A DNA stretch of 64,000 nt from Beverwykella pulmonaria (Eukaryota; Ascomycota; Dothideomycetes; Pleosporales; Melanommataceae): contig BCHH01000002.1 in NCBI GenBank assembly GCA_001599595.1, positions 658,390 through 722,389 on the forward strand. The letters are read 5' to 3'. Below the pieces are notes generated by a model, which was not told where the DNA came from, ran no database searches, and saw nothing but the letters and a program-made list of their open reading frames with translations. Of the stretch, positions 1-64,000 are shown piece by piece (positions within the stretch are counted from its first letter, which is position 1; the number at the start of each line of letters is the position of its first letter). Made by a program: the position numbers and the translations under genes.

Positions 1-1307
1 CCACGCCGTGTTTCAGCCACGTGCGCAACAGATGCGCGACGGCGAGAAAAACTGGGAGATCGGAGAAAATTGGGAGGACCAAGATTCATTCAATGTGTGG
101 TGAATGACAGGCAGGCCCGCGCTACGCCAGCACAGTGCAATGTATTGTTCCTCCCGCATTCAGCCCACCAAGAACACAAACCCCCAATTAGAAACGAAAT
201 AGCAGGACGTCGTACCCGTATCCAGAAAGTAGGGAAAGGCGCGGCAGACTGCTCCACGAAATGAACTAAATAAAAAAAGCCGACCAAAAAACCGGTGGCG
301 CCAAGCTGAGCCGTGGTGATTTTATTGAATGCATTGAATGAAAAACTCTGAATCAGTTCATTTAACAATGCCAACGTCCCTTAAGTTCCAGCCCGCACAA
401 CGAGATCTAATGTGCCCACTCTTCGCACAACCTTTCCGAAGGCGTGGAAAAGGAGGATGTAATTTAAGCTTTTCGGAAGGGGCAACGGGGATAACCCTGC
501 GTAATGTAAGCCAACCCCCTTACGAAGTGTGTTTGCTAGACTGCATGCCCCGCACAACATTTTCGATCGCTTCGACTGCTCACTCATCTCTGGACAATCG
601 CGAACATCGAGCGTGGACAGTGGTAGACATGCGAAACCCCCTTTGGTAGATACTGTAGGAATTCGAAAGCTGCAGTTGAACCAGGACGACCGATTGATTC
701 ATGGGTAAGCCATCACAGCCACATCAATGGCAATTTCAACACCGAGAAGAGAATCCGCAGTCAGCCTCTACCGCAGCAGTCATTATCCATTAGTATTCCA
801 CCTGACCCAAAAACCTACTTTCGCCACCTGTCTCACTTACTATTCCATCTCGCGTCTGTCTTACGCCCCCATCACGGACTTCTTATCAGCTTATCCGTCA
901 ACAATTACCAGCGTTGCACGAGCAGTAGGCTGTGTCACACTCGGACAAACGGTTCTGAAGTACTAAAACTGCAACATAATACAAGGTAGAAAAGTGTCTC
1001 TCAGTAACATCCACTCTGCGCTTCCTGTCTGTCCGTCCTCTGCCTGTCCGGCCGCTGTCATCTTACTAGTGTGTTTCTGCGTATTACCGACCGGTCCGTG
1101 TTTTCAGTGGACGTTTTGTGGACTTCTTGTTATAAGACAGCAAATTCGAAACGATCTTTTCCCCTACACAGAAGCATCCCCAACACCCATACATGGTGAG
1201 ACATGAGCTAACAGCTGAACCAACGACCGTGGTACCGAATGTTGTGGCCCTTTGTCTCATTCTATCACCAAGTTCATAGTTCCTAAACACTTTGCATTGC
1301 CCTGATA
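1..1307. other. Intergenic, no gene recognised
   Basis: Several short open frames exist on both strands (the longest about 103 codons, at 338-649 +), but none shows a recognisable domain, a signal peptide or a convincing splice structure. I see nothing I can support here. Confidence 0.5.
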
Positions 1308-2174
1308 TTACTTTGTAGCAATTGCAATGTTTGCCACGAACCGCAACCTTAGCTTTTCGCTGTTCAAAACATTGAACCCTTCCGTCTTTTTCAATTCCTC
1401 AACCGCAATCTCGATCGCTTGATCCCAATTCTCCTCATCACTCTCCAGCCACCCCATCGATCCCGTACCCCCAATGAAGCTCCAAAGCATGTTAGCATAC
1501 TGCATGATCTCTACAGTCGTCGTGACGTGTACTTCTGCCGTTTGCATCTCTACCTCGTTTTTGTTAAATCCACCCTGCAAGACCACACTCTTCAAGAATT
1601 CCGACTCTGACCATTTCCCCAATCCTAGTCTTGGAGGTGGCGTGTTGGCTGGTCTAGTTGCTTTTGCGGCAACCTGTATTGGTTCCAAATTCGGTACATA
1701 TGCCCACGAGTTGACGACAGCGATACCACCGTGCTTGAGTGTGCGATAGGTCTCTTTCATTGCTGTAATCCCGTCGTCGGGCAGTACAAAAAGTAACGCA
1801 TTTCCAATTGAGTGCGTGAAAGTTTTATCGGGAAACGAAAGCGCGGTGGAGTCCATGTGAATGGCTTCGGCTGACCAATTCTTTATGCTGTTACGGTTGC
1901 TGTAAACTTCAAGGGCATTATCATTGATGTCTGTTCCTTTGATTGAGATGTCCACCGCCGAGCCCGATATTGCCGATACAATAGCCACGGTTGCAGCACC
2001 AGTGCCACAGCCGTTATCATGAATCACTGAACCGGAGGGAATAGGAAGCAGTTGAGCGAGAGTGGCAGAGGCGAGGTTTTTCATACAGTCCCCGACAAGT
2101 TCATCGTAGAGTTCTGGGGTAGGGGCAAGGGCCTGCTTCGGAACAAATTTTTTCGTGCTCGCCGGGTTATTCAT
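1308..2174 (-). CDS. Class I SAM-dependent methyltransferase
   Basis: Single-exon gene for a protein of about 288 residues, likely a cytosolic class I methyltransferase of the type often found in fungal secondary metabolism. The open frame extends 11 codons upstream to 2207, but the Met beginning MNNPASTKKF at 2174 gives a more usual start. The AdoMet motif I is IHDNGCGTGAATVAI at about residues 50-64, followed by an acidic strand end (GTDIND) and the post-I segment MDSTALSFPDKTF with SIGNALLFVLPDDG. The TPELYDELVGDCMKNLA segment before motif I is typical of a fungal subgroup annotated simply as methyltransferase domain proteins. No biosynthetic backbone enzyme is next to it, so the substrate cannot be guessed. 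A coenzyme Q/menaquinone-type UbiE-like assignment is possible but less likely. Confidence 0.85.
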   Translation of the reverse strand: MNNPASTKKFVPKQALAPTPELYDELVGDCMKNLASATLAQLLPIPSGSVIHDNGCGTGAATVAIVSAISGSAVDISIKGTDINDNALEVYSNRNSIKNWSAEAIHMDSTALSFPDKTFTHSIGNALLFVLPDDGITAMKETYRTLKHGGIAVVNSWAYVPNLEPIQVAAKATRPANTPPPRLGLGKWSESEFLKSVVLQGGFNKNEVEMQTAEVHVTTTVEIMQYANMLWSFIGGTGSMGWLESDEENWDQAIEIAVEELKKTEGFNVLNSEKLRLRFVANIAIATK

Positions 2175-2207
2175 TCTCTTTGGTCTCTGAGAAATGGTAT
2201 AGATCAA

Positions 2208-4404
2208 GGGAAAACTTGAGCGAGGGCTAAGCAGACACAGGCTCTATAGGAAAATGCCAAGGGTTGCCAGAGATCTGACGTAAGATGTCGCACGTTTAGG
2301 ATAGATACTCTCCGAGAACTCTCCGTGTTGCACATCATGGGCACCTATTGGGCGCGTGGGGAAACAACAAAATGCTGGCTAGTGAGTGACTGCAAGTATA
2401 TATACTCGACGAGAGCTTATACAATACAACACGGATGCAACACGTGATAAGATAGCAGCGTTGGCAGATAGGGTGTCTCCCTAGAATACGCCTCTGCTCA
2501 AGGATTTGACATAGACTGCCTAGAACTTATAATATAATAAACGACTACGCCCTAGCTATCACACACTACTGACGAATATTGAACTTGCTATGCACCTTCG
2601 CAGTTGATGTTGATAGGTGGGTCTTGAAACTCAAATTCTTATTCCAAAATTATCATGCCATCATCACCGCTCCATTTAGGGGAGAATTTACCCAAATAGT
2701 TGCTCAGAATTTATTCCAGTTGTCCAAGCCTTCATCATCAGATTCACTAAGTGATTCCTCACCCTAACCTAATGCCAAGTGTCTCAAAAGTGAATACGAA
2801 CTCTATCTCCTCTGCGCGTCTACATAACCGTACCTTCTATCTTAATTTGAAATTTCCGCAGCCGCAGCATCCAAATAACTCCACACAGGTTAGCCTTCCC
2901 TATCGTATTCACGCACATTCAACGTTGCGTTGCTACTAATAGACGAGAAACAAGGGCTCTGTTATTGCATAATATGTCAGACCCAAACGCCAACAAGTGA
3001 ATCACAAAACAATGTCAGAGAAACGTTGTTAACGCGCCTTGGGAGTTCCAGAAGAAATCACAGCACGAAGAGAAGCTCCCACGACGACACCACCGTTTTC
3101 CGTTTTCTCCTTTCTCCCCTGAGCCCTGCCTCCAACAATGTTGCGATTTTTAACCCAAAGAAATGCTTTCTAGATCTTCAAGGCCGCAGGTGGCCATGCT
3201 CTTGCCTATACACCATTCCTTTTGTGCTAACATATATATGCCCAGAGGTCCAAAATTCAACCCATTTCATAGTAGTCAAAGATATGTAGCTTGGTTAGGG
3301 CGCAAGTAAGGTTTACCCTGAAGCACCACAAACTGTGTTCAGTCCCCAAGGACTCCCGTTCAAAAACAGGCAAAATCAACTTGGCTCAAGTCTGCCAACC
3401 AGTTCATAGCAAGCTTTTGTTGCTTTACTATTAGCACCACGTTTCTCTAAACATGATCGGGAGTTTGTAGAATACGTTGAGACGTTCTTTACAAGAAGAA
3501 CAAAGGGAGAAGCATGTCCTACGCATTTATACATTGATGTAGATTCAAAGGCAGCGCCTCTCCAAGTGGGAATTGTACCACTGATCAAATTTCGTATACA
3601 AGCTTTTTGTCCCACCCTTGCGTTCGTGTCGTACCTTGACAAATACACGAGAGGAAGGATTCGCAAGCAGGATGCAGGAGATCTCAAAAGTCTCTTTGCC
3701 TTCAAAGGTATCTCGCACCTATTAACCCACGTAGTGGCACTGTGTGCTCCAGGAGATATTCTCTTGCGTTAAGATATTTTGATAACATATTCGATAAATG
3801 CGCCGTCCAAACAAGCGCGCTATCTACCTAACACATATTCTGCGACTTTAAAGCAAAATAAGTCTATAATACGAGAAGACAAAAACTATCTCCAATTTTT
3901 AAATCAATCCATAATAGTTTTTGCACTTTAATAATTAGTAAGAATTTGTATCCTGCTCCTTCGCACGGGCTACGGCCGTGTTACCACCTAAGCGCGCCCT
4001 ATCTAGAATAGAGCATCTGGAATAATGAATATTTCTAGAAGCAATCTCACTAGTCATAATTTTTATCCTAGAAGAAAGTGCAAGCCTTTGTATTACGAAT
4101 ATTGTTGAAATATCTTGCAGAGACAAACTTACATCGCTAGCGGGAGAATAAGTAGAAAATTCTTGCTAGCAGCGGTTGCCTAAGCCAGTCTTGAAGCTTG
4201 TGTTGCATTTCTAGAAGTCCCTGTCATAGTTACCTGCCTCAAGGGTTAGTACAAGAATGTAAGCGGTGCGGTAAAAGCGTCTTGCCCTAACAGATGTAAC
4301 TTATTGCAGCATTGAAGAAAGGGGAACTTGTTATCAAGCTCGATGGGCTTAGCTTTGAAATCTGTCCCACAAGAGCTTGTGTCAAAATCCGGAGCACTGG
4401 GACA
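2208..4404. other. AT-rich intergenic, no gene recognised
   Basis: Short ORFs only, with no domain and no consistent codon pattern. The region is AT-rich and gene-poor and leads into two solo LTR copies at 4405 and 4731. Confidence 0.5.
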
Positions 4405-4564
4405 TGTGCCATGATAAGAAGCGGAAGTCAATCGTCTGATGTAAAGTGTGTATAAAGAGTGTGAAAGCCGTGAAGAGCTGACTACTTGCACGACGACTAT
4501 ATATACCCGTGAAGGGGAGTTAGCTAGAATAGGACATATGGTAGAGCACGTGACACACGTGACA
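4405..4564. repeat. Solo LTR-like element, copy 1
   Basis: 160-bp element sharing extended identity with copies at 4731, 30465, 47805 and 58958. It carries the family landmarks: GTCAATCGTCTGATG near the left end, GTGAAGAGCTGAC in the middle, an ACTATATATACCCGTGAAG block, and CACGTGACA at the right end. The left terminus (TGTGCCATGATAAG) is diverged from the intact TGTCACGATGA. Flanking bases show no clear target duplication, so the insertion is old or rearranged. Confidence 0.65.
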
Positions 4565-4730
4565 GTATGAGCTTTGCAGACGACGTGACGAACGGTTAGG
4601 GCAGCAAACCTGCACGACCCTCGTCGGTTCTTTAGCAAATTGTACTCAATCTTCTAATTTGGAATATTTTCTCAATACTGGTTGATTTACCGGTTTGAAT
4701 TGATGCCTCCGTCATTAGAAGAATGGTCAT

Positions 4731-4891
4731 TGTCGCGATGAGTGGAATCAGTCAATCGTCTGATGGGTAAAAGTGTATATAAGGGGTGTGAAAGCCGTGA
4801 CGAGCTGACTGCTCGCACAATAACTATATACACCCTTGAAGGGGAACTAGCTAGAATAGAACATATGGTAAAACAGGTGCGACATGTGACG
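4731..4891. repeat. Solo LTR-like element, copy 2
   Basis: 161-bp copy in the same orientation as the copy 166 bp upstream. It starts TGTCGCGATGAG and ends near CATGTGACG. The flanks GTCAT (left) and GTCTT (right) match at four of five positions, consistent with a decayed 5-bp target-site duplication. The interval between copies 1 and 2 has no recognisable primer-binding site or polypurine tract, so these are probably two separate insertions. Confidence 0.65.
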
Positions 4892-5482
4892 GTCTTCGTA
4901 CTCGTCCTCTGCCTTGTGATCGGACGATCTCGAGTCGTGGTAACGTTTGTCAACGGTCCCTTTAGTCGGCTTCTCATTGATGAGGAATTGTTCAGTGGAG
5001 ATGGCAACGCATTATAGGTGCTGTTTGGCGATGTCACAAAGCACAGACTGAAGATTTCGGAACTGCGCTGATTCAATGGCAGCAAGGACATGTGACGGGG
5101 CATTGTGTTTTCGTCTGCCATTGTAAAAATGGCATCAGGAGCATGGAGAATTGTTGCGTTGGATGTTTCGCCTGATATATATCAAAATTAGCAGTAAGCA
5201 CCTCTGCTCTCCTACATATATATAGAACCTCGATGCCCTCATCGCACATCACTTTTGCGTTCAACTTATGCCGTCTTGCAACGTGACACATACTGGGATA
5301 TGGGGATGAGACACCGATCATACAGTGCCCTACCGTAAAGCCCTCTGGCAGGGAATTGTAACAGCCAATTGCTACAATGACATTTAGAAATAACTAGAGA
5401 TTTTAACACAGTTACATTTCAACTGCCATGAGTAAACTAAATTTTCTCCGACTATTCTTCATCAGTATCGTAATCTTCATCC
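4892..5482. other. Intergenic, no gene recognised
   Basis: No coding signal that I can support. It lies between the tandem solo LTRs and the 3' end of the F-box gene. Confidence 0.5.
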
Positions 5483-6619
5483 TCATCTTTCGTGTATGCT
5501 AGCCAAGGCATCCCAATTACTCTTCGCCTCTCCCATCAACTCCTTACTTGCATCTCTCCATCCATCAAGTCCTTCAATATCTAATACCTCCTTCGCGACA
5601 ATGTCGAAGCAGTGACCAGCCCAAGAACCTTTCTGAACCTCTTTATTCAGACCACGAGCTCCACTGAAAGTACTAGTCCAACATGTTCTTAGTAGCATAA
5701 CATCATCAAATCCTAGAATCGCCGGCCGTTCCACAGTAGTTGCCTCATGGCTGTATCTAGAATACATTTTCAACGTCTTCTGAGCTGTACACGGAAAGGC
5801 TTGAGGAATGTAGTACTCCTTGGTAGTGAAGTTCCTCAGTACCCACACCTTATCGTCAGGGAACATCTCGGGACAGGCAAGTTGTTGGCTGAGACTGTCC
5901 ACGCCTTTGCTCGCACATCGAGGGTCCATATTTTTCAAATCCTTTAAAGCATCCCGCCATTCCTGCTCTTCCATCTGTGGACTGGAAGGATTGGAAAATT
6001 CAGTGCAATCCCAGAAGAAGCTTCTGGCGGGACAAAGGCCCCGACCATACGTAGGGTTGCGTCCGCGACGACCTCCGACCGGCGACACTGAAGTTGCTGC
6101 GGCCCAGTTCCCGAACTTTTCGGCAAGGTTCTCATCTTCCATGAATGAGGCAGGAAGGTCGAGACTGTAATTCCCGACAAACGCTATTGGACTTCTGGCC
6201 CAAGGGGCAGCGACTTTCACGTAGGAGTTTTGGATATGGGTTATGATAATGGGGTGTAGAGATTGGCATGCGAGTGCCAAAGAAAGTATATCGATTTTTG
6301 AGAGGCCACCAGACTCAAGAATTATGAGGACGAGCTCAACGGGAAGCCTTTCGATTCTGAAATATTCGACATGCTTTCCGCTAGTGAGCGTGTTTGGAGA
6401 CGGCGATGCGGAAGGCTCGTTTGACTTTGAGGATAGGACAGGTCGCGCAAGCTTTGACCAGGCCCCAAACAATCCCTCTGGATGGAAGATGGACTGCTCG
6501 ATATTGGAGCTCCATTTATCACCGTTGGCGCTGAGCCAGGATGATTGTTGAATGCGAGGAGCAATGAGTTGCCAGATCTGTGGTGAGCGCATGGTCTGAT
6601 CGACGCCGGGAGGGCACAT
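5483..6619 (-). CDS. F-box-like domain protein
   Basis: Uninterrupted frame of 378 codons. Residues about 95-140 read FRIERLPVELVLIILESGGLSKIDILSLALACQSLHPII, which fits a fungal F-box: the LP-x-E-[LI]-x-x-I-[LI] start, then a leucine-rich helix and a closing [AC]CxxLH segment. F-box proteins act as substrate receptors for SCF ubiquitin ligases, or in other Skp1 complexes. The region after the box (about residues 140-375) has no repeats that I recognise, with conserved-looking blocks such as RGLCPARSFFWDCTEF and WVLRNFTTKEYYIP, as often seen in lineage-specific fungal F-box proteins. The start at 6619 is the first Met; Met-10 is an alternative. Target unknown. Confidence 0.75.
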   Translation of the reverse strand: MCPPGVDQTMRSPQIWQLIAPRIQQSSWLSANGDKWSSNIEQSIFHPEGLFGAWSKLARPVLSSKSNEPSASPSPNTLTSGKHVEYFRIERLPVELVLIILESGGLSKIDILSLALACQSLHPIIITHIQNSYVKVAAPWARSPIAFVGNYSLDLPASFMEDENLAEKFGNWAAATSVSPVGGRRGRNPTYGRGLCPARSFFWDCTEFSNPSSPQMEEQEWRDALKDLKNMDPRCASKGVDSLSQQLACPEMFPDDKVWVLRNFTTKEYYIPQAFPCTAQKTLKMYSRYSHEATTVERPAILGFDDVMLLRTCWTSTFSGARGLNKEVQKGSWAGHCFDIVAKEVLDIEGLDGWRDASKELMGEAKSNWDALASIHER

Positions 6620-7199
6620 GATGGGCAGTGGCTGTGGCTAATGGAGTGGCCGTGAAATAAGGTGAAGTGAAGAAAGTATGGTGGCATAGAATAAAGGAGC
6701 GAAGCGGGGATGGTAGGGAAGGAGGTACTTAAGTAGGTGGACGCCTAACAGTCACGTGATATCAGACTAGGCCTCTCCGCTTTGGACGAAACAATGCTTG
6801 ACTCGAGTTGAAAGGTATAGAATTCGTACCCGACCATGACACTACTCTCCTTTCTCAGAAATGTTCTTGCCTTTTGCTATAGTGATAGAATCTCTATCTC
6901 AAAACCTGTTCGCACTTCGTCACTAATGTTCTCACCTACCTTCACGAGCGGTATCCCTGAAGCTATCGCTGAGAATGGCGTGGCCTAGCATATCTACTTA
7001 GAGCCCTAGGAAGGTGAACCGTCTAAAAATTCGCCAATGACGTACTCGGCACAGGAAGAGGATGCAAGCTGGGATATGAATAGTGCTGATATCCCTCCGC
7101 TTAGCGGGGAGAAACGCCGAATTCACAATAGCATCTTTTGAAGTGGGATGTCGTGTTACTCTTGAGAGCGCCTACCCGTCTCTACTTTAATAGGTTCCA
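6620..7199. other. Intergenic between two minus-strand genes
   Basis: Promoter region of the F-box gene and downstream region of the 299-residue protein. No other feature seen. Confidence 0.5.
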
Positions 7200-8099
7200 T
7201 TAGGACTTGATTACAGGTTGTTTGAACTCCAATACAGATCCTTCCACTTCCCCAGTCCACCCTTGCAGTAAGCGATCACAAGCCGATGGGTCTCCCTTCA
7301 GGTCGTACTGATGCAGCAGCCCAACGAACGCACTTGGGTCAATGAGCTTCCGGCGATCCTCTGACGCTGTGTTTGCCTTCAGATAATGCGGTAGGAGAAT
7401 CCCTCCTGAGGCGCGGCCTGTAACCGTGACATCCCATTGCACCAGACCCGTGTGACGGACCAGTGCGGCGAGCTGGATTTCGGATGGTATACCACGCTCG
7501 GTCGACTTATTTTCCTCGATCGTCCAGACACAAGTGTGCTTGTTGGGTGCGCCTCTTGGAGTCCCGATAACAGTGAAGGCGTGCTCCACCTCCCTTCGGC
7601 TCTCTCGATGCGTGGTCGGTGTCACTCCAGCCTCGACGACTCCACCTCCCGTGAAGACAATAGGAAACTCGAGACCCCATGCCGTCTTCTTACTCTCTGT
7701 TGTAGCACCGCCGAAGGATTTATGTGGCGCGTGTCCAATGATCCTGAGAGGCGATAGTTTTGACGCTGTTTGTGGTTGCAGTGCGGCTGCCGCTACGGCG
7801 GAAGGTTGAGCATCAGACAGTTTGCACGTTATCACCACACTTGTAAATCGCCGATTGATTCCTGGATGAAATGCAGCTTGCCACACAAAGAGGGTGTGTT
7901 CTGGTTTTACAATCTGGATGGTGGTGGGAATAATGGAAAGATATGAATTGCCACCGCTCTCCGACCCCGCCTGAATGTTGGAGATGTCGTCAGGGTTGAG
8001 CGTTTCAAATACCTTCTCTTTGGAGAGAATGGCTCCAAGCTCCTGGTTTTTTATCTGATCATATTCCAGCTCCACCACAATTTTGAGATCGTCCGCCAT
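7200..8099 (-). CDS. Hypothetical protein, 299 aa, divergent from TPR-CHAT gene
   Basis: Intact frame of 299 codons beginning MADDLKIVVELEYDQIKNQE and ending FKQPVIKS. I do not recognise the family. No signal peptide or transmembrane segment is visible; the composition suggests a soluble beta-rich protein (VVELEYDQ, SYLSIIPTTIQIVKPEHTLFVWQAAFHPG, FTSVVITCKLSD). It is transcribed away from the CHAT gene across a gap of about 415 bp, so the two may share a promoter. In fungi CHAT/TPR proteins often sit beside small partner genes, so a functional link is possible, but that is inference only. Confidence 0.65.
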   Translation of the reverse strand: MADDLKIVVELEYDQIKNQELGAILSKEKVFETLNPDDISNIQAGSESGGNSYLSIIPTTIQIVKPEHTLFVWQAAFHPGINRRFTSVVITCKLSDAQPSAVAAAALQPQTASKLSPLRIIGHAPHKSFGGATTESKKTAWGLEFPIVFTGGGVVEAGVTPTTHRESRREVEHAFTVIGTPRGAPNKHTCVWTIEENKSTERGIPSEIQLAALVRHTGLVQWDVTVTGRASGGILLPHYLKANTASEDRRKLIDPSAFVGLLHQYDLKGDPSACDRLLQGWTGEVEGSVLEFKQPVIKS

Positions 8100-8514
8100 C
8101 CTGGAGTGATATCTCAGCGCATTTTTTTCTGGTCTCCTAGGGCACCCCCACTTACAATCAATTTGTACAGATAGTCTGAGATCTTGGCAGTTTCTGAGAA
8201 ATCTTACCTTAAATAAATGTCAAGAACACCGCTTCCCATTGCCTGATGAATGGGCTGCTGAGGACATTATACAACCCCTTGGACACGTTCATTGACGTGG
8301 CAGACCGGGCAAGGAGCGAATGAAAGCGCAAAGTGAAAGCTGCATGAAGCCACTGACGTGGTGAGTTGCTATTTTTAATGCTCAATTGAGCATACATCTC
8401 CTGATGCGCACTTTGCTTTTTCGTGCGGGGTCGAAGTTAGCCTTGTCGTAGTACATCTTCTTGATGAGTGTGAGAGCCGAACAGAGTTTGTGACGACCAT
8501 TGTAGTTGCAAAAT
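8100..8514. promoter_or_regulatory. Shared divergent intergenic region
   Basis: 415 bp between the starts of the 299-residue protein (minus) and the TPR-CHAT gene (plus). It must contain both promoters. I see no specific operator. Confidence 0.4.
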
Positions 8515-11500
8515 ATGTTATCGGACCATTTGCGTCGAGTTACATCTTTACGCTGCAGCGGACAATATCGAGCAGCGTTGTTCGCCCTTGAAACTATTGG
8601 CCTGTCGCGGAGTACCGAATCAACAACCCGTTTAGTTGTGGAAAATGTACAATGTTACTTTGCTCTCCACCAGTTTACAGACCTCTCAACTGAAATTGAG
8701 AAGTTTCGTGTGCACTCAGATTGGAAAGGAACAAAAGTGGAGAGCTTGGTGGACGTTTTGGACGCTTATCAGAAAGCACACGCACATTTGCAATTGCAGG
8801 AAGCTGTGGAGACTGCAGATGATGTGTATGCCAAATGGCTTGCAGACAAAAATGTTGAGGGCTTCGACGAGGTGGATGTATCCCTTTTAACTTTGCACCA
8901 TACACTCAAGGACCTCGGCGAACGATTCTTGTCGAGCTCCGACGATAGAGAACAGGTCGAACGACCATGGTGGGGTCAGATGCAAGAGCTGAGGGATCGA
9001 CTTGCACGAGAAACGCGATTCGATCTGTTGGGCTTGGTTCATGCTGCAGAAGCAGAAACTCAGCCTCCGGATGTTCAAGTTTCTCGATTGCGGCAAACGA
9101 TGGCTCTGGTGCCGGAGCGGGAGGAGGCAGTCAGGGTGCACTTGCATGTCCTACTCGCACGATCACTGCAAGAGAAAGGAGACGTAGAATTGGCTTTGGC
9201 AGAACTTGATGGATTCGATGCAGAACAGAAAAGCAGCCCGAATCTGGAACAACGTCTTTGGGGTGCCTATTACCTATTTCGACTTCAATCGCTCTCTGGG
9301 ACCGACGGCCTGCAGAAAGTGGAGGGTTTACTTAACCGGTTCCGGGACGTGGACGATCGACACGGTATCTTACTTTGCAGCTTCCTTCGCGCCGAAGTCA
9401 TCCTCACAGTAGACAAGACTCACCAGATGTATCGCGCTACACTGGATGAGATGTTGCATGATCTTCCAACATTTTCTTCTATGGATTTCTGGCTGCAATA
9501 CGTCTTGCGCCTCATCAAGGACGACATGTATGATCGGACTAGATTGAGAAACGCGATTTCGTACTGCGTACATTTCTTTAAGCTGCACGATGATTGCTCG
9601 ATTCCGGAACTTAGATACGTTATGGCTGGCTCCTTGGCCGACTGTTATGAAGAGTTGGGTGACATGCACCATGCGCTCCACTGGAAATTCAAAGCCAAAG
9701 AAATCGCGCAAGAAACCGATCATCAAAGTGTTCAAGATGAAGCAGAATACCAAGCGCAGATTGCACTCGCAGATGATTCAGTGAAAGCAGCTGATGATCC
9801 GTATGGCATCAAGCAACGAGAGTGGGAGCTTACACAACGAACAGACTTGGAGTTGATGTACCAGGAGGCAAAATCGAGGAAAAATTACCAACTCGCATAT
9901 GCATACGCATTTGAGCTACTCCAGAAGGAGCTCGACGCCGAGCGAAAACGAAAAGACTGTCCGTCCGGTCAAGTGTGGTTGAGTAAGGTGGAGGAAGCCC
10001 TTACGCACATGCCCCAAAGAACTGCGGTGGAGAGACCTCGGATTACCTTTGCAATTGGCCACTCAAAGTTTGATCACGGTGACTACAACGGCGCATTGGA
10101 TTTATTGAGCGAAGCTTTTCATGCAGCAACAAACGTGGGAAACTCCGAAATCGCCAGAATGGCACTCTTCACTAGTACACAAGCTTATTTACACATTTAT
10201 CTCGCGGACAAAACGGACGAGGCATTCGAGTCATGTCGTTTCAGTCTGCAACGAAGCATAGATATATCACAAAATGATGGCAAGATGGATGAGGTTGCCT
10301 TGTGTCATGTCATTGGAGCGGTACTCTGGAATGCAAGAGGCTGCTCATCCATAGAAGCATTCAAGACTGCACTTCACCATGTTTCGTCTGTGGAGAGGTT
10401 ATGGTCGGATGAACGAGAAGCCTTGTTCACTGGTCTGGGGTTAGATAGCTTAATGAGCCAATACTCCCTGCGGGTGAGAAACGAGAAGAGCCAATATTCA
10501 GTTTTCGGTTTTGCTGTGGAGATTTGTTATCAACTCCAAGATCTGCCTCACGCGTGGAAATGGATAGAAAAGGCGAAAGCTCGCGCGTTTTCCAAAAACC
10601 TGAATTTTGGAGATAGATCCTTTACGAAGATGGATGACTTCAATGAGGGACAGAATGAGCTGGAACTATTTGATTTATTAGGCGTACCTGTTGTACTAGT
10701 CCATTGGGTCTTCGTAGGCGATACTATTTTCCTGATGGTGTGTCGTTCCCAGTCGGACTTCCAAATGTTTAGGCTTGAGATCACCGCAACTATGGTCGAG
10801 GAATGGTATGCTGGAATCGTCGCAACCCAAGAGGACTACCGAGATTTAAACGGAGCCACAGAATTGCTTTCAGAACTGCTTGACTTATGCAGCCCTCTGG
10901 ACAATCATGAGTGGCTGAGCTCAGAGACTATTTTGGTTTTATCCCCGACAGGGACGCTTTTCAAGATTCCTCTCCACGCGATACCTCTCGGTGGTAGAAA
11001 CACGCTGATTGATCGAAATCCGATTCTGTATTCCTATTCTTTCAGTGTATTACGGAAGTGTCTTAGAAGGGGGATGCAAACATGCTCTGAAGTGCCGGAA
11101 TTCCGGTTTTTCGGCAATCCGACTGGTGATACACCGGCGGGTGAAAGGATTGCATGCAAGCTCGAAAATCAGTTTGGTGGAAAGAGCTTCGTCGGAAATC
11201 GTGCAACCAAAGCAATGTTCTTGTCCGCAAGTGGTCAATCGAAACTTGTCCACTTCCATGGCCATGTCACTTCAACAGATTATCGTCTTAATAACGCCAT
11301 GCTCTTCCACAATTTTGAGGAACTAAAGGTTCGCGAAGTTTTCGATATTGACCTACATCGCTTTAACCCGTTCGTTTAATTGATTGCCTGTGGTTCCGGT
11401 GCAGAGCGACTCGAGATCGGGGATGAGCCTCTAGGGTTCGTATCGGCATTTCTATATGCTGGAGCCTCTACGGTGCTAGCTACCATGTGGCCTATTAATG

Positions 11501-11709
11501 ATGCGTTGTCAGGCGCAGCATTTAGTAGCATTTTCTATGGCCTCAATGTCGACCACGAATTCGATAAGGACTCTGTTGTTGACCTATCGAAACGGCTGCG
11601 CCTCGCTGTATTAAGCATCAAGAATAAACCAGAATCTGCGGCCCCGTATCTCTGGGCATCATTTATTATGCACGGGAATTGGAGGTTTCAATTCAAAGCT
11701 CATATCTAG
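8515..11709 (+). pseudogene. TPR-CHAT domain protein interrupted by an in-frame stop at the active site
   Basis: Frame of 954 codons from ATG 8515, a TAA at 11377-11379, then the same frame continues open to 11709. Residues about 10-640 are helical with tetratricopeptide-like pairs (for example IPELRYVMAGSLADCYEELGD). The C-terminal part is a CHAT domain, a caspase-fold protease: the catalytic-His block LVHFHGH is at residues 912-917, and the catalytic-Cys block LIACGSGAERLEIGDEPLGF starts one codon after the stop. No AG dinucleotide lies between 11339 and 11402, so no splice can skip the stop and keep the Cys. Either the gene is inactivated, makes a protease lacking its Cys, or depends on readthrough (TAA-TTG is not a known leaky context). 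A sequencing error is the main alternative. The remainder of the domain (STVLATMWPINDALSGAAFS) looks undecayed, so the event is recent. Confidence 0.8.
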
Positions 11710-12022
11710 AAGTGCACAAATCGACTTCACGAAGGTGAAATGGATAGTCTTCGTCCTTGAGTACTCCCAACCACGGTTTTGAATGCGCTTTGGTACGATA
11801 CCAGGAAACATTAGCTAAATCGGTGCTAACCAGAAAGTACGGAATTTTCTCCGAGATGAAGATTCAAACACCTCTTATGAGTTCTCTCGCTGGAAGGCTG
11901 GAAGGCTGAATTAAATCGCTACCAACCACTCTAAAACATATACTTGGCAAGGAAATTCTTCGTCTTTGTGAAACCAGTCCCTATCCACTCGAATACTCCT
12001 CCAAACTATTCACAATTAGCAA
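11710..12022. other. Intergenic between converging genes
   Basis: About 310 bp between the end of the CHAT frame and the stop of the permease. It includes a short direct duplication (GGCTGGAAGGCTGAA near 11893). Nothing else seen. Confidence 0.4.
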
Positions 12023-14282
12023 TTATCCGGAGATACATAAAGGTAGCGGACGCCTCACCTTATAGACAATTCTGCGTTTCGTGCCATCTTGTCTTGACTG
12101 AACGATCGCGTCTTCTAAGGCTGGAGGCGTGTCCGGCGGCGTCTTCTCATCTGCTTTGATAATTGTAATTTCAAACCCAACGATACTTCCAATAGTTGTC
12201 GTTTTTCCTTCTCTCTCTCTGGGGTCTTTTATTTCGATTGTCATGAGCGTCATGAATCCCCAGTAGATTAAACTACCAAGAATAATTAGGAAGAATGTTA
12301 CTGGCCACCAGTACCTCGGTATCTTGCCAGGGCTGTGAGGTTTGCTACTGAAGATAAGAACCAGCATATTGCCGCCCACAAATATTACCGTCACAGGCCA
12401 TAGAATCCATGTCCACCTGAAGAAGGTAAGACGGAAACGCTCATGCATACTGTCCTTCAGCCAGAAGATACCGATCGTTACGAAAGCTGTGGTACGTAAG
12501 TCTCAAGCAGCTTACAAATGTGTTCTACATACCGCTAATAAGCAAGTGTCCGTACGTGAAGAGGCCAGTGGCAAAAATATAGCCGTCGGAGTTCGTTGGA
12601 CAAACAGAGATCAGTATGACTGAAGAAACCCAGTGCAGCGCTAGGGCCCCCTTTGGGGTGTCAAAGTCTGCCTCTAAAAATTTCCAGAATGGTATTATCC
12701 TTTGCCGAGCAATTGCCTGTTTTACTTTGAGATGTCAAATTTCCCGGTCTAAAGATCCAGTATTGAGTCGGCATACCTTTGGTGGACGTATAGGTGACCG
12801 CCAGGACATTACCAAAGGCAGAAATGGCAAGGCACACCCTCATGCCGAATGAGCTACCAAATACATTTGGAGCAAAATGAAGGGCCATCCCTAGATCCGA
12901 GTGCTTATCTGTGATGGAGTCGAAGTCCAGAACCATATACTTAATAGTTTCAGTGATGATTTTGAAGATGTAAACGCACACGAACTTACATAGGCCAATG
13001 TTGCTAGCACGTACAAAACCCATGCTAGGCCGACCGCGAGGAACGCGCCAATCTTCAGTGTTCGTGCTGGAGTTCCGTCTTCCGGCCCTCGAATTTCGCC
13101 CGCAACCTATGATCTGTTAGTCAGACTAGATGAGTGATATGCTTAAACGTGGGCCAATCTCACGTAGTTTGCATTCTCCCAACCTTGATACGTATAGAAA
13201 ATTGATATCATTGCTGCTAAGCAGTCCAATGAGCTCCCTCGTTCTGTCAACCCATTGTAATTGTTCCATTCTGATCCGTTCTTCTTCACAAAGTTCATAC
13301 CAGCTGCAAAGACAACAAGAATCAAAATGCTCTTGTACCAGAACAGGGCTTTGTTCAGGAAAAGTCCGGCTCTGCTAGAGAAATAGTGAAGGAGACAGAC
13401 TAGGCTAACCATTGCAATAGCAACGAACCGGACGAGGCGAGCATCCAGTTCTTCAGTTTGTGCCTTCTCCAGATCTGCAGAGAGTAGAACATTTTTTGCA
13501 AAGGCTACAGAGTTGCCATAAGAGTTTGCAAGAACGAGAAAGAAGCCAGAGAAAAGGATGGTAGCAAGAAGTTCCGGCTGGTAGTATATCTCATCGAGGT
13601 AGATCAACTCTCCTCCGTTAAATGGCAACGCAGTGCCAAATTCGAGATAAACAAGAAGAAACAATAATGTCCAAACGCCGCCTACAGTCCAGAGGGCGAT
13701 GCTGACTCCTCTTGACTTCGTGTACATTAGAACGGTGCCAGGAGTTGTGAAAATACCCGTCCCAATCATTTTGTTGAAAATTAGTGCCGCGACATCAAGC
13801 TCCGTGAGGTTACGTCGCGGGACGTGTACCTTTATGCCTGTCTCACTCCAGTCATCCTCGTCCGATCTCGGAGAGGTTGTCGTTTTGCGAGACTTGCTGC
13901 TTGTGGGATCGGAGTTGGTGCGATTACTGGTCGCTCTTTCGATTTCGTCGCCTTCGGGTGTATGTTCATTTTGAGAAACGTATTCTTCATATGGAGTATC
14001 CTTCGAGATCCGTGTTTTTCTGCCGTGATTGGCACTTCCTCTTAGCACTGGAACCGAGCCCTCAAGTGGGGCTGAATCGTACTGCTCGACCCAAATCCTG
14101 GGTCCACTGTACAGATCAGGAGTTTCTACACCTTCCCTCGCCGTGTATCCCATATTAGGCATCGATTTGACTCGATGCGCCACACCATCTGATTGAGATT
14201 GATGGCTCTCATCAGAGACTTTTGGTGGCGCGAGTGATGGTGGCGCGAGAGAACGTTTTTGGCTTCTGTGTAACATCTTCAT
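12023..14282 (-). CDS. Amino-acid permease, LAT/Mup1-like (methionine permease type)
   Basis: Five exons fit perfectly in phase: 14282-13164, 13106-12990, 12939-12777, 12724-12533 and 12486-12023, giving 684 residues. The introns are 46-57 nt with GT/AG ends. A hydrophilic N-terminus of about 170 residues is followed by the APC-superfamily core. TM1 carries IFNKMIGTGIFTTPG, close to the GxG(I/V)F substrate loop of L-type/methionine permeases. Later landmarks are GGELIYLDEIYYQPELLATI, ISIFYTYQGWENANY, the VAGEIRGPEDGTPARTLKIG loop and RIIPFWKFLEADFDTPKGAL, all typical of fungal high-affinity methionine permeases. The expected role is plasma-membrane uptake of methionine or related amino acids. 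The C-terminus is cytosolic and lysine/acid-rich. Confidence 0.92.
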
Positions 14283-14794
14283 GCCATAAAGTGATCAAGT
14301 TGGGGAAAATATTTTGCGGTATGAATTGAACTCACGAGCTAGCCCTCTGTGGAGTGGCAGCCTGGATAAATGATTGAGCTCCAAGTTTACTTGGTGATGA
14401 GGCTGAAGTCAGGCATGATAGGTCATACTGATATGCATCGAGCGTGCGTGGGGGGATACGAGGTGGCTGGCGGTTATGCCTCGCACTTCCAACCAATACC
14501 ACAACCTCATGGTAGGTTTTCCTTCGCCTTCTCAGGGTTTCACTGGAGGTTATTAATTGCTGATCCCTGCTCGAGTGCTATCGTGTGGGCCGCCTTCAGG
14601 CTCAATTTAGAGGATTACGCCTCTGTGATTCAGGAATGTGCTGCTGCCTTGAGCCTGCTTATCATGCGGCTCCGTGTTCATGGCATTGTCGGAATCGATG
14701 CACTGCTCATATAAACAATTAGGTGGGAAACTCTAGCGTATGTCCAAACCAAGTCCGCCTCGGCTTTCTTGAAGGCTTTCAACATCACTCAGCC
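14283..14794. other. Intergenic
   Basis: Upstream of the permease on one side and of the small gene at 14795 on the other. No recognised feature. Confidence 0.4.
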
Positions 14795-15185
14795 ATGTCT
14801 ACGACGTCTTCATCAGCCTACAAAATCCAGATACTGAGTAAAAGGTATTTCTAACGAGATCAATTACGAATTTACTACCTTACACATGGCTGCAGATATA
14901 TCAAGAACGCTGTGTTCGAGGACTATGTAAATGGCAAGCTTGACGATTTTGGTTCAGAATGGAGCTATGAGGTATTCCGTTGATTTAGGAAAAGACTACG
15001 ATCTGGTCTAATGAAGTTGCAAAGATCCCTCGTGATAACAAGATTAAATTCAAAGCGCGTCGACCACTTACTGAGGTATGTTGGGATTCCGTATAACATT
15101 GAGAAATGACTAAGGGCTTCAGGACGAATTGAATGAAATACAGAGGGCAAGCTTTCCAGAAAAACTTGGGATTGATTTCGTGTAA
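14795..15185 (+). CDS. Putative four-exon microprotein (~75 aa)
   Basis: A small gene assembled by eye. It starts at ATG 14795 (MSTTSSSAYKIQILSK), then a GTATTT..GCAG intron, then RYIKNAVFEDY. A GTAAAT..TTTAG intron of about 66 nt follows, then EKTTIWSNEVAKIPRD through RRPLTE. A GTATGT..TTCAG intron leads to DELNEIQRASFPEKLGIDFV and a stop at 15183-15185. All junction phases agree and the product is lysine-rich and polar, without signal peptide or TM. Family not recognised. The second intron could instead use a GTATTC donor 17 nt before the acceptor, which is too short to splice. Coding status rests on splice-phase consistency only. Confidence 0.45.
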
Positions 15186-15299
15186 CACCGCCTATCGGCT
15201 AGTCTGGCCAGTCCCGTCGGCGGAAGCGGCGCAGCGTCATGGCCTCAGCTGATCCACCTAGGGCATTGCTGGCTGATACACACCGGATCAGAGTGGGGT

Positions 15300-15350
15300 G
15301 GCAGGGAGACTTAGATAGATTGCAATGAATGAATGAATGAACATAAAAAA
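15300..15350. repeat. Tetranucleotide microsatellite (AATG)n
   Basis: A short run of GAATGAATGAATGAA around 15325-15340. Minor simple repeat with no evident function. Confidence 0.6.
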
Positions 15351-15430
15351 AGACGTAGCTACTCAAAATCTACGGCTATGTGCAAATTTGGACTCTTGTT
15401 GCAAATTATTTTTGTTCTATGTGAAGTAAA

Positions 15431-17085
15431 ATGGTCGATTGGCAAAATTATCCACTCTCGTTAAGTGCAGATCTTTGCGACCAGTATCTTTTTAATTCAG
15501 ATTACTCAGCGAAGCTCTTGGCCACAAACGCTGACCGTCTATTTGTGCCAAACAATCAACTGCACATCAAGGTCATTGAGTTCGGCGTGAAGGGTATTAT
15601 ATATTGTCGAAATGTCCTTAAATCTGATCTTAGCTAATTTCCATCCAGATTACATTTTCACGGAATTTGCATTTTTTGACCAATATTTATCGCAGTCGAA
15701 TTTCAAGGGAACGCGTGTATTGTAAGGACCATAAGATTGTTAACCTAGTCTTCTTATAGCTAATCAATGTAAAGTTTAATCCCCCAAGGCTTTTCATGGG
15801 GCCAACTCAAAATTTCGGAAGATGGTATCAAATGCCTGTTCTACCGGATTGGTGTCTTTCCGGTTGCTTTGGATGTCTTATGTGCCTTTGGTGAGCAGAC
15901 ATCAACTTTAAGCGATTCTCTAGGTTCTTGTCATTCGTATTCGAAAGGCAAAATAACAGGTTTGTGTGAAGAGTCTCCTAGTGGTGTTGCATACACTGGC
16001 TGATTACACACCGGACCTAGAGCACTGCTATCTGACAAAGACGGTTGAAGAGCATGGTCGAGCGGAAGCCGACGAACCATGGTCAATTAGGCAGATGGGT
16101 GTTTATCATCGCCAAGACACAGGTGCCGGTAGCAACAACTTCGTCTTCATCAATCCTACAAGATCCTTCCAGCAGAGGCTCAAAAACGTCCAAGCTCAAT
16201 CCGGAGCCGCACCGAGCCCTGAAGATATCCACACCTTAGTACTCTCGCATTCGACCTGGCAGTGGAGATGGTATTTAAGTCACTGGGAACATAGGCTTGG
16301 ACAGCTAGTAAGTCGACTTGCCGGACCTCGTCAAACAACTGCTAAGTAATTCACAAAAAGATATCCAAGGCTCACCTGTCCCAGGCAGAGCGACCAAGAG
16401 ACAGGGAAGCCAATTCCACCCTAAATATTGAGTACTGTGACGTGCAGGATGTACAAGTCATTCACGACAGGATGAACACAGCAAGATTTATTTTGGGATC
16501 CAACTTACGAATAAATGAATCCCTTCCCAACTCGAATGTGGAATTGCTTCGTAAGGAGCTTAGCCAGCAGTTTGCTAGAGCCGAAAATCTTCTCGAGCGA
16601 ACTAAGAGTGCTTCTGGCCTAATGCAAGATATTCTATCCTTCGGTGGTCTGGATGCTCTGCGGAGAAGTAATGAAATGGCTGAAATGGACAATAAGAACA
16701 TGGTCAAACTCACCACAAAGTCTCAAAAGGATGCACAGACACTGAAAAAGATCACAATATTAACCATGATCTATTTGCCCGCCGCATTCGTTTCTGTAAG
16801 TCATCCCTCCCGCAAAAGCTCTTGGGACAAAGCTCAGGCGCAGGCACCTTGGCTAAGACATAAGAATAGCAATTCCTCAGCATGGGGTATTTGAAAGTGA
16901 ACACAAGCAGTCACCCGGCATCTTTGAACTTCGCAAATGAAATGTGGATCTTCATTGTACTGACAGTAATACTTTTCGCTATTACTCTTGGTCTATGGTT
17001 ATTTCTTGATAAGCCAGGGCGCTGGTGGAAATGGGGGCGCTCGGGGGCTGGTTCGGGGAGTCAAGCCCCTGATGACAAAGTATGA
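15431..17085 (+). CDS. CorA-like magnesium-transporter family protein
   Basis: Multi-exon gene. The confident part runs from about 15961. It contains EADEPWSIRQMGVYHR, the fungal CorA-like signature block, then STWQWRWYLSHWEHRLGQL. An intron of GTAAGT..CCCAG type follows, then AERPRDREANSTLNIEYCDV and a long coiled coil (LRKELSQQFARAENLLERTK). Next come TLKKITILTMIYLPAAFVS, an intron (GTAAGT..AATAG), QFLSMGYLKV and a final TM (MWIFIVLTVILFAITLGLWL). These two hydrophobic segments are the C-terminal hairpin of CorA. The classical GMN ion-selectivity triplet is replaced by SMG, as in many fungal relatives, so magnesium transport is not assured. The 5' part (MVDWQNYPLSLSADLCDQYL from 15431 and exons up to 15960) is poorly resolved and may be degenerate. 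Confidence 0.7.
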
Positions 17086-17634
17086 CGTCGTAGTCTTTCT
17101 CAGTGCCTGAACTAGGACCCTGGGGCTCTGCTAGATATACCCCGTGGAGAAGGCAGATTTTAAGGTCGCCTGGTTTGCCTCATGCGGAGCTTATCTGCGT
17201 GGCTTTTTTGGTGGCTGTCCAACCCGCATAAAATGACAGGGACGCTTATCCATTGGTCCAAGTAAGAATTCTGTTTACCAAAACAGTCTCCAAATCATTC
17301 TCATTGATAAGGGGGCGGGGGGAAGAGGGCTGTGGTTCCGAATGCGGGGCTGTGGAGTGCTGCCTTGAGCCAGAAAAAGCCGGCCAAGCCTTCACATGCA
17401 GCAAAATAAATGTGCGGCTTCAAGCAAAGTTCCTGAAGTTTCATGTACAAACGTTCATCCATAACAACTCTTTGACACTCCTTAGCCAGGCAGCTTCTCT
17501 GCTTTCGTTCCTCAATTATCGCGTTCCACTCCACAGTCGCTTCAATATAATCGTTCCTGCAGGCCTACTATGGGCCTGTGCGGCGTGCTTGTCCCGTATC
17601 TCTTGCACGAGAGAGTACCTTGAGCCAACTAGTT
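17086..17634. other. Intergenic, kinase promoter region
   Basis: 549 bp between the CorA-like stop and the kinase ATG. A G-rich tract (GGGGGCGGGGGGAAG) is at about 17310. No gene recognised. Confidence 0.4.
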
Positions 17635-20600
17635 ATGGCTAGCATCCGCGTTCCCGCCTGCCAGGCGGCACGAAATGACATATTTCTCTTACGGTACGAG
17701 GAGGATCGTCCAGATGGAACAAGAATAGTATTTTATCCGCTGGAACGCCTGCGAAAGTATCTTAGCAATGAAAAGGTGAAGGAAATTCTAGGATGCGGCT
17801 GCGTAACCTGTCTAGACGATCGCCGAGCTTTTGGAAAGCCAGAACATATCCAGCCCCTCAACTCACTTCCAGCCATCGTCGGCGAAGAGCGGACCACGAA
17901 GGACAAACGAAGCACTGCATTTGGACTTTTTGGTCTTTTGATTTACGCTCATCATCCCGTCCTCGTCCTCGGATTTCTTGAGCATGATAAAAACGACTAT
18001 TGGCTAGAGGTAAATCCGGAGAATTTCAAGAAAGCGGATTTACAGAGATACACTCAAAGTTTCGCTGCAAATGACAAGAAAGCATTTGATCGTTTCGCAT
18101 TTGACTTCGCAACCTACATGCCCCAGTTTGCCGTCCGTCACATGGATTCTGGAAAGTTCTCACGATACCCGGCCGGCACTATCCTGCCCTTCATCAAGGA
18201 GACCGAGATCGGGAAAGAGAGAGATGAGGACGGCCAGTGGACAAACATTGGTGCAAATGGAAGAGTTTTTTCTTTCGAGATCTTTGGCGAGTATCGTAAA
18301 TTTCCTGTAAGCGGGCCACCTCGACCTTCAAGCGATAATAAAGCGCTGACCCGTGTAGCATGCAGGTAATATCAAGAAGTTTGCCAGGAAGACCGTCGAG
18401 ACAACTGAATTCATAGAGCACCTCGAACGGACCAATCTACAGAATGTTCAAACATTCAACGACAAGCACATTGTGAAGCTGATCAAGGCGTATAGTCTTG
18501 GAGGCATGATGAATCTCATCTTCCCACTCGCCAAGACTAATCTGGATCATCTTCTCCGAAACCCAGACGAAGGTTACGACCATACTAGAGGAGGGCCATT
18601 GGAATCTTGCCATGCTTGGAAACAACTACTAGGAATCGCAAGAGCCTTGGCGAAGATTGCGGGTATTCCAACTGATGCTGCACCAAACACAAAACTGGAG
18701 GGAGCGAGCGCACAGCATTGGTATGGCTTCCACTTCGACCTGAAACCCGCGAATATACTCGTCGCCCCCGACGATGGCACTTGGCTTATAACAGACTTTG
18801 GGCAGTCTCATTTCACGCTTTCATGGGACCGAACACCAAGAGTGAGAAACGACGGAGGGACGGATGCGTATGCTCCCCCAGAAGTCGTTAACGAGGACAA
18901 AAGATTCAGCCGGAAATATGACGTATGGTCACTTGGGTGCATTGCACTTGAGGTCACAGCGTTTGTAGTGCTAGGCTATGGGGGTTTGAAGGGAACACCC
19001 GGAAGCTCAGGGCTAGACCAGTTGCGACGTTCACACGATGGTTGGTCGAGACTTACGGATTCACGGTTCTTCTACCGGGCAGCGTCAAATGCGGAGCCAC
19101 AAGTCAAGCCTGCCATTATCAAATTTATGGCCTTTTTGAAGGAGAGTGTGCGACATCGCGACCAGCGCAGCCGGCAGTTTCTCACTGATATTCTGAAGCT
19201 TATTGAGCGCATGCTTCAGCCCGTGGTGGATCGTCGCATTGACATTGGTGAAGTGATTAGAATCTTGGACGCAACCATTACACAAGCCTCCTCGCGAGAC
19301 GTCAAAGGCCAACCACTTCAGACGGTGGCTGCACCAGGGGAGCGAGACATTGGAGCACCGGAACTCGGTCTAGTCAAGTTATGGCACTGGAATCGCCCCT
19401 CTGCTACTTGGCAACTCTCATCACTTCGGGTTTTCGAAGACCTTAACGGGAACCTGCGCTTTTATTCTCTGGCCTACAACCAATTACCAGGTGAGCTATA
19501 CCTGCGCCGTCAGAGAGATGCGATTCTTCCCCACTATGCATATTGGAAGCAGGAAAAGTCGCAAGCGACTGAACCCTGGCTGGGCTTCTGCAGCCTCGAC
19601 CCCACCGGGGTTGATCATGTGCCAGGTGCGATCTATCAATTTGATAGCCTGGATGACGCGCGGTTCGTCCAGTCAAGGCTCACATATCAAAAAATTGAAT
19701 CGAGCTTTCCGTTAAAATCGGTAAGGGTGAAGAAGTATGTCAAGATTGTTCGCAAAGCATTTAATTCGGTTACTGGTGTCTTTCATCCAAAGGTTCTACC
19801 CACTGGGAACCTGGATGAGAAACTAAACGAAGGAAAAGACCTTGGCCCCGCAACAATCCAACTATGGACCGAGGAGGTAGATACCGTAACAACCGAACAC
19901 CGAGAGAAGGAATCTGTATCATCTGGAGCGATGAGCGTGAAGAGAATACCCCGGATACAGTACCACCAGCTACCCGGGTACCGAGACATCCTACCCCGTC
20001 GTGTAGTTATATATCTGCATAATTATGGGTGCATCTTAACTGTGAAGACAGATGTGAACTGGATTGCCCGCGTGGTTAGCACCAATACCATGCACTTCCA
20101 GCCGACGCAGCCAGATCGGGATCCTCACTTTGTGGCATCTCTGATTCGTCCCACAAACGGGCAAATTGCAAGCCTGCCACTTTCCCCTCAGATTCTGAGG
20201 TCAATTGAGAGTGAGACTCGCTTCGAGGCTGACCAGTTCGTCTTGGAGTTTGCGCTCGATCAAGCCCCACAAAAATTTAATGTCAGATACCGACAGATGA
20301 AGCAAGTATGGAAGAGCGAAAAAGAAGAAGTCGAAAAGCTACAACGCTTTACGCCTATTTATTTACCACCAGTTCCGCATCCCGAGCCCTTCAGCCCAGG
20401 ATCACAACGGAAGGCAAAGGGGCAATCAGCAACATTTCAGGACCGCGAAGCCCCAGAATCCGGGTTCGTGAACAAGGGGAAGGGTCGCGCAACTCTACCA
20501 ACCCAATCGACTGGCATTGCCGAATACTACAATCCCTACGAAACGCTAGAAACGCACACTCAAGCGCCTGTTACGAATGGAAATTTGGCCCCACCACCAC

Positions 20601-20959
20601 TTTCTAGTTCACCAAGGCACACAACACCAATTAAGAAAAAATCCCCTCCACGGGCCCGAGGTGGATCGAGAGGAGAAGGTCCGAAGTGGTGGGGCAATGT
20701 GTCACGGAGCCTCTACGATACCCAGAATAAATCAGCACGTTACTATCCCCCTGTAGCTCTTGACCTGCGAAGTGAGTGCCAACACCAGGCCCCAAACGGT
20801 GGTGAAAAAGCCAAGGTACCAGCTTGGTCTCCCGGCGTAGTTGAGAAGAAGGTTCGAGGGGACCTGGATAAGGATGTAGCTGACGAAGAGAATGGAGACC
20901 GACTTGGAACTGATCGCCGACAAGATGGAGATTTTCAACCAGACCTTGAAGACGAGTAG
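17635..20959 (+). CDS. Serine/threonine protein kinase with long C-terminal extension
   Basis: Two exons. The first runs from ATG 17635 (MASIRVPACQAARNDIFLL) to about 18295. A ~70-nt intron (donor GTAAAT, acceptor GCATGCAG) leads into NIKKFARKTVETTEF, and the second exon runs to 20959. The kinase core shows a glycine-loop-like GANGRVFSFEI, the catalytic loop FHFDLKPANILV (HFD for HRD), DFGQS, the APE-equivalent APPEV and DVWSLGCIALEVTAF. About residues 1-210 form an N-terminal region common to fungal kinases of this class. After the kinase come a compact domain (LWHWNRPSATWQLSSLRVFE) and a disordered proline-rich tail. The last ~85 codons, from about GPKWWGNVSRS, are the complementary strand of a decayed transporter gene. 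They therefore look like a recently acquired tail. Substrate unknown. Confidence 0.85.
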
Positions 20960-21212
20960 CAGCGTGGTTATTTCTAGAGATGTCTATCAGCATTCCGCAT
21001 CTTAAATGGCGTGCGTCGGCGTACCGATCAACGTAGTTCATCAGGTACACTAGAATGACCAAGGGCATAATCCTAATGTCAATTTTCCGTCTCAACTTCT
21101 TCTCAACCTCCGACTCTTCTTCTGATAGCTTTGCATGGCACAAAATCTCCCGCTGTGCCCTGTCGGCGTTCACGCCTCCCAACTTCTGGTCGTTGAACCC
21201 ACATTCTGGCAT
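20710..21212 (-). pseudogene. 5' fragment of a Dal5-like (allantoate permease) MFS transporter
   Basis: Reading minus from ATG 21212, the N-terminal cytosolic part is followed by KIDIRIMPLVILVYLMNYVDR. A phase-consistent intron (GTACGC..CTCTAG) leads into NNHAATRLQGLVENLHLVGD, with a frame jump after FQVG. Next come SILFVSYILIQVPSNLLLNY, LGFFTTVWGLVLALTSQVKS and GIVTC, a TGA, then FILGIVEAP. These are consecutive landmarks of the anion:cation symporter branch of MFS. Homology stops after VEAP at about 20710, so roughly two thirds of the transporter is missing. There is a two-base frameshift and a CGA-to-TGA type nonsense. The retained intron shows it came from genomic DNA, not a retrocopy. 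It overlaps the 3' end of the kinase gene antisense. Confidence 0.82.
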
Positions 21213-21777
21213 GTTCAAATTAAGGGCACTGAAATGGCGTAGACGCGCAAGTGAGCAGGAGGAGGAGCAGCGTGAAAGAAGAAAAGAAAGTTGAGACGTT
21301 CGAAACTTTGTTTGTGGCGGGCTGGGGAAATGACGAACGTGACACGCGCCGTACCCCCTCCTTGCACAGTATCGATTGTTCGGGTCGTTGGTATCTTCAC
21401 CATCGAACAGAGAAATGGAGAGACATGAACCGGTCGATTTGATTCGTCCGGCGTTGCATCGCGAAGCATCTGTGCCAATCGGGGTGTTTGGAAGCAGATC
21501 CGCTTCCCGTGATCTGCAAAGCAGTTAGTCGAAAATGATGGTTCGACATCGGTACATATATCACAGCGGCCAAGGAAGAGATGTTGGCAATGTCAATAAA
21601 TGATGATAAGGATAATATTGTATATCTCCCAAGATCGCGAAAAAGCCCAACGTGTTGATATCTCGCCCAAAATCCGCAAGCCGAACGCCGTTACCGTTAG
21701 CCTGCCAGCCGCATTGTGGCTCCGTCCGCCATGCGCCAAGAATCATTAGTAACATGTTCAGTAATCAGCTCATGAAT
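21213..21777. other. Intergenic
   Basis: Between the transporter fragment and the DUF7053 stop codon. No gene recognised. Confidence 0.4.
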
Positions 21778-23064
21778 TCATCTTTGACCAGGTGGTCCGA
21801 AAGCGGTATACTGGGGCGGGTGCTGTGGATGCGGTTGCTGTGCGTAGTGCGGCGAATACTGTGAGGGATGTGCGCTTGCTGGCGGCGGGTTCTGCGTGTT
21901 TGCGTAGTCTTGCGGGTTGTACTTGTATTTCTTGTCCTCCAGGTGCGGGCGGTCCCCTTCAAGTTTCTTCAGCGCCATGTCGTGCTCTTCGTGCGTTTCC
22001 TCGGTGGTGGGCAATTCGGCAGCGAACCCCTTCTGCTCCATGCCGGGCGAGCGCATGCCGTCGGAGTTGTAGGACGTGGGCCGTGAGCTGAGGCTGACGT
22101 GATCATTGGACACCTGCGACCATCTGCCATCAGAAGGATTCGGCGACTGGTTGGACATGGCCGAGGCGGTCGAGAAGCGGGGATCCGGGTGCAGGTGGTT
22201 TGGCGACTTCTCGGGGTGGTAGTAGTCGCCCTCCATCTCCATGACGATGTTGTTCGCGCCCTGGGCGTGCGCCGGAGGGGTGTAGTAATGGTGCCCGTTC
22301 ACCTGGCCGTGCAGCTGGCCGTGCATCTCGCCATAGGTCTGCCCCATGGGATACTGCATCGGGCTGGGGAACTGGGCGGGAAACGTCGACTGGCGCACGG
22401 GCGACATGGGCATGTTGTACATCTGCTTGGGCGACGGCTGGGGCGAATTCGGGCCGGGCATGTGCGACGAGCGGTCGGCGGGGTTGATGGTCTTGAGCCG
22501 GCCGTCCTCCATCATGGCGTGCAGCACGCCCGAGTCGAGCAGTTCGGCCTTCTTGATCAGCCGCTCCACCAGGACCTTGGACGCGGCCTTGGTCTCCTTC
22601 TTCACGAAGCTGACCATGGTCACGTTGGCCTTGATCTCAATGTCCTCGCGCAGGTACAGGCCCTCGGGCGGGGCGCCGATGCCGAGCTCGCGCGTCTCGG
22701 GCGGCTCGCCGGGCTGGTTGCCGCAGATGCGCCACTTGTTGCGCAGGTCCACGTTGGCCGGAGCGTAGATGTGCGTCTGCAGCCCCCACGGCATGTCGTG
22801 GAAGACGCCCTTGAACTTGATCTTGCCGGACCCCAGCTTCCCCATGCCCGGAATGTACTGGATGCGCTGCGAGATTTCGTACCATGTCGAGTAGAACTCG
22901 TCGGCGGGGGCGTCGCGCGGGGCCTTGATGCCTTCGTGGCCGATGACCAGCGGGTTCAGCTCGATGATTTCCTTGTGGGCGTGCAGGATGTCGATGGCGA
23001 GCTGGCGCGGAATGAAGGAGGGGATGGGGGTAATGTTGGTGTAGGCGACCTTCTTCGACATCAT
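21778..23064 (-). CDS. DUF7053 domain protein with disordered C-terminus
   Basis: Intact 428-codon frame in a markedly GC-rich block. Residues about 5-190 match what I know as DUF7053, a domain confined to filamentous fungi: YEISQRIQYIPGMGKLGSGK, KFKGVFHDMPWGLQTHIYAP and NKWRICGNQPGEPPETREL. These are followed by a helix containing KETKAASKVLVERLIKKAEL. The rest is Pro/Gln/His/Tyr-rich, low complexity and presumably disordered. Function is not established for the family; there is no signal peptide or TM. High GC and a long antisense shadow frame make this gene stand out from its AT-rich surroundings, the usual mark of a conserved core gene. The start MMSKK at 23064 follows a (GTC)n tract in the leader. 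Confidence 0.85.
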   Translation of the reverse strand: MMSKKVAYTNITPIPSFIPRQLAIDILHAHKEIIELNPLVIGHEGIKAPRDAPADEFYSTWYEISQRIQYIPGMGKLGSGKIKFKGVFHDMPWGLQTHIYAPANVDLRNKWRICGNQPGEPPETRELGIGAPPEGLYLREDIEIKANVTMVSFVKKETKAASKVLVERLIKKAELLDSGVLHAMMEDGRLKTINPADRSSHMPGPNSPQPSPKQMYNMPMSPVRQSTFPAQFPSPMQYPMGQTYGEMHGQLHGQVNGHHYYTPPAHAQGANNIVMEMEGDYYHPEKSPNHLHPDPRFSTASAMSNQSPNPSDGRWSQVSNDHVSLSSRPTSYNSDGMRSPGMEQKGFAAELPTTEETHEEHDMALKKLEGDRPHLEDKKYKYNPQDYANTQNPPPASAHPSQYSPHYAQQPHPQHPPQYTAFGPPGQR

Positions 23065-23084
23065 CTTTGCGGTCGACGTGAGCT

Positions 23085-23112
23085 GGTGTCGTCGTCGTCG
23101 TCGTCGTCTAAG
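23085..23112. repeat. Trinucleotide (GTC)n microsatellite in 5' leader
   Basis: Seven to eight consecutive GTC units just upstream of the DUF7053 start codon, on the + strand (GAC on the coding strand). Probably in the 5' UTR. Confidence 0.75.
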
Positions 23113-24344
23113 GGGTTGGGGAGGGGGAGGGGAGGGTGAGGGTACTCACGAAAAGAGGAGACGCGAGCTATCTATCTAAAGCGTTTTCCTTGCCTGCTTA
23201 CGCTGCTGGGGCTCGCTACGGCTGGCGGGGCACTTGTGCTCGGGGGAGCGTTAGTCTAGATCGACAGGGAGACACGTCATGCACCCGGCGGGCGCGATGA
23301 TGTCAGGCGTTGGGGAATGGGATGGAGATGAATAATGGGGGATGCGGTGTATACAAATATTTTCTTTGCGTTGGACTGCGGCGAAGAGAAGGGCGTGGCG
23401 TCGGTCGTCCTTCGCGGGTGCGCCGCCCCCAGAAGCGGTATCCCCAGCCTCTTTATCGATGGGCCTTCCCTTTACGCCTCTATTTTTAGCCGGGTCCGTC
23501 AGCAGCAATGTCAGCCCAATCTACGCCAAGCGAGGTCGGCGGCTTCAGCCCCCGTAGCCCTCATCAACACCTCCTGCTCATAAAGACGGGCCTTCGCCCT
23601 GCTGAAGAGGGTAGTTTCGCGTCTCCCAGCTGCCGTGCACCCATCTTATGGCCGTCGCGCCGGAACCACTGCTTCCGTCCGTAAAAACCTCTCTCCGGCC
23701 CCGCTGCGCCCTCGGGTGTGCGGTGAGCGACCAGCATCAGCCAGCCCCAGCCCAAACGCCATCAATTGACAGCGAAGATGCTAGCCTTGCTTTTCCCGCG
23801 CATCCCGAGATCGAACAGTGTTTGAGGCTTCCCCTCGGTGAACGTTTCCTCACGTTTTCTTGAACCATCAGACTGGATGGGGGAGGGATCCGACGCTGCG
23901 GTACGTTTCCAGTGTCAGCCTGGGGCATGCCAAACATGGTGTTTGCGCTACGTCGTGCAGGCCGCGAGAAAAAACTGGAATACTGGAACACTGGAACACT
24001 AGAGCACTTGCAAGCTAGCGCATAGAACGGGTACGGCAGAAGCCACACGGTAGTGGAAACCGAAGCGAGCTAGCGATGTCGAAGCGAGCCCTGCATTGTC
24101 TATGCTTGGGAAGTAATCATGACTGCATCTTCAAAGAGAAGAAAGGTCCGTGGAAGATGAGTCGTGTTTTGCTCTTTATAGGTTTGAGCCAAATGTCGGC
24201 CAGGTATGAAATTATAGTTGAGTGTGAACCTACGTGAATCACTTAGAACCATCGATCGCACTTCTCATCTTCAATCGAAAATAGCCCCTCTCTCCTTTCC
24301 TTCCTCTCCTACTCCAACACGAAAATACACTCAAGAAACGTCCA
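23113..24344. other. Long GC-rich upstream region
   Basis: About 1.2 kb upstream of the DUF7053 gene. Short ORFs only. The GC-rich composition up to about 24 kb suggests a long leader or promoter. I see no gene. Confidence 0.4.
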
Positions 24345-25255
24345 CTATCGTTGCGTCGGCAAGGGTAATTGCGGCAGCATCTGGACCAACCTATCCACCA
24401 ACTGGGTCGTCAAATGAGAAGGTGGCAGGGAACGTCGCTTCGTGCTCAACGACCAGGCCATGCACACACGGGTTGCAGCCGTCGAGAAATATCTGCCCGT
24501 CTGAATCACCTGCTCACATGGTATCATTTTCTCTTCTAGCTTCTAGTAGAGCAACCCCCACGCACGTCTGTCACGCTTTCTTGTTGACTACATCCCATGC
24601 CAGGCCTGCAACATGGAACGCATACCAACCATGCCACAACCGGTGCGAGAAATGCTCATCGATCGATACTGTCCAAGCCATCTCCAGAGCTTCATCAAAT
24701 TGAACCGCGATGACGAGGACTGCCTCGTCAAGTTGTGTGTTGAAAAGCGACGAAGAGAGCGCGAGTCTAGATTCTAACGATTCACTCTGCGCAACTACTC
24801 TCTGCACATTGATCAAATGGAGGACTTGGAGCTCGATGTCAATGCCCTACGCCAAGATACTCGCCGACACTCTTGCCTACTGCTACTGGCGCGCGCACAT
24901 TGACCTCAATGACGCCGAGTTCGTGCTCGCTCCAGTCAGAGGGTCGCATTCAACACTTCCACACAAATCAGCCTTCCTGGGCGACCACGGAGTCTGCATG
25001 TTCGACTACGACTGCTGTTACGAGATGCCTATGAACGAAGGACGGCGTAACCTAGGTTGTAGCCGCTTTTTGTCGAAGCAATGACGACTATCCTCGGTCA
25101 TGTGACCCTACGGACACCGACTGCCCGTGGTGGATGGTCTCCTGCGACGAATTTCCGCAGACAAGCGGCTATGTTTGGCGTTGCCAGGAAATGTTCAACC
25201 ACTCCATATAGAGCTATAGCAAGCTATCGGAACTATTTATTGAAAATGTCGAGAA
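24345..25255 (+). pseudogene. DUF3669 zinc-finger-type protein, pseudogene
   Basis: Pieces in different frames, in the correct order of a DUF3669 protein. First CVGKGNCGSIWT and FVLNDQAMHTRVAAVEKYL at 24345-24510, then MERIPTMPQPVREMLIDRYC and EDCLVKLCVEKRRRERESRF, then a TAA. Next come RFTLRNYSLHIDQMEDLELD and, after a one-base shift near 24846, YAKILADTLAYCYWRAHIDL with NDAEFVLAPVR. Then CMFDYDCCYEM and, again shifted, VAAFCRSNDDYPRSCDP, ending with a TAG in NHSI*SYSK. The family is expanded in filamentous ascomycetes and of unknown function. At least three stops and two frameshifts make it clearly dead. Confidence 0.75.
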
Positions 25256-27573
25256 GAGAGGAATGTGGCTGGCTCATTGAAGGCTGCAGATATAGTAGAT
25301 GATAGCGGACTAGAGGCAAAGATGAAACGATAGTTGCCTTCCTATGAGATGATTCTAGAAGTAGGCCACGGAGATACTCATGGCGTGTTCTATCAGTCCT
25401 GGAATCGAGACTCTTCTACTTCAAAGTTGTTCGCGTTTTCTATACGAAAGGCAATGGAACGGATGTGTTATTTAATCTACCGGCAACCCTCACTATTGGA
25501 AAAACCAAGAAGATTTACTTGTTCCAACATCTCGCTGATCGCAGAGGCTGAGCTACGTGTCTTTGTCACGCTTCGCTAAAAACAATATCCACGACACTGT
25601 CGGCCGGTAAGTCACATGATGAGTCATCTCTATGTTTGCTTATGTGGCTTACCTCTATCTTTACTTTCATTCACTTGGAAGGCTCCTATTAGCGTGCTTG
25701 GTAAAACCATATATATTTCTTCAGTGGCTCCTCAGTAGAATAAATACAACCAACATCTATCTCTCGATCAAATCTTTGTCCTCCTATAAACGGAGTGCTA
25801 GGGCTGTGTATTAGAAAACCTACTGAATGGGCAGGCACAAATGTCGACCGTTGTCAACGAGTCGACCTAGGCAAAAAAATCCACCTACATACGAAATACT
25901 AACACTTGTGCTGCGTCCTTAGCGCCAGGTCTCTCCGCATGTGCAACCTTGCTTTAAAGCTTTCCCCACTTAAACTAGATCTGTCGAGCGTGTTTTAAAA
26001 TAACAATCGAGGTGATTGCCGGGCTCTGATAGGGCAAATATTTAAGCTGAGTGATGCCTGTTTCCTTATTACTTTCGCCCGAGCCACGCTAGTATTTTAA
26101 CAGGAGATCGCGGCATTTACTACTGAAGTCCTACTAAACTGTTATAGATTTTGCGTGCTTCGCCATTTAATTTTAATAGATCTTGAAATGCTTGACTTCC
26201 TGAAAAGAAGTCTAAGAACAATCTGGAAGAATCTAAGCAGTAAGTTATTTAGTCCCAAGAATTGCAAATTTTGAGTAGAAGGCTTACTAGGGGAAGGAAA
26301 CTAGTTCTGCTTGCTGTTGGCTCTCCTTAACTTTAATTGGCTGCGTCGCGGTGCTGCAAGCAGCAACATTAACGCGCTTATTAGGTTTAATAGCACTGTT
26401 GCGGGCGCATTTTGGTGGCAGAGCGATAGTAAGACGCGAGGAGAACACCAAGAACAAGCAGCTAGAGAGACATTATAGGCTCCAAATAAATGGGAGGACT
26501 CGTTAAATAGGTGCAGAAGCGTGCTCGGATGACTGACGTTGAGCCTACTAAGCTAACTACAACCCCTAAAAACTATCCCAAGATCACTGTCTTAGCAAAC
26601 TCCAAAGCCTCATTTCAACGCTTGTCGAATCGCTTTAGGATGGCTTCCGCTGCTAGTAGCGAACAATCTAATCGATCTTCTCAACCACATCTTCTCTTGC
26701 AGCTTGAATTGACTGCAAAATCTATAAGGAGCAGCTTTACTTGGTTAAATTGTATCTTTGAAATCAAGTCAATCAGTTCGATCAAGCAAACCAGATAATT
26801 TCTATTTTTATTTGAAAGCCGCATAAAGGTCTAGCATTCAAGACTGATGCACAGGCCACCTGCAAGTACAGTAGAATGGAGCACTGATCATGGATTTATG
26901 GTAGTCCGCATAGCTATACGGTGGTATAAAGCACCAATATCTTTTGGCTAGCTGGACCAGTGCACTGTTCTCTGATATTTTGACTCGCTGTCTATATGAG
27001 TAAACTATTGCTTGCTCCGACTAGAACGAAGAAGATGGTAACGATACATCATCATAAATCCAACCATTACTAACAATCTCAGCCTCCAATGTTACGTACA
27101 ACACTTGTATTAATGCTATTGCAAGAGCACCACCGTCGGTACGATATCAATGCTCTCCATTGCTCCTAACCATTCATAGAAGCTCCTTAGCTGAACTACT
27201 CCATCCACAAAAATTACTGCAACCTCCACGAGATTTCAAGCTGTCTTGCAATGTATTGCCAATTGCAGCGCGCAACGTATGCTCATTTTGTTGTCGCCAC
27301 ACGAGCTAATGAACTGGACGCCTCATCCCGTAGCGACACCGCTCAAGGCTCTTGTAACTGGCGCTCATAACGAGCACGAAATTCTTGCCCTCATACCCAA
27401 TTTCAGCGACAAACTATATTGCCTCAGTCCGAGTCAATGGTTCACCTTATTCGTCGAATGTGCAATTCCTGACATAGGACGGAGAACGGAAATGCCGCTC
27501 AATGCCACATGATCCAGTCTGTCCTATTCTGGCCCTATGTAGCTACGTGACCTCTCATGTAGGACCTTTCTAC
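25256..27573. other. AT-rich gene desert
   Basis: About 2.3 kb of AT-rich DNA with short unrelated ORFs. It may contain decayed transposon DNA (an ORF at 26511-26798 + has no recognisable domain). I cannot assign anything here. Confidence 0.45.
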
Positions 27574-29440
27574 TTAGTATACTGTCTGAGTTCTGAACTT
27601 CCATCCTCCAATGTTATTCTGCTTAATAGATATTCTTGGTCCCTTAATTCCCTCTTTCTCTTCAAAAAAATCTTCGATATCTTTAACGCATTGTTCGCCT
27701 CTGCCTTCTCCAAACTGAACAGCCACGAGGCCAGGGATACTCAACCGAGCTTGAACTTCACGTGTATCGCCTCGGACAGCAATCACTGCAAGAATTGTGA
27801 GAACGACACCCAGTAGAGCCAGTAGTAAATTAGACAATACAAGGAGAACAAGCGGTGCCTTCGGTACGCGAGCCACAAGAATCTCTTGACGCTGCTGAGC
27901 TTCGATTACAGGCGCAGGAGATGTAGCACCCGCGGCGACAGCCAATGCCGCTTGGCTGTATGCGAAGGCAAATTTATCGGCAACTTCTTGCGCAGAATTG
28001 CTTGTCCACGCAGCGACACTGCTGGCCTGAATGACAAATGGGCTTCCCACCTGGCTGTATTGCTGTGTTCCTTCGAGGATGTTGGCCATGGATATATTGC
28101 TCGCTGTCTTGATAAATCGAGTAATTGTGCCATTAAGAGATGTGTATTCTATATCGTAAACAGTAGCCTCGCAGAACACGGCGAAAAGAGTCGAACCATG
28201 CAAGCCATTCTTCATCTGAGGATCGGTCCCGACGTAAGGCTTCCATCCAATATTTTGGTTGACGCTTACAATTGCTGCGTAGTAATAAGGGTTTTGAATG
28301 GAATCCAAACCCGTCATGTTGTTCTTCCCAGTCGCATCGGTGAAGTAGGCCCATTTGATCGTATTGACAGGACCCGTCTCAATCCAGTCTTGCATTGCGA
28401 AAGGGCAATCGTACCAGGCGGCAGGACCCGAAATCCTTCCCTCTGAAAAGCACTCCTTCGCAACCGGGAGGCAAGTGGATCTAACTGCATAAGATGTTGC
28501 GGTATAGTCGATATTGGCCAGCTCTGGGAGCGCAGGTACACCAAGATATGCGAACTGATCGTCATTCAAGGCAGCGGTTCTAACCATGGCTTTGGTCGAG
28601 GAATTAACGAGGAGGCTGAGGGTTTCGGTACTGTCATTCAGGAACGACGCAGTAGCTGCCAGATTAAGCGTGCACTGGGAGGTGTGGGGTACCTGGACAT
28701 CGTAACATCCCGGCCTAAGAACAAAGCTATGATTTAAGGACGAGAGTCGCACCGGCTCAATCTGCGTGAAGGCAACCGTTTTCGTAGTGAAGTGAAGCCA
28801 AGCGTCTGTGAGGAATACTAGAATACTACAAATATCAATCTAGGATGCAGACATGGTCCAGTGAAGAAGCCTACCTAAGAAATGTGCCGAGGCAAAAGAC
28901 AAAACTCATGAAACGTAATGGTTTTCCTTGAGGTTCCCGATGTTGGCGCCAAGATACACAATATTTCACCCAATGCCACAACGAGGATGCAGACGCGTTT
29001 GACACCATACGTAGTAAAAGTGAGAATTGATACGGTGTAGGTAGACTACTTGTGTCATTGTGTTCGCTCGCCAGAAGGATCTTTCGTGCAACTGGATATG
29101 AGGCCAGTGTCAAAGCAGATGCAATAAGGAGGGGAGCTAGAGTGCTCGACCATGAGGCTATTGTGATTAAGGTGGGAGCACTAATGCTCACAAATACAAC
29201 ACCCGTGTCATGGTCGTCAGTGTCAAAACGGAGGTTGTCAGAGATGAAAGTGTTTTGAGTGATTCGGAAACGAGCTATGAGACCGAGGAGGAGTGCGGAC
29301 AACCCTATCATCGGGATTGTCATGACTGCAAATGCCAACAGGATATCCTGAGTACGTCCTCGCATTCGCACGGAAGGTTGGTTGGATGCATGGTGATAGG
29401 GTGAGGAAGCCGTTGCTGCATCTGTATTATTTCGGTCCAT
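27574..29440 (-). CDS. Fungal multi-pass membrane protein (unknown function)
   Basis: Two exons: ATG 29440 (MDRNNTDAATASSPY) to about 28875, an intron of about 48 nt (GTAGGC..TTTGTAG), then to 27574, giving about 580 residues. The junction reads GTFL-S-ILVFLTDAWLHF in phase. TMs are visible at about residues 33-58 (ILLAFAVMTIPMIGLSALLL), 85-115, 165-190 and near the C-terminus (APLVLLVLSNLLLALLGVVL). Between them lies a large extracytoplasmic region with cysteines and N-glycosylation sequons (NMTG, NGTI, NISM). This pattern is a common, uncharacterised fungal membrane-protein family, often annotated only as hypothetical or polyketide-synthase-adjacent. Both termini are cytosolic by charge. 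No neighbouring gene suggests a role. Confidence 0.8.
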
Positions 29441-29489
29441 TGCGAGTTTAAATCGCTGGTGAAGCTGCGGTCGTGCTGAATTGGTTAAA

Positions 29490-29680
29490 ATATTAGGTTG
29501 TTTCGAGGGCAGTTCAGCTTAAAAGCAGTTTAGCTAGAGGCAGTGGGGGTTCAACTGGAGCGGCAGCTGAAGTGGCGCTTCAGGTAAATATACTATTTAG
29601 CGAAAGTGGCGTTCCAGCTGAACATCCCGTACAGCTAAAGAGGGGCTTTAGCGAACACCCCGTTCTAGCCTTGCACGTGC
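29490..29680. repeat. Array of short AGCT-centred repeats
   Basis: Repeated variants of TTCAGCTGAA, TTTAGCTA, CAGCTGAAG, TTCCAGCTGAAC, ACAGCTAAAG and CTTTAGCGAA occur within 190 bp, in both orientations. The pattern resembles a transposon subterminal region, plausibly of the Helitron relic just downstream. It is not an ordinary microsatellite. Confidence 0.45.
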
Positions 29681-29929
29681 CTTGTTATACAACAGCTGTA
29701 TTAGTGGATTGTTCTATTCATGGTTAGGCTGCCAAGCACCTCATCCACAAGAATTCTCGCGACGAGATATCTCAGCCTCATCTATATATCTATCTAACGT
29801 CGTGCGGCTCTGTCTGTCTATCCTTTCCCTCCCTCTTTGCCTCCGCTTACGCCTATTAGTCCTGTTGTTGCTGTCCGCGCCTCTCTTCTGCGTCTAATAT
29901 AACTGCTCCTCTAGCGTAGCGCCCCTATA

Positions 29930-30410
29930 ATGCTCCGCCAGCTCCTTCTGTACTGCAAGAGCCGCAGGATCAGCAAGATGCTCCTGTGAGTAGACCGCAT
30001 AATGCAGACCCCCCGCCTACTGTGACTGATTTACGGTCACGACGTTTACTAGAGATGCTGCTAGACAGCAATTACTATAATATCGGATCACTTCAGCGTA
30101 CCTCCTGCATCTGCTGCAGAGCCTTGTTCTAGATTGATGAGCGGGCGGCAGCTCAACGCAGGCTGCTCCCCGCTATACAACATGCTGCTCTAACAGCGCT
30201 GTAGACCTGCCCAAATTCAAGCCGCTGCCTGCTATCTCTACAACCTTGCCCAGGGCAACAGGCCTAAATCGCGCGATTTTCAGAACAACCTGCGGGCGTA
30301 CAATTCTGCTTTTGCCTTTATCTCTTGGATCTTATACTCTAAGAATCTTCCTATTTTTCCCCTTCTCGGCGTCCAATTACTGCAAAAAATCCAGCCCCGC
30401 TGGCCCTAGG
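29930..30410 (+). mobile_element. Helitron helicase-like relic (N-terminal region)
   Basis: In one frame: APSVLQEPQDQQDAPVSRP, then TVTDLRSRRLLEMLLDSNYY, then NIGSLQRTSCICCRALF, a stop, and IDERAAAQRRLLPA. After shifts, CYLYNLAQGNRPKSRDFQNN is followed by LRAYNSAFAFISW. The order C-x2-C-x-A-L-[WF]-x-x-ER, then R-[SR]-F-x-x-N-[IL]-R-x-YN-x-AFAF, is characteristic of the Helitron-like N-terminal domain in fungal Helitrons. Stops and frameshifts make it non-functional, and the Rep and helicase regions are absent. Confidence 0.55.
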
Positions 30411-30464
30411 GATTAGCATAATAGTTTCTTGTGAAACTTCGTAAAGTTATATTTGTCCCCATAC

Positions 30465-30623
30465 TGTCACGATGAAAAGAGGGAGTCAATCGTCTGATGG
30501 GTAAAAATGTATTGAAGCAGTGAGAAAACCGTGAAGAGCTGACTGCTCGCACTACGACTATGTACCCTTGAAGAGAAGCTAGCTAAAATAGGACGTATGG
30601 TAGAACACGTGCGGCACGTGACA
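30465..30623. repeat. Solo LTR, intact, with perfect 5-bp target duplication (copy 3)
   Basis: 159-bp element starting TGTCACGATGA and ending GCACGTGACA, so the ends form a 7-bp inverted repeat TGTCACG/CGTGACA beginning TG and ending CA. It is flanked by identical pentamers CATAC at 30460-30464 and 30624-30628. These are the defining marks of an LTR inserted by an integrase and reduced to a solo LTR. It lies beside the Helitron relic. It is the best reference copy of the family in this window. Confidence 0.85.
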
Positions 30624-30628
30624 CATAC

Positions 30629-31136
30629 CCACGCGCCTCCTTGCCGGGTCGGGAAGTATCCAGCACCTGAGCAGAGTGATTCAAGCGAGAACATTGCAAC
30701 AAAGACGACCTGCAGAGGGAAATATTGCTTCAAAGATACGTCAAACTTGGCTGCATTTGTTGTTTAAGTAATATTTAGTAAAGGGAGGGGTTGTCTCTTT
30801 GTACCCCGTTACCTCTCCAGAATCAAAACAATTCCAAATACGAAGGGGATTGAAAGTCGACTATCTGCGTTCTGGATGTGAGGCGACAAGAAACATCCAA
30901 CAGTGCTAAGATTGCTGCAAAAGCAGCTCATTTGCAACGGTGCGTCCTCTGCATACACAGGTGATTAGAGGCTCAATCTCTGGAGTAAAATCCCAATCGA
31001 TTTCTGAGACAAAAACCTGTCAGGAGGCTTTAAAAAAAACAGAGAACAAACCCCATTTTAAGAAGTCTCTGCGGTATTGACAAGCTGTGTGTATATAGTG
31101 ACAGAAATATACACTAGGCCAAAGCTGCAGCCAGCA
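30629..31136. other. Intergenic
   Basis: Between the solo LTR and the PD-(D/E)XK-like gene. No gene recognised. Confidence 0.4.
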
Positions 31137-32480
31137 ATGCACTTCCGGTCCGAGCGGCAGTCTTGGCATTTGCGAAACGCTGTTACTAAGTCAACCAACG
31201 CGCCTTGCATTTCAACGCGATCAATTTTCGCGACAGCCATCTTACAACTTCGCGGTGCAGAGCAACATGCGGCTATGTTTATAACACAGGCTTCCATAAC
31301 GCATCGCGAAAAGATTACACTGCCTTCAAGTTTCGCGCGCCCTTTGACACCGCCTACCGACGAAAAGCAGTTTCAGCAAGTCCATCGAGTCCTCGCGCTC
31401 TTCAAGGGTATCCAGGCCAGAAGGAACATCGAACGATACCCGTGGACAGAGTTTCAGCTTGCAGAAGGAGATTATGATGAAATAGAGCGTCAGCTTGGCC
31501 GAGACGAGGGGCTGTTAGGATACGTCAAAAATAAGATACGGTGAATGTACTCCAGACACAGTAGGCATGGCAACTAACGACAGGATTGGGGCAGGTACGA
31601 TTACAATGGAGAAAGTCATCTCCTCGTTGTTCGTATGCCGACGGAAGTACAAGAGCGTTTCATTGATAAAGTTGAGGACGCGATTCGAATCTGGTTAAGA
31701 GCTACAAGCAGGAGATCAGGCAGGAAAGGTAGCTTTGCGCAGAAAGTGCAGCCAGCCCGATCGACTATAATAGAATTTCCAGTGGAAAACGCTCCACCCA
31801 GCAGGAAGTCAAAATACGAACCAGATACATCTTTCTGGCATGACAATGCACAATACCCTGGGGTTATTATTGAAGTCGCATATTCACAGAAAAAGAAGAG
31901 GCTAGATCGGCTAGCTGAAGACTATCTTCTTGATTCGGACACGAGCATACGCATTGTTGTCGGCCTGGATATTGAATACGGCAAGAAAGGCTCACGCAAG
32001 GCGACGTTATCAGCGTGGCGAACTAGTCTGTTCCATACTGCTGATGGAGATGAATTACGAGTCGTTCAAGTGATCGCAGATGAGGTATACTATTTTATCA
32101 AAGAACTTTCTCTACTTTACGATACCTAACAGTCGTATTAGGCATTCCGTGACGATCAAGGAAACCCTACCAATCATCTGGGCTTGCAGTTGCACCTAAG
32201 CGATTTTGCCCATGAGGACATAGTGCAGGAAGAGATTGGAAACCAGGATCAAGAACTGGTAATATCCACTCAACAGCTTTGCAATTTCCTTGCTGCGGCA
32301 GAGGTCAACAGACGCCAGAGCAGATCGCTTAAAACAATTCCCCCTGGAGTTAAGAAGAGGAAGCGATCAGAAACACCGCCAGAAGAGATTGCGCTTAGCG
32401 ATGAAGTGAGATTCATCGAGCAAGAGGAGAGAGCGGCAAAGCGTGCAGCAGACAATGACTCGGATTATAAGAATTCATGA
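31137..32480 (+). CDS. PD-(D/E)XK nuclease-fold-like protein (Uma2-like), unknown role
   Basis: Three exons join in phase: to ..GLLGYVKNKI, intron GTGAAT..GGGGCAG, R-YDYNGESHLLVVRMPTEVQE through VVQVIADE, intron GTATAC..GTATTAG, then AFRDDQGNPTNHLGLQLHLS to 32480. The product is about 340 residues from Met 31275 (MFITQASITHREKITLPSSF) or about 390 from Met 31137. The block KYEPDTSFWHDNAQYPGVII followed by EVAYSQKKKRLDRLAEDYL has the spacing of a restriction-endonuclease-like core: D in EPDTSF, E in IIEVAYSQK, and a nearby Lys. The C-terminus is basic (KKRKRSETPPEE), a likely nuclear signal. Similar fungal genes are numerous and often lie in repeat-rich DNA. A DNA-related role is inferred, not shown. 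Confidence 0.65.
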
Positions 32481-34815
32481 ATGAGTAGGAGGAAAGAGCT
32501 GAGAAGCGTGTAGTGGGTGATGATCCAGATTATGAGTATATATTAATAAGAAACAACTCATCAGCTTGAAAGCATAAGTCTTCATCCCCAAATTGTCGTT
32601 TCGGTAATGGGTCTTGATCTCGTGCAAGATGCTTAACCCTTTGCTTATCGCTGGCGTTTGAAAACTGTAAGCCCAGGACACTATGCAGTCACGTGGATAT
32701 GTCACTAGCCAATATCAAATATACATATCCTATACAAATCCACGGCTTGATACCCCCTCATCTACAACCTGCTTACATATCCAAAGTTGGCTCTCGACGT
32801 CCAGTAACTCTGAATTTGACTACATGAATGTTGACGATGCCTGTTAAAGGATACCTCTTTCTCACCCAGATAATTAGCACGCACCAAGACGATTAAACTT
32901 ATCAACATCAATGTCTATGCAGCGCTCATGTCGAGCAAACTTTGACTTTCAATCCCGCCCTTCTTCGCTAAGTAGCCTGTCCTACTCCCTTATTTCCAGC
33001 CGCCATGCCTGGAAAAGAGCTCTGACAGCAGTTGCTAGGAGTATAAATCCTCTCCACAGCCCCCCCCACGAAATTATTTGCCATCAGCTTGCCCAAACAA
33101 GCCTCTCCGTCATCGTCCAGAGCCTAATGCCACCAAGGGCATGCGTAGCCTTTTGTCGCACATCTCCCTTGTGCAAAAGGTAGTGAAACACAAGCCAAGG
33201 TCCTTCTCATCAATAGAACGATATTTACTTAGGCTCACTCGGCCGTCGTTGGAGGGGTCGACGACGACGACCCTAACATAGTAGGCGCGCAGATCCATGG
33301 CGGATGGGGGAGCTTCGTGGTAGAGGCCCTGAGAGTGGGGCTGTGCGATGGGATTTGTCCAAGAGAGGTTTTCGGATGCTAGCGAACGTTAATATGATGT
33401 ACAGTGAATGGTGGGGCGGCGAGGGACAACTCACTTGAATTCTGGAGCCGGGGCGGGATTCGCTTCAATCAACCCGAGACCGTCACTCCATCCTGAGTTC
33501 TTTTAGGAGTCAGCGTGCTATTGTTCATCGAGGGAATGGGTGCAGTCATCACCATGTTCTTGTTGCGGTGGTGTGTTGGTATGTTTGTGGAAAAGAGCGG
33601 GCGATTCAAGAAGGAAGCAGCCTTTTGTGTCTGAAGCGGATTTGGTGGCTCTGCGTTTCGGAGGCGAAGCTGCCTTCACGTTGACCTCGCTACAGTCCCC
33701 CCTGTTGTCGGAACATCTACTTTGTTTACACCGGCAATGTAGGAGGAGCCGCGTCACTGGCGCCGCAACACCATTTCCACGCGCTCGCGTAAGACGAAGA
33801 CGTTAATCTTGATGAATTTGATCGTTGTGGTGGATGCTAGATGTACCGGGAGGCTGACGGCAATATTTTGATTTTCTCTTGCATGTCGAAGAGGTGCTTG
33901 TGTGGCGATCCGTTCTGTTCCACCCAAACCCGACAATGCCCCAACACCCCCAAGCAGAAATTGTTCCCTACTACCAAAACTATCCCTGATTTTCACAACT
34001 GTGAAAGATCCTTACCAGCAAATCTATGGCACTATCCCTCACGAGTTCCTCTTAGATTGATCCCATGTATGAGAAGTGAAGTAAGCGAAGGGCTGGTACA
34101 CAACCCCAATGGGCGACACTTGCATTTCCTCATGTTGCACAGTTTCATTCAAATGAGCGCCATTTTAAGAAGTTTCATGACCAGGAGACTATAATATCAC
34201 AATTCGCCCTCTTTCAAAATGCTTGTTTCAAAACAGAATGCAAGTGCCAGAGCAGGATCTCCAATAGGTCGAATGTACGGCGAGAGCCTAATGGCGGAGA
34301 AGCAGACAATCTCAACAGGCGCCCAGCCCTTAACATACAGCAAGGGAACTGAGTCATCTCATTGATTCGCAAGCTGTCAATCTACACTCCCCGCAAGTTG
34401 CAACCTCCTTTGTTGAGTTATTGGTAAGGGGAGCAGCACATGTTTTCTTGGCTAATCCAACATAAAGATTCCCTAGCTACAAAATACCTATAAGGAGATT
34501 TTCCTTCTACTCACTAATACACTTTTCAGTTTTTCTTTTTAAACCTTCATACACGCCAACAAACTAAGGAAACATCTACCCATAAAAGGAAAGGCACTAA
34601 GAATAGCATCTCTTCGAACACCATTCAGAAGCCACTGTGCCAGTCTAGGAAAGGAACGCCTACGTTGGATCCTATGATCTCTCACGTAAGGCCCATAACC
34701 AATATATAAAGACAGGCTAACGTATGTATAGCTAAACCTATTCTAAGCATCAAGAACTCCACAGCCAACAATCACGTTTTAAGTTAAGACACCACCCCTA
34801 AACTACACAACTAAA
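32481..34815. other. Gene-poor region with possible exon-like pieces
   Basis: 2.3 kb without a gene I can complete. On the minus strand, open blocks NSGWSDGLGLIEANPAPAPE (about 33435-33500) and ENLSWTNPIAQPHSQGLY with MDLRAYYVRVVVVDPSNDGR (about 33240-33380) are separated by intron-like GTGAGT..GCTAG sequence, but the phases do not join cleanly. It may be a decayed gene. The rest shows nothing. Confidence 0.35.
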
Positions 34816-35232
34816 ATGTCAAGCGCTAGAAAAAATGGCACGTTGCGTCGTAGAGAACGGGAAAGAGTGACTCGTTCTTTAGCTCTGTCTCTCAAATCTG
34901 AACCACCAGACGTGGAATCTGATGACACGGACGAGCTTGCGGGGGGGATGTCTCGATCTGAAAAAAAGAAAAAGCAACTAGCCAAGAGGAAGTCGGCTAG
35001 CGTTAGACAAGAACCCAAGAGTGTCTTCCGATGTACCGCCAACGCTCTCCTAACCCACAATGGATGCCGATTTGTGTTATTGGTCGTCTGCATATCAGGT
35101 AGGAGTTCTGCTGTTAACAAACTCAGAGAGGAGGGTGTACTAATCATCGTCCCAGTTCTCTGTCTTTTTGTTGTATATATATTAAGAAATGGATACAGTG
35201 CTTCGGAGAGTGGCGCGAGGACGGTTCAGTGA
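34816..35232 (+). CDS. Hypothetical small membrane-anchored protein
   Basis: A 138-codon frame starting MSSARKNGTLRRRERERVTR, very basic, with a lysine-rich middle (RSEKKKKQLAKRKSASVRQE) and a single hydrophobic segment near residues 107-124 (VLIIVPVLCLFVVYIL). A TATATAAA-like box is about 110 bp upstream of the ATG. I do not recognise the family, and the frame could be fortuitous. Confidence 0.3.
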   Translation: MSSARKNGTLRRRERERVTRSLALSLKSEPPDVESDDTDELAGGMSRSEKKKKQLAKRKSASVRQEPKSVFRCTANALLTHNGCRFVLLVVCISGRSSAVNKLREEGVLIIVPVLCLFVVYILRNGYSASESGARTVQ

Positions 35233-35949
35233 GGTCTGAAGGTCTGGCGGTCAGTTTGAGATGTGGGTTCTGCAGGTATATTGAGCAAGTTATGCATAGG
35301 TGTCCTAAGCGTTGTTAACTCGGAACTGTCTGAGAGGGACTATGCCTCGGATTTTTTGCTCCGATCAACGAGTGCTCACAATGTTGAATACATCTGCATG
35401 GTTGTCAATTTTGATCGTTGAAGATCGGTAGAAGAGTTGTTCGTGACAACAGCAGGCATAACACTCACATCATTAGCAAATCTGGGGCTAGATTTATGTG
35501 GGACCGGCGCATGGTATTATGAACATTTGTTCCCGCCAAGCAGGCAGCCTCTCACAATACTTGGCGGAAGATAGCGCCTCATCTGCGACACAACTGGCAA
35601 CACCTCACACTTTGTGCCACAAAGCCTCTCCAATCAACATTTCTCTGTCTTTTTGTCAAACCCTCCACCGCACCGATTGTGCACGCCGTATTTCTTTACC
35701 TACGGTCGAGCAATACGAATAGATAGAAGAAAGCGAGACTCGGGTGGTAGCAGGCACCCAGGTGTTGATTGAAGGTAGCAAACAAAATTGCTAGATTCAC
35801 GATCTATGCAGTCTCTCTATCTTTAATCAAAGCAGAGAGCGAATTCATCTTCCACCATTTAATGGATCCAAAGACTGTTCAGAAGACTGTTCAGAAGACT
35901 GTCCCTTCGCGGTTGCTGGGCATAGCACCAAACAAACTTATTATATCGT
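35233..35949. other. Intergenic with a short 12-bp tandem repeat
   Basis: It contains GTTCAGAAGACT repeated about 2.5 times at 35870-35905. Otherwise nothing recognised. Confidence 0.4.
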
Positions 35950-36213
35950 GAAGGTGGAGATAGTTGGAAATATCTCCGTCAAAGAGGGACATTTTTTAGG
36001 CTCATTAAGAAAGATGTTGAAAAATTGGGAGGCCAGTCTGTCAATACATGGGGCAACGCTCTCTGGACTGTTGCCACGCCCGGGACAGTTGATAAAAAGG
36101 GTAAACTGCGTCCGCGCCTCGCTAAAGTTACATGCACATGGGGTAGTAGCAAGAGAATGGACAAGGCTACGGAGAACGTTGGTGATTACATCCGAGTGGG
36201 GGTTACAAAATAA
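35950..36213 (+). other. Exon-like open frame
   Basis: A frame lacking an obvious start reads REGGDSWKYLRQRGTFFRL, VEKLGGQSVNTWGNALWTV and VTCTWGSSKRMDKATENV before its stop at 36213. The composition is protein-like, and it could be the last exon of a gene whose 5' part I cannot find. Family not recognised. Confidence 0.25.
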
Positions 36214-36790
36214 TAGCAAGATGTCTCAGTGAAGATGACTAGCGTTAAGATCGACTGGTGCTTTTTCGTCTTGCATAGACTTATTTCCCAAAATTTTTTG
36301 TATTTTCCAGAGTAAACCATCTTCCAGGCGTTCGAAAATGCCAGTATAGGTCGACAGGTTGGTCCTAGAATATGCACTCCGATGGGGCGAAGCTAACCCC
36401 TCACTAAAAGGGAAAAGAATATTATTGTTTCAAGATATGTAGGGCAGCAATACTTACGGCATGGCTGTGACTCACATAGAGACAATTTAGCCATTATATT
36501 GCAGTCGATATCCCCTCCTTGGAGATACAGTGGGGGCTGCGAAGCATAAGAATAATCTGCATGCCTTGTGACTCGACCTAGATTATTAGTAGGTGGCTAG
36601 AAAATATTCGTTAGGGTTAAAAGGTCTCACAGAGACATACGACTCAACACGCCGAGCACCATGTGTACCAAATCCAAGTATTTCACCTCACAGCTTTTTG
36701 ATGATGCATGACGTCACTCCCGCACTAACACCTCCAACCCCACACTTCCCAAATTCCCTCCTCTCAAACAAACGAAACCAAAAATAAAAA
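36214..36790. other. Intergenic
   Basis: Promoter region of the glycine-zipper protein, CT-rich just before its ATG (CCAACCCCACACTTCCCAAA). No gene seen. Confidence 0.4.
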
Positions 36791-37450
36791 ATGTCCGCCA
36801 AAGAAGAAGCAGAAGCCGCCAAACTCCCCGATGAAGAACGCCTCAAGCAAGCCGCCGTCTCCGCCCAAAAAGCCCTCGATGCACAATCCACCGCGAAATC
36901 GCTAAAGGAAGCTGCATCTTCCATAACGGACCCGAAGAAGCGCGAGAAGATACTAAAAGATGCACACCAGAAGGAGGTCGAAGCTCACGGGGATAGCAAG
37001 AAAGCGCGAATGCTACGGAGCGGCGCGTTCCAGGGTGCGACGGGTGGTGCAGGGATTGGAGGCGCGGTAGCGATGGGGGTGGGAACGGTAGTGGGGACGG
37101 TTGTTGGGACAGTGACTGCAATACCAACGACGGGGTTGGGTGCGCTGGCGGGTGCGGGTGTAGGGGTTATTCATGGGCCGTGGATTAAGTTGCCGAAGCT
37201 TGGGGGAGGGAAGGATGATGGGAACAAGGAAGAGGAAGGGCAAGATGTGAAGGAGGTGCAAGAAGGCGAAGAGATAGCGGAGGATGACGATGTCGTACCC
37301 GACCCCACAGCGTTGAGACAGGCTGCGGATGCCGTTGCGGAAGAAAGAGCGAAACAAGGCCGGCAAGAGGGTCAAGACCAAGGGGTAGAGAAGAAGAAGC
37401 CACGAAAGATTGAGATCAGATCCGGGAAGAACGAAGAGAAGAATGATTAA
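36791..37450 (+). CDS. Glycine-zipper membrane-associated protein
   Basis: Intact single exon of 219 codons starting MSAKEEAEAAKLPDEERLKQ. Three parts are visible. Residues about 1-75 form a charged helical region. Residues about 78-128 form a Gly/Ala/Val-rich segment with repeated GxxxG spacing (GATGGAGIGGAVAMGVGTVV then GTVVGTVTAIPTTGLGALAG). The rest is an acidic then basic hydrophilic tail (KEVQEGEEIAEDDDVV, KKKPRKIEIRSGK). The middle is a glycine-zipper type membrane-inserting region, as in other fungal and bacterial glycine-zipper proteins. Codon use is strongly biased and the sequence is GC-rich, supporting a genuine expressed gene. No signal peptide is present. A role in membrane or stress biology is only a guess. 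Confidence 0.8.
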   Translation: MSAKEEAEAAKLPDEERLKQAAVSAQKALDAQSTAKSLKEAASSITDPKKREKILKDAHQKEVEAHGDSKKARMLRSGAFQGATGGAGIGGAVAMGVGTVVGTVVGTVTAIPTTGLGALAGAGVGVIHGPWIKLPKLGGGKDDGNKEEEGQDVKEVQEGEEIAEDDDVVPDPTALRQAADAVAEERAKQGRQEGQDQGVEKKKPRKIEIRSGKNEEKND

Positions 37451-38268
37451 GCCTACTTGCACGCTTTTTTTAGCACACCTTGTATTAAGATACCGATTGC
37501 ACTTTACATCGAGAAATTGGACATAGCATATTCAAATTGAAATATATCTCTACTGCCAGGGCAAACTATGTTACAACACTTGTTGCTACAGAGGAGCCGT
37601 GCTTTTTCGAATGACACCCGCATTCAATGAGAGGCAGTGGGAAGAGAGCCAGACAGGTTATGCGAAGTATCAATGTAGTTGCCAGAAGGCGCTTTCGAGC
37701 TGGGTGTTCCAAGTCAGTCAGCACCCCAGAATTCTAACCAAAGCCATGGCCCCCCAAAACTCGAATGAGATTCTCATCGCGCTTGAATCGTCGGTTGGAA
37801 TATTGGTTGTTCCGAATGTATCTGGTGTATCCAGTGCTGTTTCCATCGCCGGCGTAGTTAGTATGGCCCATTCTGCATTCCCCTTGGCCGAAGACTTGAG
37901 TCATAGAGAATATCTAAGGATCGCTTCCTGCTAGATGAAACCCCTGAACCTGGGATTTCGTTACCTTCTCTAGATGGGGAAAGTTTGCGGTACCAAGAGT
38001 GTCTGTGCAAGATATTATGGACGGCATCAAATTAATGTAAACAGACTATGCCGATGATGGATGGTCGCGATGAGATTGAGGTTTTGTAATGGAGGAAACG
38101 AGGTGAAAAAGGATGTTAAAGCGGTACATCAGAAAGGATTGGCCTTTATGATATACAAGTTTCTATCTGAACCACAGAAATTGAATTAGTCACTGCCAAT
38201 GTCAATGATTGGCGACTCTGTCAGGTTGAATGCGCCGATTGTGCTGCTGTAATCGTACAAAAAAATTA
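37451..38268. other. Intergenic
   Basis: Contains an open frame of 111 codons (37599-37934 +) with no recognisable features. No gene supported. Confidence 0.4.
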
Positions 38269-39625
38269 CTACTCTCCAATCCACTCCGCCACAATGACCC
38301 CCGATGCTGAATTCGCATTGGCCCTCATCGCCTTAAAATTCCTAAAGCTCGTATCAGCCCTTTCAAACAAGCCTTTCCAGTCATCCTCCTCTCGCTCCCG
38401 TGAATTGAACAACGAGAGCATAATCGCATCCATTGATCTACACGAAGCATTAGCACAGCTTTCGTCTTGCTCTTGCGATTTCACGTACCGGATCTGCATC
38501 TCCTGGAGTAGACTCAGCGTCCCCGGTTCCGGCAACAGGTGATCTTGTATCACTACCCTCGCGCCTTTCTTCAATGCCGGGATGAGCTGTTTGAGAGCTT
38601 TGATGCTGTACTTGTCAGACCAGTCGTGGAGCACATAGCGGAAGAGGTAGACTTCTGCATCTTTGACTGGCTGCTCGGTGAACATGTCATGGGCCATGAC
38701 CTTCAACCTGCCCTTCACACTCTCGGGAAACTTCTTATCCGCTCCCTCGATAACTTCAGGCCTATCCTGGACAACGAAGTTCAGATGCGTGAACTGCTCT
38801 GCGAGATGCACCGAAACATGACCCTGCGACCCCCCAATATCCACAACTGTACTCCCCGCCGGAAGAACCCCCCAATCGATGCAATTCGCTAACGCATCCA
38901 AGCTAGCTCTACTCGTAGCACCCATTGCGCCTGCAAACCTCTGCGCACGCTCCGGGTGCTTAGCATGAAACTCAAACATACCCAACTCCGTCCCATTCGC
39001 GATCGAGAACCCGGAGAGACTCGGTTCCTCGCTCTTCTTCGCCATCGCTTCCACGGCCTTTGAATGCGCAGGCCAACATTCTTCGAAGAAAAGCGCCATC
39101 AAGTCGCCTATCTTATCGCTGTCGAGGAGGAGTTTGGAAGCGGCGGTGTGCGCGACAAAGCCTTTGGATGGTTCGCAGAAGACGTGGTGGTGGATTGCGG
39201 CATAGCGAATGACGCGTTTTAGGTCATGCTCGAGGAGTCCACACTTGTCCGCGAGATCGGAGAAGGAAATAGAATCAGCAACAGGGACAAATGAGGCGAT
39301 CTTGAAGCGATATATGGCTGCTAGTGGGGCGAAATTCGACTTCACATGATTAGCTCAAGTCCATTACTCCCTGCTAATTACACGAACTTACCTCGGGTAG
39401 AAGAAGTTTCACAGGTCCTTCCAATAACTGACGTAACTCGATAGTTGCGGCAACGACATCAGTCTGCGCCTTGTCGATCTCAGAGTTGGATTGCTGGATC
39501 GGCTCAATGGGGCTACCAACAGCGAACGAAGGCTGTGAGAGTTTCTTGTCGCGAAGATGCTGGTCGAGGACTGCTGTCTGGGATGCAATTATCTGTGCCA
39601 GCTCTGTAATTCGCGAGTTCGCCAT
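38269..39625 (-). CDS. Fungal O-methyltransferase (COMT-like, family 2)
   Basis: Two exons: MANSRITELAQIIASQTAVL from 39625 to LLLPE near 39393, an intron of about 50 nt (GTAAGT..TGAAG), then SNFAPLAAIYRFKIASFVP to the stop at 38269, giving about 440 residues. An N-terminal dimerisation/winged-helix region (SDLADKCGLLEHDLKRVIRY) precedes AdoMet motif I VVDIGGSQGHVSVHLAEQF. The catalytic-base block is FRYVLHDWSDKYSIKALKQL (His in LHDW), and then ARVVIQDHLLPEPG. This is the plant-COMT-like class used for phenolic or polyketide hydroxyls in fungal secondary metabolism. It borders three UstYa genes and a repeat precursor, so tailoring of a RiPP (for example a tyrosine side chain) is plausible; membership is inferred from proximity. 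Confidence 0.88.
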
Positions 39626-40165
39626 TTTGCAGGAAGAAGGTGGTTTGTTCACTGAGAGCTTCTGACACACGTCGCAACGTGAAGGAGTACCAACGAGGTG
39701 AAATTAGGACTCGCGCTAGAAGAATGTTTCCACCAAGATATGCAATCGTAGAAGTGTGCCCTACTTGTAGAGATTCATGGTGGAGGTGGAGGAAGCGATG
39801 TCCGACGAGAAGGTAAGTCTGGGTCGCACGAAGAGGAATCTGACATACAATCCTTCTACTCCCCGCGCAAGGAAGGTGGGGGTCGTTCTATCACGTGCAG
39901 TTCAAGCAGGGTATGATGCGGCGCACAACGTTTAATGTAACATGTCGGCATGAAAGAGTGATTTTTTGAAGGCTATACACTTGAAATTACTGATCAGAAG
40001 TTCATATATTTGACTGCAAGCTGACCTAGGTAGGCAATTCTAAATCATAGGCATACGGATTTGCGAAGTGCTACTAGATTATCCTGTTATCTTCCAGGAT
40101 ACACTTTCCCCTTCAGCATCCACGGCTCGCCTCAAAACGCGGTACGCAGTACATCACAATGACAA
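39626..40165. other. Intergenic
   Basis: Promoter side of the O-methyltransferase and 3' side of the first UstYa gene. No gene seen. Confidence 0.4.
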
Positions 40166-41127
40166 TCACCGACCCGGTGCAACCTCAAAGTCCTCCTTCC
40201 CTGCAAATCCATACTGTGAGTTCGGCCCATACCTCCTCTCAAGTTCATACAGCGGCTTCGTATCTCTACAGTACCTCACCTCTGACCCACCATCAATTAC
40301 CTTGACGAATTTCCCATTGTCAAGCGGTCCGGGTTGAAGAGAGACGCTCTCCAGCGTCGGGTCCGCATAGCACATGATCGACTAAAGACGAATTAGTGCC
40401 GCAAACCAATACGGGGGGGACCAAAAAATAAGTATCTACCTCTCGGAGATAGTCAAAGCAGTGCGGCCAATGTGCATCGTCGCTCCAGTCTGTGCCGATG
40501 TCGACGCCTTCTTTGGACAGTTGGAGAACCATTCGCATTTTGGCGAGGCAATGCATTTGATGAAACCTGCATCGCGCCGCTCGTCAATATCCTATCCTTA
40601 AGTAGGATGAGAATGGGCTAGATTTACATCGCAATGCCCTTCAAGCTCGCATTCCCCTTCCCGTCTGGAGGTGGCAACCTGATATTCCCCGTCGCCATGA
40701 GCAAGTGCTCTTGCCACAAATAATCGCTCTCGTGATCTAGCGTCATATATCGGAGGTCTCTGTAGAATCTCGTCTCCACTAGATTGTCCTTCTTCCACGT
40801 ATCTACTGGATGTGGGTAGCCCTCGAGAGGGTCATTGTGAGAGTCATGTTGGGACTGTGGAGGAGAGGGTCTCGAAAAAGATGTGGGAATCATTGTGCTA
40901 CTATGTATGAGAGCGATAAGCAGAATAAGGGAAAAGGCTGTGGTAAAAAGAGAGTAGTATTTCCAGAATGGGCTGTCGTTGGCCGGCCATCGGAGAAGTT
41001 TTCGACGTCTCTTTAAAGGAAATCGTGTCTCTTCGTTGGAGGTTAGAGGAAAGTCCTCAAGATCTTCAGATAATGAGGAGCGGTGGTTGATATCGGCTGT
41101 AGTTTCTTTCACCTCGTTATATGGCAT
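40166..41127 (-). CDS. UstYa-like (DUF3328) RiPP oxidase A
   Basis: Three exons in phase: 41127-40628, 40566-40440 and 40382-40166, giving about 280 residues. A cytosolic N-terminus is followed by one TM (YYSLFTTAFSLILLIALIHS at about residues 57-76) and a lumenal domain. The first joined exon end gives FHQMHCLAKM and the second HCFDYLRE-SIMCYADPTLE. Together these are the paired HxxHC motifs and the [IL]MC-x-[AG]D-x-T block that define UstYa/DUF3328. UstYa proteins catalyse oxidative cyclisation of ustiloxin-, phomopsin- and asperipin-type peptides in the secretory pathway. All motif residues are present, so it should be active. It is one of three family members within 7 kb. Confidence 0.9.
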
Positions 41128-42880
41128 CTTGGAATTGTGAGGTACGGGAATTCAAATCAGGGTAGGTGTGAAAAGCGGCTGCGAGGTGAGCGAAGTATTC
41201 CAGAGAAAGTGGGCGTTGAGTTACCCTCGAACGCTCGGTGGTACTGCTCCGTTATTCCGCAACCCCACCTCTTCATTATGCCATCCTTAGTCGATAAGCC
41301 TTTATTCCAACCGCGACGGCATTTCCCGCCTTCGTGCACTTATCTTAGACAGGTTAATGCCTATCGATCTTTCTAACTGGATAACTTCCATGCCTAGTGG
41401 CAGAGAGCATGCGATGTAACGTACGCTAAGGTGCTCGAGGAGGGATACCATTCCTTCTTAATGTCGCAACCTGGAATAGAATTCACATTCCTGATCCTCA
41501 ACGATCGGCCCAATCAACTTTTCTATAGACTTTCTTTAGAGCTTGCGTGAACGTAGGCTATGCGTACGAAATAGATTACCTGCCAGTTACGAACAATGCA
41601 TTATCTGACGTTGTGGCTGAAGGATTGATCTTCGAAACTAGCCAATGCAGAGCCTACCCAGGGCCGGTGAGGAACAACCCCGCAACTCCAGGGAACCATG
41701 AGGCCGTCATTCAATTGGGCCGTAAGAATCCTTTTAGTGAAGCTAAGACATTTGTTTATGTTGATGCGGGACGTTGGAGGCGTGCATGTACATGCCGGTG
41801 AAAGAAGGAGCTGGAAATATACTTAGGTAAGCACTTCGATCGCATAATAAGCTCTCGTATCGGGGTAGTTGCTTACTGGTAAAGCCAAGTGGTGATCCCT
41901 GCTTCTTCTGGTCCCGGTAGAAGAACCTTAAAACAACATCAACGGCATCTTTTGTGATATTACGCACCTGCAGTGCATGTGATATAGCGACAACCGCGGC
42001 TTGATGCTATACTGCCAATGGAAGAAACACCGCGTTGTTCCGATATTTTACATTGATACTAAAGTGTAGCCTTGTATACTAACAACGCACGTGCACCATA
42101 CAGATCGCATGAACCCACCCAATCACTGATGGCGTTGGGATGCTGAAGTCCGGGACGGGAGGGAAGATGCGCATGCAGGACGTCTCAAACGTCCAACTAG
42201 CGTGGAATTATCCAGTCTTCAGCGCAGTGTTAGGAAACGTAATAGGTTGGTCAGATGCAGTACCATGCTGGTTCTCGACAGCCCTGTAAGCCGCCTCAAA
42301 GATCCTGTAAGAACAGGCAGTAATCGCGCTCTTGTTACTGGCCATCGTTGGAACTTGGTGCGGGGTTGTTTATGCATATTGCGACTCCCTGTTAGGCGCT
42401 CCAGATTGGAAAACGGCATCGGTTGAGGATGCATGCATGTTGAGATCTGACCATTACCTTCAATTTATGTGATAGCGAGTTACCGTCAGGCGTTTCTATC
42501 AAAGAAAAATAGCTCATTGGCAACCATTCCATGAGGCGGCTCGGCGGCATCTCGCAGGTGAAATTGAAGCGTCAAAGGATGCATATCCTTATCGTCAAAA
42601 CATGGCGTGCGCGGAGTAACGTTGGGGGCCAAATTTGCGGGGCTGTGATTGAATGAACACCAGGTTTCCATGTGCAGAATGGTCACCTCAGAACTTGGTT
42701 CGAAGAGGAAGTAAATGAATATAGATTGCTTTGACGCATTGAACCCATTTGAAAGCAACTAAACCCGGGTAACCGGATGTGATTGTAGTCCATACTTTGG
42801 GCCGCAACCTCTTATACGCCCAAGAGTACGATCCCCAGTGCTAGAAACGCTTCTGGACAACAGTCGGAATGCTGTCGTGG
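41128..42880. other. Intergenic within RiPP locus, two unexplained open frames
   Basis: 1.75 kb between two UstYa genes. Minus-strand frames at 42486-42758 (includes HMETWCSFNHSPANLAPNV and HGMVANELFFFDRNA) and about 41880-41967 (RNITKDAVDVVLRFFYRDQ) look protein-like but I cannot join or identify them. They may be remnants of a lost cluster gene. Confidence 0.3.
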
Positions 42881-43925
42881 CTAGTCGGTTCCATCAAAAA
42901 CAACACCGTGCTTCCACGGGCCGCGTCTCTCACCCTCTTTCATTCCATCATAACCCCCATCGCAGAAACCGAAATGAGCGCCAAGCGGGAACGTGGCTTG
43001 GTCTGCATCTGGAGGCGTGTCGCGGTAGCATGCCGTATTGTCGGTAGCGAAATCCCGCAACGTATTCCAGTCGTTGCACTTGCGGTACTGTTCGTCTCCA
43101 GCCGTATCGTCGCCAAAAAGATAAAGAGGAGTATTATCTGCTTTGCACATGACGTATTGCCGCATCATGTCAATGCAATGCCCCGCGTGAGGGGGGTTGA
43201 AGGTATATTTGTCTGCTCGATGGATGGCTTCCCAGAAGGTTTTCCTAATGATTGTCTAGCGAGACAAGAGTCAACATGTGGTTTTCCTCACAGGACCTTA
43301 ATATTACAAGTAGAGATTATTGGAAACGGGAAACTTGCCACGCAGTGAATAAGATGGTAAGCTTCGAGCAGATACACGTTCTTGCTATCATCGCTTGGAA
43401 GATGCATGCTATCTGGCCAATGTTGACTCTTGGCCCATTGGCGATCCATGGCTATGAAGCCATGCGCGGGATTGATGTCATCCCAGAGAGGGTCAGTTTC
43501 CGTGAAGTTCTTGTCTGAGTATTCAGTCCACCAGTTGAGACGTTTCCATTGGGTCGGTATGGTCTGTGTGCGAGCTAAGAATCATCAGAATTGAATCAAG
43601 AGAGTGACAGAGAGATGGACAAGATACCGGCAGACTTGGGGATATACTCTTCAATTTCGGCGGCACCCAGCTGACCAGATAGATGTTTTGTGGCCAAGAA
43701 AACCGCAAGAGTGCAGGCATTGGTTATGAGGAGGAGAACAATGACTGTAAAACTAAAACATTTGCTTGATCGTTTAGGTTCATGGAGAGCAAAGACAGGT
43801 TCGTCGTAGTCCTTCTCGGTGGGGGATGTAGAACCATCGGTAGAGCCGCCACGAAGCGCAGCGTAGACGGATCGATCTCGCTCCATGTAGGGAAACTTGC
43901 TTTTGCTAAATTTGATACCGAACAT
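42881..43925 (-). CDS. UstYa-like (DUF3328) RiPP oxidase B
   Basis: Three exons. The first runs from MFGIKFSKSKFPYMERDRSV (43925; 43958 and 43886 are other Met choices) with one TM (CFSFTVIVLLLITNACTLAV) to YIPKSA. An intron GTATCT..TTCTTAG leads to QTIPTQWKRLNWWTEYSDKN..LLEAYHLIHCV. An intron GTGGCA or close by..CTCGCTAG leads to TIIRKTFWEAIHRADKYTF, then GHCIDMMRQYVMCKADNTPL to 42881. The HLIHC and HCIDMMRQ motifs and the MCKADNTPLYLFGDDTAGD block place it in the long-form UstYa group. It is divergent in sequence from copies A and C, so the three probably do different steps. It is transcribed away from the precursor gene, with which it shares a ~0.9-kb upstream region. Confidence 0.85.
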
Positions 43926-44854
43926 TGCGAGACAGGGTGAAGTAATTGATGATAGCAAATGGTAAGTTCGGAAAGTTGTCTTTTGGATGAAAAGTAGCTG
44001 GATGATAGAAGCTTCAGCAAGACAGAGAACGAGCAGGAAAGAGCCTTTCCACGAGGTATAGTGGTATCGGGTTGTCGTTTGGCCGATGACCGAGTAGGAT
44101 TTCCAACAGCGGGGTAGATAGGCGACATATATTAGCTTTTCGTTCCATTGGGACCGGGTTCAGGATATAGCCAAGTGAATATCAGACCGAAAGCTACGTC
44201 TAAGACAAGGAGGTGGTGGGTCGCGGCAGGAAGCAATAAGTCAGATAACAAAGTAACAAGGGTCCAAAATCTGGCATGTACCGCATGTTAGCACCTTGAA
44301 ACGGGGCAACAAGGTGCTCCCAAGTAGGAATCCTTCAAGGTGTAGAGGCCCTGTTCGTAGATATAATGGGTCTTAGTAGGATGCAGCTAATCCGTTTGGC
44401 CGACCTCTAGGTCCGCCTACAATCCCATGGCTGTTGCTGCAGATGATGGGATGTGAAGAAACATAACTAGACCACGATTGAAATGCGGAAAAATCCTTCC
44501 GCGCTGTGATAGGAAACGTAGTGGCTTTCCCAAGCGGAGAAGATAGTATACCATTGCTTCAAGCCTTGATTGATCCCGGTAGCAAGAGAGACAACAACAC
44601 ACCGCCAGTTATATCGACCAATATAGGCATTGGGGAAGATGACGAGCTTATGCGGCCGATGAGCGTGACTATTGATCCGGAAGAGGGACCCGGGGATCGC
44701 TATGGAAGGCAGTGCTGAGAGATATACAGGTCTCGCAATACCTCTTCTTTCCCATAAACAGCACTGGTAACGTAGTTTGCTGTCTTCCTATCCTGACTTT
44801 TCGCCCTTCCTCGTTCAATACCATTGCCTCACAGCAACAATTATCTTCGTCAAT
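43926..44854. promoter_or_regulatory. Divergent promoter region, UstYa B / RiPP precursor
   Basis: About 930 bp between two divergent cluster genes. A bidirectional promoter is expected. I see no palindromic site I would name. An open frame at 44506-44718 + has no recognisable features. Confidence 0.4.
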
Positions 44855-45517
44855 ATGAAGTTCACCACAGCCTTGATCGTTGCCATCGCTGGCTTTGCGA
44901 TTGCGGTTCCGCTCCCTGGTAAGTTCAAGTATCTTTGTTTACACCTAGCGAAGCTGATAAGAGTGAAGACAAGGAGGCATACAATGCCCTTGGAGAGAAC
45001 CCTACGCAGGTTGAGTCGAACGAGGGGGTAAACCTCCTTGCTCCTCGCATCGGATATAAGAGGAATGCAGATAAGGAGGCCTATAATGCCCTCGGGGAGA
45101 ACCCAACGCAAGTAGAGTCTAACGAGGGGGTGAATCTACTTGCTCCTAGAATTGGGTACAAGAGGAACGCCGATAAGGAGGCCTACAATGCTCTCGGCGA
45201 GAACCCGACGCAGGTGGAGTCGAACGAAGGCGTCAATCTTCTTGCTCCTCGTATTGGTTACAAGAGAAACGCCGACAAGGAAGCGTACAATGCGTTGGGA
45301 GAGAATCCTACCCAGGTGGAGTCGAACGAGGGTGTGAATCTCCTTGCCCCACGTATTGGGTACAAGAGAAACGCCGACAAGGAGGCTTACAATGCTCTCG
45401 GCGAGAACCCAACTCAGGTTGAGTCGAACGACGGTGTCAACCTCCTAGCTCCCCGCATCGGTGAGTGGAATATTGCACTGGATCTATGCATGTTACTGAC
45501 ATCCAACAGGCTACTAA
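44855..45517 (+). CDS. Dikaritin-type RiPP precursor with five KR-separated repeats
   Basis: Exon 1, 44855-44918, encodes a signal peptide (MKFTTALIVAIAGFAIAVPLP). An intron ends at 44953 (35 nt) or 44968 (50 nt), both in phase. Exon 2 runs to 45460, then a GTGAGT..CCAACAG intron, and exon 3 (45510-45517) adds the final GY and stop. Exon 2 holds five 34-residue repeats starting at 44968, 45070, 45172, 45274 and 45376. Each contains DKEAYNALGENPTQVES and NEGVNLLAPRIGY, and the first four end in KR and are followed by NA. KR is a Kex2 site, so cleavage would release peptides ending in the candidate core NLLAPRIGY. The last copy ends exactly at Y. This layout (signal peptide, acidic spacer, repeated core, Kex2 sites) is that of UstA, PhomA and GigA precursors. 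An alpha-factor-like pheromone is the main alternative, made unlikely by three adjacent UstYa genes. Confidence 0.9.
44968..45460 (+). repeat. Five tandem 102-bp coding repeats
   Basis: Unit length is exactly 102 bp. Between units nearly all differences are at synonymous third positions (for example Arg as CGC, AGA, CGT; Leu as CTC, CTA, CTT). The only clear amino-acid change is E to D in the fifth unit, plus the partial first unit start. The protein sequence has therefore been held by selection while DNA diverged, or diverging copies were each constrained. Confidence 0.9.
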
Positions 45518-46024
45518 AGCAAAAAGACAGCTTGCTGCCCACTGTGGTTCGGCATTGCTGTTGCCGCCTGTGGCTGTTTGGCGCATATACATGTGCTTGC
45601 GCGTTTGAGGTATTGAAACTTGTCCTGGAGGTTTGGAAGCTTGGATTTTCATGGAATTCTGATTTGTTTGTTGTGGCTGCTGTGTCCTTCTTTTGTAGTC
45701 CGGCAGAAGACAATTTAGTGCAGTTCCAAGCTGAAAGATGAATCTGTGATGCGTTGCGAGCTGAATAATGAAACTGTGGAATCCAGGGAACATGCCTATT
45801 ACTTCGACATCTACAATAATGTGGCGATTTGAAATGATCCTGGCAAGATTCATACCGCGAAGATAGCGTCTAAAGGAGGGATAGAACTGACGGATGCTGG
45901 CCGTGGCACGTGCGCTGGCTCACCGTACATATGTAGCGGTGTTGCCCCGCTTCGTAAGATCCTCGTTTCCAGGAACGCCGTACTTCTTATTTTGCACCAC
46001 TTATTTTACGTTGCTTATCACCTC
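45518..46024. other. Intergenic within RiPP locus
   Basis: 3' region of the precursor and promoter of UstYa C. No gene recognised. Confidence 0.4.
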
Positions 46025-46863
46025 ATGTCTCCAAAGCCAGCATATCAGGAGCTACCCTTACAGGACGACGACCGTTCTTCCACCGATGTTGAGGAAGCAT
46101 GTAGTGGAGATGATCACGACTGGAAAACTACACGATCGCAAAACCGAGGCCAGTGGAGGTGGATTGTTGATGTCTTTCTTCTGCTCATAATAGCTGGCCT
46201 TTTCGTCGACAAACAATTGGCCAGTCCACGTGGCCATTTCGAAATCACAGGCGACGTGACGGGCTTCGCTCCGCAATTTTCGGAAAAGATCGTGTCTTTC
46301 AAGCCGGACCTAGGGTTCGTACCCGAGAATACGTCTGCATTCTGGGACAGCGAAGTGCGGGACAAGTGGCTCAGTATCGTCCCCAGAGGCCTGGGCTACG
46401 TCCGCGTCGATGAGCCCGATGAATACGAAGACCTCCCCACGCCGATTCATGATTATTCAAACATGACTGTCTTTACAACATCGATGCCGCATCAACTACA
46501 TTGTCTCGTAAGCATGGTGTTATTGATAGCTTTGCTCTTTCGTTTATGGTTAGGCTGACGTGTCGCCACAAGTACAATATTCTCGAAGTGTACTCCGCCA
46601 TTACATCCGAGAATCCACACAACGTGTTGACGGAAATGACATTCCATCTTCAACACTGCTTCGAGTATCTTCGATTGAGTATCATGTGCTGTGGTGATAT
46701 TGCGCTGGAAGGCGCGCAAACATCGTTTCCGGAGGGCTTCCCGGGGAGCGACGGCTGGGACGCGAAGCATGTCTGCAGAGATTATGGAGAAGTGTATAAT
46801 TATCTCGACGAGCGGAGAGCGACGGATCGCGTGTGGATTGGGGGGTCAGACGACATCCATTGA
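46025..46863 (+). CDS. UstYa-like (DUF3328) RiPP oxidase C
   Basis: Two exons join in phase across a GTAAGC..CCACAAG intron (about 46510-46574), giving about 258 residues from Met 46025 (MSPKPAYQELPLQ). One TM (WIVDVFLLLIIAGLFV) near residues 45-60 is followed by the lumenal domain: PHQLHCL at the exon end, then YNILEVYSAITSENPHN, HLQHCFEYLRLSIMCCGDIA, LEGAQTSFPEGFPGSDGWDA and KHVCRDYGEVYNYLDERRA. This is the canonical UstYa C-terminal arrangement (HQLHC, HCFEYLR, MC-x-x-D, and the W-D-x-x-H-x-C-[RK]-[DN]-Y end). It is co-oriented with the precursor, about 0.5 kb downstream. It is the closest to textbook UstYa of the three. Confidence 0.92.
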
Positions 46864-47804
46864 AAGAAAGAATAGGGCAGCGTGCTGGCAGTGCATCGTA
46901 GCTCAGATAGGTAGTATTTTCATCCATGGACATGATCTTGATCACCGAGCACCAAGACCTGATGAGGTGGTGATGGAGTGAGAGGTGATGCTGTTGACGA
47001 CGCGGCGATGATAGTGAAGTTTGCGATAAGCCAAGCCACTCGCTATCCCGTTCGGGAGCTATCGGTACCGGTACGGTACCGGTAATACCTTCCCGTAATA
47101 TTTCCCAATCGAAGCCTGTCACCCACCGCAAGCCTGGCCCAGAGAATATTTCTCAACTCATTGAAAGTATTCGGTATGGCGCAACGTTCCAGAAACAATT
47201 GGCTGCATTCTAACACATCGTTCGGGAAGTTCGACTAATAACAACAATGAAATAGGAGCTAAGGGTGACTAAGCCGTCTTGCGCAGTCAGGTCAAAAAAC
47301 GCTCACTACAAACAAATTTGTGCGCAACTCCGTGCCATTTCTAGAGCTACATCCCAAAAGACGAGATTGGCTTACTCCAACGGATTTCTTAGCTAGGTGA
47401 CCTGGTGAAGGCTCTCACTACCGAGGGACGTTCGACAAGGTTTTCTCATTAAAGATCAGTATTCTACATGGGAAAGGAGGTGAAATAGGTAAATTTAGAT
47501 TGGGAAGTCTTGAGTCTACCCACCATTTATGTAAGCAGGGTGTAAGTAAGAGGGTATAAAGGTGTGTATTTTGTATGTGGTATATACAGCTGATTGGCCA
47601 TGACATATACGCGTGACTGGCAAGTTGTCCTAGGCTTACAATTTATCCTCCTTCATTGTCAACTCATAGTCATAAATGTTTAATCATAATTTTGCACATC
47701 CAATTCGATTAGTTCCAAAATTTTGAATATATGAGCATGTAAGCAGGGTGTAGGGGAAAGAGGATCAAGATGTGACTTCTGTGTGAATTACGTACAGCTG
47801 ATAT
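46864..47804. other. Intergenic with a duplicated GTAAGCAGGGTGTA repeat
   Basis: It contains two copies of a dispersed repeat starting GTAAGCAGGGTGTA, at 47531 and 47739 (208 bp apart). Each is followed by an AG-rich stretch and a CAGCTGAT block. Related copies lie at about 56672 and 61588. A GGTACCGGTACGGTACCGG palindromic run is at about 47068. No gene recognised. Confidence 0.45.
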
Positions 47805-47989
47805 TGTCACGTGTCGCACGTGTTCTACCATACGTTGTCATGCACGTACCATACCATATGTTCAATTCTAGCTATCTCACCCTTCATGGGTATATATAGT
47901 CGTCGTGCGAGCAGTCAGCTCTTCACGGCTTTCACTCTTTATACACACTTTACCCATCGGACGATTGACTTCCTCTTCTCATCGTGACA
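47805..47989. repeat. Solo LTR-like element, copy 4 (opposite orientation)
   Basis: 185-bp copy, inverted relative to copies 1-3: it starts TGTCACGTGTCGCACGTG and ends CATCGTGACA. The flanks are GATAT (left) and GAGAT (right), matching at four of five bases. It is longer than copy 3 because of an internal duplication around CACGTACCATACCATATG. It includes GGGTATATATAGTCGTCGTG and CTTTATACACACTTTACCC blocks. Confidence 0.75.
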
Positions 47990-48300
47990 GAGATATATGA
48001 CGGACTGATTTAGTCAGTAGCACATCCATGTGACGATATGGTACCGGTATCCTGGGCTTCCACATTCTAGGTCACAATATGAATGATAAGGATTAATCAG
48101 TCCATTTACTGTCATGAAGGTGGACAGAGAAAAAAAACATGATTTGTTCGAAATGGATATTCTTCTCAAGAGTAGAAATTCTTTCTTCATCTTCACCGCC
48201 TCGCACATTAACATAAAGTTTCCAGCCTCATCTACTTCTATCTCACCACCTTGCTTCCGCCTCTCATTCACCTCCACTTCCCATAACCAATCTTTCTCCC

Positions 48301-49113
48301 TTGGGAAACAGTTCCAGCAAATACAAGGAGGAAGGTGATGATCGGCTCGCCGACAATCAGGCTGACACCGTTTTAGAAGCCCGCAATCGCGCCATCACTA
48401 CTCAATGGAAGGCAGAAAGCATTCAAGCCACTAGAAACTTCAACCACCACTTCAGCACCAACCTTACCACTCTGCGGGACCGTCGTAGTCCCTTCTCCGT
48501 CCAAAATTTGAGCCAGCCGCCTTTATGAACAACTCGCCGAATTACCAATCCACCACCGCTGCCCCTATCATCAATGCCACCGCCGTAATTAGCAGGTGCG
48601 GATTCAAGGTCCATGAGGGTGTCGATAGTGTCATAAAAAAGGTCCCATATACGATCAACGAAGCCATAGAGGCTGTGAAGAATTCGGTGTGAAGAAGGTC
48701 GCGGCGGCAACTCGTTAATTAGGGTAAGCAACACGCTATGGCGCTAAAAAAATTGGTGGAATTCCGATCCGAAATTGACCGCCCTCGTCATAGTGGCTAT
48801 ACTCGTCACGATCATCTTCGGCGCATGTACACCACTGTTTCCCCGCAGTATCGAGTTCTCTGCTGCGGGACCTGTTGCTAGTGTACGTCAACTTTATCGT
48901 TTCTTCATGACCAAAAACTTTACTCACTGACGACTACTAGGCAACATGTAGCTGGGTGGTAAACTAGTATCGGTAACATGGCTAAAGGGACTCTATTTGA
49001 GTTCTTGCAGAGTGCGGTTATGGTTGGCTGTTGGATGGTCATCTTGGGATTTACTACGTCCGAGATCTCTGTTGCAGTGTTTGCTGTGGCTATTGTGTTG
49101 TGGAAGAGGTAAC
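48301..49113 (+). pseudogene. IFI6/IFI27-like membrane protein, pseudogene
   Basis: The frame starts GNSSSKYKEEGDDRLADNQA, with TTG at 48301 where an ATG for an N-myristoylation-type MGNSSSK start would be expected. It continues FNHHFSTNLTTLRDR, and homologous-looking sequence continues in other frames: MNNSPNYQSTTAAPIINATA, ALVIVAILVTIIFGACTPLF, EFSAAGPVAS. After an intron-like GTACGT..TACTAG stretch come VAGW, a TAA, then TSIGNMAKGTLFEFLQSAVM and SVAVFAVAIVLWKR. The hydrophobic segment with AGPVA and SIGN-x-x-xGTLF-x-x-LQSA is the fungal ISG12/IFI27-like signature. The stop in GW*TSIGN is explained by CAA-to-TAA. The dead start codon, a frameshift and a stop make it non-functional. Confidence 0.6.
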
Positions 49114-49519
49114 AGAAGGAAGAGGGGTGGATGGAATGACCTGGGGTGAAGATAATGAGGAAATATATGAGGAGGGGAGCAGGGATGTGGAGACTGATAT
49201 GGGAGTAAGAGTGATTCTGTGAAGCTGTCTAATCAGTATCGGAACTGTTGTGGGAAAGCCAATTAGGGAGTGAGCATGAATAAGGCGGTAGACAGTTTGG
49301 GGTTCGGTGATAATACATTTTCATGCAAATTTACGATGACTGAATGGTTGGAAGGGTAATTGGTGAGCATGATCTCGTTTGGTCTAATGATTATTAGTTC
49401 GAGCGATTGAACATTTTCCTTGAAATTACAGAACACAGTCAGGACGAGGAAAAAAGCGAATATAAGAGTAAATTGAATTGTGATAACACTCAAAAGTGCA
49501 GGAGCTTTTCCACAAGCAC
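49114..49519. other. Intergenic
   Basis: No gene recognised between the pseudogene and the NmrA-like gene. Confidence 0.4.
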
Positions 49520-50443
49520 CTAGTGCAGAGGTTTAATCGCCCCTTCTGCCAAAACCTTGTCCTTATTCTTCTCGAGAAACATCTTAAAGGTCGTAAGCGA
49601 AATCCCGTACTTCTTGACCTCCTCGGGATTCCAAAGTTTCGCCATTCCAATCGACAACATCTGTCCAGCAATCACCGGATTAGTAGCCACCTCCTTTGCC
49701 GTCTCTTCCTCGGTGCGATACACGACTTTTACATCACGCCCTGCGGCCCTCGAGAGTTCCTTTGTGATATCTGGAACTGCGAGGTTCTCACTAGCAAGGC
49801 TGAGAATTTTTCCTTCAAATCGCTTGGGGTCCTCAAACACGACTGCTGCCAAGGCACCGATGTCGTTGGGATCGATGAGTGGGAGGGGGTGGTCGGGACT
49901 ATAGCTGTTCAAGAACGTGCCGGATGCTAGCTCAGGGAAAGCGTAGCTTGCGAAAGGTGCTATGAGATTCGTCATGAAATAGCCAGGTCTGATGATGGCG
50001 AATGGGATTCCAGAGGCTTTGACTAATTTTTCGACTTCACCCTTTCCGGCTATGGCAGGAGCCACAATGCTGTTCCCCAGCTTCTCTTTGATATTCGGAT
50101 CATTGAGTGGCAGACTCGTAGAGTGCACAATGAAATTTACCCCAAATTTCTTTGCAGCGTCCAGGGTAGCCGCTGCCTCCCGGGTCTCAGCATCGTCTGT
50201 GAAGGACGGCATCTGGTTCAGGAAGACGGCGGAACAACCCGCAATAGCAGCTTCCACGGACGAGATATCACTGAGCTCTCCTTTGTAGAGCTCGGCTCCG
50301 ATGTTCTTCAGTTCCAGCGCGCGAGCGTCTTCGGGGTCGCGGACAAGTGCATGAATGACCCATCCCGCTTTGAGGAGATGTTGCGCGACGGCTTTTCCTT
50401 GAGAGCCGGTTGCTCGGATCACGAGAGCAGCTTTCGATACCAT
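49520..50443 (-). CDS. NmrA-like NAD(P)-binding protein (atypical SDR)
   Basis: Intact single exon of 307 codons starting MVSKAALVIRATGSQGKAVA. The dinucleotide-binding loop reads RATGSQG, with Arg in place of the usual first Gly of GATGxxG. Further SDR/NmrA landmarks are LVRDPEDARALELKNIGAEL, FLNQMPSF, NFIVHSTSLPLND, IIRPGYFMTNL, LPLIDPNDIGALAAVVFEDP and a C-terminal helical cap. NmrA-like proteins act as redox-sensing regulators or as NAD(P)H-dependent reductases of quinones and isoflavone-like compounds. It is divergent from a Zn2Cys6 regulator 523 bp away. That pairing recalls the NmrA/GATA-factor and cluster-regulator pairs of fungi, but direct interaction is only a guess. Confidence 0.85.
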   Translation of the reverse strand: MVSKAALVIRATGSQGKAVAQHLLKAGWVIHALVRDPEDARALELKNIGAELYKGELSDISSVEAAIAGCSAVFLNQMPSFTDDAETREAAATLDAAKKFGVNFIVHSTSLPLNDPNIKEKLGNSIVAPAIAGKGEVEKLVKASGIPFAIIRPGYFMTNLIAPFASYAFPELASGTFLNSYSPDHPLPLIDPNDIGALAAVVFEDPKRFEGKILSLASENLAVPDITKELSRAAGRDVKVVYRTEEETAKEVATNPVIAGQMLSIGMAKLWNPEEVKKYGISLTTFKMFLEKNKDKVLAEGAIKPLH

Positions 50444-50965
50444 TCTGGGCGTTATTTGATGGGAGATAGAAAGCTCAGATGTGGGGCGAAGAGCTTAGCG
50501 TATTGAGTGGTTGAGAAGGCTTTGGATGAAATGGAAAGAGAGTGCAAATGGGAAAGGGAATGCTTAAGTATTCGGACCAACAAACTGCCACTCATGTCTT
50601 GCCATGATCCAAGTTTCCTAATATGCCTCAACACTCTTGGATCTTGATACGATACAGCGCCTTTGGATGTTCCCGATGGAAGTCCGCACTCCTCCTAGCG
50701 CCACAGCGGGAGTCCGCACTCGTATGTTCGGCCTGCCGCGGGGACGAACACTATGATACGCGATATAGAGGATTCAATCCTTCGAGATGGACAAAGATGA
50801 TTCCGATGTCCCATGCACTGATCGTCCGTGGTGGTGCAGTTGGGATGCTGGGAGAGGCTGACGCAACAAGAGACATGGTCGATGCTGACGTAATCATGCA
50901 CTGACGTAATCAATCTCCAGCCTTACGCTTCACGCGTCTCACGCTCTACGGTTCAACACCACACA
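50444..50965. promoter_or_regulatory. Divergent promoter, NmrA-like / Zn2Cys6 regulator
   Basis: 522 bp shared upstream region. It contains a direct repeat of GTCCGCACTC (about 50682 and 50713, 31 bp apart) and a repeated GCTGACGTAATC/ACTGACGTAATC pair near 50885-50910, the second resembling a CRE/bZIP-like TGACGTAA site. Function not shown. Confidence 0.5.
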
Positions 50966-52186
50966 ATGCCCCCCGAACGATACCGGACGAATAACCCCCA
51001 GGGTCGACAGAAGTCATGCTCTGAGTGCGCGAAATCGAAGCGTCGCTGCGATCTCCGCCAGCCAAGCTGTCTACGGTGTACCCGACAGGACTTGACATGT
51101 CTCTATCCACCTCCTCCCGTTGCTTCTGAGACGCCCCGCTCTCGGAGTGCATCCATATCTCTAGAGGCCGTCGTGGACGATCAATTTGCGTTTCCGTTTG
51201 ACATTCCGACGTTTTCGAATGGACAGGACCTCGAGATTTTGGATTTGGACTTTACCACTGGGCTTGGGTCCCTTCCAGCCTCTTTTGACGATCAATTACA
51301 TGGTGAGCTTGACGATGCTCTCCCTCTCACGCGGCATAACTACCTTCCTGGGAAACTCTTCTCGGCCTCTCATATATCCTCTTATGCCCAATCACGCGTC
51401 GAGTTCTCTATTGAGCAGCTCAAAGCAGCCCCGGCCATGATGGTTCAGGAGAACCAAACTCCCTGGTGTCATCCACGCTTGTATGAAGACTACATGCCTC
51501 GGTCTCTCCAAGATGCATACGCCGCCTGTGCTTTGTACTCTTCTAGGAATGATGTGAACGCAACATTTGTCGCGAGGCATATCACTGATCACGTGAAGGA
51601 ATTGTTAGACACACCAGTGCCATCCAACTCTACCGAGCTCCTCGCTCGAGCCCAAGCGCTAGTTCTATATCAGACTATGCTAGTCTTCAGCGGAGATATC
51701 CGCTACTACAGTCAAGTCAACGGGCTATTACACCATATGGAAGACGTTGGGAACTCCCTCAAGACCCTTGTTGATCAAGAGAGTGATCCATCTGGTTCTC
51801 TTACATTGTACCCCAGCATGTCCGCTCGAGCGGCTTGGAAATCTTACATCTTCCGCGAGGCTGCGAGACGCAGTCTTCTTATTCTTTTTCACTTTGTCGC
51901 CATGTGCAACCTTCTCCGAGGACATTTGAATTCATGCGCTCATCATCGCTCTGCGGGGAACCGGGTAACACTGTCGGCGCATTTGTGGAACGCCACCTCT
52001 GTTTTCGATTTTGCCATGGCCTGGAATGAGAGGAAACATCACCTTGTAAAGGATCTCGACTTCACGGAAGTGCTACAGACAGCCCGCGCAGACGATATTG
52101 ACGCCTTTGGAAGGATGATTATGACCGGTGTTTTGGGGCTCGACGACATGAGAGGGTGGTTTCATACAAGAGGTGGAACGTTCTGA
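50966..52186 (+). CDS. Zn(2)-Cys(6) transcription factor
   Basis: Intact single-exon frame of 406 codons. The binuclear cluster is Cys18, 21, 28, 35, 38 and 45 (CSECAKSKRRC then DLRQPSCLRCTRQDLTCLYP), spacing C-x2-C-x6-C-x6-C-x2-C-x6-C, directly after a basic N-terminus. No long coiled coil follows. Residues about 75-110 are acidic/hydrophobic (FPFDIPTFSNGQDLEILDLD), a possible activation segment. The C-terminal two thirds resemble the abbreviated regulatory domain of fungal Zn-cluster proteins (QDAYAACALYSSRNDVNATF and LDDMRGWFHTRGGTF at the end). It is a nuclear DNA-binding regulator. It is divergent from the NmrA-like gene and about 4 kb from the last UstYa gene, so it could be the RiPP cluster regulator, but no binding-site evidence supports that. 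Confidence 0.9.
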   Translation: MPPERYRTNNPQGRQKSCSECAKSKRRCDLRQPSCLRCTRQDLTCLYPPPPVASETPRSRSASISLEAVVDDQFAFPFDIPTFSNGQDLEILDLDFTTGLGSLPASFDDQLHGELDDALPLTRHNYLPGKLFSASHISSYAQSRVEFSIEQLKAAPAMMVQENQTPWCHPRLYEDYMPRSLQDAYAACALYSSRNDVNATFVARHITDHVKELLDTPVPSNSTELLARAQALVLYQTMLVFSGDIRYYSQVNGLLHHMEDVGNSLKTLVDQESDPSGSLTLYPSMSARAAWKSYIFREAARRSLLILFHFVAMCNLLRGHLNSCAHHRSAGNRVTLSAHLWNATSVFDFAMAWNERKHHLVKDLDFTEVLQTARADDIDAFGRMIMTGVLGLDDMRGWFHTRGGTF

Positions 52187-52535
52187 AAACTCAGCTGACA
52201 AACAGCGAATGTGTCAGAGGAATTCGTGTGGACTAGCTGAGTCCTGTTAGACTTAGTGCAATCGTCTGAACAACTTCGGACAAGCCGGTATACCGGATGG
52301 CGGCGCACCTGTTCACATAGAGAGAAAACGTCAGGTAAAGGCAAGATTGATCAGTTAGAAGACAAAAGCCTCCGTCTAAACCCGCTTGCAGCTTTTGCCT
52401 CTGCCTAAATGACTTGTCCTATGAGCCTCTGGAGTGGCTTTTCTAATTTTCTTGGAGACATAGCGAGCTATTAATCGCCGTCATGTCACCCGAGAGATCG
52501 AAGTTTGCGGATTGCTCCTACCCTGCTTACCCTGC
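52187..52535. other. Intergenic
   Basis: Nothing recognised between the regulator and the coiled-coil frame. Confidence 0.4.
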
Positions 52536-53060
52536 CTACCGACGCCGGCCACCAAATCCAAATCCCAGGTTATCACCTAAGAACTTGCGCTCCTTTGGTC
52601 GGTTCGTCAGATCCATGGAACGTAACCTCGCCGCTTCTGCTGTAGTCAGCTCTGCTTCTAGCTTGGCATTGCTCTCGCGGAGCTCTTGCTCCTCCTTCTG
52701 GCACCTGTGATATGATGCCGGGCGAGAGTCGCGCTCTTGACGATAGCGCTCACTCTCCTTCACGCCACATTGGCTGGAAGATCGAGATGGAGATCGGAGG
52801 CGTTGAGGAAGAGCATACTCTCGGTGATTAGACCAGTGATGATGGTACAGTCGACTCTCGTTAGCGCGATACAATTTTTGTATCGCAGCATCGCAGCATC
52901 GAGGCACTAGGCTTGGTTTAGAAGGTATTAGGCTTGATACAGACGCTACTAGGCTTAATATAGAAGCTATTAGGCCTAATTCTACTGCTAGCGCAATATC
53001 ATCAAGATCGCACTAACGAGAGTCGACTGTAGTCGTCCTGCTACTCCTCGCCGCGCCGGT
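52536..53060 (-). pseudogene. Coiled-coil open frame split by a MITE
   Basis: On the minus strand a protein-like tail runs HHHWSNHREYALPQRLRSPS, SQCGVKESERYRQERDSRP, CQKEEQELRESNAKLEAELT, ending GDNLGFGFGGRRR at 52536. The middle is a plausible coiled coil. The frame's upstream continuation is interrupted at 52846 by the MITE at 52848-53029. Just beyond the element, sequence GTAGCAGGACGAC could be an intron acceptor plus the first codons. I cannot find the rest of the gene and do not recognise the family. A fortuitous frame is possible. Confidence 0.35.
52848..53029. mobile_element. pogo/Tigger-type MITE with ~25-bp TIRs and TA target duplication
   Basis: 182-bp element. The left end CAGTCGACTCTCGTTAGCGC is mirrored by the inverted right end (GCACTAACGAGAGTCGACTG, ending at 53029), and the element is flanked by TA on both sides (52846-47 and 53030-31). 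Ends beginning CAGT with a TA duplication are typical of pogo/Fot1-like Tc1-mariner elements. There is no transposase. The interior has direct repeats of the form CTAGGCTT..TAGAAG. It is a non-autonomous miniature element. Confidence 0.85.
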
Positions 53061-54337
53061 TCTTTTGTAGAGCCAACCCTTATCGCTCACGGTCGGCTTC
53101 CTTTCCTTTATCAATTGTTTATCGACGTTTCGCTCCCCCTCACCCGTCTCCTCAGGGCCACAGTTTGATCTCACAGCAGACCAAAACGGCACTCCATCTC
53201 CTGCCACTTCTACCATATGGTTTCTCGGCAACGGCGCCTATGGCTGCGCCCACAAAACTCTCTCACTTCCACAGTTTACCGATCCCGAACTTCTCCGCGG
53301 CAGTCAGCGGATGATGACGCCGCGGACACTTGAGTCCATTCTCGCAAATGTATCTAGTCATAAAAGTGGTATAGCAGAAACCGAGATTGTATTCAAGCGT
53401 GCTCCCGCACTACGAGGGGTTCACGCGAACATCTCCATTCTTGAACTTGGTCATCAGCTTCTCTAGGATCTAGATTTCCAAGTGTTCGTAGTAGGAGCGG
53501 ATGTTAAAAGCCGTGGGCGAGATGCAGTTGTTTTTATCAGCTCTGTGCGCTGCATGTTTGAGGTATTCGATGCGCAAGTACAGTTGCCGGGGCCAAAATA
53601 CGTTCACGTATACACTGGAATATACTGCGACCGTTATATGAACACAGGCGCCATTTTCAGTCGCGAGCTCGCTCTCGCGCTCCTTCGCAGATGCATTTTC
53701 GACCCCGCGCAAGGGAAGGGCAGTAGTGTCGTCCAGCAAGCTCTCTATTATTATGTTCTCTTGTTCTTTCTTGTTGGACAGCCGCTGTATGGAATACGGA
53801 GGAAGAATTGGCGGCAGTGTCATAGGCGTATGAGGCTTGAGGTTGACACAAGAGAGGCGGCGGGGGAGGCGGACTGCGAGGTTCGGGTGGCCCGCCAAAG
53901 TGTCCTGGCTGTCCTAATTGTCTATCTGCCATTACAGGTGCAAGTTGCGAAGCTAGTGGAAGGTATGTGTGGTGGATGTGGGAGCACCGTGTCAAGTCGA
54001 CATAGTAGGTTGTCTTCTAAAGATTATCTGATGGCTTTTTTCACCGCTGGAGTGCCTGCACGTGCAAGCAGTGAGACGAAAGTGTCAAAGATTAAGTGCT
54101 TCATTTCAGTAAGAAGCCAGAAAGATGGGCAGAGCTCCACACTGCACTGTCGTAGCTATGTACTTCGGAGTGTACGGCACCGGAGCTAACATGTAGGGAT
54201 ATCTCCAATTATATGTAAGTTCCTGAACACTGACAACTCTTTGCGAGGGTGAGATGTCACATGTTGCGACTGTGCGATTTTTTTTCTCGGAATAAAAAGT
54301 TTATTGTACGACAAGTATCGATGTCGAATCCAAGTCT
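53061..54337. other. Region with competing open frames, no gene assigned
   Basis: A plus-strand frame from about 53159 to 53467 reads STIWFLGNGAYGCAHKTLSL, RMMTPRTLESILANVSSHKS and VHANISILELGHQLL before a stop; it looks like an exon and has no start of its own. A minus frame at about 53932-53660 starts MADRQLGQPGHFGGPPEPRS and is proline-rich. A 235-codon plus frame (53482-54189) overlaps both. I cannot decide between them or name a family. Confidence 0.3.
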
Positions 54338-56121
54338 CTAAACAAAAAGAATCTTGGTCTTCTGGCTCTTCTCTGACTGCCTCTTCTCCTTGAAGTTAAA
54401 ATCTGTCGGCAGCTCCTGAAGACTCCCTTTGTAATTGTTATCTGGCAACTGATACACCAGTCCACTCGCACTCAACTCTGCTCTTGGCGCGCCATCGATC
54501 TCACGCTCCGGCTCGTGCATCTCGTACACTCTCTTGAACTCTTCGAATGATTCCACGGTCTTCTGACTCGCTTGTTCTCGCACTGCTTGGGCCTCAATCT
54601 CTCGTTCTCGGCGAGCTTTTCGTCGATGGCAGAAATATATCAGGACCATGAAAAGTAATAGTAGTGCGAAGGCAATGCAGCCAATGGATATTCCTGCAAT
54701 AGCGCGTTGGCTGAGCCGGCGGGGATGGTTGTGGTGATCCGCTGACGGAGATGATGACGCGTTTTCGGGGACAGACACATCGGTGCTCAAAATCGGGGTG
54801 ATTTGTTGTTTTACAGTCGTTGGGGGAAATAGCGCCTGGTGTACGGAGAAATTTCCTCGCTCATAGTCTACCACTACGTACGCCTCCTGGAGAAATGTGC
54901 GCCCGAGCGTATACTGCGATTCGTTATGCGTACGCCGTATTGGAAAATACCTCGTTGAAGTGTTGTAAATAGGATATGATGCTTCCAAGTCAAACGCACT
55001 ATACGGCAAAACTACATTTACCCGCTCCGTCGGGTTATACGAGTTTCCCAATCCTATCGTCACCGATGGATTCTGCTGTACGAGTTGGTTATGAATCGTG
55101 TCATTCACAAGATACAGATTCGTTCTGTTATCGTACGTAAGTCCAAACGCGGAGGCGAATCGATCGCAGGTCGAATTCGGGAGCCACAACTGCGGGACGG
55201 TGAAGTCGATCTGGACGTAGACCGGAGCGTTTAAGAAGCTTTGCACACCATCTAGTGTATCTTTGCCGACAATGCTTTGTATGTTGAGACTGAGGGGACG
55301 GTCGTCGTTGGAGTCAAAGGGGAACGTCATATTGTTTGGTGTGAGGCGTGATGCATCGTAACCGCCCAGCGTCAGGCTTCCAAGAACCTGTGGGGTTTCT
55401 ATCAAACAGTTAGTCCAAAATCCTCCACTAACCTTCATAGACTTTCTCAAAACTCACTATAGGAAGCTCCCGCCGTATAACCATACGACAAACTTGGGAT
55501 CTTCTTCTCATTCCTTAGCTCCTCAATGTAACTCGCCTGCGGATTCCCAAAATCCGAGAAATTTGACGGCTTATTAAGCAATCCAAACAAACCCATGAAG
55601 ATTGTCTTTGTCTTCACGCCCGCCACAACCCTCTTTTCCAGCGTTGGTCCCCCCGAATTCTGAACCATCAGTCCCACAGTCTCAAGCCCGTACAAACCGT
55701 TTCCTGTGAAATTTATATCGGTGCGCAAGTCCATAGCGTATATCCCGAGCTGGCTCCAGGTCGACGACGCGTTAACTTCCAGGCCAGTGGAAGCTTTATC
55801 AAGGAAGGAGTACACACCCCGCCTAGCACCGCAATCAGAGGGATCCTTGGAGGAGCAACCTTCAGCGATGGGGACGATGGTTTCGCCTGTTGAGGATGCG
55901 GGGAGGACGCGAAAGTTCTGGGGTGGTGTGCCGATGCGCAGGATGAAGGTGGACCATTGCCCATCGTTTCCATCCCATTCTTGGGAGGGGGAGAAGGATA
56001 TTGGCGCCGGAGGAGTGTTATTGGAGGGAGTGCATAAGGTGAGGTGGGTGAGGAGGAAGAGCGTAAGTATTTGGAGGGTAGGTGCAAGGCGAAACCATGT
56101 TGATGTACTGAAAGCTCCCAT
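54338..56121 (-). CDS. Pepsin-like (A1) membrane protein lacking catalytic aspartates
   Basis: Two exons: 56121 (MGAFSTSTWFRLAPTLQILT, signal peptide) to about 55458, an intron of about 60 nt (GTGAGT..TTGATAG), then KTPQVLGSLTLGGYDASRLT to the stop at 54338, giving about 570 residues. The fold landmarks of peptidase family A1 are present: WSTFILRIGTPPQNFRVLP, GLFGLLNKPSNFSDF, SLSYGYTAGASY, SLTLGGYDASR and YTLGRTFLQEAYVVVDYERG. The first DTGS position, however, reads PASSTGETIV, and the second D[TS]G site reads QIDFTVPQLWLP. Both catalytic aspartates appear replaced. A TM (IAGISIGCIAFALLLLFMVL) and a cytosolic tail of about 90 residues follow. This looks like a cell-surface pseudoprotease of a known fungal group, possibly a binding or sensing protein. 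Confidence 0.82.
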
Positions 56122-57620
56122 TGCGCTATGTGGCTAGAGAACTGTGAAGTTTTGATTTCTGACTACTCTCCCATTGTCTCCGTAACGAGAGTAAGAAGGA
56201 TGGTATCCAGGAGAAAACGAGACAGTCTCGATAAGAGATGGGGAAGACGCTCGAGTCGTTGTGGTTGTGAACTCCTCCCCCGCCCGCGCATCGGACGCGA
56301 TACTCAAATTCCGTACCATCTTCAGACCGACCCAATGCTAGGGTTCGGCGGGCGCTCGTTGATGCCCGTTGCGTCCCGTACCTGCAGTAGGGCCACGGGG
56401 GATTTTTATTGTCTTGCAGGGGTCAGTATTACCTGCATCGAGGCGAAAATGTTATATTTTGATTGGACCTCACAACCTCGTCAGACAGCGCAGCTCCCAC
56501 CACATAAGCAAATATCTTCGAAATATTACTACATTTCCCACGCCATTGTCAATTCTTATGTATCCGGTTGAGTACAGTAATGTTGTTTTTGATCACACTC
56601 ATTGTTGTTGAAGTGAAGAAACACAGTCTTCGGTCTCGTGGGGTCCACTACCTCAACTCGTATTCTGGTAAGCATGTAAGCCGGAGTATGAAAGAATATT
56701 AAAGGGTAATACCGGACAATTCTATAATTTTGTTTTATGTTCGAGTTTCAAATGCATTGTTTATCTCGCTCGAGGATTCATGCGAAGCCCTTCAATTAAA
56801 GAATAGCTATCTATCTTCACCAGTCCAGGGAATAAGTCTCACGCCATGCCTAACACACTTTGGCCCCTTTCAAGTGAGGAATTCAGTTTTTTTGTGCAGC
56901 GCATTTTACTTGCACATAACATTGGTATTCAGTGGAAGTCTTATAAAAACAATCAAGAATTTATGAATCTTTAACTGTTCGAATTCAACGCCTTTGAATG
57001 AATAAGAATGGTCCAGCCGTAGTGAATGTTCCACATCCGACGAGGATAACAGGAGTGCGTCGAGAAGGATCTTTCGAGGCCCTGAAAGATCTGTTGGCAG
57101 ATACAGTTATTTTAAGTAGACGAATTAGGAGTTTGGACAAGGCCTGCGGTGGATTCAATAAGATTTTGTGGAGTAAACTAAATCCTTTGGCCCTTTGTCT
57201 AAATTTGCATAGCAGCTAGTTATTCTCTTAGAGGTAGGAACATGCAGTTCACATTTTCTACTTGTGTTCTCTTCCGTAAACACCTTTTTCTATTTTTGTC
57301 ACATGTGACGCGTTGACCGTGTGAGATCTAATTACTACGGCCAATCTTACTCGTGAATTCCACCCCTGTAACACTCTAGTCCGTGGCCGCTTAAATGCGA
57401 TATTTGTACCAGGGATCGTCGCAATTTTAGTCGCAATGTTGGCTTTAGGTCTGAAACAGTTGCTGCATTTCTTCATCTTCACTCTTTCCCTAGGGCAGGC
57501 GATTGTTGACGACCCCAAATACGCCTTGCGACTATCAGCCCCATGGTTGGACATTAAAGCTTCCCTTGTCTGCACTCTGCAGATCGTTAAGGCTATCTCA
57601 CCTTCCCATATCATATTACC
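56122..57620. other. Intergenic, 1.5 kb
   Basis: Several short ORFs (for example 56998-57219 + and 57258-57614 -) with no recognisable features. A partial copy of the GCATGTAAGC repeat (GTAAGCCGGAGTATGAAAG) is at about 56675. No gene supported. Confidence 0.4.
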
Positions 57621-58234
57621 ATGAAAGTTTCATTCCCCAAAAGCAGTCGCTTTGCGCTGGCACTCCTTACTCTACTTCCCCCGGTGGTTGCGTGGGACCT
57701 CTCTCTCGCCCAACGCGGCCTCTCACCGACGATCGTAGACCCAACATCCTTCCCACCATCTTCGTAAGTATCTACTTTCTTGCCCAAAACCCTATGTAAC
57801 ATATCTGTTAACCCAAATCTAGATCTGTAACCCCCTTCTCAGATGTCGGAGAAGAACTCAAAGACATATCCTTGAGTCCCTCGCTGGAGCACCAAAAAGC
57901 TCCCAGCCTCGACGACCGACAAGTAGTAGACCCGCCTCCAAATATAGAAGAAGCACTCCAGGAGATTTCTTTCACTCCAACGCGAGAACACCAGAAAGCT
58001 GCTGAACTCGATGAGCGAGATGCTAACCTGTTGATTGACCCTGTCCCTCGGAAACATCAACCTGGTGGTGACCTAGTGAAGAGGAAGGAACAGCGTGCTC
58101 CCCACCCCAAAGATGGTGGCGCTCACAAACATGAACCTGGTGGTAGCCTAGTGAAGACGAAGGAACGGCGTGTTTCCTATCCCAATGTTAGTGGCGCTGC
58201 TCAGGCTGCGCGCCAAGTTGTGCAATCGACGTAA
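57621..58234 (+). CDS. Small secreted protein with internal repeats
   Basis: Exon 1 starts at ATG 57621 with a signal peptide (MKVSFPKSSRFALALLTLLP, cleavage after PVVAW or nearby). A GTAAGT..AAATCTAG intron follows. Exon 2 from 57823 joins in phase (PPSS-S-VTPFSDVGEELKDI) to a stop at 58234, giving about 185 residues. The mature part contains two pairs of repeats: EHQKAPSLDDR / EHQKAAELDER, and KHQPGGDLVKRKEQR / KHEPGGSLVKTKERR. Some units contain dibasic KR or RR. It has no cysteine pattern. It could be a repeat-containing secreted effector or a processed peptide precursor. There is no UstYa next to it. Not a family I recognise. Confidence 0.65.
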
Positions 58235-58957
58235 GGCCTCGATGCTAACATCACGTTGTGCGGTACGTCGAGCTGATGGGAGAGTAGGCTTATTACGACT
58301 TTCACGAACGTGAGAGAGCCGGTTCCGATGACGCCTGGGTTTCATGTCAAGGCGAACGGCCTTGACGATCGAGCGCCGAGGACCAGAATATAATGGCACC
58401 CGGGAAAGACCCGAAGGTGTACGAGAAGAAATTAAGCTTTGATGATTGAAAGGGTCACAGAAAAAGCATCCAAAATCCCAGGCAACATCTAGACTATAAC
58501 AAGCAGATGCCATACGCAGCTTAATTCCGATGACATATCGGTGCAGCGAGGTGGTTGGTGGCGTAAATTCAGTGCCCGTCCAAAGTGTCTCAAGTCTAGC
58601 AGTTTTGGTATCCTGTGATGATTAGATAATGAGACCATTTGCATACACGTGAGAAGTTTTACGAATGCAATACAATGTGGTTCTTTGCGAGACTGATTAA
58701 ATTTGACTACTCATATACAGATCATTCCGCGCTGATGTGCCTGCCTCGAGTTCCGCAATGCAGTATACGAACCTACGCCATGAACAATTCCACTCCCATT
58801 CTTGAACGCGTTTGAGCTATAATTGGAAAATTTCCGGAGAGGAGGGACTATTTCGGACTTGAAGTAGGGAACCTGCGTAAATCTGCATAACTACAAGTAT
58901 TGTGCCATCGCTTTGAGCAAGTAATTTGGAAATATCTTCGGGCTATATACAACCCTC
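58235..58957. other. Intergenic
   Basis: Nothing recognised between the secreted repeat protein and the solo LTR. Confidence 0.4.
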
Positions 58958-59122
58958 TGTCTATCGCTTGTGGCACGTGTTATATCATTGTCTTATTCTA
59001 GCCTAGCACCCTTTCACGGGTATATATAGTTGTCGTGCGAGCAGTCAGCTCTTCACAGCTTTCACACTCTTTATACACACGTTTACCCATCAGACGATTG
59101 ATTGCATCTTCTCATCGCGACA
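58958..59122. repeat. Solo LTR-like element, copy 5
   Basis: About 165 bp, same orientation as copy 4. The left end TGTCTATCGCTTGTGGCACG is diverged; the right end is CTCATCGCGACA. It contains GGGTATATATAGTTGTCGTG and CTTTATACACACGTTTACCC. No clear target duplication remains. It lies 76 bp upstream of the start codon of the secreted-protein gene at 59199. Confidence 0.7.
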
Positions 59123-59198
59123 CTGTCTTCAGTTAAAAAGTGCGATCAATAGTTTCAGATAAACCATTCCTTTGAGACCAAAGTATCACTGTCTCAAG

Positions 59199-59562
59199 AT
59201 GTCTTCCCAAACCTTCATCACTATTGCGCTTATCCTACTCGCATCCGTCAATCTTGCGATAGGCGCACCTGCTGAACCACGTAAGAGTCTTATACGTTCT
59301 TCCACGTCTCATCTAATACTACCAAGGTTCGCCGCAAGTCGAAGATCCAACAAAGGCCATTTTGTACGAAGAAGTAGCAGTCCCATCGGGAACCGGGTAG
59401 GTGAACTCTTTCTTATCGATGTTATTTGAGACTTAACTGAATTTGTGTAGAATTGTTACGGTTCTCGTGCCTGCTACCGATCTTCCAATTCCAAACAGTT
59501 TCCCCATAAGGCCTCCGCGAACACACAACAAGGTTGAATCGTTGGATGGCTGGAAATCTTGA
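59199..59562 (+). CDS. Small secreted protein (~87 aa)
   Basis: Three exons. The first starts at ATG 59199 with a clear signal peptide (SQTFITIALILLASVNLAIG then APAEP). Intron GTAAGA..ACCAAG leads to SPQVEDPTKAILYEEVAVPS. Intron GTAGGT..TGTGTAG leads to IVTVLVPATDLPIPNSFPIR and a stop at 59560-59562. All phases agree. An alternative downstream frame would give a cysteine-containing end (NCYGSRACYRSSNSK), but no GT donor permits it without an in-frame stop. The family is not recognised. It is typical in size of fungal small secreted proteins. Its promoter probably includes the solo LTR immediately upstream. Confidence 0.55.
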
Positions 59563-60557
59563 CCATCGGAACGGAACGGTTCTTGATGAAGGGTGATATT
59601 TATTGGGTAGATAGTGCATGTTAAGACATGTTTAACCGATGGTTATTCCCATGTGGCTCTAGGTGCTGTCCAAAGCCAATTTAAGATCCACATGAAACAT
59701 TTCGGTTTTTACACGGATATATCTGTTGTGTCAACCAGACTAGCTTATTAAAGTGCGTTTACCGGAAATTATCGGGCCCCGCTTACGGGTTTCCGAGATC
59801 ACTCCACGTCCGCCGGATTTCCATACGAGTTGTGATACAACGTCGCCCCCACTGTAAGGATGACCCGCAACTTGCCACTCCTCATGTGATATACTCGTTT
59901 AAAGGTATTGCCCACGCTAGTAGATTTTGTAGGGTAGCGTGCAGCTAATAGGACCGGCTTCGCTCGAAGCGAAAATTAACTACCTGTACCACGGTAAGTG
60001 AAAACACGCGGTACTCACGGCAGGTAGCGAAAGCAAATCGAAACACCGAATTAAGACGCGGCCAACGCCATTCGTACATCGCCGCGCACGAAACTTAGGT
60101 GTCCACAGCGCATTTCTAGCCGCAAACTCTATTGTGATACCCAATAGGAACTAGAAATGTTACCAGCAAGATATGCGTGCCTTCGCACCATATAACAAAT
60201 GCGTATAATGGTGTGCGATCTGCATCCTGTTACCAAGTAAGCATTTGGAAAAAGGTGGCAAAATGTAAGACGGATCTTAAGTCCGCGTCCGAAGACATAG
60301 AAGCAGACACGGAAATCACTGCGTATTGGAACGTAACGCCCTGCATGCGATTTGGAAATCACCGTGGAAATGTTTCAAATGTTTGGCAGCACTTCAAAGC
60401 TGAGATTCTCAAGGAGTGGGTGCGCAATATCCTATCTCAACCTTGAGTACTTCTAGAAGCCATTCTCGACCTCGCACCTATAATAAATTTTCATTCCGGC
60501 CTTGCACCCTGAAATTCAATTGGCAATCCATTGCAGACATTCGACTACACTTTCATA
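59563..60557. other. Intergenic, possibly transposon-derived
   Basis: It includes a more GC-rich stretch (about 59755-60120) with inverted motifs such as ATTATCGGGCCCCGCTTACG that does not look like the neighbouring AT-rich DNA. It may be a transposon fragment. No gene recognised. Confidence 0.35.
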
Positions 60558-61005
60558 ATGCCATCAACTCCATCCGTTGTCCGTGCCACTTGCGTAGCAC
60601 TAATGTTACTGTCTTTAGTCTCTGCCCTAACTACCAGTTCAAGTACAATGCATCACCTTAAACGCAGAGATTCCAGCTGACTGGAATCAGATTCTACATA
60701 CCAATCTACGGCATCCAGTGTGAAATCGAGGACTCCTACGACATTGGTAACGTAAGTTAAATCAGAGCCTTTTGTTACGTAAAACTATAAATAACATTCA
60801 CAGTCTTGCTGCCTCTTCATCCTCTCCCAGCATTTCGCATGTACTTGTAGAGTCACTGCTTCCATCTCCGACGGGGGGACAACGTGATTCAATTGACAAT
60901 ACCATTGGTTCTGAGTTGCCCAAGCACATCGATCATCCAGTGCATAAACCTGCACCATGGGCCCATGGTAAGGCGGGTAGTCTAGGGGAGGATGACTGGT
61001 ACTAG
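60558..61005 (+). pseudogene. Small secreted protein locus, interrupted
   Basis: ATG 60558 begins a signal peptide (VVRATCVALMLLSLVSALTT) followed by MHHLKRRDSS and an in-frame TGA. The same frame continues (LESDSTYQSTASSVKSRT) to a GTAAGT..TTCACAG intron. It joins in phase to LAASSSPSISHVLVESLLPS and ends LGEDDWY at 61005. Alternatively, a GTAGCA..TTCCAG intron inside the signal-peptide region would open another frame, GIRFYIPIYGIQCEIEDSYD then SCCLFILSQHFACTCRV, a cysteine-rich product lacking a signal. I prefer a recently stopped secreted-protein gene. Confidence 0.45.
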
Positions 61006-61655
61006 AAACCGCTCATTGGCATCGAGAGCATCATAGAATTGACTAATTAGATATTTGTACAGACTATTGAGTCGAGGAGGTAGAGGGTCGCTTGATTCCG
61101 CACTATATAAATATGGAATATCGAGTGCGTAATCATTGAAGTGTTTGTATCATGTTTAAATACAGTTATTTAGAGAGATTTTCGTGCTTTTCGAGAGCAA
61201 GGGCGGAAGATAATTTTAAAAACTTTGTAGTACTGATGACGCCCCAGTCGGCAGAATGTAGGGATTCAACAGTGTTACCTTTGAAACTAATGCTACATCA
61301 TAAAGTCAGTCCCATAGACTTCGTCTTACGAGAAAGATTCAAATAGGATCATATTATGATTTAAAGATAAACACCTTGTCTTACTGTTTCAGCAAAGATA
61401 GTGAATCATGCCACCAGAAAAGACTATATAGATTGATCAATAACCGAAATGCAGGTATTTCAAATCAAATCTCGGTCGAAGCCGCGCGGTTGGAGATCAG
61501 TATCCTACAATCTTCCATGAGAAACCTGTCCGTAAATGTGCAGTTTTTCCGGTCAACTCTTTGGAGCCGAAACATATTTTAGTCTCTGTAAGCAAGGTGT
61601 AGGTCAGGGGTATGAAGATGTGTCTAATTGCTTCTCTACGCCTTCCGCCATAAAT
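61006..61655. other. AT-rich intergenic
   Basis: AT-rich, no gene. It includes a repeat copy GTAAGCAAGGTGTAGG at 61588 related to those at 47531 and 47739. Confidence 0.4.
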
Positions 61656-61957
61656 TCAATTACTCCGTTGCAACTTCATGATTTCGTTCTCAGCCTTCAT
61701 AACCTGGAGCTCCTCTAAGTCTGAGAGTTCATTTTTTATGGCAACAAGTTTTGTCTTCAAGGATGTGGTTTTGACTTTTTGGGTTGTCGCTTCTTCAGTA
61801 AATTGTTCTTTTGGTGTGATGCGTTGATCAGGGTCGCAATGGGCGTACGCTTGAATTTTAGCTGCAAGGCTGTTAGTCGGAGAAGCGGGTGAGTGAATGG
61901 GTGCTTACAAGCGCTGAAGCCCTTCAGTGGGGTGTTTCTTCGCGGCGGGGGGGCATG
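61656..61957 (-). CDS. Small coiled-coil protein (~87 aa), two exons
   Basis: ATG at 61957 reads MPPAAKKHPTEGLQR. A 39-nt intron (GTAAGC..ACTAACAG, with a CTAAC-type branch point close to the acceptor) joins in phase to FLAAKIQAYAHCDPDQRITP, KEQFTEEATTQKVKTTSLKT and KLVAIKNELSDLEELQVMKA, with a stop at 61656-61658. The second half is a strong coiled coil. No signal or TM; basic N-terminus. Exons are too short to be seen as long ORFs. The phase-perfect intron and clean helical protein argue for a real gene. Family not recognised; possibly a nucleic-acid-binding or transposon-associated small protein. Confidence 0.5.
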
Positions 61958-62361
61958 GTGCTCGTCTCGTTTTTAAGAACAGGGAGCAAGAGCTTTTTTA
62001 AAATTTATAATACATAGACGAGATGAAGAGACTAACAAGAAAAGTTGGACAAGCCCCAATCATTCACCTGTGAGGCATCAACATGCACTCCACATAATCG
62101 TCGAATTCTTCTTCAAATCTCCCAAACATGAAGCGAATAATATTTTATCGAAGTGCGCGGTCACGTAATATGGACGAGATAAATCAGGGACTGAGTTGAT
62201 TTAGAAGCTATGGAAATCGACGAGTATATATATATCCAGCCATGACTAATCGAGACATGTGACTAAGCGTACAGTACACGTGATATCCAAGATCATATGG
62301 TGCACGTGATATTCACGTGATATACCGTGATATATTTACAACTACAAATTAAAACGCGATA
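61958..62361. other. Intergenic with clustered CACGTGATAT motifs
   Basis: At 62275-62335 the motif (T)(A/C)CACGTGATAT occurs three times (TACACGTGATATCC, GCACGTGATATTC, TCACGTGATATACC), followed by CGTGATATAT. A TATATATATA run is just upstream (about 62225). CACGTG is an E-box/bHLH core. Significance unknown. Confidence 0.5.
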
Positions 62362-64000
62362 CTAAGCAACAACAACTACGGCACCAATCATATGTGCCAG
62401 CCTAACCGCGCAGCTCACACACTGCTCACTACCCCTTCTTACCGTGAGAATATTCTCAGCTCTCAAGTACATCTCTGACTCATACTGGGCATGGGGATCG
62501 TTAAAAGATCGTGTGACAACGAGCGATGGGTGCGTTTTATTGCTGTTGTTATTCTCAATTGCAAGTCGGAGCTCGTCCAATGATGAGACGAGAGTGATGC
62601 GCCCAGTGAAGCGGAGGTCGCTCGCGTGGTTACAGGGAGCACCGTAGATCATGTGAGAACAGTAGGGGAGGGTTGCAGAAGCTTCGGTTGTTGGAGGGGG
62701 GGTTGAGGGTGTCCATGTTGGTGGAGCTGGAGGTGGCGGTGGTGGTGGTGTTAATTTTGTTGCTTCAGCCGCTCCAGATGGAGTTGTATGGGAGGCAGTA
62801 GCGGGTAATAGCTTCAATAATAATTAGTGCCATACTCGAATTTGATAGGTAGAGATCCTACCTCCTGCTTATGAGCATCATCCTCCTTTTTCTTCTCATC
62901 TCCTCCCTCCTGCTCACTAGTCTGAGGAACTGGCTCGTAAAGCGTCTTCGGTCCGCTCAACACACTCCCATTCCTCAATTGAACACGACCAGCCCCAAAG
63001 CAATTCGGATCTACGAGTTTCCCTGCCAATGCCAATAGCAGAGGTCCAATATCCGGAACAGTGTGTCCATGTCGCACACAGGAAAAGAGACACACCATCG
63101 CTGTGAAGATTGTCTTTGCATAGCTCTTGCTGTACCTCCCGAGCCAAGGCCAGGCTCCAGTGATCAGCGTATGGTTCATCAATGTCCAACCTCTTGTTCC
63201 ATTAAAGCTAGCGTAGCAGGCGAGCAGTGCAACGACACGGGTCTGTTGGTTGAAGCCGTATCCGGTGTCGAAATTGAAGGTGTTATGGAGTTTTGCGCCT
63301 AGGTCATCGTCCGCCATGCCTCTTCCTGTAATAGAGAAGGAAATATTTCCGAACCTCAGGCCACACTGCTGGGCGAGTTGTATGGTGTCTTGATATGGGG
63401 ATAGTCCAGTGTCGGAGAACACCTGAGCGCAATAATTTGCAGAGAGGTAGTGCGATGAGACAGCGAAAGAAACGCTTTGCCAAAGCATAAACTCGCCCAG
63501 GATCTTGCCTAGATGCGTCCGATACATTTTGCCGCTGGTCAGGCCAGACGTCGTTTGGGTTCCGTTTTGAGGCATGGTCACGAGCTGCGGATATATTCCC
63601 TTGATACCGAAGTAAGGAGGCCTTCGAGTCTCGTTTGCTACTGAGTCGTGGTATATGGCAGATACTTTGTGTGTCATGGATGCCTGTAGCCTGAAGATGT
63701 AGAAGGCGTAGATTGCGGCCGGGGCCCTCATATTTTGATTGAACATATCGCCAAGTCCTCTGCTGTTCTTCTCATGGGTTTTGTAATCCCATTGCTTACG
63801 GTGTGCGTGAGATATGGGGGCAAGCATTCTAGGATCGATGCGCCAGGAGTTCTCGTTCGACGAATCAGAGTCTACAAGAAAACGCGCTGTGTTGTAGCAG
63901 TTGGTGACGTCGTCTTCTGGGATAGAGTGCATGTGGTGTAACATCTCGTGAGATTTGGCATTGGCCTTCTTCACTTGCCGAATGCCCTGCTGAAGTTGCG
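62362..64000 (-). CDS. Unknown protein with proline-rich linker, 5' end beyond the window
   Basis: The frame is open to the right edge (QLQQGIRQVKKANAKSHEML), so the start is outside the window. It runs to ..DDAHKQE near 62862. An intron of about 47 nt (GTAGGA..TTGAAG) joins in phase to LLPATASHTTPSGAAEATKL, a run of seven prolines, then ASATLPYCSHMIYGAPCNHA and a stop at 62362. At least 525 residues are visible. The first part has many N-glycosylation sequons (NETR, NGTQ, NISF, NGTR, NHTL, NGSV) and cysteines, suggesting a secreted or lumenal domain. The C-terminal block has CxxC-type cysteines (EQCVSCAVRLAHMIGAVVVV). I do not recognise the family. Confidence 0.65.

Follow-up and report, generated by a model that had tools for sequence, protein, structure and literature searches.

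Does a compact group of genes in the fungus Beverwykella pulmonaria encode a crosslinked ribosomal peptide, and has its precursor been described before? The stretch of DNA analysed (the window) spans 64,000 nt of assembly GCA_001599595.1 (contig BCHH01000002.1, 658,390-722,389, forward strand). A preliminary description had placed five genes in it; all five are found at those coordinates after splicing, with splice models chosen manually from GT/GC-AG sites and reading frame. The precursor gene lies head to head with one UstYa-family gene (U2) and is directly followed by another (U3). The dikaritin architecture proposed at the outset is borne out by this adjacency of a Kex2-repeat precursor and UstYa-family genes, and the locus is a genuine cluster of dikaritin type, pairing a Kex2-repeat precursor with UstYa.

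In Kex2-processed repeat proteins (KEPs), a signal peptide precedes a tandem array of repeats with Kex2 (KR) sites between them. The precursor (44855-45517, plus strand; exons 44855-44918, 44969-45460 and 45510-45517; 187 aa) is organised in this way, as first noted: it has an N-terminus that is signal-like by hydropathy only, five repeats of 34 aa, four KR sites and a C-terminus ending in LAPRIGY. In the gene, the tandem array has a period of 102 bp, 4.8 copies and a score of 597. Between the ten pairs of repeats, silent differences occur at 12-18 of 30 codons and amino-acid differences at 0-1; because of this pattern, the array is beyond chance and is not a fresh duplication. It is under purifying selection. 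The precursor has 11 Pfam matches, every one below cut-off. A candidate second precursor elsewhere in the genome (C15:899056, 28% identity) was rejected; its frame is made up of repeated TPLHLAA-type stretches and looks ankyrin-like by eye.

U1 (41127..40166, minus strand; three exons, 280 aa), U2 (43925..42881, minus strand; three exons, the second intron GC-AG, 302 aa) and U3 (46025..46863, plus strand; two exons, 257 aa) had been assigned to the UstYa/DUF3328 family by their motifs. HMMER, named at the outset as a check that could refute the proposal, agrees: against Pfam PF11807 (cut-off 25 bits) they score 66.4, 82.7 and 61.0 bits respectively, the U3 match covering only model positions 104-219, the C-terminal half. 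Each protein contains two HxxHC motifs (HQMHC/HWPHC, HLIHC/HAGHC and HQLHC/HLQHC); two such motifs are a proposed feature of RiPP-linked, class-defining DUF3328/UstYa enzymes, and UstYa proteins are known from non-peptide pathways too (PMC12048977). The three share only about 22% mutual identity. Elsewhere in the genome, U3 has paralogues at 50 and 56%. No relative of U2 is found in the PDB at E<=1. The predicted structure of the U2 family has a mean pLDDT of 48 and is confident only in a helix around residues 51-80.

The fifth gene, MT (39625..38269, minus strand; two exons, 434 aa), had been described as an O-methyltransferase; it matches PF00891 at 80.5 bits (cut-off 22.3), while its two NCBIfam matches are both far below cut-offs. 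Its membership of the cluster, previously assumed, gains independent support from two sources. Four of 19 MT paralogues in the genome lie within 10 kb of UstYa genes, and the three closest paralogues are 4.7, 3.5 and 5.0 kb from them. In addition, the 8-mer ATAGGCAT has one copy in each of the four intergenic regions of the cluster: at 40047..40054 (plus strand, 422 bp before MT), 41357..41364 (minus strand, 230 bp before U1), 44623..44630 (plus strand, 225 bp before the precursor and 698 bp before U2) and 45792..45799 (minus strand, 226 bp before U3). A position 225-230 bp ahead of three start codons (U1, precursor and U3) was obtained in 0 of 1000 shuffles. MT is likely to be a tailoring enzyme of the cluster.

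Ding et al., as told in PMC12048977, list a methyltransferase, tyrosinase, transporter or S41 peptidase for dikaritin clusters. From this list, the window contains a methyltransferase, of O- and not N-type. The preliminary description had named tyrosinase, S41 peptidase and P450 as absent. For the first two this stands: none of the 38 genome-wide tyrosinase (PF00264) matches and none of the eight S41 matches falls in the window. For P450 it holds among the 100 matches listed, from 92 of 342 candidates scored; the motif FxxGxRxCxG is also absent from window ORFs of at least 70 aa. Among 30 ORFs outside the cluster, Pfam identified no transporter except an amino-acid permease at 13146-14294. Asperipin-2a is an accepted dikaritin which likewise has no tyrosinase.

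Relatives in other fungi were sought for the precursor and U2. The precursor profile search (7991 candidates scored) gave six relatives, and a fused gene model from Cercospora was found in addition; the relatives come from Trichophyton, Arthroderma, Cercospora and three further records. Common to the family is a Tyr-to-Tyr module of 26 residues and fixed length, from Tyr1 to Tyr26, in eight sources. In 23 of 25 units, and in 8/8 sources, Tyr1 precedes position 26 by exactly 25 residues; the linkers between units vary. A stricter unit pattern (22/22 units) was dropped since conserved residues had been built into it. The nine-residue NLLAPRIGY had been proposed as the core; this is not borne out and is only one option, because the relatives share the longer module. 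In 19 of the 25 units, D stands in place of its initial N. The Cercospora relative has TKPLQ or SKPLQ in place of LAPRI, and unit ends include LLAPRIGY, LVAPRIGY, LLAARIGY and LTKPLQGY. Such natural variants reveal which residues are variable and which are possibly recognised.

U2 has 27 relatives at E<=1e-10 and is conserved across Dothideomycetes, Onygenales and Leotiomycetes. A precursor was seen beside two of these 27, the two whose neighbours were covered. In T. benhamiae, the U2-type A8136_0923 and the precursor A8136_0924 are probably neighbours, as judged from consecutive locus tags and the same longest contig (560,921) rather than from DNA, matching the arrangement in the window; in C. 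kikuchii, a single gene model contains both. A tree of 20 U2-type proteins has four of 17 inner branches starred and is too weak to argue for or against horizontal transfer. Like the window precursor, the dermatophyte relatives (A8136_0923/0924, T. tonsurans TESG_08313 and Arthroderma sp. PD_2 FQN49_003320) have the 26-residue unit, and the Arthroderma model also has a C-terminus ending in APRIGY. In contrast to the window, these models have two to three repeats, K-x-KR rather than KR after the unit, and LVAPRIGY rather than LLAPRIGY. They carry only hypothetical or uncharacterised annotation. A T. benhamiae expression paper reports a DUF3328 gene, ARB_07951 (PMC12584700); its tags could not be matched to A8136_0923/0924, and the gene carries no weight here.

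Each known system resembles the cluster in part. The asperipin-2a cluster (aprA, aprY, aprT and aprR; PMC6514808) is similarly described with a Kex2-repeat precursor and a UstYa-family oxidase and with tyrosinase missing, and its core, FYYTGY, has the same Gly-Tyr end as the window unit. It differs in having one UstYa gene rather than three, a reductase and transporter rather than an O-methyltransferase, and a repeat of 8 aa rather than 34 (PMC7329392). Ustiloxin and phomopsin clusters share a signal-like start, KR-separated repeats, at least two UstYa genes and a methyltransferase (PMC6514808, PMC7329392). However, they need a tyrosinase, none being found in the window, and their methyltransferase (PhomM) targets the N-terminal amino group, whereas MT is of O-type. 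Their core is YxIx, absent from the window unit, which offers no more than YNAL and a GY at its end; relative P0006 carries YNIL. In Clan R1 of lichen fungi, too, an O-methyltransferase lies next to UstYa genes; PMC12048977 describes it as previously unreported in dikaritin clusters. As described there, Clan R1 has a tyrosinase and an FGE-sulfatase, and a repeat precursor was not found; in the window the precursor is plain.

The five genes probably produce an oxidatively crosslinked (dikaritin-type), presumably cyclic ribosomal peptide, by the following proposed steps. One point in favour is that 65.6% of KEP repeats with a DUF3328 neighbour include a tyrosine, compared with 38.2% of repeats lacking one (PMC7329392). 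The hydrophobic N-terminus would take the precursor into the secretory pathway. Cleavage by Kex2 behind each KR, followed by trimming of the basic residues, would give 32-residue units ending in LAPRIGY. The UstYa proteins, with U2 as the family-specific member alongside U1 and U3, would then act on the unit as oxidases and install a crosslink on a tyrosine. The likeliest site is Tyr26, within VxLxxPxxGY; the choice of Tyr26 over Tyr1 is a guess from conservation. The conserved YxxLxxNPxQV half of the unit may serve as a recognition sequence. Finally, MT would methylate the product. We infer product, crosslink and function of the cluster as likely.

An unlikely alternative is that the product is the whole unit of 26-32 residues, linear or linked from Tyr1 to Tyr26, so that the first half lies inside the mature peptide instead of acting in recognition. 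The constant spacing of the two positions between variable linkers favours this, as does the finding that codon changes in the first half are as silent-only as in the second. However, reported cores are short (PMC7329392 gives repeats of 13 aa for ustiloxin, 14 aa for phomopsin and 8 aa for asperipin), and L021, another UstYa-linked precursor in the genome, has a VDxLxxRIxYK tail without the first half. It is equally doubtful that the working cluster consists only of the precursor, U2 and U3, with U1 and MT as neighbours with separate tasks. The start of U1 is 1.75 kb past U2 and MT is further out still, the search for outside relatives covered only the precursor and U2, and a single UstYa protein is enough for asperipin-2a (PMC6514808); against this stand the copies of ATAGGCAT before U1 and MT, and the nearest MT paralogues adjoining UstYa genes.

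An unmodified secreted signal peptide, in the style of pheromone-type KEPs and with the UstYa genes acting elsewhere, is highly improbable. Among 7878 surveyed KEPs, 22% have DUF3328 (1758 genes with such a neighbour), 78% do not, and the known KEP products include linear peptides; but pheromone-type KEPs nearly all lack DUF3328 neighbours, with three exceptions (PMC7329392). Here the precursor has a UstYa gene on either side, and in two other fungi it is again found with the U2 type. Pfam pheromone models are all below cut-off on the precursor, with no passing stretch (best M-factor, 22.6 bits against 25).

Compared with these alternatives, the crosslinked peptide made by five genes is the preferred reading. 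The cluster had been called undescribed; this stands in part, since the architecture itself is common. The cluster is of a known kind, with a precursor family for which no description was found in the open-access texts searched; the supplementary type table of PMC7329392, a possible listing, was outside the search. Longer unit strings and the relatives' locus tags had no match in open-access texts. The string APRIGY also occurs inside words; such matches, among those listed, were mostly brain and behaviour studies by title or abstract. By 2022, reports of dikaritins numbered just five (PMC10512285), set against the 1758 KEP genes that have a DUF3328 neighbour. A family recognisable in several fungal classes from its precursor as well as its partner enzyme offers a good starting point for tying sequence to product, and leads to a concrete prediction that can be tested in dermatophytes.

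A broader proposal, itself distinctly unlikely, is that the 26-residue Tyr-to-Tyr module and its own U2-type oxidase form an unrecognised, long-conserved family in Dothideomycetes and human skin fungi (U2 also in Leotiomycetes). Its product would be long, crosslinked and O-methylated rather than a core of 4-9 residues, and its conserved role would be in signalling or development, not that of a species-specific toxin.

The window (C2:658390-722389) belongs to a 45.6 Mb assembly comprising 31 contigs; introns and relatives of its genes identify the source as a filamentous ascomycete. The cluster's five genes, once spliced, occupy the coordinates assigned in the preliminary description. Three of them, U1 (40166-41127, minus strand), U2 (42881-43925, minus strand) and U3 (46025-46863, plus strand), had been called UstYa/DUF3328 genes; PF11807 scores of 66.4, 82.7 and 61.0 bits respectively (cut-off 25) confirm this, and each protein carries two HxxHC motifs. 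The call of O-methyltransferase for MT (38269-39625, minus strand) is likewise upheld by PF00891 (80.5 bits).

The precursor (44855-45517, plus strand, 187 aa) has a hydrophobic N-terminus followed by five 34-residue repeats, with four KR sites. The last of its three exons adds just the remainder of the last Gly codon, a Tyr and the stop; thus the fifth unit ends as Kex2 would leave the other four. The ten repeat pairs differ silently in 12-18 of 30 codons and by 0-1 amino acids. Since nearly all codon differences are silent, the array is judged from its sequence to be old and under strong selection at the protein level, across the entire unit and not just at its C-terminal end.

A single-sequence search with the precursor found two relatives (7992 candidates scored) and a profile search six (7991 scored): Trichophyton benhamiae A8136_0924, T. 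tonsurans TESG_08313, Arthroderma sp. PD_2 FQN49_003320 and three further records (sources ena, jgi and lgn). A seventh, C. kikuchii CKM354_000612800 (P0031), came from the U2 search; this one gene model combines a U2-type UstYa protein with repeats that have ...GY ends. It appears to fuse a UstYa gene with the adjoining repeat precursor, which is likely an annotation error.

Units were defined as 26 residues counted back from the residue following each (RI|LQ)G, which fixes positions 23-25. This gave 26 units in eight sources, 25 of them usable (the first unit of source P0001 is incomplete). V17 is present in all 25 and P8 in 24; Y1, Q10, V11 and L19 are each found in 23, P22 in 22 and Y26 in 21. 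In two of the 25, the first units of P0002 and P0031, the upstream part passes into other sequence. The four units lacking Y26 are all final units, and their models continue past RIG, the site of the second intron in the B. pulmonaria precursor; the Arthroderma model ends in RIGY, as does that of B. pulmonaria. The pattern at position 26 fits an intron common to these genes.

U2 has 27 relatives at E<=1e-10 (345 candidates). Identity is 66-78% in Polyplosphaeria, Zopfia, Clohesyomyces, Mytilinidion, Onygenales sp. PD_40, Lophium and Mollisia, 54-62% in three Trichophyton and lower in the remaining named relatives; the nearest named are Dothideomycetes. The five lineages checked for class fall into Dothideomycetes (Polyplosphaeria, Zopfia, Cercospora), Leotiomycetes (Mollisia) and Eurotiomycetes/Onygenales (Trichophyton). 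In T. benhamiae the U2 relative A8136_0923 has a locus tag consecutive with precursor A8136_0924, and both records give a longest contig of 560,921. Judging by the TPA_exp label and strain CBS 112371, both tags seem to stem from an RNA-seq reannotation (PMC5069957); A8136 does not occur in that paper's main text, so this origin is inferred. The first HxxHC motif is missing from the A8136_0923 model but present in the relative from T. verrucosum. Close paralogues of U2 are absent from the B. pulmonaria genome, where the next match has 46% identity over 57 residues; U3 has two paralogues (50 and 56%). Separately, ARB_07951 (DUF3328) and next-tag gene ARB_07952 of the T. benhamiae complex show strongly different expression between taxa (PMC12584700, table 2).

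Pairing of Kex2-processed repeat proteins (KEPs) with UstYa is a large known kind, to which this cluster adds: such pairs are numerous (1758 of 7878, PMC7329392; nine clusters in Venturia inaequalis, PMC9632046), and neither the unit's sequence nor the relatives' locus tags were found in open-access texts, supplements excluded. No dermatophyte peptide of this kind was among the literature matches listed from open-access titles and abstracts.

In two papers, the precursors have a signal and KR sites; the ustiloxin ring is formed by UstQ with UstYa/UstYb; asperipin-2a requires AprY and comes from a four-gene cluster without tyrosinase; and in phomopsin UstYa proteins also carry out residue desaturation (PMC6514808, PMC10512285). 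On these precedents, Kex2 would cleave the precursor into 32-residue units, U2 together with U1 and U3 would oxidise the unit, and O-methylation would be the closing step. Oxidation would most likely occur at Tyr26, because its neighbours vary (LAPRI to TKPLQ) while Tyr26 remains, and because L021, a UstYa-linked repeat ORF elsewhere in the genome, has a VDxLxxRIxYK tail without the unit's first half. That half would be the recognition sequence for oxidation; it is rather unlikely that the entire Tyr1-Tyr26 module is the product.

Of the 30 other UstYa places in the genome 24 were examined. A script flagged KR-bearing repeat ORFs in five of 25 regions; it is blind to single-repeat and intron-split precursors, so this count is a lower bound. 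Four are plausible candidate precursors: L021:7327-7527 (C2:3685326-3685526; repeat DNDVDALETRIYYK..EKR), beside UstYa genes, and, near such genes, L020:4915-5526 (repeat about 41 aa), L025:6417-6791 (about 23 aa) and L032:1980-2241 (about 20 aa, array readable in two frames). The L021 tail resembles the end of the unit and may reflect distant kinship or convergence. The fifth, L031, was judged spurious.

MT (METHYLTRANSFERASE) has 30 other matches in the genome, which represent 19 places after exons were merged by hand. The three paralogues closest to MT (40-43%) have other UstYa genes at distances of 4.7, 3.5 and 5.0 kb. Four of the 19 places are within 10 kb of a UstYa gene, versus 1.45% of the genome (binomial P 1.4e-4), and one of these paralogues, on contig C17, begins some 1.2 kb away from an ORF with KR repeats (C17:317916-318290). 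Methyltransferase-type and UstYa genes both tend to group in biosynthetic clusters generally; this proximity is therefore support, not proof, for membership of MT in the cluster. A further MT paralogue, at C3:4546179-4551225, lies within 5 kb together with two UstYa matches and one tyrosinase match; no repeat precursor was found there.

The cluster's intergenic regions have an 8-mer in common, ATAGGCAT. It occurs five times in the window (shuffle mean 1.86; five copies attained in 1 of 100 shuffles), once in each of the four regions and once at 25025. Its distance to the start codon is 230 bp for U1, 225 for the precursor, 226 for U3, 422 for MT and 698 for U2. Any 8-mer common to all four regions arose in 10 of 1000 shuffled sets, one equidistant (within 6 bp) before U1, the precursor and U3 in none of 1000, and 2 of 400 quadruples drawn at random elsewhere in the window had a common 8-mer. 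The 25 regions examined around other UstYa genes contain two copies of ATAGGCAT. As ATAGGCAT was chosen from a prior list of shared k-mers (k = 7-10, three gene sets), these tests are exploratory.

Cluster membership is not claimed for the NmrA, Zn2Cys6 and aspartyl-protease genes at 49520-56133, near which the window has no copy of the 8-mer. The Zn2Cys6 gene (28.1 bits, cut-off 21) could be a cluster regulator; it forms a divergent pair with the NmrA-like gene (142 bits) at 49520-52186, 2.7 kb past U3. A protein of 957 aa encoded at 8506-11379 has a TPR-like region as well as a CHAT domain (37.3 bits, cut-off 24); a kinase gene lies beyond it at 18359-20959.
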